In this document: one piece after another, positions 1-64,000 of the stretch
How positions within the stretch are numbered: position 1 is the stretch's first letter
How the letters are laid out: the number at the start of each line of letters is the position of its first letter
Origin: Bretschneidera sinensis
Lineage: Eukaryota; Streptophyta; Magnoliopsida; Brassicales; Akaniaceae
Length of the DNA stretch: 64,000 nt
Direction of reading: 5' to 3'
Assembly (NCBI GenBank): GCA_023935145.1
Contig: CM043698.1
Span: forward strand, 73,857,501 to 73,921,500
Notes under the pieces: generated by a model
The model's input: only the letters and a program-made list of their open reading frames with translations
What the model was told of the DNA's origin: nothing
Databases searched by the model: none
Position numbers and translations under genes: made by a program

Positions 1-2165
1 AAGGATTCAAGATATCTACAAAGGGCAGATTCATCATTCAGATCACACAGAGGTCTAAAATCAGTGCAGAGTCATTCCACCTTTGGTTAAAGGATGTAGC
101 ATGTTGAATGCATCCCCTATCAGAAGTGCACCAGGAGTGGGATGAGGAGAAGCATGTGCACTTCTATTTGGCATTGATTTTATGTTCCTTTGTCCATGGC
201 AGACATAAAAGCAGTGCAGCTCAGGGGGATTCGAAATACAAGTTGCTTGATTAGTCCAAAAATCAGTAAGTAGGAAGCAAATATCAAAGATGCTCTCATC
301 AGAATCCAATGGCAGGGTAGCAATTATGAGGCACTCCAACAAATTAAAACCACCATCAAAATTATGACAATAATGGTTATTAACAAAAAGAATTTATTTT
401 CAGAAAGCAGACATCCTTGCTTTAAAAGCTGGCATATACAAAGAAAATGAAATAATTTTGGCTATGATCAAGATAACAGACTGTTTCCATCTCAGGTGGA
501 ATTGATCATCAAATTGCATCCAAAGCAACGTAGTCTGAATTAGCATCAAGCCATAATAGATATAAAGAAATCATTGAAAGAAAGAGAGATACCAGTGGTG
601 CTAACACAGACTTCAAGTAGTGGGCCATTTCACCATTGGAAACAGATGGTACTTTTTGGCAAGGTACATCGACCAAGCTGCGAATATCAGTACTACAGAC
701 AGGAAAAAAAAAAAGATAGGTGAAGGGTCTCCCAGTTTGGCATGCCCATGATTTGCAAATGGAAGCTTACAGTTCTCCAGGATCAAACCAATAAATGGGA
801 TATCAAACTGCAGATTTGATAATTAACTTTTATTTTAGTTCAATCTTAAAGGAAGATTAAGCATTAGTACCAGTGCAGAAATCTATTACACAAAACATGT
901 TGTAGGAGAAGTTTAACACAGTTTTTAAAATTTTCATGCATCCTATAGGAGAGAATCACAAAATTATTTCTTAACCACTGAATTTTGACATAAGAGCTTG
1001 ATTAACCTTAGTAAACTTTCTCTTTCTATTTGACAAAATTGGGTTAGCATTCACACCTTAGGATTGCAAAGAGAGCTCGCAGATTTGTGAAACAACCATC
1101 ACATACTATAGTGATGGAAACATATGCTGTCAGCTCTTGACCGGTCTTAGTTTTATACTGAACTCCTTTGATAGTCCCCCTTTTCTTCAAGTAGTGTTGT
1201 TACCGTTCCTTGTTCCACTCTTACACTGCAGAAATTTAAGAAAGAGGACACAAATGATTAGAGTTTGCGACAAGATTACTTAATTAGTAGATGTCCAGGA
1301 AAACTTTCCAACTAGACGGTCACAATGGATCTTAACCAATAGTACCATTAGTAGTTATGCAGTCAACAAAGCAGAGACCTGAAATTGAATAATTTCTCTA
1401 GGACTAAATTGGAATGCTCTCAACAAGGTACCAATAGAAGAAGAAAAGTACTTTATGATTAACATTACCAAAATCAAATTATAACGAGAATTGAAAACCA
1501 AATTTCAATTTAGAGCACAACGTCTAAGCTGTTGAATTAGCTGCAATTGGTGGAAAATACATTGCCTAGTGAAATTTTGAAAGACACCATGCTTCTGCTA
1601 TTTTATTTTAGTTTACTTTTTTTGTAATAGATGCTTACTGGACTAGAAAACAGAATATGTACATAGTGAAATGAACATCTATAAGAGAAAGGAAGACTAC
1701 TTGGGAAGGGATGCAACTTTCTCTTGCATCCTTTGTATGAAACACCCATTGCGGAAGCTTTTCCCAGCTGCATCTGCACAAAGCTTCTTCAAGGGCTAAG
1801 AAAGTTGAGTATTTTGTAAAGAGTGTATCCGAGCACGCGCTGAGCATCAATCTCATTTACGGAATCTGGCAGCATCACAGCTGATATCCAATTAAAAAGA
1901 AAAAAAAGGAAAAAAGATAGTACGAATCAAAAGTCACTAATTACAATCAGCTCAAATAAAAACAGTTACAACAAGTTTCTGCAAATCAGACAGGTCTTCA
2001 TTTTGACACGCAAGGTGAAAGTGAAATATGCTTAACTATCTTGCTTACCTTAACGACTCAAATCAATTAGTTTCAAGTAGCCCCCTGGCTATAGGAGTTC
2101 ACCAACAATTCTACCAGGTTTAGTTAAGTATCTTTCAATCACATGTACTAAGCTTCCATCCTGCA
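1..2165 (-). pseudogene. Squalene epoxidase (squalene monooxygenase) pseudogene, intron-containing, truncated by the window edge
   Basis: Reading the minus strand downward, pieces of squalene epoxidase, the ER flavoenzyme making 2,3-oxidosqualene for sterols and triterpenes, appear in the right order. About 2156-2067 gives VHVIER..RIVGELL then PGGYLKL. About 1860-1690 gives EIDAQRV..GYTLYK and later FIQRM. About 1230-1050 gives EQGTVTTLLEEKGTIKG and IVCDGCF. About 795-590 gives GLILENCKLPFANHG and SLVDVPCQKVPSVSNGEM. About 245-1 gives PNRS..PHPTPGALLIGDAFNM..HPLTKGGMT and RPLCDLND..LCRYLES. Breaks seen: a stop in place of Gln in the GELLQPGG motif, a stop in place of Tyr near position 1805, indels in the 180-245 stretch, and loss of about 13 residues after GGMT with a stop and frameshift. 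Introns remain between the pieces, so this is a decayed gene copy and not a processed pseudogene. The first exon was not found within 2165-3600. Confidence 0.88.
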
Positions 2166-2765
2166 ATATACAGCCCAAAGCAAGGTTTGCAGATCATGAT
2201 CCGGCAACATAAACCGACACATGCAAGTGCCCACACAAATCTCAGTGAATAGGACTCTCCATAATGTCCGTTTTAAGTTTTTAACTATTTTCCAAGTTTG
2301 TTTCCACTAATCATCTCTGTTTACAACAAAAACAGATGGCCAATCTTTGTCACTATTTTACTTCTTGAGTCAGAGAAAATTGGAGTCATGTAATTATAGC
2401 ACTCAATGACCAAACAAATTCCTTGAATGCTCAATAAAAATGCACTGAAGAAATGCTGAATGCAGAAACATAAAAAAATATTTCACTGTAAGATACTTTT
2501 CATGTTCTGTTTCACATTAGAGTGATGCAGAAAATTTTTCTTGGGTTTGAAACAATGAAAAAATCCATTAACAACCCATGTGAGATAGTACCAAACACAA
2601 TGTTGAAAACTGTATTTCTTTATCTGTCATAGAGTCTGTAACACTAAGGCCCCATCACCCAAAAGGGCTAGCCAATATTTTGGTGCATTGGACACAAATG
2701 ATGTAGTTGTTCCAAATCGCTTTCCATGGAAAATTATCAACCTCCTCCGAAGATACATTCAAAAG

Positions 2766-2942
2766 AAGAGCCTTATAGGCTCGGCCTTCGAGATGGCGGT
2801 TCCCCCGTGAGGTCTCGGGTTCGAGTCCTGCCACTGCGCTACACATCCTGCGATTTACATCCTCCACAGGGTCCTAGGGCAAGGATTGTGGGGCCGGTCG
2901 TAATGGTCCATTATCCAAAAAAAAAAAAAAAGAGCCTTGTAG
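2766..2942 (+). mobile_element. tRNA-derived SINE with target-site duplications
   Basis: A body of about 150 bp (2779-2929) carries a canonical RNA polymerase III B box, GGTTCGAGTCC, at 2818-2828 and ends in a poly-A tract. It is flanked by near-identical 13-bp direct repeats: AAGAGCCTTATAG at 2766-2778 and AAGAGCCTTGTAG at 2930-2942. That is the structure of a retroposed SINE. The A box is not clear, so the 5' end may be diverged or truncated. I do not recognise the family. Confidence 0.8.
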
Positions 2943-3380
2943 TAAGATGACCTCAAACTTTCCACTCAAATTCAACTTCCACTTTGCTTTGTTTCAACAA
3001 GTAAATTAACTTTCACCTTATAAATGTTTTCAAAGAAATTTCACATATGCGCCACCTTCCAATCATGAACATTTTGGTCCATAGCAATTCCCAAACAATC
3101 TCCTCATCATGAATATTCATATACGAGCTAACCAAAGCATATTTATCTCTTACAATAGAGAAAACATCCAAATATTATCTTTCAAGAAGTGTAACTGAAC
3201 CAAACATCGTGCCAAAACCAAATGTCATTACCATTGTCGCACTCAAAAGAGACTTAAGGAATAAAATCCATCAATCTCTTATAACCCACTTCCAAACCCC
3301 CACACCATAATCACCACAACCCTCCTTCACAATCCACCTATTATGCTCCACCCCAAACTTTGCTACAATAACTTTCGCCA

Positions 3381-3429
3381 TAAGTGATCCTTTTCTTTTT
3401 TTTTGATAAGTAATAAGTGATCCTTTTCT
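3381..3429 (-). mobile_element. Severely 5'-truncated retroposon tail between 16-bp direct repeats
   Basis: TAAGTGATCCTTTTCT occurs at 3381-3396 and again, identically, at 3414-3429. Only 17 bp lie between the copies: a T run followed by GATAAGTAA. On the minus strand this reads TTACTTATC followed by A residues, which looks like the extreme 3' end of a LINE or SINE. The simplest reading is a target-primed insertion that copied only a few bases of its template. Confidence 0.55.
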
Positions 3430-3623
3430 AACATGAGCCTGCAAAGCCATACCAAGAAGTTCTTCGTTAGAAGAGCACTAGGGATTTTATGCCAAGACCC
3501 CTTGATCAATTTGGCAACAACTAAGCTGCTACTGCAAAGCTACCAACTGCTAAAGCCACTTATGTTTTAGTGAAACAAGCAATTAGAGATCTGCTTTGGC
3601 AACGCAAGAAGCCATTCTCAAAC

Positions 3624-6361
3624 TTACCAGTAATCTTTACAAGAACAGACCCCATTCTTAAAATGGTGATACCTAATCCGATCCCTGACAATGATGTCCC
3701 TATCATAAACCTTTGAAATGAACTTTGTTGCTTGGTGGCAATCCCCACAAACTCTTAAGTTCTTCACAATGCGAATTGGAGTTCCAGGTTCTGTGTTCAT
3801 CAACCCAAAAGCAATAGCTAACTTCTCACTATGCTTTGACAAGGTTGTCTCTTTCTCTTCCCCATCATCAATATCAAGCAACACCTCTCCCACTTCTGGA
3901 ACATACCCAGCGGTTTTCAGCTTCGTGGCCATCTCATCCAAGAACAAATAAAGCTGCTTAGTTTGGGAGTGGGATCGGTCTCCCACAAGGAACTGATGGA
4001 ACACTCCACCTAACTCAATGGAGCTACAACCTGGAATTTTCCTTTTCCCACTTCCTTCAATCGTATCCCTCATAACCTTTGCTTCATTCCATCTCCCAGA
4101 TGCAGAATATATGTTAGCCAATATAACATGGCAACCAATATGGTTAGAATCCAACTCTTTAACGATTTTTCCTATTCGCTCTCCCCTTTCAATATCTTTA
4201 TGAATTTTGCAAGCACCAAGTAGTGCTCCCCATATAGCAGCATCTGGGGCCATTGGCATATTTAACATGGTCTCTTCAGCTTCCTTCAAGAACCCAGCAC
4301 GCCCTAGTAGATCTACCATACACCCATAATGCTCTATCTCTGGCTCAATGCCATAAGAAATAGACATTGACTTAAAATATCCTCTTCCTTCCTCAACCAT
4401 ATATCCATGGCTGCAAGCATTTAATAAGGAAACAAATGTGACTTTGTTGGGATAAACTTTTCCAATCTTCATTTGCTTAAAAAGATCAATTGCTTCCTTG
4501 GATTTTCCATGCATTGCAAACCCACCAATCATAGCATTCCATGCCCAAACTTTTTGCTTCAGATTATGTCCATTGTTAAAAACTTTTAGCGCAAAATCTA
4601 TCTCCCCACACTTTGCATACATGTCAATGAGGCTAGCAAGCAGATGCTCATTCATATTGATCTTACCCTTGTCAATATAGACATGGATCCACCTTCCTTG
4701 GTCCAATGCCACCAGATTTGCACATGCCGCTAGAGCACTTGTCAGAGTAAACTCATTTGGAATGGCACCAGTTTGCAACAATTTGTGAAAGAGATCCAAA
4801 GCCTCCATGAAACAACCTGCCTATAGGTAACACAGTGTCCATAAGTCCATCTAGTTGTTAAGTTGTATCAAAATGAAAAATAATATTATCCCAAACAGCA
4901 TAGCTTTGTACTGCCAATTTTGACTAAGAGAGAGTGTTTAAGTTCTTATTCCCTATATAGTTTAGTGATACATTCATCTTTGTAAATGAATTATTATAGC
5001 CATTTGATTTGCATCTCATTCATGCATTCCAATCTCAGTCGCATCTTTTTCCCTCTCTTTTTCCTTGGAAAAGGGTATGATGGATAAGGAACAAAGTTAA
5101 AAATGCCACAACTTTGCACACGATCTGCCTATAGCACCCTTGCAGACAATCTACATAAGATCTCTAGGAAAGTCTTCATACCAAGTAATAGTATTGCTCA
5201 TATTACTCCCTAACTTCGATTAATAATCGTTTTCTAGATCTCAATCCTTTTAAGTGTAAAAATCGTTTTTATTTGTATATCATCCAAGAGAATTTGAGAA
5301 ATCAAAGAAAACAAATAAAAATAAAAATTTCCATGAACATATGAGTTGGAGTACTAAAACAACAATGAACAATGATGCTAGTTAAAAGCTCTTAGCATTC
5401 AATAAAATATCAAACATAGGTGATATACCTAAATATTCACTCCTTTTGCTGGGTCATCACGTCATCAATCACAGGAGATGTGATGATAATCATTGTTTAG
5501 AGTAAGTTGACATGTTTCCACATTTAAAGCGAATCAAGAAAGAAAAAAAGAGTTGGCATCAAAACTTTTCATGGCTTTCTCAATGATTATTGAGCCATAG
5601 GAAGCCTTGACGCAACGATTAACACAGCTATTGCAACCATACTCCATAAACTAACGAAAAAATTACTTAAATGAATAACCTACCTGCACGTAACCAGCTA
5701 TGAGAGTACTCCATGACACAACATCGCGTTCACTCATTTCATCAAACAACTCCTGAGCTCGACTCATTGCACCTTCCCCTACATACCCACCAATCATAAT
5801 ATTCCATGAGTACAAATCCCGGTTTACGCTCCGATCAAACACTCTCCTAGCCTCGTCAACCAAACCCCAATTCGCATACATTCCAATCAACGCATTAGAA
5901 ACAAACAAATTGCTCTCTAACCCAACTTTTATCGAATGGACGCGAACTTGTTCCCCCTCCAAAACTCCCAATCCATTACTACACGCCTTCAAAACGAACA
6001 CGAACGTGTAACGATTGGGAAAAAGGCCCGAAACCCGAGTCACGGATCGGAACATTACGAGAGAATTGTGACAAGCAGTGGGAGTTAGTGAACTTGCTTT
6101 GATCATGGTGTTATAGAGGAAAAGATCTGGTTGGGGAATTTGATCAAACACTTTATGGGCATAAGAAATAGAAGCAAAGCTCGAGAGAGTTAAGGGCTTG
6201 AGGAGTTCGTTGGCCGTGACGGGGTGGAGGATAAGTCCTGTGGTGATCAGTTGAGCATGAACTTGTTTGATATGGCACATTGATCTGCAATAATCAAGGA
6301 GATAGAGCGGGTTTTGATTTGAAGCTGAATGTCTTCTGAGGGTTGAAAAACAACGCTTCAT
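3624..6361 (-). CDS. DYW-type pentatricopeptide repeat (PPR) protein, two exons
   Basis: The coding sequence joins exon 1 (6361-5684) to exon 2 (4820-3624) across an 863-bp intron with GT donor (CAG|GTAGGT) and AG acceptor (CTATAG|GCAGG), giving about 624 residues. The ATG at 6361 is the first true methionine codon; upstream in-frame codons lack ATG. Successive PPR motifs of PLS type are visible (for example VSNALIGMYANWG, YSWNIMIGGYVGEG, VVSWSTLIAGYVQ, LASLIDMYAKCGEID, VWAWNAMIGGFAMHG). E and E+ regions follow, then a full DYW domain with HSEKLAIAFGL, the CGDCH zinc site and the C-terminal CSCKDYW. DYW domains are cytidine deaminases that edit C to U in chloroplast or mitochondrial transcripts; the target site cannot be read here. 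The N-terminus (MKRCFSTLRRHSASNQ) is basic and Ser-rich, as in a mitochondrial or plastid presequence. An intron is less common in this mostly intronless family. Confidence 0.9.
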
Positions 6362-6523
6362 TTTGAAGAAAAAAAGGATCAAAATTTTGAAAGACCAGAG
6401 GTGGCGGTCGGGTGATTTACGTGTTCCTTCCAAGTGAAATTTTTTTATTTTTCAAATAAAAAGAAATAGAAAGAAAGAAATGGGAAAAAAAGAAAAAGAA
6501 AAAGAAAAAGGAAAGCAAGAACG

Positions 6524-6547
6524 CGCTAGAAGGAGGGGTCGAACCTC

Positions 6548-6580
<33 letters not shown>

Positions 6581-6597
6581 AACTGAGCTATTCCAGC
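6524..6597 (-). tRNA. tRNA-Asn (anticodon GTT)
   Basis: The minus strand folds as a complete 74-nt cloverleaf. The acceptor stem pairs GCTGGAA with TTCTAGC (one G-T pair) and the discriminator base is G. The D arm has TAGCTCAGTTGGTTAGAGC, the anticodon loop is CTGTTAA (anticodon GTT), and the T arm contains GGTTCGACC. No intron is present. It looks like a functional nuclear tRNA-Asn and lies about 160 bp upstream of the PPR start codon on the same strand. Confidence 0.96.
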
Positions 6598-6599
6598 TT

Positions 6600-7331
6600 T
6601 GGAATTTTAATGATATATTTATATCTTTGTTTCTGTCAGTAAGAGACCATCCTTGGATCCGATGAACTATCACAAAGTTTTAAGAAAGGCAAGTTTTGTG
6701 GGATTGATGATTTTTTTTTTTTTTTGGTGGGAGGGGGAGAAAATTTTGTGGAAATTAGAGTCAGTTTATATTGAATTTTATTCTATTTTATTATAGTATT
6801 AAAAAGTATTTGGTGTTTAATAAAAATTGTAAAAAATACGGTCAAACTAATTGGTTAATTGTCTTGACATATAATTTATGGAATTGTTTTTAGATGTTGA
6901 AATTATGAATAAAAGTATATGAGTATCAAATTGATTTTAGTATTTGTAAAAATAAAAATATTAATTTTAAGCATAATAAAATATGAATAATAATAATAAT
7001 ACATTAAAGTAATAATATTTAACATAATAATTAAATTATTAATATTATTAACTAAAGTAACAATAATTGTTGTTAAATTAATAGTAATAATAATATTTTC
7101 AATCAAGAACACAAACAAATAGTCATGATAATTGATATTTATATAGTGAGAACTGCGCAAATAGCTTTGCCATATATTCAAGGACAATTCAAGAATGTAA
7201 TTTTAATTAAGATTGATTTTGAGATTAAAAGCTACAAAACCTAGTTTCTAATTTTGGATCTAAATAAGTTTTTTAAAGTTGCTTTTAGCTTTTGATTCAT
7301 CAAAAAATCACCCCAAAAAATAGGTGTTTGG
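6600..7331. other. AT-rich intergenic stretch with an ATT/AAT-rich low-complexity zone
   Basis: No gene is seen. Positions about 6900-7110 are dominated by short AAT/ATT/TAT units, including an (AAT)n-like run near 6985-7000. The ORF that can be drawn here (6903-7187, minus) is Ile/Asn/Tyr-rich and only reflects this composition. Confidence 0.6.
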
Positions 7332-8976
7332 CCCAGCTTGTTACGACTCGTACCCAAAAAGACTTCAACTGAGAATGTCGTGAATTCTTATTTAAGAAAA
7401 ATAAGATTATGAACAAAAACATTTAGCTGTAAAGTTAAAGTAATCTGTCTCGGTCCGCCAGATTTGCCTTAAATCTAGAGGATCGTGCGATGCTAAAACT
7501 TCTCCAAGTTCTAGCCATTATTTCTTCACCTTGAGTTTTCACCTCAAGAATTCACAAGACAACCTTTTTGAAGCCATAAGCCAAGACACCTTGAGTTTTC
7601 TCTGAAACTTAAACCCACGAGGTCATTAAACTCGCAAGACACTTAGCATTGTCCCATAGGTTATTGCATCGCTCTTGAACCAACCTGAAACATCCCACTG
7701 ACCTGAATAGCCATGAACACATGCTAATGGTTCTCATCAGCCCCCATGCCTTTAGACCCCAATGAGAAGCACTTACCCGATTAAGAGCACACGAGTAAAG
7801 TCCCATTGGAACCCCAAGACATCCTAGAAATGCCACAGAGTTGTCATCTGTGTCAATTCTTAGCTTAATGACATGCAATCCATCATACACTATTTGCCCA
7901 CTGAAGACGCACAATGTTGCCTCTCATTGTGCTTGCCACTAAACCATTGTTTGCCCACTGATGCACAGTTTCCTCTATACTTGTGGTAGACGCATGGATG
8001 ATAGTCCACCATCCTAACTAAGAGCATACCGCCTATAAATCCAACTTCCTATAACCAACTCTCAAACCTGACTGTACACACACAAACTGCAAGTCCAACC
8101 AAAGATAATCGATGCACAACTCGACCATCAATGCATAATGCCTTCCATCGTTATGCTGAACATATAGATAATAGTTCACAGCATAATCAATGATACCTCT
8201 ATGGGTGTCTCATTGCCACAATAGAACTGCACACTTCTTGCACACATAGTGTCAAGATATATCTTATAGCCCACACGATAGCGACCGTAAGTGTCGAAGC
8301 CTCAAGCACGGGAGAAGAGCGCAAAATAGTGCATACGAGCCACCTATACTGTCCATGAAGCTCCCCGCTTCATGGAAGATTGAGTCACTCTATGGTGGCC
8401 CTAAAGCCGCACCCCAAGTTTCCTTGGGAGGCTCACTTAGTGCCTACACATAGCTCAAACCATGCCCATCATGACCAATGTGTGTACACTAGGGGTGGTG
8501 GAGAGCCTTAATGACTATCCCCCCTATAGAGTCTTAAGTCATTCCGAGCATTACTAGAAGGAAACATACCTCACATTTGAGTCGTCATAATCCTTTAATA
8601 AATCCATTTTCCATAATCTGCCGAATCCGAGCATACCATATCACTGAGTGCATCTTCCAGACACTCTAAAATTCCCCATTAATTTTCGGAGTATAAACCA
8701 CATAATTATGAAACTGCCATTGTGTCACATTAGCACACCACTGACACACATCTGCTGCACAACTAAGCCACACTTACTGTATAATAGTCACAAAGATCAC
8801 CACACAGCCCATTCAAATGCCAACTCACGGGTAGCAACCATGTCAAATAGTGCATATTATGACACCCAGCTTATCACGACTCGTACCCAAAAAAAACTTC
8901 AACTTGGGAACATCGTGAATTCTTATTTAACAAAAATAGTATTATGAACAAAAACCTTTAGTTGTGAAGTTAATTA
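7332..8976. repeat. Pair of 110-bp direct repeats bounding non-coding repeat-derived DNA
   Basis: The segment at 7332-7440 (from CCCAGCTTGTTACGACTCGT) recurs at 8865-8976 (from CCCAGCTTATCACGACTCGT) with a few differences; both run through TCGTGAATTCTTATTTAA and ATTATGAACAAAAAC. They lie about 1.5 kb apart in direct orientation. The TGT.ACGACTCG start resembles the 5' ends of Gypsy LTRs, so this may be the wreck of LTR-retrotransposon DNA. No coding remains are recognisable between the copies. Confidence 0.5.
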
Positions 8977-9934
8977 AGTAAACCACCCCTACCCCCTTCC
9001 CACAAGATTGACTTTCTTTTCTTTGGCAGGATGGGGTTGATGTTCAGTGGCTCCAATCCCGAATGGGTGTAGAATGGAACAAGCTCGCATGCTCTAGCTG
9101 TAGCTCGGTTGAGGCGGAGGTCCCTCCCCAAGAGTTGTAGACCGGGCACATACGGGGTGCCCGCCTACGAGCAACTTATCTTGCATTCTAGTGAGTTCCG
9201 TTCACTTCCCATTTGCCTGGATTTAGCGAGCAGTTGGTTTGTCACAGCTTCCTATCCGAACACACACACATTTTTAAATCCCTCAGCCACAGTAACAAAT
9301 GTAACAATAACATCCAATAAAACTCAATTTATAAATCCATAAGAATTCAAATATTTGTCATGTCTCAAAGTCTCTGGCAGTAAAATAAAATAATTTAATA
9401 ACATATTATCCATGCCAATACTTCAAAGATTGATGAGTGGTGAAAATATCTATTAAAAACAATAAAATGTTGAAATCAAAATAACTTCGAGGAATGGCAT
9501 ATCGTAAAGCTCCACCTAACGTTGAAGTACGAGCTCACGTAGACGAGTCAAAGCCCAACCTACAAGAATCTAAAGGGAGAAAAGAGGATGAGCTAGGAAG
9601 CCCAATGAATACATCTACACGCAACGCACGACAACATTAAGAAAATATGGGACATGGATAATAATAATAGTTATAGAAATGTAACAACAATCAAGAATAT
9701 TCATTGGCAACTCTTTACCATGATACATGTATCAAATCAAAATATTTCAAGTAATTCAATAACCATTCTTTAGGTTGTAAAGCAATGCCAAAAATAGATG
9801 ATATCCTAACATGTATAATAATGAAACCATGTATTTAGAACAAAACTAGAAAACAAATAATTAACTCATTCATTACTTTATTAAATAGATTTGTCCATGC
9901 ACAGCGTTGTAGTGATAAAATACATACAAAAAAA

Positions 9935-10235
9935 TCCCCCAATGGATCGGTCGCATACCATAAAAACCCCAATGGATCAACCACATAACATCTTTCAATG
10001 GTCCCAATGAACAATTACATATCTCAACGCCTCCGTTGGACATAAATAATCACAATGACCCTAATGGCAAAAAATATATCTCGACACCTCCATTGGACAA
10101 AAATAATCATAACATCCCCAGTGGACAAAAATATATACCAATGCCCCAGTTGAGCAAAAATATCGTAATGGTCCTAGTGGCCATAAATATATCTCAACGT
10201 CCTCATTGGGCAAAAATAATCACAACTCATGTAAT
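9935..10235. repeat. Diverged tandem repeats (CCAATGGNC/ATATATCTCAACGCC units)
   Basis: The block repeats variations of a unit that alternates a CCCAATGG- or CCATTGGAC-like core with AAAAATATATCTCAAC or AAAATAATCACAA. The copies are clearly related but diverged. Such arrays occur inside the LTRs of some plant Gypsy elements; whether this one does cannot be decided here. Confidence 0.6.
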
Positions 10236-11409
10236 GGTTTTCGAATAATGTATCAATCAGGTATGTGTAACAACTTTCTCAAACCTAGGCATAGATTCAA
10301 ATATAACAAGTTTAAATGCGATATACATTATCCAATCAACTAGGAGGAACTATAGAATACATGTAAAGCTACATAAACTAGACTCGGTAAGTTGTGTTAG
10401 TCCACTCGTTCGTCCCACAACCTATATGCGATAATAATTCTAGTTATTACAACTTCTACGAATGTCTTGATGCATGAATGCGCATATGCGAAAATCAAAG
10501 CTAGATGCACCCTAACCCACAAAGTTGTTAATAAGGTAAAAAGTAATAAGAATACAAGTTCAAAGAATTATGTTAGTAATTCTAAGCTTAATGTTGGGGT
10601 TCAATGTTTACTTAAAATAATACTTATTTTGAGTCTTAACAACATTAAACGGCATTCTAACTTCTTTTTTTTTCCTTTTTCAAGATATAATATAATTCAT
10701 CCTTTATATATACAAACTAATGCATAGACTTCTTGTTGTGCCTCACATTAAAATTTTAAAATCTACATATTTATTGAGAAGTACACATCTCCATGTACTC
10801 TTTAAAATGACAATATCCAAGTAATTAGAGCATACGATATATACAAGATATGGCAATTGGGCATAGTTTCTTAACTAATACTATTATATTTAGGATTCGA
10901 ACGCTACCAAAGTGTCCTTGTCCATGTATTTCTATGTCTACATATATATCCTAAGATTTTAGTAAATAGTAGAAGAAGAATAAGGGTGAGCTAGGCCATT
11001 GCTTATGGAAAACAGAGCATCAAAAGCAAAATAGTCAATTTTTCTCAGAGGTTCCACTATATTAGCGGCTATTTTACATCAAATATGTTTTTTTTTTCTC
11101 AAGCCCAGCTAAATTAAAATTTTATTAGTAAAGATCATTTAGCTAATTCAACATCCAGCTATTCAATATTGTCTTTGTTTATCAAACAACCGCCATGAAA
11201 TTACTGCAGTATATTATATAGAAAGGGCATGTGATCAGCAAAATGAGATAAGTGCCTCACTCCACAACTTTCTTCACCCATAAAAAAGACAAGGATATAG
11301 ATAATGATGAGGCACAAAATATCCTCGATCAATAGACCATCGACATGTGGAAATATCCTCGGCCAATAGATCATCGACACGTGAAGTTGAAAGGTCATGT
11401 AATCATTAC

Positions 11410-11800
11410 ATCAAAGTGCAATTAACGAACCAACCCTCGTCTGATCACGCAATCGTCTGAGCACGTGAACACCTGAGCATGCGACTGTAACTTTCACTGT
11501 AGAAACGTGGGATCATCGGATTGAGCCATTCCTCCCACTTGGTCGACCTTGTCTTGGAATGCTATAAAAGGTGTGAGGTATGTAAAGCCAAAGGCATTAG
11601 AAAAAAATCCATATTAATCTGCTACTTAAAATTAGCTCTTAATCTTTCTTAAGCCCTCATCCTAACTAGAGCGTTTGAGCACCTTCAGAAGTTTTTCTTT
11701 CCCCTCCTTATGTGAGCCTGCTAGTTCACCACTTTTTTACTTATGCAGATTCCAAAAGTTGATTCTGAGTCAACATAGGTTCCTCGGCATCAACAGATAG
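11410..11800 (+). promoter_or_regulatory. Possible LTR-type promoter fragment
   Basis: A GC-richer stretch full of short ATCACGC/GAGCACGTGA-like words is followed by a TATA box (CTATAAAAGG, near 11561) and then a leader-like region ending at CATCAACAG near 11798. This is the arrangement of a plant LTR U3-R-U5 region. No paired LTR, primer-binding site or coding remains were found next to it, so it is at best a solo or truncated LTR. Confidence 0.35.
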
Positions 11801-12482
11801 CAACCTTGTCATGTCTAGCAGCTTCCACTGTGCAGAGAGAGAGACAATAAGCGACGGGCAGAGAAAATACCAGAGGAGAGATGGCCTGTACAAGATAGAG
11901 AAATATAAGAAAAACCAAAAAGGTTTTCAGCCTTTTTGGGCTGCTGCCGACAAAAAAATGAAGGAAAAAGGAATCATGCGTGGTGGGGTTCTATTTTATT
12001 TTATTAATTTTTTATAGATATTTATGAGATTTGGTACTTAAGACAATATAATTGAATCAAATTGTAATAGGAATCGGCCAACTCACAGACATCAACTGAT
12101 TAGGTGGGTGTTGTAGATTTAACCCTCTTAACTATTTTTTTTTCTCGTTTTTTTTTTCTTTATTCACACCATATCAACCTATTCCAAAAGAACTACACTC
12201 TATCCTCTCTGATATCCACTTCATCCGTGATCACATTCTCCAGAATACGGTTCGTCTACAATCCGTCAGTTCAGCCGATCAGACAGCTGACATTTTCACT
12301 AAGGCTCATCCACCCGGACGCTTTCACTCTCTGGTTTCCAAACTCAAGTTCACCTCCCACTTACCGCCTTGAGTTTGAGGGGGGATGTTAATGTATTATA
12401 TGGGCTTAGTCCCACATTGGTTGTGTATAGCTTTGCTTCTCCTATTAGCTTGTATAAATAGGATAATCCCACATTGGTTGTG

Positions 12483-15218
12483 AACCCAATGTATCAGAGC
12501 TGAATCATGAGCACTCGGTGTGAACCCAAACTGATGAATGGTAGTGCTGAATTTGGCAAACCAGGCACGTGGAGCTTGTTTCAAACCATATAGGGCACGG
12601 CGAAGGTGACAAACTTTGTTTCGAGGGGCATCCAAGCCGGGAGGTGTATGCATATAGACTTCCTCAAGAAGATCCCCATTGAGAAATGCATTTTTGACAT
12701 CCATTTGAAATAGAGTCCATCTTCGAATGGTGGCGACAGCAAGGAGTGTACGGACAGACGTGAGCCTCGCCACTGGAGCAAATGTCTCTTCATAGTCAAT
12801 GCCGTATTCCTGAGCAAATCCCTTGGCAACAAGTCGGGCTTTATATCGTTCAATAAAGCCATCAGAAAGTGTCTTGATCTTAAACACCCATTTGCACCCA
12901 ATAGGAGTTTTTCCAGGGAGCAGATCAACAATATCCCAGGTATGAGTTTTAGCTAGGGCCTGAAGTTCTTCATCCATTGCTTTCTGCCAAAGTGGATTAG
13001 TACTAGCCTCCTTATAGGATTGAGGCTCATGCAGATGAAGTATAGTGGAAAAACAATGATAATCACAATGGTAATCAGCAAGATGAGAAGGGGGATGAGT
13101 TACCCTGGTAGATCTGCGGGGGTGATCTGGAGGATGGCTCTCAGAGGGAGTTGGTGCAGACTCATCAGACATAGGAATATCCTCGGGCACGACCGATTGA
13201 GTTGGAGAGGTGAGGTCAGTTGAGGGTTCTGGAGCTGAAGCTGGGTCCGGAACGGAAAGGGTGATATCGGCTGGTGATTCGGAGGTGGATTCAACAGTAC
13301 CTGAAACTGGATTCTCAGGAAATAACTTAATAGATGGATCAGTAAAGAATCTGGAGTTAGTGATGGTTGACATGTCAAATGACCGTAACGAAGAGAACAT
13401 TTGATGTTCCCAAAAAATGACATGACGAGATATACGAAGAGTTTTAGAAATAGGATCCCAGCACCGATACCCCTTATGTTCAATACCATATCCAATGAAA
13501 CAACACAGATGAGCCCTTGGTTGTAATTTGTTATGTTCATTTGGTTTGAGAAGAACAAAACAAGCGCAACCAAAGACTCTGAGGTTAGAGTAATCAGGAG
13601 ATTTACCGAAAAGGCGCTCGAATGGAGACTGATTTTGGATTGTAGCGGAAGGGACACGATTGATTGTGTACACTGCGGTTAAGGCAGCATCACCCCAGAA
13701 ACGTTCAGGACATGATGACGAAATGAGTAGAGCACGAACAGTGTCAAGAATATGTCTATGTTTGCGTTCGGCTCGTCCATTTTGTTGGGAGGTTCCAGGG
13801 CACGAGCGGTGGGGAAGCGTGCCATTTTTGTGAAGTAGGTTTAGAAAAACACGGTCTTTATATTCCATTGCATTATCTGAACGAAAAATTTTGATATTCC
13901 GAGAGAATTGAGTTTTAACCATAGAAGAAAAATCAGAATATATTTGAAAGAGTTCAGATCTGCTTTTCATAAGAAACAACCAAGTATAACGAGAATAGTC
14001 ATCCACAAATATAACAAAATAACGACCACCACCCATGGATGTATGAGGAGAAGGCCCCCAAACGTCAGAATGAACTAAATCAAAAGGTGCAAGGGAAACA
14101 GACTGACTCTCATTAAAAGGTAAAGCTGATTGTTTTGCAAGTTGACAATGAATACAATGAAAAGACTCATGCTGAAGTGATCCTAACTGACCACTAGAAA
14201 TAAGAGAACGTAGAGGGCTGGATGAAGTGTGACCTAACCGAGAGTGCCACAATTCCACAGGAGAGTGTGCTGGGATGGATGCGGCTGATTGGTTTGGTGA
14301 TGGTGATGATGGGACTTGGAGGTGAGTAAGCTCAAAGAGGCGTCCAACTTTACGGCCGGTTCCAAGGAGTTTTCCTGTCTGAGGGTCCTGCACACGACAA
14401 CCAGTAGAAGAAAAATGCAAATCAAGTCCAAGATCACATAGTTGTCCAACAGATATAAGGTTAAGCGTAAGATTAGGAACCAAATATGTGTCAGGGAGAG
14501 ACAGATGAGAACTGTCAACATGTCCAGTGTGGCTGACCAACATATTTGATCCATTGGCAGTGTGAATAGTAGGTGCATGCTCATCACGGGTTTTAAAGGA
14601 AAATATGGAGGCATCCGAAGTCATATGATTGCAACAAGCAGAATCAAAATACCATCGGGATGTACCTGGTGTAGCTGACATGGCTATATTGTTACCAGTT
14701 TTAGTTAGAGCCTCGGTAAGAATGGTGCATAAACCACTCCAATCAGGTGAAGAGCTGGATGAAGTTGGTGTAGCATCAGTGGCTACAGCAGCAGTATTCT
14801 TTGACTTGGAATGGAACCGATTGTATGAGCCTCGTGAGCGATATTGGTTCCCATTTGACTGATTTCCATAAGGAAGTTTAGGGCAGTCTGCAAGATAGTG
14901 ACCCGGTTCTCTGCAGACTTTACATAGGCGAGAAGGACATTTGAGCAATTCATGCCCTTGTGAATGACAATACTTGCAATATAAGAGCTTCTGGTATGAG
15001 TTTGTCTTGGCAGCTGGTGTGGCAAGAGCAACGGGTGCTACAAGGGCAACATCTGTATGAGATCCCTGTAATGTGGCGAGACGTGTTTCCTCACTGAGTA
15101 GATCAGAAAGAACGTCGTTTAAGGGAGGTATTGCGCCTCGGTGTAGGATTGAAGCTCTTACAGGTTCAAATTCCTCTCTCAAGCCCATCAGGAATTGCAT
15201 AATGTGTGTCTCAGTTTT
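12483..15218 (-). pseudogene. Copia gag-pol open frame, inverted core (gag C-part, PR, IN, RT N-part)
   Basis: More than 900 codons are open without a stop. In order: a gag tail ([17 protein letters not shown]); two CCHC zinc knuckles starting at residues about 75 and 92 (CKYC..GHELLKC and CKVC..GHYLADC); a protease with WYFDSA; an integrase with the HHCC zinc site (LWHSRLGH..CIHC), DVWGP, DDYSRYTW and SQQNGRAERKHR; a Pro/Ser-rich linker ending in RRSTRVTHPP; and RT from CKWVFKIK through [23 protein letters not shown] and [11 protein letters not shown]. It then breaks at position 12483, before the YVDD catalytic motif, into LTR sequence of the opposite strand. Sequence style is that of Ale/Retrofit-like Copia. 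The intact frame implies the rearrangement is recent. Confidence 0.9.
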
Positions 15219-15693
15219 ACAAGCCTATTCTGATGCCGATTGGGCCGGAGACCCCACCGACAGACGTTCAACCACTGGTTACTGTTTCTTTTTGGGCAAT
15301 TCTCTCATTTCCTGGCGTAGTAAGAAACAAACTGTAGTTGCTCGCTCCAGTACTGAAGCTGAATATCGTGCCATGGCTGATGCAACTCAAGAACTTCTCT
15401 GGCTTCGATGGCTACTCGCTGACATGGGTATCTCTTCTCCTGCTGCCACTATCCTACACTGTGACAACAGGAGTGCTATTCAGATCGCTCACAATGATGT
15501 CTTCCACGAGCGTACAAAACACATCGAGAATGATATCCACTTCATCCGTGATCACATTCTCCAGAATACGGTTCGTCTACAATCCGTCAGTTCAGCCGAT
15601 CAGACAGCTGACATTTTCACTAAGGCTCATCCACCCGGACGCTTTCACTCTCTGGTTTCCAAACTCAAGTTCACCTCCCACTTACCGCATTGA
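15214..15693 (+). pseudogene. Copia RNase H segment
   Basis: The plus strand reads [45 protein letters not shown] and [17 protein letters not shown], ending in [13 protein letters not shown] and a stop at 15693. This is the complete C-terminal RNase H of a Copia polyprotein, followed by a polypurine tract (GAGGGGGGA, about 15698) and the 3' LTR. Its RT start is absent: upstream the strand switches to the inverted core. Its last 163 bp also exist at 12210-12372. Confidence 0.9.
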
Positions 15694-15706
15694 GTTTGAG
15701 GGGGGA

Positions 15707-15922
15707 TGTTAATGTATTATATGGGCTTAGTCCCACATTGGTTGTGTATAGCTTTGCTTCTCCTATTAGCTTGTATAAATAGGATAATCCCACATTGGTT
15801 GTGTATAGCTTTACTTCTCCTATTAGCTTATATAAATAGGATAGCTCCCTTTGTAAGTAAAACACACCATTCAATACAATTCTTCTTTTTGTATTGTCTC
15901 ACTTCCTCTCTTAAATTCAACA
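15707..15922 (+). repeat. 3' LTR of the rearranged Copia element, with duplicated promoter segment
   Basis: The LTR runs from TGTTAATG to TTCAACA (216 bp). A 57-bp segment containing CCCACATTGG and TATAAATAGG is tandemly duplicated (15732-15788 and 15789-15845), so the LTR carries two TATA boxes, at 15774 and 15831. The first 97 bp also occur at 12386-12482. Confidence 0.85.
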
Positions 15923-16762
15923 CTCTCAATACTAAAATTAGTATCAAATCATAAATAAATAAATAAAAAAGTATATGAAATATATGATGATAATGCATGA
16001 AAGATGGCTAAAATGCTTTAGACAAGAATATAAGTTTTATAATTCTTCTGCTTTTTTACAGTAAAAACTATTACACCACTGAGTTTTTGAATTGCTTCTC
16101 TAAGTGGACTGCTTTGGAGGTACTTAGATCGGCTATTCGATGGAATTTCCTGCCTCGTGGTTTTTTTTTAAATTAAACATATATAGAAGGAATGCATCCT
16201 TTCCTTATTTGAATGAAGCGGGAGTGGGTGTTAATATAAGGGATGGTGGTAGAAATTATTTTGCGACTTGTGTCTATGCTCAAAAAAAGAGGAAGAGGTT
16301 AAGTCTATCATGTATTCTTTTGTTATCTTATGCTAGGAGTGCTCTATGTTAGTCGGGCTGTTAATTGATATGTGTATTTTTACGAAGCCAACCCAATTGA
16401 TGTGGGACAAACAACACTTTTTCTTTCCTGAATCAACACAGTTATAAGACATGCACAATCCAAAAGCAATTGCTAATTTTGGGAGGCTTGGAATCCCATA
16501 TATGTTTTATGTAAAAAAAAGTCAACCCAACCTGTTGCTTTTGTCCTTGTGCTAGTTGATTTAAGTAGAATTGTATAAAAGTGAAATAATTATTTAGCTC
16601 AATTTTGCAACCATGTCTACAACAATTCAAACAAAGTACCATAATACTCTTATGTCTCCATATTTAAGCCACTCGATATACATAAACAAAAGAGAAAATG
16701 TATTATTATTAAGGAATTAGTTTTTCAATAGAATCAATACATATTGATGTTCAAACAAGTAT
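15923..16762. other. Intergenic DNA, nothing recognised
   Basis: AT-rich sequence between the Copia insertion and the Gypsy 5' LTR. The 16140-16352 ORF has no recognisable domain. Confidence 0.5.
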
Positions 16763-19221
16763 TGTAATACCCATAAATTGATATTATGTTAAATTAAATA
16801 ATTCATACATGAAATATTTGGTATTGATTTGAAGTAATATGTGAAAGATGATATTAATAAATTTATTAGAAAGGGTTTAAAAAAATTTTGAAGAAGAAAA
16901 TATTTAAAATACTGAAATTTGAAGTTTGAAATGAGATAATTTTGAAGAAAATTGTAGAATGAGGTTGAGGAAATTAATTAGAAATTTTATGGAAGAAAAA
17001 TATAAATTTCTATATTTTTCTATAATTTTTTAAAAGGAAGAAAGAATGAAAAAATGATTTTAATTGGATAATAGTACAACTGTAATTATGAAATGGTAGA
17101 ATTGTAAATAATGAATGACAAAACCGTAATATTTAAAGGTTGAGTGACCGGTGGCAGTTTCATAAATTAAATAAAAATTGAACCGGCACCTAGCCGATAG
17201 CCGATCGGAAGGCTAATGAAGGTTATGACTGCTGCTAATTTTGCAAATAAATGGACATTCTGAACCGATTGGTTGGTCAGATCGGTTTTCAGTATATAAA
17301 TTGAATTTTTGAGTTAAAATAAGTTTTATGAATCCGTTTCTCCCCTAATAATTGCTCTCTATCTCTTTCTAAAAATTATCTCTCTAGAAAACATAGAAAA
17401 ATACTTTTAAACACTTTAGGACTGAAAGAATTAATAATTGAATATTTAAATACTGAGATTTTTTGAAGTTCATAGAAGGATTTTCAACCAAATTGGGGAA
17501 ATAGCTTTAAAGAAAATATTTTTGAAATTTATTATGAAATTTTGAAGAATTGAAGTTATTTTCATAATCTCTTGAAATAAACTTTAAATTTGAATTCAAG
17601 CAAGAATAAAAAGAATTTCTGTTAAAAATACTGAAAGTTAAAATTTAAGACAGTTGAATTTTAATGCATACATGAAATTACCCGAATTAGGTATAAAAAA
17701 TTAAAAGTATGAATTACGGAAGAATTGAAGAATATATAGATTTTTAATAAAGACATTATAATAGGTGTTGGTGCTCAACAATTGGGTGAAATTGCTGAAC
17801 GGAGTAGGAAAGGAACGGAAGTTGTCCAAGAGTAGCTTTAAGTGTTACTAGGTGAGTTAGATTTACTTTTAGTAGTCGAAATAAATTTGAAATATAAATT
17901 TATGGTATTTGAATTAATTATTGAATTATATGATTGGACGATGTATTTATGATATATGATTTTGGTTGATAGATTAAGTATATAAAAATGAATAAATGAT
18001 ATGTTGGACAATAATTATATGAGAAGTTATATCTTTGAATTGATAGACTGATAAGAACTGAAGAACTAATGGAGTATATATTTTAAAGAGAAATGAAATT
18101 ATTGAAAGTCGTTATTGATAAATACATATGATATATGAAGAGACAAAAATAACAATTTTAAGAAAGATTTAGTTGAATTGTATGCTTTAATATATGTTTG
18201 CTTGCATGTTGTTGTTCATATGCATAAAAAGAAGACAGAGAATGAAATTGGTCTTACTTAAACATGTTGATATGTGGGAAGACATTCCATATACTAGAGA
18301 TTGGTATTTCCTATACTTTAATAGTATATAGTGATTCCCATACGTTGAATGTATGGAGAGATGGTGTGATGAGAAAGAAAGAACAAAAAATGATTTAAAT
18401 TCATTCATTTATTTTATTATTCTTGATTGAGATACTAAAGCATTAGTCCTGATTGTGAAATTATTGATAGACAGATAAGTCTCATAGAGATACATATATG
18501 ATGAGAAAAAATATGAAAAGATGATATGATAAAATTATTTGAATGATTGATTGTTGATGTGAACCTCATAACGAGGTAAATAATGATATTGAATTGATAA
18601 TGTTGAGATGATTAAATATATGAGAATAATATGTTTGATATATAATATATATTATTTGAAAGATTATAACTTGATGATTGATTTAAGAATAGACTGATAA
18701 ATGATTGGAATTATTATATGAATAAAGATAGAAGAATTTTATTGTTGAATTATCTATGAAATGGCAGCTGAAGGTATATTGGCAGATTACTTGATTATTG
18801 AATGATAAATTATGACTAGAAGTATACAATTGAGTACTTCTAGTAAATTTAATTCACTGAGCTTGTGAAGCCCACTCCTCATTATTGAAATATTTCAGGC
18901 TACGGGCAGGACAGATAAACAAATAGAGTTTAGAGCTGATATCTAGAGTGAGTAATTTATGTAAGTCCCGTGGTTAGCATCCTTAAACTAATGAAAGAGC
19001 ATTTTGAATTTTTTTAAATATTCATGCATTTTATATTATTATATATATTATTTTTGATAGGATAATGATGTTATATCTCCTCTGAAAATAGTTGAGGATT
19101 TGGATGTAATTTTACTTATAACTGATGTTTATTTTATATTGTTGCATATATGAGTCGTGTTGGGATGACAAAGCGTGACGACACCGCCTTAGAGGTGGCA
19201 AACCCGGGATAGGTTGCTACA
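16763..19221 (+). repeat. 5' LTR of the Gypsy element
   Basis: About 2.46 kb from TGTAATACCC to GGTTGCTACA. It matches the 3' LTR halves at 24216-25688 and 35920-36875 throughout, with frequent substitutions and small indels, for example in the end region GACGACACCGCCT..GGTGGC.AACCCGGGAT. A TATA-like TATATAAATT lies near 17292. The divergence between LTRs implies an old insertion. Confidence 0.85.
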
Positions 19222-19309
19222 ATTTTGGTATCAGAGCATTAGGTTTTATGGCTCTGTAGACTACATAAAAAGTAAGAAAGTGAAAGGTTAAAATAAATTA
19301 TATCTTAAT

Positions 19310-21066
19310 GCAGAGTCTGAGGATGCCACGTGGATGTGGTAGACCTAGAGTTAGAGATGCTGATTAATGAGGGCATGGTAGGCTCCCAATACTTAGACAA
19401 GTTGAGGTTGAGATGGAGGTTAAGTCTAAGTCTGTGGTTCCTGGAAGAGAATGTGTTGACAGTACAGTTAGAGCTAGTAGATGTGTGAAAGAATCTAGGG
19501 TTGGGAGAAACGAGCTAAGAGAAGCTCTTACTCGTGCTCTTGAGAGAATGAATACAACAGAGGATGGAATAATTGATAGTCTATAGCGTAGACTAGATGA
19601 GCAGGTTAGACTAGATCATGGGGTTGATGTAAATCCGGTGAGAAAGAATGTTCAAGAGTGGGGAGGTAAGTTTGTGCACGAGATGCGGGGAGATTGTTTT
19701 GTTAGATATATTAAGTTGAATCCTCTGTCGTTTAGAGGATTTGTGAATCCTTTTGAGGCTGGGTTATGGGTGAAACATGTAGAGAGACTGTTTGATGTAT
19801 TGCTAGTGATGGATAGACAGAAGGTTGTCTTTACTTCATTTAAGTTACAGGGAAAGGTTGCTGAATGATGGTAGGATACTCTTCCCATACTAAGTACAAA
19901 GGTTGATAGGCCATTAACCAGAAGTAGGTTTAAGGAGGCTTTCTTTGATAAATACTTTTCTTATACCTTTAGAGGCTAGTAAGAGAAAGATTTCATTTGC
20001 TTGAGGCAAAATGTGTTAACTATGGCTAAGTATGATAGCAAATTTGTGGCTTTGTCGATGTTTATGCCGAAGTTGGTAGATGCAAATGGGAAAAAGATAA
20101 GAGATTCCTGGATGGATTAAATTTTGATATCATATCAAAATTATCTTACATGAAGCATGAGAAATATGCCAAATTACTAGATATAGCACTTCAGATTAAG
20201 AAATATGTGATGGAATTTAGAAGAAAGAGGTAGTGGTTAAAGAGACCTAGATAGAAAGTTTCTAGAGGTGGTGGTGGCATGAGTGTATTAGGTGGGAGAC
20301 CACCCCAGATGGGGTGTTCCTATTCACAAAGATCTATGATGCAGAGCCAGAGACACATAGTGTCTGTAGCTCAAAGTAATGTGAGATCCCTAGATTTAGG
20401 AGACAGTATGTGGGAGCTGGAAGATATAGTAGAGGTGAGAATGTGCCACCCAGGAAAGATGGTAGTATGATGATTGAAAAAGAAACCAGAGCGTGTTATC
20501 GATGTAATCATATAGGACATTTGGCCCGATATTATCATACTTTGATGTATTTCATATGTGGAGAGTGTGTACACATTAGTGTTAATTATCCATTAGGTAG
20601 AGCTGCTGAAGTGAGTACTGGAGGTGTTGAGAGGAAACAAATAGAGAGAAGAGGTGGATCTAGAGGTGTTAAAGGCAAAACTTCAGGCATAGAGGCGGTT
20701 GTTGAGAAGGGGCGAGGTAGTCAGATGCAGCCCAGAGATAGCAGAGTTTATGCTTTGACCCAGCAAGATACGCAAGCTACTTCTGATGCTATTATGAGTA
20801 TGATATCTATTTTTGATAGACCTGCTAGATTGTTAATTGATCATGGTACAACTTATTCCTTTGCATCCAGTGTGTTTATAAAGTTTATTGATGTATATAT
20901 TAGTCCTTTGATGCATAATCTAATTGTTGAGGTTCTTACCGGAGATAAAATTATGATTAGAACCATTTATTGGGGTTGTGTAATTCGTATGGTTGATAGA
21001 GAGTTTGAAGTTGATTTGTTGCCTTTAAATATGATTGATTTTGATTTGATTTTGGGGATAGATTAG
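19310..21066 (+). pseudogene. Gypsy gag and protease, decayed
   Basis: Open pieces cover a gag capsid region (for example GFVNPFEAGLWVKHVERLF at 19740-19800) and a zinc knuckle in which the last Cys is lost (CYRCNHIGHLARYY, near 20490). The protease follows, where the active-site DSG/DTG is replaced by DHGTT (near 20840), then GVFPK-type sequence. Several stop codons and frameshifts interrupt the frame. Confidence 0.8.
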
Positions 21067-21199
21067 TTTTCAGCATATCACGCCTGGGCTGGTTATTTCA
21101 AGAAGAATGTAGTATGCATGACAAGATGAGTTTAGCTTTCATGGAGAACGTAAGATACTTGCAAATCGTCTTATTTCTTATCTAACTGCTAGTAGATAG

Positions 21200-22640
21200 T
21201 TGAAGAAGGGTTGTGAGGAATATTTGACACATATGATGGATTCTAGAAAAGAAGGTATGAAGTTAGAAAAAAATTTAGTGGTGCAAGATTTTGTTGGTGT
21301 ATTCCCTAAGAAGTTATCTGGATTGCCTCCCAGTAGAGAGATTGAGTTTTCTATTGATATAATTCCAAGTTTAGTACCTATATTTATAGCACCATATAGA
21401 ATGGCACTAGCTGAGTTGGGGGGGTTGAAAGTACAACTTCAAGAGTTGTTAGATAAACAATTTATCAGATCTAATGTGTCACTATGGAGAGCTCCTATGT
21501 TATTTGTGAAGAAGAAGAATGGGACAATGAGGTTATCTATAGATTATAGACAGCTAAATAAGATTACCATCAAGAACAAATATCTTTTTCCAATGATAGA
21601 TGATTTATTTGAGTAGTTACAGGGAGCAAGAGTATATTCAAAGATAGACCTAATTTCAAGTTATCATCAGTTGAGGATAACAAAAGGGGACATGCCTAAG
21701 ATTGCCTTTAAGACACAATATATCCATCATGAGTTCTTTGTGATTACATTTGGGTTGACTAATGCTCCTGCAACATTTATGAACTCGATGAATATGGTGT
21801 TTAAACCATTCTTAGATAAATTTGCAGTTGTTTTATTGATGATATTATGATGTATTCCAAGACTGAAAAGGAGTATGTGAAACATTTAAAAATAGTGTTG
21901 GAGATTCTAAGAAAAAAGATATTGTATGCAAAGTTCTCTAAGTGCGAGTTTTCGTTTAATGAAGTATCGTTCTTGGGATATGTAGTGTCAGAATGTGGTA
22001 TAACTGTTGATCCACAAAAAGTAGAGGCAGTGCTGAATTGGGAAAGATAGACCAATTCAACAGAAATTAGAAGCTTCTTGGAGTTGGTTGGATATTATAG
22101 CAAATTCATCCATAATATTTTTATTATTGCAGTACCATTGAGTAGGTTAACCAAGAAAAAAAGTGAAATTTATGTGGTCAGAAGAATGTGATAAGAGTGT
22201 TCAGTTGTTGAAAGAAAAGTTTACTAATGCTCTGATATTAGTGCTTCATTTTAGTGATGAAGAATTTGTGGTATACAATGATGCGTCACATCAGGGGTTG
22301 GGATGTGTATTGATGCAACATAGGAAGATTGTAGCTTATGTTTCTAGACAATTGAAGAACCAAAAAATAAATTACCCGACCTATCATTTAGAATAGGTTT
22401 CCATAGTGTTTACTTTGAAGATTTGGAGACATCGTTTGTATGGAGCCACTTGTGAGATTTTTATTGATCACAAGAGTCTAGCGTATTTTCCTACTCAGAG
22501 GGAGTTAAATTTGAGGCTGAGAAGATGGATTGAGTTTATTAGTGACTATGATTGTACGATTCACTATCATCCATGGAAGGCGAATATAGTGGCTGATGAG
22601 TTAAGTAGGGAGTCTTCAGGGAGGTTAACTGCTATTGGGA
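21200..22640 (+). pseudogene. Gypsy reverse transcriptase and RNase H, decayed
   Basis: RT motifs read in order but in different frames: [54 protein letters not shown] (21200-21616), then FIDDI (near 21835) and [18 protein letters not shown] (about 21940). RNase H follows with YNDASHQGLGCVLMQ (near 22277), [10 protein letters not shown] (near 22456) and [20 protein letters not shown]. Stops at 21614, 22048 and 22394 and frameshifts separate the pieces. Confidence 0.85.
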
Positions 22641-22829
22641 GTCATGATATGAATTTGATAGTAGGGTTGAGAGAGATGAGAATGTTATTGAATCTTAGTC
22701 ATAAAGGAAGATTAATAGCTAATATGGTAGAACAATCTTATGTTGTTGAACTTTTGTTGGAGATGCAGAGTAGAGTTGAGCAAATAGAGAAGATCAGGCA
22801 AGAGGTGTTAAGTGGGAAGCAAACTTAGT

Positions 22830-24170
22830 TTAGAATCAGGGAGGATGGAATGGTGGTATTGGGACACAAGATTTCTGTTCCCAATGATGTTGAGATGAGA
22901 AATGACCTTTTGAGGGAGGCTCATGATTCAATTTATTCGATGCACCTGAGAAATAATAAGATTTATAAGGGGTTGAGATAGAATTATTAGTGGTAAGGGA
23001 TGAAGAGAGATATAACTAGGTACATTTTTAGATGCTTGATTTGTCAGTAGGTGAAATATGAGAATAGACATCCGACGGGTTTACTACAGCTTCTTCTAGT
23101 GCCTAAGTGGCCATGGGAGAATGTTAGTATGAATTTTGTTTCAGGATTTTCCCGTACCCAGAGAGGGCATGATTCTGTGTGGGTGATTGTAAATAGACTT
23201 TCTAAGTCATCCCATTTCCTTCCAATTAAGCTTGCTTGGAATCTTGAGATGTTGGTTGAGCTATATGTAGCAGAGATAGTAAGACTGTGTGGGCTACCTT
23301 TAAGCATTGTATCATATAAAGATTCTAGATTTGCTTCTGGATTTTGGAAGGGTTTTCAAAAAGCTATGGGTACACAGTTACCGTTTAGTACAACTTGTCA
23401 TTCTCAAATTGATGGATAAACATAGAAGATTATTATAATACTAGAAAATATGATGATGGCAAGTGTATTGAGCTTCTCATGAGCTGGGATGCATATTTAC
23501 CCTTGATTGAATTCGCGTATAATAATTAGTATCAAACTAGTATTAGGATGACACCATTTGAGGCGTTGTATGGTAGGAGGTGCAGAACTCCAGTATGTTA
23601 GGAAGAGATTAGAGAGAGAAAGATATTTGGTCCAAAGATGATAGATTTGACTACTGAAAGGATCAAACTGGTTAGAAAGAACCTTAGAGCAACACAGAAC
23701 AAACGAAAAGGGTATGCTGATAATAAAAGACGACATCTTGAATTTCAGGTTGGTGACTGGATGTATTTGAAGATATTTCCATGGAATGGCGTTTTGAAAT
23801 TCAAAAAGAAAAGGAAGTTGAGTATGAGGTTTATAGGGCTGTATGAAGCGATTGAGAAAGTTGGGTGAGTGGCATATAGATTAGATTTTCCTATAGAGCT
23901 GAAGCAATTACATAATGTATTTCATGTTTCACTTTTGCGAAAGTGTTTACATGATGAATCCTAAAATATTTAAAGTCAGGCAGTAGAATTTAGGAAGAAT
24001 TGACTTTTATGCAATTACCTGTCATAATTATAGAGATAAAGGAGCAAGCCTTACGTAACAAAGTGATACCATTAGTTCAAGTTTTATGGCGGAATAATGA
24101 TGTTGAGGAGATTAATTGGGAAAGAAAGGCAAGAACGATGAAAGAATATCCCCAACTTTTTCACTAGTTA
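22830..24170 (+). pseudogene. Gypsy integrase and chromodomain-like C-terminus, decayed
   Basis: Recognisable parts are LLQLLLVPKWPWENVSMNFV and VIVNRLSKSSHFLP (23080-23230), SIVSYKDSRFASGFW, TPFEALYGRRC (near 23555), and the tail LKQLHNVFHVSLLRKC (23900-23945). The end reads ALRNKVIPLVQVLWRNN and INWERKARTMKEYPQLF (24050-24165), as in Tekay/Del chromoviruses. Integrase downstream of RNase H confirms Gypsy order. Stop codons are scattered through it. Confidence 0.82.
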
Positions 24171-25688
24171 TGTAAGAAAATTTTAAGGACAAAATTTTTA
24201 TAAGGAGGGTAGAATTGCAATACTCGTACCTTAAAACAAGAGTAAAGAAGTAAATTGATATTATATTGAATTAAATAATGCATACATGAAAGATTTTGTA
24301 TTTATTTGAAATAATTTTTTAAAGATGATATTAAGAAATTTATTAGAAAGAGTTAAAAAAATTGAAGAATAAAGTACTGAAAATTATGAAATTTGAAGTT
24401 GGAAATGAGAGAATTTGAAGAAAAATGTGGAATGAGGTTAATAAAATTAAGTAGAAATTTTTTGTAAGAAAATATATATTTTTATATTTTTTTGAAGGAA
24501 AAAATGATGAAAAAATGGTTTTAATGGGATTTGGCAAAACTATAATTATGGAATGGAAAAATTATAAATAATGAATGGTAAAACCGTAAATTTTAAAGCC
24601 TGAGTGACCGATGACAGTTTTGTAAATTAAATGAAAACTGAACCGATCGATTACCTAGCCGACTGATAGGTTGGACCGGTCAACCGACTATGACAATTTT
24701 GTAAATAAATGAAGGTTGTGATCGGTGGTAATTTGGTAAATACATGGACAATCTATAAATTGAATTTTTGAGTTAAAATAAGTTTTAAAAATTTGTTTCT
24801 CTTTAAAAATTTCTCTCTCTCTAGAAAACATAGAGCAATATTTTTAAATACTTTGGAACTTGAAAAATTAATAATCGAAGATTTAAAGACTGAAATTTAT
24901 TGAAGTTTACGAAAAATTTTCAAAAAAATTGGAGAAATGCTTGAAAGATAATATTTTTGAAATTTAATATGAATTTTTGAAGTTATTTTTCAACATTTCT
25001 TGAAATAAACATTGAATTTGAATTCAAACAAGAACGAAAAGAATTTATGTTAAATGTACTGAAAGTTCAAATTTGAGGCAGTTGAAGTTTTATGCATACA
25101 CGAAATTACTCGAAATTGGGTATAAAAATTTAAAAGTATGAATTATGGAAGAATTGAAGAATATATAGATTTTTAATAAAGATATTATGATAGGCGTTGG
25201 TGATCAACAATTAGGTGAAATTGCTGAATGGAGCAGGAAATGAAAGAAAATTGTCCAATAGTAGCTTTAAGTGCTACTAGGCGAGTTAAATTTACTTTTA
25301 CCAATCGAAACAAATATGAAAAATAAAATGATGGTATTTGAATTAATTATTGAATTATATAATTGGATGATGTATTTATGATATATGATTTTGGTTGATA
25401 GATTAAGTATATAAAAATGAATAAATGATATGTTGGACAATAATTATATGAGAAGTTATATTTTTGAATTAATAGACTGATAAGAACTTATGAAGTATAT
25501 ATTTTAAAGAGAAATGAAATTATTGAAAGTCGTACTGATAAATACATATGATATATGAAGAGACAAAAATAATAATTTTAATAAAGAGTTAGCTGAATTG
25601 TATGCTTTGATGTATGATTGTTTGCATGTTGTTGATTATATGCATAAAGGGAAGATAGAGAATGCAACTGGTTTGGCTTAAACATATC

Positions 25689-26938
25689 TGTAGCTCGAGG
25701 TTTCAACCCAAGAGGGGGGGTGAATTGGGTTTTTAAAAACTTTTGCGGAATTTATACAAGTTTATAAAAACTGATAAGCAACAAATAATTGATACAAGTA
25801 GAAAGCTGTAAATAAAGAGTTTAAGGAAAGAGGATGCAAACACAGTTATAGTGGTTCGGCAATATCGGATTCGTTCCGACCCTACGTCCACTCTCTTCAA
25901 GGAACTCCTTGAAGTAATCCACTAAGAAAACTTAGTCGCACAACTTAGCCGGGTGTTGCACAAACCGTACACAAGCAATTTACAGGAATTGCTTAAACCG
26001 AAAAATCCCCTTCCTTTCGGAAGTTTCCCCTTCCTCTCGGAAGTAATCCCTTTACAAAGATGGTGTAAAGTAAAAGGTAGAGAGACAACAAATGAAAGCT
26101 TATTACAACAGAAATGTCTCTCTTTCAAAGTAAAGCTTGAAGAAATGGCTCAATAAGATTATTTCAAAGCTTTTTGTGTTTCAAGAGTATAAAAACTTGA
26201 TTATATGAGATCAACTCTTTTTGAATATGTGCTGCTAGTTGTTGAATGCTTTGCTGAGAGGGTTTATATAGCAATCAATTAATATGGCCGTTTTGGACTT
26301 TAATTTGAAAAAAATTTACTTTAAAACGTTCAGATTTGGAGTCCAACGGTCATATTTTTGAACTACCAGTCGACTGGGTCGAGATACCAGTCGACTGGGT
26401 TCACTTGAAAAATATACGTTTTCAGACCTTCTGGGTATCCAGTCGACTGGTATATATCATCCAGTCGACTGGGGACTTTCTGTCCATTGTGCCAGTCGAC
26501 TGGGTTGATTCATCCAGTCGATTGGGAAATTACTGGTCAAAGTACCAGTCGACTGGGTTAATTCATCCAGTCGACTGGGTACCTTCTGACCCATATACCA
26601 GTCGACTGGTATATGTACCCAGTCGACTGGGTTGTCTTCCAACCCAGTTTTTCTTCTGTTTTTCATTAAAAACATTTTAAAATTAATGGTTTTAGAAAAA
26701 CCATTTGTGTTTGAGCCATTAAACAAGCTAATACAATGTATGAGTGAGACTTACATTGGTTCTAAACCTTAAGACCTATACTAGATCTTCAGTCTTCACT
26801 TGATACTTGATTTGGTTCGAGTTTTTGCACTTTGTTCCTTGGTTGAATGTGTTTGATCCTTAATACAACTTAGTTTAAACATGTTAGTTAAATAACAGTT
26901 GTGTTTTGCCATCATTAAAATACGGGCGAGGGTCAACA
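25689..26938 (-). repeat. 3' LTR of the Sirevirus-like element
   Basis: 1250 bp, bounded by TG/CA on the plus strand (TGTAGCTCGAGG to GGTCAACA). It contains ten copies of the palindrome CCAGTCGACTGG, nine perfect and one with ATTGG, at 26366-26630, and a TATA box (minus strand GCTATATAAACC, 26261-26272). ORFs drawn across the palindromes translate them as PVDW/SRL-type repeats and are not genes. Confidence 0.93.
26366..26630. repeat. Cluster of CCAGTCGACTGG palindromes in the 3' LTR
   Basis: Copies start at 26366, 26387, 26439, 26461, 26492, 26514 (one mismatch), 26545, 26567, 26598 and 26619. Pairs spaced 21-22 bp recur. In element orientation the cluster lies in U3, about 100 bp or more upstream of the LTR TATA box. 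Confidence 0.92.
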
Positions 26939-27497
26939 ATCTCCCCCTTTTTGATGATGACAAAACTAATAATGTAAAAACAGTTTTAAAAACTAAGTGT
27001 TAAGATTTTACAAAAATTTGGACAGAGTCTCCTCTGTTTTTCGAGAAAAACCACCCTGTAAACAAGCAAACACAGTTTATATTTCTTTCAACCAATCCAG
27101 AATTAAACTCAACCAATCAATAAACATTTTTACACAGATATGGAGCAATGCTCCCCCTAAATCTATGCATTGGTTGCGTTTTTACTTAGATTTTCTCGTT
27201 ACTTAGATTTTCTCGTTTTTCTCATTTTTCTCCCCCGTTTTGACAACAGCAACCAAAGGGGGGCAGAACAATCAACAAATAAGCTATGAGACAAACAGAT
27301 ATTTAAAAACAGTTCTAACATATCACAAATAGCTTAAATAAATGCAAGAAATATGGCTTATAGTTATTACATCATCATAGAAAAAGTCAATACAAGTAGA
27401 GTCTTATAGAGCCATAACTAAGAAAAACAAACATGAGATGTCCGTGCTAAGTGACAAATACTGGAAAAGTGCTAAGAACTGATTAAATGAATGAGAC

Positions 27498-28754
27498 TCA
27501 TGGTGCGGGAGAGTCCGAGCTGTCACGAAGAAGTTCCCTAATCTCAGCTAGGGAACCCTCGGTGTGCTCTCGATGTAACTCGAAGTCATCCCGTAGGTGG
27601 TCTATGGAGGAGCTCAGCCTCTGATAATCGGACTGCATGGACTGAAAACCAGACTCCATCGTCATCTGAAGACTCGCGATAGCTCGTAGGATGTCACCAT
27701 ATCCAGTCTGACCAGTACTCGAGTCACCAATGGGAGGTGCTCGGGTATCTGTCTCCATCTCAGCAGCCGTATCAGCATCCTCATCACTGTCACTCGCATC
27801 CTCTCGAATCCTTAGGCGTTTTCCAGCCTTAGGATAGAGAAACCCTTCACGAACAGTACATCCCATCTTCTTTAGAGATGAGATGTTGATGATATCCGTC
27901 AATCCGATATCCTGAGCCTCGGAGGCAGGCAAAGGTACCCGGAAGTGCTGGAGGATGAGTGTAATGAGCATCCCATAAGGAAGACACCCGGAGTCGTTTG
28001 CTTCACCGTTTATCATGTTGGCGAGCAGCAGAGGATATATATTGAAGTGGTGCCCAGATTTTAGGCACCAAATCAATACCGTATCTATTTTAGATAGATA
28101 CCCTCGACTCCCGAGTCTCGGGTGGATGGTCCAACTGACAATCAATTGAAACATTTTTGAGTCGAGGGGCAAGTCACTACATGTGTGAAATGTAGTGGGT
28201 TTGTACACATAGTTAGGGTCGCCCCTGACTATCCGACAGGCCTCCTCAACTTCAAAGTTGTCTGGCCATCCATCCAGACTCCATTGAACCCCCCTTATAG
28301 GGATTCTCAGAATGCTCATCAAGAGGTCAGTGTTGACCTCAAACTCCACACCGCTAACTCTGGTTCTGAATCTCAGAGCCAGAGGACTGGGTTTCACCAA
28401 GTTAGCATAGAACTGGTGAATCAGTCGCGGGTAATATTTTTCATGAATACTGACCAGTGGGGTCAGATTTATTGCCTCAAAGGCTGGTAGAATATCGAAA
28501 TTACCATGACGAATGGAGTCGAAATCAACGACTCTACCCGTCATGATTTTCTTGTGACGGATTATAGAGTTATACCTCTTATGAGCAGCTGGGCTGAAAA
28601 ACAGAGCCTGCTCCAACTCTGTTCTGGGCTCCTTGCTGGATGACCCTGCTACTCCCTTCCCTTTTGATTCCGAAGCCGAAGGTTTTGAAGACCTAGGCTT
28701 TTTGGGCGTATTAGGTCCACTTGTTGTGAGTTTTATACGGATTTTGTCACTCAT
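27498..28754 (-). CDS. Extra ORF (ORF3, 418 residues) of the Sirevirus-like element
   Basis: The ORF begins at ATG 28754 and has no stop for 418 codons. It is in the sense direction of the element, between pol and the 3' LTR, where Sireviruses often carry an envelope-like or additional ORF. The N-terminus is basic and Ser/Lys/Pro-rich (residues 1-50). A central globular part follows (YYPRLIHQFYANL..SGVEFEVN.DLLMSILRIP), which resembles the domain known as putative plant transposon protein. Residues about 325-345 are acidic, and residues about 355-410 look like a coiled coil (LQMTMESGFQSMQSDYQRL). I see no signal peptide or clear membrane segment, so it does not look like an envelope protein. 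A TATA box and nine perfect palindromes lie upstream (28963-29320). Function unknown. Confidence 0.85.
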   Translation of the reverse strand: MSDKIRIKLTTSGPNTPKKPRSSKPSASESKGKGVAGSSSKEPRTELEQALFFSPAAHKRYNSIIRHKKIMTGRVVDFDSIRHGNFDILPAFEAINLTPLVSIHEKYYPRLIHQFYANLVKPSPLALRFRTRVSGVEFEVNTDLLMSILRIPIRGVQWSLDGWPDNFEVEEACRIVRGDPNYVYKPTTFHTCSDLPLDSKMFQLIVSWTIHPRLGSRGYLSKIDTVLIWCLKSGHHFNIYPLLLANMINGEANDSGCLPYGMLITLILQHFRVPLPASEAQDIGLTDIINISSLKKMGCTVREGFLYPKAGKRLRIREDASDSDEDADTAAEMETDTRAPPIGDSSTGQTGYGDILRAIASLQMTMESGFQSMQSDYQRLSSSIDHLRDDFELHREHTEGSLAEIRELLRDSSDSPAP

Positions 28755-28962
28755 TTTCGAGAAATTTGAAGTTTTTGGAAAAAGGAAATTTGGTAAAAAT
28801 GAGAGATTTTAACCGTAGAAAGTTAAAAATCTCTTTAGGAATGAGTAGATCGGTGTGTTTAGAAGGGATTTGGATGGTTTTTAGATCAAAAAGATGAATT
28901 TTTCTAGAGAGAGAAAGCTTGGGCTCTTTGAAAATGGCGTAAAGAGGGCGAAAATGAACAGT

Positions 28963-28975
28963 CCCTTTTATAAAA
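28963..28975 (-). promoter_or_regulatory. TATA box of a putative internal promoter for ORF3
   Basis: The minus strand reads TTTTATAAAAGGG, about 210 bp upstream of the ORF3 ATG at 28754, leaving room for a normal leader. The nearest palindrome (28984-28995) lies 8 bp further upstream. It lies in the pol-ORF3 spacer, outside the LTRs. Confidence 0.55.
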
Positions 28976-28983
28976 TCGCGATA

Positions 28984-29320
28984 CCAGTCGACTGGGTAAA
29001 CTTACCAGTCGACTGGGCCCCTTTGAAAAGATGAACAGTTCTCTTACCAGTCGACTGGGTAAACGTACCAGTCGACTGGATTAACTGACAGTGAGATAAC
29101 AGTCTACTGGGCTATCGTTACCAGTCGACTGGAGGTTCATAAAAATGAAAAAAATTTGGCTCCCAGCAGGATTTGATCTTATAGACGACTGGAGAAGACT
29201 TACCAGTCGTCTGGAGTTTTTGGCAGAGAGTTACCAGTCGACTGGGTTAAAATTACCAGTCGACTGGACAATCAGGCAGTGACTTACCAGTCGACTGGAT
29301 CACATTTACCAGTCGACTGG
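28984..29320. repeat. Cluster of CCAGTCGACTGG palindromes in the pol-ORF3 spacer
   Basis: Nine perfect 12-bp palindromes start at 28984, 29005, 29047, 29068, 29121, 29234, 29256, 29287 and 29309. Diverged copies occur near 29099 (ACAGTCTACTGG), 29183 and 29203 (CCAGTCGTCTGG). Several pairs are spaced 21-22 bp apart, about two helical turns. The linker sequences differ from one another. The same palindrome is clustered in the LTRs. Confidence 0.9.
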
Positions 29321-29462
29321 ACCATTAGTAAAATTTCCAGTCTTGAATTTATAGCACGAATTTGTTTATCTATGACATTTTTGAGTGAAGGGAATAATTA
29401 AACATGGATTAATACTCTATCACTCAATGTCAAACTTGCAAATGATGAAATGTGAGATGCAA

Positions 29463-32400
29463 TCAAACATTCAATTTATCAAAATCAAGCAATCCCATCA
29501 ACTTTCTTATTTTGCAAAAACTAGCTTCACTTAAGGGTTTTGTAAGAATATCAGCTATTTGATCTTCTGAAGGTATAAATTCTAATCTTATATCACCTTT
29601 TTGAGCATGGTCTCTTAAGAAATGATGTCTAATCTCTATATGCTTGGTTCTAGAGTGCTGAATAGGATTTTTGGTTAGGTTGATGGCACTAGTATTATCA
29701 CAAAATATAGGAATATTTTTGAGACTCATGCCATAGTCTTCTAGTTGTTGTTTCATCCATAGTACTTGGGCACAACAACTGCCAGCTGCTACATATTCCG
29801 CCTCAGCGGTTGATAGTGCAACTGAATTCTGTTTCTTGGAGAACCAAGAAGTTAACATAGCACCTAAGAATTGGCATGTTCCACTTGTGCTTTTTCTATC
29901 TAACCTACATCCAGCAAAATCAGCATCCGAATATCCTACTAGCTCAAAAGATGATTCTCTAGAATACCATAATCCTATGGTCTGGGTCCCTTGTAGATAT
30001 CTAAGGATTCTTTTTACTGCAACTACATGTGATTCCTTAGGATTAGATTGAAATCTAGCGCACATGCATACACTGAACATTATATCAGGTCTACTTGCAG
30101 TCAAGTACAGTAAAGCACCTATCATGCTTCTATAATATTTAGAATCTGCATTTTTACCTCCTTCATCAAGATCAAGTTTGGTGGTTGTGCTCATAGGTGT
30201 TCTAATTGGTTTTGAGCTTTCCATCCCGAACCTCTTTAGTAGATCTTTGACGTACTTTTGTTGATTGATGAAGATACCTCCTTTTAGTTGCTTGATTTGC
30301 AGTCCAAGGAAGTAGGTAAGTTCTCCCATCATGCTCATTTCAAATTCACCTTGCATGCACTTTGCAAACTCTTGACACATAGATTCATTAGTAGCACCAA
30401 ATATAATATCATCAACATATATTTGAACTATCAAAGTGTCATTTTTGTGAGTTTTTGTGAAGAGAGTTGTATCTATTTTTCCTCTTACAAAATCATTATC
30501 AATCAAAAATTTGCTTAGTCTTTCGTACCATGCCCTTGGAGCTTGCTTCAGCCCATATAAAGCCTTAGAAAGCTTGTAGACATGATTTGGAAGACTAGGG
30601 TTTTCAAAACCAAGAGGTTGTTCAACATAAACCTCTTCTTCTATAAAGCCATTTAAAAAGGCACTTTTCACATCCATTTGAAATAGCTTGAATTTATTAA
30701 AGCATGCAAAGGCTAATAACATTCGAATAGCTTCTAATCTAGCTACGGGAGCATAGGTTTCATCAAAATCTATTCCTTCCTCTTGGTTATATCCCTTAGC
30801 AACTAGTCTAGCCTTATTTCTAGTTACTATACCATTTTCATCCATTTTATTTCTATATACCCATTTAGTTCCAATAATTGAATGATCTTTAGGTCTTGGA
30901 ACTAGTTCCCAAACATTGTTTCTCTCAAATTGATTTATCTCTTCCTGCATTGCAATTATCCAATCATTATCTTTTTCAGCTTCTATAAATGTCTTAGGTT
31001 CTACTTGAGACAAATAAGCTACAAAATTACAAATATTTCTAATGGAAGAGCGAGTTCTTACCCCTTGTGAAGGATCACCAATTACTTGATCAATTGGATG
31101 ATGATTTACATACCTCCAATCCTTGGGTAGATTTTCCTCTTGTTGACTTGAGGATGGTTGGTCCAAATTTGGAGTTGCCATCCCTTCATTTGTTTGAGAA
31201 GAACTCACTTTTGGGTCAACAATGGGAGTAGAAGTTTCCATTCTTGGAATAAAATCTGCATCATCTTTAAAGGAAACTTCTCCACTACTCATTGGGTTAG
31301 ATTCATCAATAGTTACATGCACAGATTCTTCTACTACTAGAGTTCTCTTATTGAAAACTCTATAAGCCTTACTAGTAGTAGAATATCCTAAAAATATCCC
31401 TTCATCGGTCTTGGAATCAAATTTACCCAAGTTAGTTTTATTGTTATTTAAGATGAAGCACTTACTACCAAAGGCACGAAAATAGGAAATATTTGGCTTT
31501 CTCCCTTTCCATAGTTCATAAGGAGTTTTATCAAGCAGGGGCCTTATCAAAATTCTATTTAAAATATAGCAAGAAGTATTCACGGCTTCAGCCCAAAAAT
31601 ATTTTGGTAAATTATTTTCACAAAGCATTGTTCTTGAAAATTCTTCTAGAACTCTATTTTTCCTCTCAACAACTCCATTTTGTTGAGGAGTTCTAGGAGC
31701 TGAAAAGTTGTGATTAATTCCATTTTCATCACAAAATTTTGAAAAGCTTTGATTTTCAAATTCTTTGCCATGATCACTTCTTATGCTTGAAATACAAATT
31801 CCTTTTTCATTTTGTACCTTTTTGCAAAACTTTTCAAATCCTTTGAAAGCTTCATCCTTATAAGCAATAAAAATAACAAAGGTATATCTTGAATAGTCAT
31901 CAACAATAACAAGAGCATATTGATGGCCACCTAGACTAATGGTACTAATTGGACCAAATAAGTCCATATGCAAAAGTTCCAAAGGTCTAGTAGTTGAGAC
32001 AACATTTTTTGCTTTGAAAGATATCCTTGATTGTTTTCCCATTTGACAAGCATTGCAAATTTTGTTTTTCTCAAAATTGATTTTAGGAAGACCAATAACT
32101 AAATCTTTTCTTGAAACAATTTTTAGCAAGTTCATATTTACATGACCAAGCCTTCTATGCCATAGCCATTGATTTTCACTAAAAGCAGGAAAACATTTTT
32201 CATTATTGGAATGTAAGGATTTCAAATCAACTATATAGACATTTTCATGTCTATGGCCAATGAATTTGATCTTGTTGCTCTTGATGTCTATAACTAGACA
32301 ATGAGAGGTTTCAAATGTGACTTTATATCCTTTGTCACATAATTGACTAATGCTAAGTAAATTTGGCTTTAAGCCTTGTACTAGCAATACATTATCTAAA

Positions 32401-32585
32401 GTTGAGAAATCATTACCGACTTTTCCATGCCCGATGATCTTTATTTTAGTATTGTCTCCAATGGTCACAAGTCCACCATCTCTTAGAGTTAGCTCCTTGA
32501 ATACGCTTTTATCACCGGTCATATGCTTCGAGCAACCGCTATCAAGGTACCAACAGTTACCTTTCTCCTTGGTATGAAGGCAAAT
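29463..32585 (-). CDS. Sirevirus-like pol (PR, IN, RT, RNase H)
   Basis: The frame continues directly after the gag TAG: the aspartic protease motif [14 protein letters not shown] lies at the start, upstream of the first ATG at 32522. Integrase follows, with [16 protein letters not shown] zinc site, [23 protein letters not shown] and [15 protein letters not shown] has [48 protein letters not shown] and the catalytic YVDDIIFG. RNase H has [31 protein letters not shown] and [15 protein letters not shown]. All catalytic motifs are present and no stop interrupts 1019 codons. Without its own start codon ahead of the protease motif, expression most likely needs read-through from gag. Confidence 0.94.
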
Positions 32586-34640
32586 CTACATCACACAAGG
32601 ATATACGATAGCATTTTTAGGTACCCAAAATTTCTTGGGTCCTTTGGGGTTAGTCCTTGAAAATACGGTTCCTTTTGGGACCCATACTTTCTTAACAATA
32701 TATGGTGCTCTATGAACATGTTGATGATGCACATACCTAGCATTATAGTCATAGAAATTTCTAGGAAATTTTACATGTGCATTCCTATAATCCTTAGGAT
32801 GATAGTTCCTAGGATACATGATTCTACGGTAAGGGGTATGAAAATGCATGTCATTTCCAGAAAATGAACGATGATGCATTCTAGGATACATGCTAGCATA
32901 TGTATGCAAGTTATTTCTAGAATAGCCATGATGGTGATTCCTAGGATGAGCAGAATGCATTCTTTGATTATACACATTGTTCCTAGAATGAGCATGATGA
33001 TTATTTCTAGGATGTGTATGAGCATTTCTAGAATGAGCATACAAATAAGCATGAGTATTTTTAGGATGCTTCAATTTAGTATGATCATTTAAGTTTCTAG
33101 AGTTCCTCGGATTTATTAAGGGAGTGCTTTTAACAAGGTTAGGAGCTTTCGAAGTAGAAGCTCCATCTACACAAGAGGCTTTCATGAATAAGCTCTCTTT
33201 TGTTTTTTGTTTTCCCAATGGAGAATATCCTACACCAGATTTTCCTCCACTTAATCTTTGGGAAGAAAGCACTTCATCAAGTTTTTCTTTACCAAGCATA
33301 AGTCTAGATACAGTGCTGTTTAATTCAGAAATTTTATTTTTCAAATTCTCATTTTCATCTTTAAGAAAATCTTGAGACGAATTATACAGTAAAGATGATA
33401 ATTTTTCTTTTTCTTCTCTAAGAACTATCATTTCCTTAGAAAGAGATGATACTTCTTTCTTAAGAACAGAATTTCTAGAATCAAATTTCTTTAATTCTTC
33501 ATGCATTTCATTTATGACTTCTAGTAATTCTTCACTACTAGTAACAATATTATTTTTTGAAGAGGGAGAAGATGTTACCTCACTTTCATCATCGATTGCC
33601 ATTAAACAGAGGTTGGCAATCTCTTCGTATCCAATTTCTTTGTCTGATGACTCATCTTCTTCGTCATCGCTCCAGGTAGTTGCTACCATAGCTTTCTTCT
33701 TGAAGCCCTTGTATGGTTTGCTTGAAACTGGACAGTCAGCTTTTATATGTCCTGGCTTCTTGCAGCCATAGCACATAAGTGGTTCCCTTTTTGAGGTGGG
33801 ATCCTTTGAGTAAGGTTTCTTGCTTTTCTTCAAGAACCTATGGAATCGTCTGGTGATTAAAGCCATTTCACCATCCTCTTCACTGCTCTCTGCTTCTTGT
33901 TCTAATTCCTTTTCTTTGTTGCTCGTAGAAGCTTTGAGAGCAATTTGCTTCTTCTTCTTCTCATCATCATTGACGATGGGAGTCATTTCTTCCATCTCGT
34001 ATGTCAATAATGACCCAAGCAGCGTCTCAACATCAAGCTTGTCAAGATTTTTGGCCTCTTGAATGGCTGTCCTCTTTGGTTTCCATTCTGGAGGTAGAGA
34101 TCTTAAGATTTTTCTGGTTAGTTCAACTTCCTCAATATTCTTGCCAAGCAATTTTAAACTATTTATAATAGTAGTAAATCGTGAGTGCATTTCAGAAATG
34201 GTTTCATTAGGAGACATCTTAAAAGATTCATATTCAGAAATTAGCATGTAAATTTTAGACTTTTTTACTTCACTTGTTCCTTCATATGTGACTTGCAATT
34301 TGTCCCATATTTCTTTAGCAGAAACGCATGCAGATATTTTGTTATATTCAGAAATATCTAAAGCACAATGTAGCATGCTTGTTGCTCTGCTATTGAGAGA
34401 CATTGTTCTACAATCCTCGTCAGTAAACTCAGTTTTGAGTTTAGGCATTGTATGAAGAGTCTCTCCAATAACTATTTCTTTTGAGGGAATTTTAGGTCCC
34501 TCTTCTATAATTCTCCATAGATTGTAATCTTGTCCTTCGACGAAGATTTTCATTCTATTTTTCCAGTAGTTATAATTTGATCCATTGAACAATGGAGGTC
34601 TAGTATAAGAGTGTCCCTCAGAGTAGCTATTTGCTGCCAT
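32586..34640 (-). CDS. Sirevirus-like gag (684 residues)
   Basis: The ORF starts at ATG 34640 (MAANSYSEGHSYTRPPLFNG), with the N-terminal NYNYWKNRMKIF typical of Copia gag, a capsid-like helical region, and a CCHC zinc knuckle beginning at C290 (CYGCKKPGHIKADC). An acidic segment and a coiled-coil-like region around residues 375-470 (EELLEVINEMHEELKKFD, EKEKLSSLLYNS) follow. Residues about 525-645 form an unusual His/Asn/Arg-rich repeat region (HSRN, HPRN units). Gag is the capsid protein that packages the element RNA. The ORF ends at a TAG (32586-32588) in the same frame as pol, so pol may be made by read-through. The length fits the long gag of Sireviruses. Confidence 0.93.
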   Translation of the reverse strand: MAANSYSEGHSYTRPPLFNGSNYNYWKNRMKIFVEGQDYNLWRIIEEGPKIPSKEIVIGETLHTMPKLKTEFTDEDCRTMSLNSRATSMLHCALDISEYNKISACVSAKEIWDKLQVTYEGTSEVKKSKIYMLISEYESFKMSPNETISEMHSRFTTIINSLKLLGKNIEEVELTRKILRSLPPEWKPKRTAIQEAKNLDKLDVETLLGSLLTYEMEEMTPIVNDDEKKKKQIALKASTSNKEKELEQEAESSEEDGEMALITRRFHRFLKKSKKPYSKDPTSKREPLMCYGCKKPGHIKADCPVSSKPYKGFKKKAMVATTWSDDEEDESSDKEIGYEEIANLCLMAIDDESEVTSSPSSKNNIVTSSEELLEVINEMHEELKKFDSRNSVLKKEVSSLSKEMIVLREEKEKLSSLLYNSSQDFLKDENENLKNKISELNSTVSRLMLGKEKLDEVLSSQRLSGGKSGVGYSPLGKQKTKESLFMKASCVDGASTSKAPNLVKSTPLINPRNSRNLNDHTKLKHPKNTHAYLYAHSRNAHTHPRNNHHAHSRNNVYNQRMHSAHPRNHHHGYSRNNLHTYASMYPRMHHRSFSGNDMHFHTPYRRIMYPRNYHPKDYRNAHVKFPRNFYDYNARYVHHQHVHRAPYIVKKVWVPKGTVFSRTNPKGPKKFWVPKNAIVYPCVM

Positions 34641-34695
34641 TGGATCAACTCTAGGAATTTAAGCCTTATAAAGAGAACGAAGCTCTGATACCAAT

Positions 34696-35914
34696 TGTAG
34701 CTCGAGGTTTCAACCCAAGAGGGGGGGTGAATTGGGTTTTTAAAAACTTTTGCGGAATTTATACAAGTTTATAAAAACTGATAAGCAACAAATAATTGAT
34801 ACAAGTAGAAAGCTGTAAATAAAGAGTTTAAGGAAAGAGGATGCAAACACAGTTATAGTGGTTCGGCAATATCGGATTCGTTCCGACCCTACGTCCACTC
34901 TCTTCAAGGAACTCCTTGAAGTAATCCACTAAGAAAACTTAGTCGCACAACTTAGCCGGGTGTTGCACAAACCGTACACAAGCAATTTACAGGAATTGCT
35001 TAAACCGAAAAATCCCCTTCCTTTCGGAAGTTTCCCCTTCCTCTCGGAAGTAATCCCTTTACAAAGATGGTGTAAAGTAAAAGGTAGAGAGACAACAAAT
35101 GAAAGCTTATTACAACAGAAATGTCTCTCTTTCAAAGTAAAGCTTGAAGAAATGGCTCAATAAGATTATTTCAAAGCTTTTTGTGTTTCAAGAGTATAAA
35201 AACTTGATTATATGAGATCAACTCTTTTTGAATATGTGCTGCTAGTTGTTGAATGCTTTGCTGAGAGGGTTTATATAGCAATCAATTAATATGGCCGTTT
35301 TGGACTTTAATTTGAAAAAGATTTACTTTAAAACGTTCAGATTTGGAGTCCAACGGTCATATTTTTGAACTACCAGTCGACTGGGTCGAGATACCAGTCG
35401 ACTGGGTTCACTTGAAAAATATACGTTTTCAGACCTTCTGGGTATCCAGTCGACTGGTATATATCATCCAGTCGACTGGGGACTTTCTGTCCATTGTGCC
35501 AGTCGACTGGGTTGATTCATCCAGTCGATTGGGAAATTACTGGTCAAAGTACCAGTCGACTGGGTTAATTCATCCAGTCGACTGGTATATGTACCCAGTC
35601 GACTGGGTTGTCTTCCAACCCAGTTTTTCTTCTGTTTTTCATTAAAAACATTTTAAAATTAATGGTTTTAGAAAAACCATTTGTGTTTGAGCCATTAAAC
35701 AAGCTAATACAATGTATGAGTGAGACTTACATTGGTTCTAAACCTTAAGACCTATACTAGATCTTCAGTCTTCACTTGATACTTGATTTGGTTCGAGTTT
35801 TTGCACTTTGTTCCTTGGTTGAATGTGTTTGATCCTTAATACAACTTAGTTTAAACATGTTAGTTAAATAACAGTTGTGTTTTGCCATCATTAAAATACG
35901 GGCGAGGGTCAACA
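34696..35914 (-). repeat. 5' LTR of the Sirevirus-like element
   Basis: 1219 bp and nearly identical to the 3' LTR; one substitution was noticed near 35319 (AAAAAG versus AAAAAA) plus loss of one 31-bp palindrome unit. Nine palindromes lie at 35373-35606. The TATA box at 35269-35279 (minus strand) would drive the genomic transcript. Confidence 0.93.
35373..35606. repeat. Cluster of CCAGTCGACTGG palindromes in the 5' LTR
   Basis: Same array as in the 3' LTR but with nine copies (eight perfect, one with ATTGG); one repeat-plus-linker of about 31 bp is absent. It lies upstream of the TATA box at 35269-35279 in the direction of the genomic transcript. Confidence 0.92.
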
Positions 35915-36875
35915 ATATCGATATGTGGGAAGACATATCCATATACCATAGATTGATATTTCCTATGCTTTAATAGTATAGAGTGATTCTCAAATGTTGA
36001 ATGTATGGAGGGATGATGCGATGAGAAAGAAATGTGATTTAAGTTCATGAATGTATTTTATTATTGTTGATTGAGATGCTAAAGAATTAGTCTTGATTGT
36101 AAAATTATCGATAGACATATTAGTCTCATAGAGAGACAAACATGATGAGAAAAAAAATGAAAATAATATATGATAAGATTATTTGAATGATTGATTGTTG
36201 ATGTGAACCTCATAACGATGTAAATAATGATATTAAATTAATGATGTTGAGATGATTAAATATATGAGAAGAAAATTGATATGTTTGATATGTAAGATAT
36301 ATTATTTGAAAGATTATAGCTTGATGATTGATTTAAGAAAAGATTGATAAATAATTGAAATTATTATATGAATAGAGATAGAAGAATTTTATTGTTGAAT
36401 TATCTATGAAATGACAGTTGAAGGTATATTGGCGGATTGCTTTATTATTGAATGATAAGTTCTGACTAGAAGTATATAATTGAGTATTTTTAGTAAATTT
36501 AATTCATTGAGTTTGTGAAGCTCACTCCTCATTGTTGAAACATTTCAGGTTGCAGGTAGGGCAGATAGACAAATAGAGTTTAGAGCAAATACCAAGAGTG
36601 AGTAATTTATGTAAGTCCCGTGGTTAGCATCCTTAAACTAATGAAAGAAAGATGAAAGAAATTTTTGAAAAGTTGTAAATATTCATGCATTTTATTTTAT
36701 TGTATATATTGTTTTTGATAGGAGAATGATGTTGTATCTCATCTGATGTTTATTTGGATATAATTTTACTTTCAGCTGATGTTTATTTTATATTGTTTCA
36801 TATATGAGTCGTGTTGAGATGACAAAACGTGACGACACCGCCTCGAGGGTGGCCAACCCGGGATGGGTCGTTACA

Positions 36876-39361
36876 AGTACATAGCCACATAAGCCGCAAC
36901 ACCGCTACATTTCATTAAACAATCAGTTCCATGACCAAAGAGTAAACAAACAAGAACAAGTATGTTGAAACCATCCTTCCGAAATCCATCTCATTTTCCT
37001 TCCTTGTGAGGTGCATAAAATGTTGGATCAAATGCCTTAGAAACAAGGTGTGATTTTCCTTATACTAGGTATGACACTGTAGGTTAAGAGAGAATATATA
37101 ATCTAGTAATCTTTTTTTAGTATATTGGATTAATTAATCAAACCTCATATTTATAGAGTACCAAAGGTCACTGAACATAACTCTTCTCATGTAAAAGATA
37201 TGTCTCTCCCAACATATACAGTGTGAAGGATTGTGTCTCTAAAGAAATGATCCTACACATCTCACTAATGGTAATAAGCATGCATACTTGTCTAGATCCA
37301 TCAGCTCCTGCTTGTGCATACTATATTACCATAGTCAAATTGCTAAAATATGGACATTGAGCAAGCCTAAGTAAGAGTTTCGTGACTCCTTCTATTCTTC
37401 GTCAAGATCAAATTCATCTCTTTATGAGTGGTCATTTGATAAACCCCATGTGTACATGACTTTTCGTGAACCAAACTATCCAACTGCACCTTTCCCCCAT
37501 TAGTATCTACCCTCGCATCAATGGTTACGTAGTGACTGTACGCTACAATAAAAATGATTGCATGACCTTAAGTACCAGAGTGAGACATCCTAAATTCCAT
37601 TCCACAAACCGCAAAAGGGTTTTAGTTAAATCATTGGCTGATGCTCAAAATTTAACTTACGTTAGACCCTAACTACTTCCTCTCTAAATCACATCGTCGA
37701 GAGGATTAGTTTAATTTTCATTGAGATTATCTAATGAATTTTGTATTACATCATATGACTTTCTAAAATCCCCTAACCATTTTCAATGGACTTCACATTC
37801 TCTGAAGGTTCTTAGTTAAGCCCAACATTAGGTTAGTACCTTTCCACCTTAAGCATTGACCAATGCCTGGTGGAACTTGTGTCGACGACACCCTCATTTG
37901 AGCATCCTTATTTCCCGTATTCACTCTCGACACCACTCGAATGATATCTTAATACCTAGGTCTTAAGCCCATTGAGATAACATGTACTTGATCTCTTGGT
38001 CATGAAATCCACCCCCATTTCTATAAGATACGTAAATAATCCTCTATTTCACCATTTCCCACTAAATCTAGTTTACAGATAATCCATATTTATATTATTT
38101 TTCATTGAGCTATTAGCTCTATACTTAATCAATGAAATAGAGAATTTTTTTACCATCTAACACACTATCTTGAAGTGATACAAATATAATCATATTTTAT
38201 TGGTTAGTCATTTTGGTATGGGTTGTTCCTTCATAGTATGTCTCACCAAGCTTCTTTGTTCCTTGCTTAACCAAGTAACAGTCATTTCTTTGAAAGAAGC
38301 CAACGTCCTCTTGTGGACTTTTTATCATTTTTTTCCAGCAAAGTCTACGTTTGAGTTTATATAAACTCTAGGTTAGCTAGTTCAAAGTTAAACTTCATTT
38401 TTAATTCAACCTAACAAGTATCTTAACATCCTACTCACTACCTACCAATAAGCTTTTCCAAGATTAGTCTGATAATTACTCACTAATCCTATCCATGGTA
38501 TGAATATGTCCTTATGTTCGTCAAAACACAAATGAGTTTTTCACATTTAGTGCAAATGTGTCCTTGCATTACAGGTCTTAAAATCTATAGCACAACCAAC
38601 TCTCCCAAAAGCCATGACTGATGGGAATGTAGCAACTAATCATTTTAAACCTGAACGTTGCCCATACAACACAAAACAGATCGGGTAGTTAGTCCCTCGA
38701 ATGGTTAGTCTCGTGAGCACAAGGTGACTGTTGGACCCCATAAATCCAATAATCTCCCCCCAACACCAGGTTGGGAAGTCTCAAACATATAACTTTGCCT
38801 ATTCTATCCATCTCAACCTCGGTTATTAGACTCTTATTATGCATATGTGAGGCATATGGGAGCCATCAAATCTTCTAAGGATATTTTTTTAAATACTTTC
38901 TCGATCTAGATGTAACAATTTAGATCATTTCTTCTGTGATTCTAATTCCAAGAACATAAAGCGTTTCTCTAATATTATTATCTCAAATCTAGATCCCAGA
39001 TATGATATCTTCTTATCATATATGTACAAGCAATTTGTCGTGAACAATATTTCTATTTCTTTAGATTTTCATACATGTCAACCATCAACAAATATGTACT
39101 TTTCAAATCTATAACAAGCTTTTGAATTTTTATTGTTTATCATCGTCATTTTAGATCTTTTATTCGCATTAACTTGAACATCCAAATATTATCCAAACTC
39201 AAATTCTTATATGTTAGGGTCTAACTACTCGGGAAACATTTTTCATGCTTCTAAGAGTTTGGAATGCGCTTGTTAAAGTCTTTAAAGTAACTCCGACTTC
39301 TTATAAGATTCGGGAGCGTTTTCGAGTCAATTTGAGTCATCTCTTTAGTAGTTTCTTCATC
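36876..39361. other. Diverged repeat-derived DNA, possible remains of a Copia 3' LTR
   Basis: No gene is seen. On the minus strand a GGGGGGAGATTATTGGATTTATGGGG-like junction (in part, 38735-38765) resembles a Copia polypurine tract followed by an LTR start, which would fit the decayed Copia pol just above. The putative LTR could not be paired with another copy. Confidence 0.35.
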
Positions 39362-40150
39362 AACAGCATTTGGTGGTTAGAGTTCTTTATCCAAAAATAT
39401 AATTTTCTCTATTAATGTCACTAATTTGTATCTTCAAAGAAGATATAGAACCCATTATTAACAAGACAATTTTCTGGATTATAGAACCTATAACCTATTA
39501 CTCCTGAATTTGAGTATCCCATAAACTTGCATTTCAAGTTTTACAATTTAACTTATATCTAAGGGGGTTTAGGTACATAAACTTGTACTTTTTATTCTTA
39601 TACCTTCAAATTTAATAAATTTGGATTTCTTGTAGCCCAACTTTCATAAAGAATCTGAGATTTGACTTCGTTCAAACTCTTGTTCAGTGTTAACGCAATA
39701 GTTGATGATGCATTTCCTAAACTGTTGAGGGAAACTAGAACTAATATCTTTCATCACAAACCTTGTCATGTCCTTCAAAGTGTTAATCATGCCTCTCGGC
39801 AATACCATTTTGCTCTAGTGTATAAGGCATTGTATAGTAGTGATTTATTCAAACTTCCATGCACAAATCTATAATGCTTCATGGTAAATTCCCCCACCAT
39901 TATTCAAGATTCTAGTTCTGTGATTTGATTTATTCTAGACTTATGATTTATATCAATTTTCGACTGTTTCTAACTTATATTGCAACAAATATATTTTTTT
40001 TTGAATAATCATTAATGGAAGTGATAAAGTATTCATGTCCTTATGAGTCTTTATTCTCATAGTTTATGAAAATATCATAGTGAATAACCTCTTAAAAGAT
40101 CACTGGAACTCTAGGCATTAAACATGTATCATCATTTTATTTTTCACTAC
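39362..40150 (-). pseudogene. Decayed Copia integrase region
   Basis: Minus-strand fragments in different frames match Copia integrase: GHEYFITSINDYSKK (about 40050-40000, the DDYSR region), TLEQNGIAER (about 39835-39790, the TPQQNGVAER motif) and CKFMGYSNSGVIGYRFYNPEN (in part, about 39530-39470, the C-terminal domain). Stops and frameshifts separate them. This older Copia was later hit by the element at 40659-44541; sequence beyond 44546 may be its continuation. Confidence 0.65.
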
Positions 40151-40984
40151 AACCATAATTCCATTATAGAGTCTAATTCAGACCCTTTCTTTTCTAATAG
40201 TGACATGGATACTAGATTCCTACAAATTGTTAGGCGCATGGATTATATCTTTTTGAATTATTTCTATATTATCACACGATACTTTATAGTTTCCTTTACT
40301 TAATACATCAATGTACTATCACTAACCAAGTAAAGTTTGTGGTCACCTCGATTTCTTAGACTTAACTCTATGAAACCTTTTATGTTTATTCAAAACATTT
40401 CTTTTAACTCTTAAGTTGACCCTACAAAGATTTTTGCATCTATCAGCGATTCAAATGTGCGATTGAGCATCATCAATTTATTTCCCTTGAATCGTCTTAG
40501 GTGGTTTCCTACATTCTTGTTATAAAGAATAATTGAAAACATATACTTTGAGTTGCCTTGTTAGTTTTCCTTTCTCACGTTTGTCGTTGTTTTCCTTTCC
40601 TAGATTTCTTCTTTGGAGGTTGAGTCTTTGAGAACCGTTAACATGTTTTCATGCTTACTAAAATAGTTTAATTGTGAGAGGATATTTGGAAGACCTTGAT
40701 ACTGTAGGTCATGTGTATTGTACATACATATAGGTTACAGTTTGATAATAAACATGATACAAATACAAACTTGATAGATATCAAGAGATAATGTAGTTAT
40801 CTAGGTAATCTATCTTAGTTATCCACTAGAGATAATCTAAAGATAATGTAGTCATCTTAGAGATAATATAGTTATCTACTAGAGATAATGTAGTCATCTA
40901 CTATAACTGTTTTCAATACATTTACACACCCTCTTAATTCGAATGGGGTGGAACCACAGAGAGATTGCGGATAACCCTTTGGTG

Positions 40985-42330
40985 AAGATATTTATAAGCT
41001 GAGCTTTAGTGGAAATATAATGTATCACAAGATCTCCTTGAGCCATTTTTTCTTGGACAAAGAGAAAATATATCTCAATATGTTTAGTGCAAGCATGAAC
41101 ATTGAATTAACTACAAGATAGATGGCCCCAATGTTATCACAGTACACTCGAACTAGATGAGACAAGAACACATATACGATACACAGATTTAGTACTAGAA
41201 CGAGACACAATGGGTTATTTCTTTGCTTTCTAAGAAATAAGATTCATGCCAAGGAAGATCACATAGCCTATGGTAGAAGCGGCACTGTTAGGGCAGTCAG
41301 CCCAGTCTACATCTGCATAGCAAGAAAGAGAAAAATCCTTCGCAGTATCTAGAAGTAACCCATGATTAGTAATACTACATAAATAGAGAAGAATGTGTTT
41401 CACAAGTTGAAAATGAGAGATGCATAGAGCATACAAAAACTGACTGACCAAATTAACAGCATATGCAATATCATATCGATTCATGGTCAAATACTGCAGA
41501 TCTTCAACCATAGTACTATATTCAAATGGATTTGCTAGTAGTTCACCCTCATGTAGTGAAGGGGGAGATTTAGAGGGAATATAAGTTTTGACTGGTTTAG
41601 CAGAGGACATAGAGAGTTTAAGAAAAAGGTATTTGGTGTACTTTGTTTGAGATAGAAACAAACATGAGGTAGACTTAACAACTTCAATGCCGAGGAAATA
41701 ATGAAAATCACTAAGATCCATCATAGAAAACTGGTGAGATAAAGTATGGATGAAGTGAAATAGAAAAGTGGTATTATTACTTATGAGGATAATGTCATCA
41801 ACAAACAATAGTAAAACAAGAACACCATGAGGTGACTTGAGGAAAAACATAGAAGTGTTTGTCTGGTTACAAGAAAAACCAAGAGAGAGAAGAAAAAAAC
41901 CAAGCCCTAAGAGCATGTTTCAGACTATAGATAGCTTTACGTAATTTACAAACATGAGAGGGACGAAGGTTATCAACAAAACAAGGGGTTTTTTTTTTAT
42001 AAATACAACTTCATTAAGGTAACCATGAAGAAAAGCATTTTTAACATCCAGTTGTCTAATAACTCAAGCATGAGAAATAGCTAAGGATAAAATTATGCGT
42101 ATAGTAATAGGTTTAACAACTGGACTAAAGGTTTCATGATTGTCAATACCTAGTTGTTGGTGAAATCCCTGAATAACCAACCTCGTTTTGTAGCGCTCCA
42201 CAGACCCATTTGTCTGATATTTAATCTTGTAAATCAACTTACACCCAACTAAGTTTTTCATTAGATCATAAGGAACCATATCCCAAGTGTGGTTAGTGAT
42301 GAGATCATTAAATTCATCAGTCATAACTTA
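40985..42330 (-). pseudogene. RT and RNase H fragments of the deleted Copia element
   Basis: 42324-42064 reads MTDEFNDLITNHTWDMVP, CKLIYKIKYQTNGSVERYK and IDNHETFSPVVKP (RT start). 41916-41230 continues with LLLFVDDIILISNN (RT catalytic motif with F for Y), LSDFHYFLGIEV, and RNase H start CYADVDWADCPNSAASTIGYV. 41210-41025 has the RNase H end region (VYCDNIGAIYL). Frameshifts separate the parts. Confidence 0.85.
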
Positions 42331-42429
42331 CCACCACTTAGGATCTTTATTTTATTGAGAAAAACAAGTTAGTTAAGAGGGCAAGGTGGTAGTGGAAAGA
42401 GATAGTAAATGTTTGGGCTTATTAATACC

Positions 42430-44317
42430 AACTTTAGCATGAGTGATCATAAGATAGCTAGAGATAGTGGTGGATGATGGGGAAGGGAGAGGGAGAGAAA
42501 GCTACAATATCGATGGAGGGAATGACTGTGGAACTTGAAAGAGTATAGGGAGGCACTGAGTTGTTGTTCAGAGGAGGTGTGAAAGAGAGAGAAGTTGGTG
42601 GTAGTGGAGATGAGATGTAGGGAGTTGAAGAGGACAGAAATTCCACGGGTAGAGAAGTCAAAGCTTGAGGAGAAAAAGTGAGATGTGATCATGTTGGTGG
42701 GAGCAACTGAAGAGAAGATAGGAGAGGAAAAAGGTTGGGGTAAGAAATTAGAGATGTTAGGGTTATGGTTTGGGGTGAGAAGAGAAAGAGGCTAAGTGCA
42801 TCTCCGATAAGAGAGGCTAGTGTGCAGCAAGCGAGGGAAGGGAGAGAGAAAGTAGATATGGTAGCCATGAGTATAGGAGTAGGGAAAATACAATGTGCGT
42901 TGGTGGCGACAAAAGACAAATCAGAGGTGGTAACGGCAGCTTGAGGGTGGGAGTTGGTGGTGGCCATTTGAGGTAGAAGGGTGTTTTCAATTTTAGATGA
43001 GGGATGAGTACGTTACATGGTTGTATGGTTTTTGTTTTTTTTATAGAGTGATCATGAGATGGCGAGAGACAATGGTAGTTGATGGGGGAATAGAAGAGGG
43101 AGAGAAAGCTACAATATCGGTGGAGGGAATGATTGTGGAACTTGAATGAGCAGAGGAAGGCATTGAGTTGTCATTCAAAAGAGGTGTAAAAAAAGGAGAA
43201 GCCGGTGGTGGTGGAGATGAAGTGCAGAGAGTTGAAGAGGGCAGAGGCGCCACAGGTAGAAGAGTCGAAGCTTGAGGAGCAGAAGTGAGAGTGGTGATAG
43301 TGTTGGTGGGAGCAACTGAAGAGGAGATATGAGTGACAGAAGGTTGGGGCAAGAAAGAAGAGAGGCTAGGGTTAGGGTTTGGGGTCAGAAGAGAAGAGAG
43401 TTTAGGTGCGTCGCCAACAAGAGGGCCTAGTGCGCAACCAACGAGAGAAATGATGGAGAAGGTTGATGTGTTAGCCACGAGTATGGAAGTAGGAAAAAGG
43501 TAGTGTGTAGTTATGACAGCAAAAGACAGATCAAATGTGGCAGCAACAACTTGAGGGTGGGAGCTGGTGGCAGCAGTTTGAGGTAGTACGATGTTTTCGG
43601 TTTTAAATTAGGGATGGTACTTTCCATGGTTGTATAGGTTTTTTTTTTTGTTTTTGGACCTTACTGCTTTGATTCCATGAAACAATTTTAGAACGAATGA
43701 TCATGGGATGGCGAGAGACAGTGGTGGATGATGGGGGAAGAGGAAAGGGAAAGAAAGCTACAATATTGGTGAAGGGAATGACTATAGAACTTGAAGGAGC
43801 AGAGGGAGGCACTGAGTTATCGTTCAAAGTATATGTAAAAGAGGGAGAAATCGATGGTGGTGGTAATGAGATGCAGGGAACTAAAGAGGGCAGAGGCGCC
43901 ACAAGTAGAGGAATCGAAGCTTGAAGAGCTGAAGTGAGAGTGGTGATAGTGTTGGTGGGAGCAACTAAAGAAGAGATATGAGGGCCAGAAGGTTGGGGCA
44001 AGAAAAAAGAGAGGTTGGGGTTTGGGTTAAGGTTTGGTGTGAAAAGAGAAGAGATGCTAGGTACGTTGCCATCAAGAAAGGCTGGTGCACAACCAACGTG
44101 GGAAGGGAAGGAGAAGGTAGATGTGGCAGCCAGGGGTATGGGAGTAGGGAGAAGGTAGTGTGTGGCAGTGGCGGCAAAAGACAGATAAGAGGTGGTAGTG
44201 GCAACTTGAGGGTGGGAGCTAGTGGCGGTAGTTTGAGGTGGTAAGGTGTTTTCGGTTTTAGATGAGGGATGAGTACTTTCAATGGTTGTATGGTTTTTTT
44301 TTCTTCTGGACCTTACT
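42430..44317 (-). repeat. Three tandem copies of a gag-start plus IN-RT-linker segment
   Basis: Copies recur with starts (plus-strand landmarks GATAGTGGTGGATGATGGGG and variants) at about 42461, 43063 and 43717, giving periods of about 602 and 654 bp. In minus-strand translation each copy begins with a PBS-proximal leader (ESTHPSSKTENTLPPQ in the outermost) and ends with the SRHPMI/TRSK-like end of the linker that normally precedes RT. The outermost junction keeps a second PBS-like sequence (GGACCTTACTGCTTTGATTCCATG, in part, 43657-43680). The ORFs here (for example 43478-43041) are Ser/Pro/Thr-rich remains, not host genes. Confidence 0.75.
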
Positions 44318-44391
44318 ACTCTAATACCATGAAAGAGTTTAATTGTGAGAAGATATTTGGAAGACTTTGATATTGCAGGTCATGTGTATTG

Positions 44392-44403
44392 CGCGCGCGC
44401 GCG

Positions 44404-44438
<35 letters not shown>

Positions 44439-44440
44439 CA
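44392..44440. repeat. Compound microsatellite (GC)n(AC)n(AT)n inside an LTR
   Basis: Alternating GC, then CA, then TA dinucleotides run for about 48 bp. They replace a unique segment that is present in the partner LTR (about 40719-40780). Confidence 0.9.
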
Positions 44441-44546
44441 AGAGATAATGTAGTTATATAGGTAATCTATTTTAGTTATTTACTAAAGATAATCTAAAGA
44501 TAATGTAGTCATCTATTGCAACTGTTTTCAATACATTTACACTTAC

Positions 44547-45434
44547 TATCATTTGTTTATATCTTCTTTCTTCTTGAAGAACTTGAAGAACTAACAGTGA
44601 TGGTAAGCTCTCCATTGTCAGTTTCTTTTGCCGCCCTTATATTAATGAGGTCACCATGTGATCCTTTTGATGCATCTAACACATGTAATTTATCATTGGC
44701 AGAACAATCAGAATTCTTTGGCTATTTATCCTAACTTCTGAATGTGATTGCTATCGATATCACTTTCAATTAGTCAATTCTTATTAACTTGTCTAATTAA
44801 ATTTGGCTTGTGTTTCAGAGATCATTTATATTTTTCTTTAAGGGTGTCCAAGAGTTTTGCGGCATTTATCTTACTCGCTTATAGATGAAACAAATCATCT
44901 TCCATATTTATCATATTTGCAAGCGTCAACTTATTATTCCATTTTCAGTTTCTTTAAATTTCAACCCCATATGTGTTGTTACCATTTAACTAGTCTTCTC
45001 ATGTATCGATTGAAAACCATTCCATTTTTCCAATTCCAAAAAGTTTTTCGACTTTCATTTTGTATATATTTATTTGTTTTCAAATTTTAACCCAAACATT
45101 GGACTGACAAAAGCAATAGTCACTCACCAAGTAATGCAATACTCTCTTTGATGACAATGGGCCATCAGTATACTCGCGCAATTTGAAGATATTATTATCC
45201 AAACAATGTCAGGTGTCTGATTGGTTTGGTGATTTGATGGATCTCGTGCAAAACCATCCCATTGGCCATGATCTTTATATTCGTGTAGCCGGCTCAAAAC
45301 TGGGTATTTTTTTATTATTATTAATTTTGATATGATTTTTTACGAGATTATTTAATTTTATAATAAATTTATTTACGAGATTATACTCAATTTCAATGTA
45401 AATTCAGTTACCTTGTATTACCAATTTCTCTTCC
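44547..45434. other. Intergenic DNA, possibly the 5' part of the older decayed Copia
   Basis: No intact gene. Minus-strand phrases such as INMEDDLFHL and KINAAKLLDTLKEKYK (near 44920-44840) could be gag remains of the element whose integrase lies at 39362-40150, but this is weak. Confidence 0.3.
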
Positions 45435-45442
45435 TATAAATA
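45435..45442 (+). promoter_or_regulatory. TATA box of the GASA-like gene
   Basis: TATAAATA lies 96 bp upstream of the ATG at 45538, a normal distance for a plant promoter. Confidence 0.6.
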
Positions 45443-45537
45443 GAAGTCAAAATTTCTCACCCCACCCATCAACTGTGCAAGGATCGATATATCATAGAAG
45501 AAAAGCTTCGGTCTTAATTAATTACTCCTTACGGGCG

Positions 45538-46615
45538 ATGGCTATCTTGACGACTCTCCTTGCTTCTCTCCTTTTTTTTCTTTTTTTTCTTTTTTTTTTA
45601 CTCTTCCATATCATTGAGTCTGATTTGCAGGTAAAAAGCTAATCCTTCACAACAATCTAAAACAAAATTGTTAGCATAAATTTTGCTAACCCTATGCTAA
45701 ATGCATGGAGTAATATATGTTTCAGGTGATGCCAACAGCCAACCACAACAGAGAATGCTTTCACCATGAAAATAGGTACCAAAATTATTCCTTTCTTACT
45801 AATCATGATCAACATTTATAGTTAAACACGAGAAATTTTTATGTTAACTCAATCATGTAATTAAAGTCGGTATAATTTTAGGAACCAACTAGAGAAATTG
45901 TTAGGTAAGCTAAGTCTACCATGCAAATCGTAGGCCCAACCTATCATCTTAGGTCACGTTAGTAATATGAGATACATGTAATCACGATTAACCCTAGCCC
46001 GATTAGTTGTTTTAGAAAAATAAACACTAGTTATTTTAATGATGTCTCACAAATTGATAGATGGAGTTTACGATTTATGATAGATCTGACTTATCTACAA
46101 ATTTTTTAAACTAATTATTCAAATAAAAGATTATTTTTACTAAGATGTGTTTACTTTAATAATATGACACGAATTGATGGATCACTAATCTATCATTGAT
46201 GTGATAGACTTGATTTATTTAAAATAAACTTATTTTAATTATGTGGTGTAAATTGATAAGTCAAATCTTACGATTGACATGATAAATTTAACTTGTTTGA
46301 AATTTTCTTGAATTAGTTACCCGGGTTAAGACTAATCTTCGTTAACATGTGTTTACTTTAAGGAGGAGACACGAACTAATGGGTTGAACTAAGTTTGACT
46401 TGGTACCCCTACTTATTTTAAAAATTTCTTCTAAACACATGAATATTGTCATGTTGCTTGGTAAACTGTTGATGTTTCAGACTGTGATGTGAGATGCATG
46501 TAGGACATGTTGCGCTCGTTGTAGCCGTGTTCCTCCAGGCCCTTATGGCAAATATGATGTCTGCCCTTGTTTCGCCAACATGACTACTCGTGGAGGCAGG
46601 CACAAGTGCCCGTAA
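45538..46615 (+). pseudogene. GASA/snakin (gibberellin-regulated Cys-rich peptide) gene, probably a pseudogene
   Basis: Exon 1 (45538-45630) encodes a signal peptide, MAILTTLLASLLFF onward, with an expanded Phe/Leu run from a CTTTTTTTT repeat. Exon 2 (45726-45775) encodes VMPTANHNRECFHHEN. Exon 3 encodes the conserved end RVPPGPYGKYDVCPCFANM then TTRGGRHKCP and a stop at 46613-46615. Standard GT/AG borders flank each exon. GASA peptides are secreted, have twelve cysteines, and act in growth and defence. Here the exon 3 start (from 46481, DCDVRCM-like) lacks about a dozen expected residues and runs into a stop or frameshift at 46499-46503. Splicing to the AG at 46502-46503 would restore the frame but leave only seven cysteines. 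I therefore favour a pseudogene; an aberrant short peptide is possible. Confidence 0.75.
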
Positions 46616-46619
46616 ACAA

Positions 46620-47640
46620 CCTATATGCTTATACATCGGTTTACACATAAATTTTTTTTTTGGATAAATAGTTTACATATTATTAGAGGAAAAGGGTAAT
46701 AAAAAAAAATTATCGGTAAAGGATACTAAGTTAAAAACATGGTTTGTGTACGAAGTTGTTTTGGAAGTTTAGAGACTAATAATAAAAGTTGTAACTTATG
46801 GCTTGATTTTCATCCTCATGGTTTTGTGCTTGATTTTCATCCCTCTGGTTTTGTGCAAATGACAGAAGAAATTAAAAATGTTTAGAGGCCTTTATTTTGG
46901 TACATTTACGAGCAATAAGTCAATATACCTTTTATTTTGTTTCGTTATCCGTTTCAAAATTTATTTAACAAAATCTTTCAAAACAAAAAATTTATTCAAC
47001 AATTTAAATTTTTTATTTATTTCAATATCTTTGTGATAAAAGTTAACACTATATTTAACTAATATCAAATGGAGATTTTTACTAAACGGAAACATAATTA
47101 TTTTTAAAAAAAATACAAGAAAATTCCTTAATACTAAATCTATAATGTTCTAGAGATTATAAGTATGTAATTTTCAAAAAAAAATAATTAAATTTATCAA
47201 AGGTTAATATTTATATAGAAAAAATCGATAATAAGATTGCCCAAAATTGAATATTGATAATAAATTTTAATTTATTTATTTATGAGGTAACTAATTTTAG
47301 TTTTTTCATTTTTTTATGCTGAGTTTTTTCAACTTATTAAAGACAAATTTGTAAGAAATACTACAATCTAAATATATTTTATAGTGATCACTTATATATA
47401 ATATAGAATAATATTATATGGCAATGGGAAGCTTAATTGACAAAAATACCCCTAGAATCATGTCCGAAAGTGACCTTGCTCCAACGGCTACTTACGGAGA
47501 GGATTGCAGATTTAAAATTCTTCTCCTCGGGTACCTCACAAAGCCAAAACTGAAAACCAAACTACCAAAGAAGCAACACGCTCCTTCTCCATAACCAAAC
47601 AAAAAGGAAAGAAACCCCCCACCTTGTCCCCCTATCTCTA
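46620..47640. other. AT-rich intergenic DNA upstream of the next gene
   Basis: No gene recognised. The last 150 bp should contain the promoter and leader of the gene starting at 47646; no clear TATA box was identified. Confidence 0.5.
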
Positions 47641-47645
47641 GAAAA

Positions 47646-50600
47646 ATGGAGGAAATCGAGCCTTCGGCGATGGAGATCAACGGCGGAGAAGAATTCGGCG
47701 ACGAGTTCTACGAAAAGATCGAGGCGCCCAAGTTCGTCGACCTTTCCGCACCCGATCGCTGCCGCCCCAAAAACGACGACCGTTACTGGTTCTGTTTGCG
47801 AGTCGGTGTGTATTTAATTCAGTGTCAAGTTTCTACAGTTTTTCTTTTGTCTTTTCAAATTTCGAAGTATTCTTATGGCTTGTTTGGATTTATGCTTATT
47901 CTATATGTGTTGCCTTTGGTTTTAATACGAGCTTAATTTTGAGTTATGGAGAATTCTGTTCTGTTTATTTTTTCCCCATGTTTTTGGTGTTTTATCTTAT
48001 AATAGCTTTCACGCCAATAAAAGTTTTACTAGCATTAAATGTTAATAATAGTATCGGCAGTGGATTTCTTTTCTCTTGCTTCTATATTTAGTTTTTTGTT
48101 GTTGTTGAAAATTTATTTCCTTTTGCTTTCTTGCTCTGTTTGATTACTGAGAAATGTAAGGAGAAAGGTAAACGAGTGTCTTAATCTTGTTAGATTACTG
48201 TGAAAAAGTGGAGAAGGGGGCTTAATTGACTTAGACTTTCAAAGATAAGTGGAATTAGCTAATTAAGTTTTGTAGGATTGTATTGAGAACTGTACTGAAT
48301 CACTTTACTGATAGAGTGCAAGGAGATCTAAATTTAGTGCAAACAGTTGAAATCAGGGTTTCACTTTTTCTTTTTTTTAAAAGAAAAGAAAATGGCTTCA
48401 AACTCAGCCTCATAATGTGTAATTTCTGTATGTTTTATGTACTTCTATTGGTTTTGGGTGGATCTGAATCATATAGATTTTGGTTTCGCAATGTGTGTTA
48501 AGGTGCTACATTTGTTGAATTTCAAGTATGCATTTTGTTGAGTATTAAACCTAGTTTTCTTTAAATACAAATGGTAATTTTAAAATTCTCTTTTGCTTCT
48601 ACTATATGTGCCATAGGATGTGACCAAAAGCATGAAGAAGAAATGGACTCTGAAGAAATCGACAAAAATTTTGTTCTTCGGGTTAGTTAAGAAATTCACT
48701 TTCTTCTCTAAATTGGTTTCGGTGATGAGTCATCAATTTAGACTAGGAGAGTATTGAATCTTACAGGTCATGGCGGCTAGGAGTCCCAATGTTCGGCTTC
48801 GAAGAGCACTATATGGAAAGGATGCAAGGTATGTAATAGCAGAGCTTTGAATGACTAAACTGCAGTTATCACTTAATTGTCGTAATTGAGTTCACAATGA
48901 CACCACCTATTTTTTTGTTTATTTTATTTTTAGTGTGAATTTCAAATGCCCACGCACAGTTCCTGCAAAATCTTCTAAGTCTAGAGTATCCAGACTGGCC
49001 ATGATCTCATCCATTTCTCAAAAGATGGTTGATGCCAAAGTGAAGGCCAGGCCTATCCCTAAGCAGAGTGCAACTCCAAATGCAAAGACAAAGCAATCAT
49101 CTGTTGTAGCTAAGGCTTTGACTACTCCAAGGAACAATAAGCGTCTCTCAAATCCAGGTACATTTCAAAGTGTTCGAAACCCGAAAACCACAACCCTTCC
49201 GGTACCAAAGAATAGAATGGTAGCCAAGGCTCTGATCTTTCAATCACCAAAGAACACAATTAAGCTGAAGAAATCAGTAGAACTGAGCACCTCTATGAGA
49301 ACAATATGTAAAGGGATGAAGAAGCTTGAGATCACAAATACAAAGTACACTTTGGGATATACTAATAAACCTTTACCTTTAGATGCATTGAAAAGACAAC
49401 GAAAAGGAAGAGAGGTTAAAAGTCGGGTCTTTAATTCCTTGCATTCTCAAAATCACAAGGGCCAGGAAGCCAAGTCTTCAAAATGTATGAAGAACAAGAG
49501 TAAGGGAAAAGAATCAAAGTTGTGTCCTGGTCCTGTGCCTCGTGAAGGGATTGACAATGATTCCAGTGACATGGAGATCGAGGAGAAATCGAGGGCTGGT
49601 ACTCTTGAAGTGTGCTCTATATCAGATACTTCCAAGAGTAACAAAGAAAGTGGACATGAAGAACGCATGACAACTGTAAGCACATTGGAGCAACCATTGA
49701 GAGAGCATAAAATGGAAGCTTTATCAGGCACGTCCAGAAGTGATTTGACTTCCCTATCAAATTTTGAAGAGACCAATGCGGGAGATAATGATGTGCCCAA
49801 ATTCCAAGCTACGACTGGAGAGATTAATGCAACCAATGAAGAGAAAATTAAATCTACTTCAGAGGAGAAGGAAATTCCTAAAATGATGGAGAGCGATGAG
49901 AAAGAAAATGCTTTGTGTTTTGATGATAAGGCAAGTGAAAAGAAAATTCATGAGGAGAAAATTAAATCGAATTCAGTGGAGAAAGAAATTCCTGAAACGA
50001 TAGAGAGCAATGAGAAAGAAAATGCTTTGTGTTCTGATATTAAGGTAAATGAAAATGAAGTCATAGAGAGTGATGAGAAAGAAAATGCTTTGAATGCTGA
50101 TGATAAAGTAAATGAAAATGAAGTCATAGAGAGTGATGACAAGGAAAATGCTTCAGCCTCTGATGATAACAGGTGAGGAACTGGTGTCACTTTTGACTCT
50201 TCTTTTCATGTGCTTCATCATTTACCCATTATCAATGAATTGTGTCAAATAATTGCAGAAAATTCAATCTCAATGCTTGCCACTTTGACAAAAAGAAAAT
50301 TCTTGGCAGGCATGAAAATTCTAAAACCATTCAAAAGGTAGCTTTCTTTACTAGAAAAATTATATTTTTATCACATCTGTTTCAGTACCTTCATACTTCA
50401 GTTTCTGATATCATTCACATTTGAAAATGATGCAGGTGACCAAAGTAATTGGTAAGACACCTAAATATAGCTCCATCTCTGCTGTCACTAGTGCTCAAGG
50501 GGTGAAGTATAGGAAACCGAAGCCGACAAATCCCAAGCCCTTTCGGCTAAGAACAGATGTAAGTAAATCTTTGTAGGCCAGCTAGTTTTTCAAAGCAGAA

Positions 50601-51592
50601 ATTTTTTTAGAGGCATCTGATAATATTTTGGTTGTTCTAGGAAAGGGGAATTCTTAAGGAAGCAAACATGGAGAAAAAAATCCATCTTGCTCCTCCTCTT
50701 AAGGAAACTACAACTATTCCAGGATTACCAGGTGGAAACTCACAAGGGAAGCATCAGAATGCAGGCCAAGTGAGTTTTTAAAAATGAGATCTCTTATCTG
50801 TTGTCATGGGATTGATCAAGCTCCAGACTGAATTTCATCTTTGGTTGCAGAGAAATGAGAAATGCCTGGGACAAACTGAATGTGCTAATCATGCACATGA
50901 AGACGGTGAAAAGGAATCAGACACAACAGTAAAGGATGTAAGGCTATTTCCTGAGATTTTTTTTTTTGGTTAATTTACAGAATTCATGTGAAATTTTTAC
51001 ATGAAAAATTTATTTTCAGCAGGGGATTGGAACTTCTTGTTCAAAAACTTTAAAAGGAACGCTGAAACCGAAATCATCTACAACTCCACGGAGATATACT
51101 GTCTCTACATGCCAGAAAACCAACCTTGTGGCCGCACAGCCAGAGAACAAGGAAAAAGCTCTACAAAAATCAGAGGAAAGTTTGAAAAGGACCAAATCAC
51201 CACTCACAAAACAACTTGCAAATTCTAGAGGGTGAGAAGTACTCCTGATATGTATAATACTCCTGCCCTTCATTAGCCGTTCATTAGCTACAAATATATT
51301 ATATAGCTAAATTTAGCTAGCCTGGTTTTGCAGAATTCCATCAGGTAGGAAGAAAATGGTTTCTACCATGACACCACATCAACTTGGTGTAATAAAGGAA
51401 GCCGCACTTACAAATTTAGAACCTAAGGAAGTGGCAAAGCCGAATGAAAGTGGTGCTTCCCCAGCAACCAAAGCTTCTGTCTCTGCTACTTCTAGACAAC
51501 CATCACAGAGAAGAAGGCCCGTAACCATTCCAAAGGAGCCAAACTTTCATGGTGTCCATGTGCCAAAGAGCTGCACAAGGAGTGTGGCTTAG
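47646..51592 (+). CDS. Ten-exon gene, 804-residue basic/acidic protein with TPX2-like motifs and four KEN boxes
   Basis: Exons: 47646-47805, 48617-48681, 48767-48828, 48934-50172, 50259-50337, 50436-50558, 50641-50769, 50851-50937, 51020-51231 and 51334-51592. All introns are GT-AG, phases agree, and the total is 2415 nt. The N-terminus is acidic (MEEIEPSAMEINGGEEFGDE) with FVDLSAPDRCRPKNDDRYWFC. Exon 3 has MAARSPNVRLRRAL. Exon 4 is Lys/Ser-rich, then acidic, with KEN at residues about 419, 457, 478 and 499. Exons 6-7 hold a KPTNPKPFRLRTDERGILKEA-type motif (in part), and the C-terminus has TIPKEPNFHGVHVPKSC. These motifs recall the plant TPX2/microtubule-destabilising protein (MDP40/MDP60-like) group, but I do not recognise the exact family. 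A role in microtubules or cell division is inference. Confidence 0.85.
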
Positions 51593-51825
51593 GTCATCTG
51601 TGTGGTAACCACTTGTTGTACGATATAATTTAATTGTTCAATTGTTTCATTGAATTATATTTGGTTGCTTGAGTTTTTCCGCAACACTTTGTTTTCTGTT
51701 TACCTTTACTATTCTTAAGCTTTAAGGGAAACTTTAAGCAAGTTCTTTCGAGCAATTGTTTGTAAGTTGTAATGTTCGAGATATAGGGATCATATGTATT
51801 CATTCATTTATGAGAGAAGCAAGCG

Positions 51826-52595
51826 TGTCTATAAATGACTGTTGTTTGTCAAGTTCTTCTATATTTTCATTTTCTTGTGGTAATACCAGAAGATATGAAA
51901 AACTGACCTGATTCACTCTTTTTTCCCCCTCTTTCTTTTGTTGGGGTGTTGGGCTTTTGAATTGCAATGAATTATTTTGTACTTGTATGCAAATGATGGC
52001 TGTAAATGACTGTTGTTTGCCAAGAAGTTCTATATTTTCATTTTCTTGTGGTAAATACCAGAAGATATGAAAAACTACACTGATTCACTCCTTTCCCCCT
52101 CTTTATTAGTGTTGGGTTTTTTAATAGCAATGAATTGTTTTGTACCTGTATGCAAATGATGGCTGTAAATGACTGTTGATTGTATTCATTCATTTATGAG
52201 AGAAACGTCTATAATGACTGTTGTTTGTCAAGTTCTTCTATATTTTCATTTTATTGTGGTAATACCAGAAGATATGAAAAACTACAATGATTCACCCCTA
52301 TTTCCCCCCTCTTTCTTTTGTTGGGGGTTGGGTTTTTGAATAGCAATGAATTATTTTGTACCTGTATGCAAATGATGGCTGCAAATGACTGTTGTTTGTA
52401 TTCATGAGAGAAGCGTCTATAAATGACTGTTGTTTGTCCAGTTCTTCTATATTTTCATTTTCTTGTAGTAATACCAGAAGATATGAAAAACTACACTGAT
52501 TCACTCTTTTTTTCCCCCTTTATTTTGTTGGGGTGTTGGGTTTTTTAATAGCAATAAATTATTTTGTACCTGTACGCAAATGATGGCTGTAAATG
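51826..52595 (+). repeat. Minisatellite, four tandem copies of about 160-210 bp
   Basis: Copies start at GACTGTTGTTTG near 51837, 52006, 52217 and 52427. Each contains TTCTATATTTTCATTTTCTTG, ACCAGAAGATATGAAAAACT, a CCCCC-rich patch, GAATTATTTTGTACCTGTATG and CAAATGATGGCTG. It begins about 235 bp after the stop codon of the preceding gene, so it may overlap its 3' UTR or polyadenylation region. Confidence 0.85.
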
Positions 52596-52599
52596 TTGG

Positions 52600-53598
52600 A
52601 ATAAGCTTACTGGATTAAGTTAAGCACTTGAAGTGCTAGATAATTCTGGAAAATTTGCTTTGATAAACTTGAATCATCCACAGAACTAACATTACAGAAA
52701 AACCTATTAAAGAATGTGTGGTATTTTCAAGGACTAATGCACCTTGTTGCTAGAGCTTGTCTACCTTAAAAGTAGATTTGTTGATTGTGTATCATTAGAA
52801 ACAGTGAATCACCAATGAAGCAAACAAAGCAACAGAGACAAATGGAGGGAACACTGGAAAGGCATCTTATCAAGGTTTGGCTAGAAGTCCGACGAATCTG
52901 ATGGCAATTTGCTCCATTGATATCACCATTGAATTCACTACATATCAGTGTCGCTTAACAGAGGAGCAACAGATTCAGAAACTGGAATTCAAGCGCCAGG
53001 GAAGAGACCGTCTTCTCTTATTTAATTGTCTTTCTGGTTATCAGTCAGGTCACTTAGATTATGTTTCTAAAAATGATTTTGAAATAATTTATGATAAAAT
53101 AATAGTGAAACTATAAACTTAATAATATTTTGTAAAACAATAGTAAAAACCGTTTTTCCGACTCAAATTTCAGTTTCTTAAAACAATAACGATTTCATAA
53201 ACCATTTTATAAACTTAAACCGTTTTTTGAAGTATTTCATACACCAGATATTTAATTTATGTATCCTTTTTCTTAGTCCCAGTTTGGCAATATACAGTTC
53301 AGCGAGCTAAAGCATTCAATCCATCCCAGCATTCTCTGCTGGTCCAAACATTCGAGGGTATTACATTTCTCATGAGTCTTGATGAATTAGCATCCTCGAT
53401 AATTTACTTCTATCACTCAGTCTATAACATATCCAGTAGCCAGTTGGGGCTCACCTTATTGCCACAGGAAATTTCTACATCAGGTATGACACATCAATTC
53501 AACAACTCTCAGATGAGCTGTTTCCATTTTTAGCTTCAAATATCCGCAACCTTCATTTCTTGTAGAAGGCGTGGCAGCATGAAGAGCATAGTTCTTTT
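52600..53598. other. Intergenic DNA between convergent genes
   Basis: No gene recognised. The ORF at 52877-53116 lacks any known domain. The last part probably contains the 3' UTR of the minus-strand proline iminopeptidase gene. Confidence 0.5.
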
Positions 53599-61306
<7,708 letters not shown>

Positions 61307-61539
61307 TGTTAATCCCAAGAAAACTAAATACTCTCCACCCTAGTTAGTTGAATGACGATGATGATACTGTGCAAGTAAGCACAGCCGTTATCAAATTCCT
61401 TTCTGCACCTGCCCAATCGCAATGCGTCTTTTTCTGATAGTAAACAATCAAATGTGCTTTTTTATTTTTAAATAACTTTTAAATTTCAAAAATGACAAAA
61501 CACAAACTTCAATTATTTTTATATTTTCTTGGCTATTTT

Positions 61540-62065
61540 AGAGCATGTTTATTTCAGATTTTCGAAAATTGTTTTTAATTTTCAAAATTTTTTTTTATAT
61601 TTAACAAACCGTTTTCAAAAGTAATTTTCGAAACCAGTTTTCAAAAACTATTTTCTGAAAACTTCAAATTTGTGTTTTCTAACGTAATTTTCGAAAAATA
61701 ACCCTAAAATCAATATTCACTTCTCTATTTCATTCTTCCTCCATGGTATATAAAAAATATTAAATTTTGAAAATAAAATAATATTAATTATTTTTAAGTA
61801 TTTAGTAAATATGATAAATAAATTTAATATAGATTTTAAATTTAAACTCAAAACTAAAAATAATTATAAGGTGTATCAAAACAGTTTTCAAAATAAAATT
61901 ATCCAAACAACAATTTATTATTTTCTGTTTTTGAAACAATTTCGAGTTACAGTTATCCAAACATGTTTTCTTCAGAAAACATCATAAAATTGTTTTCAGT
62001 TTTCATTTTCCAAAACAGTTTTCGAACACTGAAAACAAAAAACTGTTACCCAAATATGTTCTTAG
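61540..62065. mobile_element. Candidate fold-back MITE
   Basis: The left part (GAGCATGTTTATTTCAG, TTTTCGAAAA, TTTTCAAAACC) and the right part (TTTTCCAAAACAGTTTTCG, CAAATATGTTCTTAG) are imperfect inverted copies: right-end complement AAGAACATATTTGGGTAACAG resembles the left end. Words like GTTTTCAAAA and AGTTTTCGAA recur on both strands. It is non-coding and AT-rich. I found no certain target duplication. Confidence 0.5.
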
Positions 62066-62358
62066 TCTTTAGGTTTATATCTAATCACAATCGGATTCCT
62101 ATGGTTTCAATTTAAACAATCAAGTTATTAACTTATCAAAATCGGAACAATTTGGACCCCAGACGCATGACACCATGACAAAAATTAACGAGGAACATAA
62201 AAAAACATATCAAAATACCAATTATGCCCCCAATCCATAGGCAAAACTCTCATTCTCATCCTTGCTACATCATAATCTCCTCCTCTGTTTCCCTCATTTT
62301 CTCAATTTCCAAACAGACTAAAACAGTAAACCAAAATAAACATCCAGTACTTTTCAAC

Positions 62359-62700
62359 ATGACAATAGCAGTAAATGAAACATTTAACATGACAACAAGA
62401 AATAACAACTCAACAGGGACACAACACTCGACATGGCACTCTCTTGTGTCGTACCTTTTCGGCGGCCTAGCAACCATGCTTAGTCTAATTGTTTTTGCCC
62501 TTTTGATCCGTGCTTGCTCTTGCTAGAAACTTTCTGGGTATCTTGAAAACAACAAGAGCCAAACAGAGGAGAGGGATTTGGAAGCCGGAGAAAGAGAGGA
62601 TGCAGAGAAAGCGAAGCCACAGGTTTTGCAAGAGTAATCTTTGTTAATCATGGCTGGTGAAGTGAAGCCGACTGGTACCTCGTCGGTCAATCGGTCCCTT
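62359..62700 (+). pseudogene. GLUTAMINE DUMPER (GDU)-like pseudogene
   Basis: The frame from ATG 62359 (or 62389) reads MTTRNNNSTG, HSTWHS, the membrane segment YLFGGLATMLSLIVFALLIRACSC, then a TAG at 62524-62526 where the family has Trp. The same frame continues with KLSGYLENN, EERDLEAGE, another stop at 62635-62637, and LLIMAGEVKPT, the VIMAG box of the family. GDU proteins are small plant membrane proteins that alter amino-acid export. The two stops would cut the protein just after the membrane helix and remove the essential VIMAG region. No frameshift was seen, so loss looks recent. An upstream in-frame ATG at 62224 is probably not the native start. Confidence 0.82.
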
Positions 62701-63390
62701 CCTTGCTTGTCAGTTCTCCCTTGATCGAGTCACTTACACTTGGCTGGTTCGCGTCTTCTCTGGTTCGTTGCACACTGCTTTGTTTCTTCTTCAACTAGTT
62801 GTTCTCCCAGACTGCAACACGTCTATGGTCTATACTGGGTTACTTGCTTCTTTCTTGATTGACATTGTTTTGCTGTAGTGTCTTCACTGCTTAGTCAAAT
62901 GAGATACAAGCAAACGCCTAGCGCAAGAACCAAGGCTCGGACAGTTGAAGATGCCAACAGCACATGGCTGCCTGGTTCCATGACCAGTAGCACTTGCACG
63001 CAAGACTAGAAGCTCTGGTCAATAGGTGCTCACGGGTGGGAACAGTTAGCAGGAGATCGCACACATGGCAGACTAGGTGCCACCAGTGTAAGACGGAGGC
63101 TTGCCTCAGGCCAGGCAGTAGACCCATGCCGGACTAAGCTCGATCAAAGAGACGGTATGCTAACCAGAGGAGCTCGGGCCAGGTGCAAACCTGAACCAAA
63201 GGAGAGAGAGCTCACGTCTGGTCCCAGGACTAGTGCTCGCACCAAGATCCAGTCAGACCAGTGCGCGCCAGAACAAGGTACAAAGTGGGAATGAATCCTC
63301 ATATCAGACCCATTAAAATTTCTTCTTTAGTATCTTCCCTTCCCTTTTTTGCATCTTTTTTAAGGGTATTAGGTTTTAGCTAGGTTTGGT
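62701..63390. other. Intergenic DNA, nothing recognised
   Basis: GC-richer than its surroundings (62880-63280), with many short CA/CT words such as GGAGATCGCACACATGGCAG, but no gene, repeat pair or terminal repeat was recognised. Confidence 0.45.
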
Positions 63391-63399
63391 TTATTGGAG

Positions 63400-63700
63400 A
63401 ACTGCATATGAGCTTTGCATCTGGAGCCTTTTGTCGTTTGTAGGGAAGACGTGCATTTTTGGAGTCAACTGGGAGCTGGAGCCAGAGCCACTTCAATCCG
63501 AGGTACTAACGCCGGAACTCTGACGGCATCAGATCCGAGAACTTGGTAACGCCATGGATTGCGGCAGAGTCCCGCATCTGGTGGCGTTTAGCTCGGCACA
63601 GGTTAACCTTGAAAACGCCGAATCGGTAATCATGCTCCTCTTTCTTCGCATAGTTTTTACAGAATTTCGTCTTGAAGAGGGAGAGATTTGGAGGAGAATA
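63400..63700 (-). pseudogene. RD19-like papain-type cysteine protease, pro-domain fragment
   Basis: On the minus strand 63690-63509 reads SLFKTKFCKNYAKKEEHDYRF, GVFKVNLCRAKRHQ and HGVTKFSDLMPSEFRR, the I29 inhibitor (ERFNIN/GNFD) pro-domain of plant RD19-type vacuolar proteases. A TAG follows FRR at about 63506. Beyond it LGLKWLWLQLP and, in another frame, PTND continue the family sequence to about 63430, so a stop and a frameshift disrupt it. No mature protease domain with the catalytic Cys/His is seen. Upstream, only the pro-domain start survives; the signal peptide is not recognisable. Confidence 0.75.
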
Positions 63701-64000
63701 GAATGCAGCATGGACAGTTTGCGTATTTCCCATGTGTTCTATTATGTTTTTCACGGCATCATACATCTGGGATCCAATTGCTCTGAATTTGACAAGGTAG
63801 GGACTCGATTATTTAAATTGAAATCATATGGATGTAATTGTGATTAGATATAAACTTTAGGGACTACAGTAAACATTTGCCCTATTATTTTTTATCTTGA
63901 ACATTAAGTTTAATGCTTGCAAATTTCAAGCTTTTTTTTTAAAACAAGAAAAGGAAACCTATGCTACGTGGTTGGTTATACAACACCTTACTCATGATTC

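Follow-up and report, generated by a model that had tools for sequence, protein, structure and literature searches.

A dyad array with an adjacent TATA box as a candidate internal promoter for the extra gene of a Sirevirus-type retrotransposon

The spacer between pol and an extra open reading frame, ORF3, in a Sirevirus-type retrotransposon holds a cluster of palindromic dyads with a TATA box beside it. On balance, though with little to spare, we judge the two together to be an internal RNA polymerase II promoter for a separate capped ORF3 mRNA, with one factor serving both this cluster and its counterpart in the LTRs. Dyads in both places, a ladder of spacings common to the two, the adjacent TATA box, an ATG-free, G-poor leader and an open ORF3 are all present in the sequence itself. 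Initiation near position 28940 would yield the separate capped mRNA. The factor would be a dimeric host protein that binds the dyads along a single face of the helix, and its action on the spacer and LTR clusters alike would place the genomic RNA and the ORF3 mRNA under coordinated control. All of the features of the element described below lie on the minus strand of the window, ie the whole stretch of 64,000 bases that was analysed.

An internal promoter in a Sirevirus-like element had been proposed, as a surprise, in an earlier sequence-only reading. The element type, the dyads, their phasing and the plausibility of a core promoter before ORF3 have stood up to analysis. The surprise has not, as the architecture was published in 2010 for nine Sireviruses, in support of a hypothesis dating from 2002 (PMC2829016). 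According to the same source, the expression of the extra genes of Sireviruses was still unsettled in 2010, an internal promoter having been proposed in 2002 and none identified. The present element offers a compact test case, being young and structurally complete, with about 570 bp accommodating the dyad ladder, the TATA box and an uncluttered leader. If both promoters obey one factor, an LTR retrotransposon would be expressed by a two-stage programme and not from one promoter.

Structure and surroundings of the element

The element, of the Ty1/copia type, extends from 25689 to 35914 (10,226 bp) and is structurally complete in its LTR ends and its flanks, which carry the 5-bp target duplication GATAT. 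The 5' LTR (34696 to 35914) is 1219 bp long and the 3' LTR (25689 to 26938) 1250 bp. Between them there is one substitution, and one 31-bp dyad unit is absent from the 5' LTR; the insertion is therefore very young. That 31-bp unit (35585; 26578-26609) is the sole indel between the LTRs, from which it follows that the dyad array changes by the gain or loss of units.

The gag open reading frame (32586 to 34640) encodes 684 aa with one CCHC knuckle. Behind it, in the same frame, is the open frame of pol (29463 to 32585; integrase, RT), and matches to Retrotran_gag_2, rve and RVT_2 are those expected of Ty1/copia. A single TAG at 32586-32588 separates the two frames, and may reflect natural recoding or a flaw in this particular copy.

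The Sirevirus sits inside a repeat which has an almost contiguous paralogue at 16774-19222 (sides 82% and 86% identical). The two paralogous repeats, 16774-19222 and 24251-25685 plus 35920-36876, surround matches to retroviral protease and RNase H (20380-22825), and are probably the LTRs of a gypsy-type element, one of them interrupted by the Sirevirus. PPR/DYW gene fragments (3624-6451) and a tRNA-Asn gene (6523-6597), both on the minus strand, fit a plant genome.

Sirevirus features

Most of the Sirevirus marks tested are present, which bears out the original description of the element as Sirevirus-like and places it with the known ENV/RM-box kind. The published LTR/PBS junction is CA/ATTGG followed by TATCAGAGC (PMC2829016), and the junction here reads GCTACA|ATTGGTATCAGAGC. 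The same paper gives, as a further mark, the polypurine tract AGGGGGAG, placed 10 bp ahead of a 3' LTR that has an AT/TG attachment site. In this element the terminal octamer (26941 to 26948) starts at 26948, the LTR starts at 26938, and the junction is GAGAT|TGTTG. Further copies of the tract occur in the Sirevirus linker, four on average with a table minimum of three (PMC2829016); fewer exact ones are found here, namely two octamers (27158 and 26948), with one 7-mer match at 27236. The inverted repeat which borders the terminal tract in Sireviruses (PMC2829016) is seen as GTTTTGTCATCATCAAAA and GTTTTGCCATCATTAAAA, identical at 16 of 18 positions. Of the 19-bp integrase signal, the C-rich part was compared and is present as CCCCCCC, 25 bp from the LTR end; the published average for the signal is 21 bp (PMC2829016). 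The Copia domains and the large gag with its single CCHC are also typical.

RM boxes are defined by at least eight copies of a palindrome per element, in the upper half of the LTR and, in ENV carriers, also before ENV (PMC2829016). This element has nine exact copies of one palindrome in the upper half of the 3' LTR and nine before its extra gene. As the CGG-CCG core is absent from the palindrome, CCAGTCGACTGG, we file it as a variant RM box and not as a standard one.

Number and position of the dyads

The window contains 26 exact CCAGTCGACTGG dyads, compared to none in 100 dinucleotide shuffles, and the next commonest four-letter 12-mer palindrome occurs twice. Eight of the dyads are in the 5' LTR (35373-35606), nine in the 3' LTR (26366-26630, the first being 308 bp into that LTR) and nine in the pol-ORF3 spacer (28984 to 29320); the window has no exact dyad outside these three regions. 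When sites with up to three changes are counted in, the totals become nine in the 5' LTR, 10 in the 3' LTR, where the added site (start 26525) has one change, and 12 in the spacer, where the three degenerate sites start, on the element strand, at 29214, 29192 and 29110.

In the spacer, TAA follows the exact dyad in seven of nine copies, compared to none of the nine in the 3' LTR (Fisher 0.002). Dyad and TAA together yield CTG|GTAAGT, and there are three CTGGTAAGT words in the spacer, one of them after the degenerate dyad at 29214. Scored as 5' splice donors with an approximate splice matrix, their donor positions (29288, 29204 and 29006) rank among the best 0.1% of GT sites. The dyad-TAA habit may reflect common descent of the unit or a function at the RNA level.

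Spacing of the dyads and divergence of their linkers

The recurring spacing of 21-22 bp noticed in the first reading is found in four of the eight gaps among the exact spacer sites; the rest are 31, 113, 53 and 42 bp. With degenerate sites included, gaps of 21, 22 or 31 bp account for nine of 11 in the spacer and eight of nine in the 3' LTR, the remaining two in the spacer being 60 and 42 bp. A 53-bp dimeric unit, dyad-9/10-dyad-19, is present in both spacer and LTR arrays. Most gaps amount to two, three, four or five helical turns; an exception is the 113-bp gap between exact spacer sites, at 10.76 turns. R, a measure of phasing, has a value of 0.895 in the nine exact spacer sites (at 10.5 bp) and of 0.957 in the 10 sites of the 3' LTR (at 10.6 bp). 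Jittered gaps reached the observed R in 0.06% of 20,000 draws for the spacer and in none for the 3' LTR. The proposal that neighbouring sites share a helix face is thus supported, and can be extended to the 31-bp gaps. Phasing of this kind can also arise as a by-product of the tandem duplication of one 53-bp unit.

Column identity in the dyads is 92% for the 12 spacer sites, degenerate ones included, and 98% for the 10 sites of the 3' LTR; in the 9-mers flanking the dyads it is 32-49%. Linkers matched in length (9, 10 or 19 bases; nine of 11 in the spacer, eight of nine in the 3' LTR) were then compared, leaving out two spacer linkers and one 3' LTR linker of odd length. Their similarity within one cluster is 0.52-0.89, except for one pair of LTR 9-mers at 0.11, and between clusters 0.26-0.36, compared to 0.26-0.32 for shuffles. 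As the linkers are unrelated between clusters, and dyad and spacing are alike, word and spacing have been kept where the linkers have not. The kept dyad and ladder indicate that both the DNA word and its phasing are constrained. Because the linkers of the two arrays resemble each other only at about the shuffle level, the arrays were either amplified separately or have lost their likeness in the linkers; an origin of the spacer array as a recent copy of the LTR array is not supported. The sharing of word and spacing despite unrelated linkers provides what we consider the best new argument that one factor may act on both arrays. Gene conversion of the short dyad word may be another source of the likeness.

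The repeats could also be read in quite a different way, with the arrays serving mainly as hairpin or silencing repeats (templates for small RNAs, CG/CHG methylation) or being passive tandem units, and the TATA box being incidental. RNA folding of both clusters is predicted to be far stronger than that of shuffles (z of -11.2 and -12.5), both contain the 53-bp tandem units, and what the 5' LTR lacks is exactly one unit of 31 bp. In maize, the small RNAs of Sirevirus LTRs are concentrated at the palindromes (Bousios 2016, as cited). However, the spacer array sits just ahead of ORF3, and its dyads have been kept while the linkers drift, and we regard a role chiefly of this kind as doubtful. A silencing or hairpin role is in any case compatible with a promoter role, as a 2023 maize paper suggests.

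The putative core promoter and the ORF3 leader

For the internal promoter, the reading that we prefer, the candidate core is TTTTATAAAAGGG at 28963 to 28975, with its TATA starting at 28972. The TATAAAAGG box begins 12 bp downstream of the last spacer dyad, so that the nine palindromes do lie directly upstream of it, and it is 218 bp ahead of the ORF3 ATG at 28754, close to the 210 bp first estimated. Transcription is predicted to start 32 nt beyond the first base of the TATA, at an A that follows a T (28940), and a pyrimidine-rich stretch lies between the TATA and this T-A step. The predicted leader (28755 to 28940) has 186 nt, no ATG and 6.5% G, and its C-minus-G skew ranks among the highest 2.5% of 180-bp windows. 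It leads to an ATG in the context GAAAATGAG. A plausible core promoter ahead of ORF3 is supported by these features. The TATA word alone is weak evidence, since TATAWAW is frequent in the window (1.36 per kb per strand; TATAAAAGG occurs three times in 128 kb of strand), and TTTTATAAAA, which is its own reverse complement, gives the promoter no direction.

Up to the ORF3 ATG there are 386 nt free of ATG, a run which ranks seventh by length among 2,770 on both strands. The absence of ATG is not significant here, because it is explained by the base make-up (P = 0.80 for 186 nt and 0.15 for 383 nt, doublet-preserving shuffles). By the same kind of shuffle the predicted LTR leader of 605 nt, with no ATG and 6.0 expected, is exceptional (P = 0.0008). 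No ATG-free run in the window is longer than the 720 nt (34640-35360) which begin 83 nt before the LTR TATA, take in the TATA region and continue to the gag ATG.

The palindrome clustered upstream of the LTR TATA box (TATATAAA, 35270 to 35277) is indeed the same dyad as in the spacer. The motif-TATA architecture which the two regions were said to share is, nevertheless, alike only in its coarse form. The TATA starts 12 bp past the last dyad in the spacer and 96 bp past it in the LTR, and a close likeness around the two boxes is contradicted by their surroundings, which are dissimilar by eye.

An upstream TATA at 29353 is less likely to be the main start, since three ATGs (29325, 29305 and 29140) lie downstream of it. 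A formal CpG island in the spacer cluster is not shown: CpG o/e is 0.72, compared to 0.26 in gag-pol, at a G+C of only 46%.

ORF3 might instead be expressed, in the style of a retrovirus, from a spliced LTR transcript, using a donor in the 5' leader and an acceptor in the spacer, in which case the dyads would be no promoter. By the splice matrix, the spacer has acceptor-like sites ending at 29021, 29085 and 28904 (top 3.6%, 7% and 9.5% of AG sites, respectively), and there is a donor-like site in the leader at 34973 (top 2.3% of GT sites). As the LTR leader is also free of ATG, ribosomes would scan such an mRNA to ORF3 equally well, and predicted acceptors are reported for the ENV of BAGY2 and Athila (as cited in PMC2829016). 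The matrix is approximate, however, and by its scores no acceptor and no leader donor is outstanding. The strong donor-like words sit inside the spacer array, on the wrong side for a route from the LTR leader, and splicing leaves the dyad cluster and the TATA box without explanation. We think this route unlikely.

Pol and ORF3 are in one frame, and a third alternative is translation of ORF3 from the full genomic RNA, by stop readthrough, reinitiation or an internal ribosome entry site. SIRE1 uses suppression (as cited in PMC2829016). Readthrough of the SIRE1 type from pol into ORF3 is excluded here because 13 in-frame stops intervene; the spacer ahead of ORF3 holds, in addition, five ATGs and the strongly folded array. 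ORF3 expression from genomic RNA by any of these means is highly improbable.

The ORF3 protein and searches for relatives

ORF3 (27498 to 28754) encodes 418 aa, with a match to Pfam PF20167 (Transposase_32; E = 2.6e-15) and a predicted long C-terminal helix. In an otherwise poor single-sequence structure model, with a mean pLDDT of 39.2, confidence is confined to this helix, residues 349-413, where block pLDDT rises to 88. There is no transmembrane segment in ORF3, the highest 19-residue Kyte-Doolittle mean being 1.19 and the usual cut-off about 1.6. In sunflower, an Athila element is reported to have the PF20167 domain in an extra ORF too (PMC11728184).

Of 5,625 candidates for ORF3 in a protein collection none was a match at E = 0.001, and a comparison with solved structures gave two matches only, with E values of 0.21 and 0.29. 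Scans of viral_contigs with the ORF3 and pol proteins returned 11 and six pattern stretches, respectively, and no relatives among them. The dyad-pair pattern gave no stretches in viral_contigs and three in genome_contigs, all from one Myxococcales MAG and judged unrelated. A full-text literature search located the exact 12-mer CCAGTCGACTGG in four papers, with titles unrelated to retrotransposons, and no functional test of the palindromic boxes was found in the open-licence literature.

A further suggestion makes ORF3 itself the transactivator. As a nuclear coiled-coil dimer it would bind the dyads of its own promoter first and then those of the LTR, in a feed-forward loop like that of foamy virus Tas, and palindromes would differ between Sireviruses according to the specificity of each ORF3. 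The basic N-terminus, the long C-terminal helix and the lack of a membrane segment are compatible with such a protein. ENV-less Sireviruses also carry LTR boxes, which tells against the suggestion. We consider it highly improbable.

Comparison with known systems

The internal promoter proposed here finds a likeness of working, not of kinship, in foamy virus, where an LTR promoter and an internal promoter, the latter serving the 3' genes, answer to one factor, Tas (PMC12789967). In both cases one retroelement would have two promoters, LTR and internal. In foamy virus, however, the internal promoter is situated near the 3' end of env and the virus itself encodes the factor, whereas a host factor is proposed for the present element. 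Grande, of maize, belongs to the Ty3/gypsy superfamily. Its gene23 is likewise an accessory gene that has a promoter to itself and lies between pol and the 3' LTR (as cited in PMC7264820), but it is antisense, the superfamily is another one, and a palindrome array is not mentioned in the account cited.

The closest parallel is that of the 13 Sireviruses in which palindromic boxes were found (Bousios et al. 2010, PMC2829016). The nine with ENV have boxes in both LTR and linker, 77 of the 79 linker copies being upstream of ENV, and the four without ENV have no linker boxes. The authors took the boxes to support the hypothesis, put forward by Peterson-Burch and Voytas (2002), of an internal promoter, with the promoter itself not conclusively identified. 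The present element resembles theirs in size, LTR length and junction motifs, and in having many copies of a palindrome clustered before the LTR TATA and again before the extra gene. That gene is ENV in their elements and here ORF3, which has the PF20167 match. The CGG-CCG core is missing from CCAGTCGACTGG and, among the published boxes, only from that of Tnd-1; with the Vitis box, CGGTCGACCG, our dyad has the central GTCGAC in common. Where no conclusive promoter was given for the earlier elements, a TATA starts here 12 bp after the spacer cluster. The architecture is already in print, and what is new, as read from the sequence, is a further member whose dyad is of a non-CGG type and for which a specific core promoter can be put forward as a candidate.
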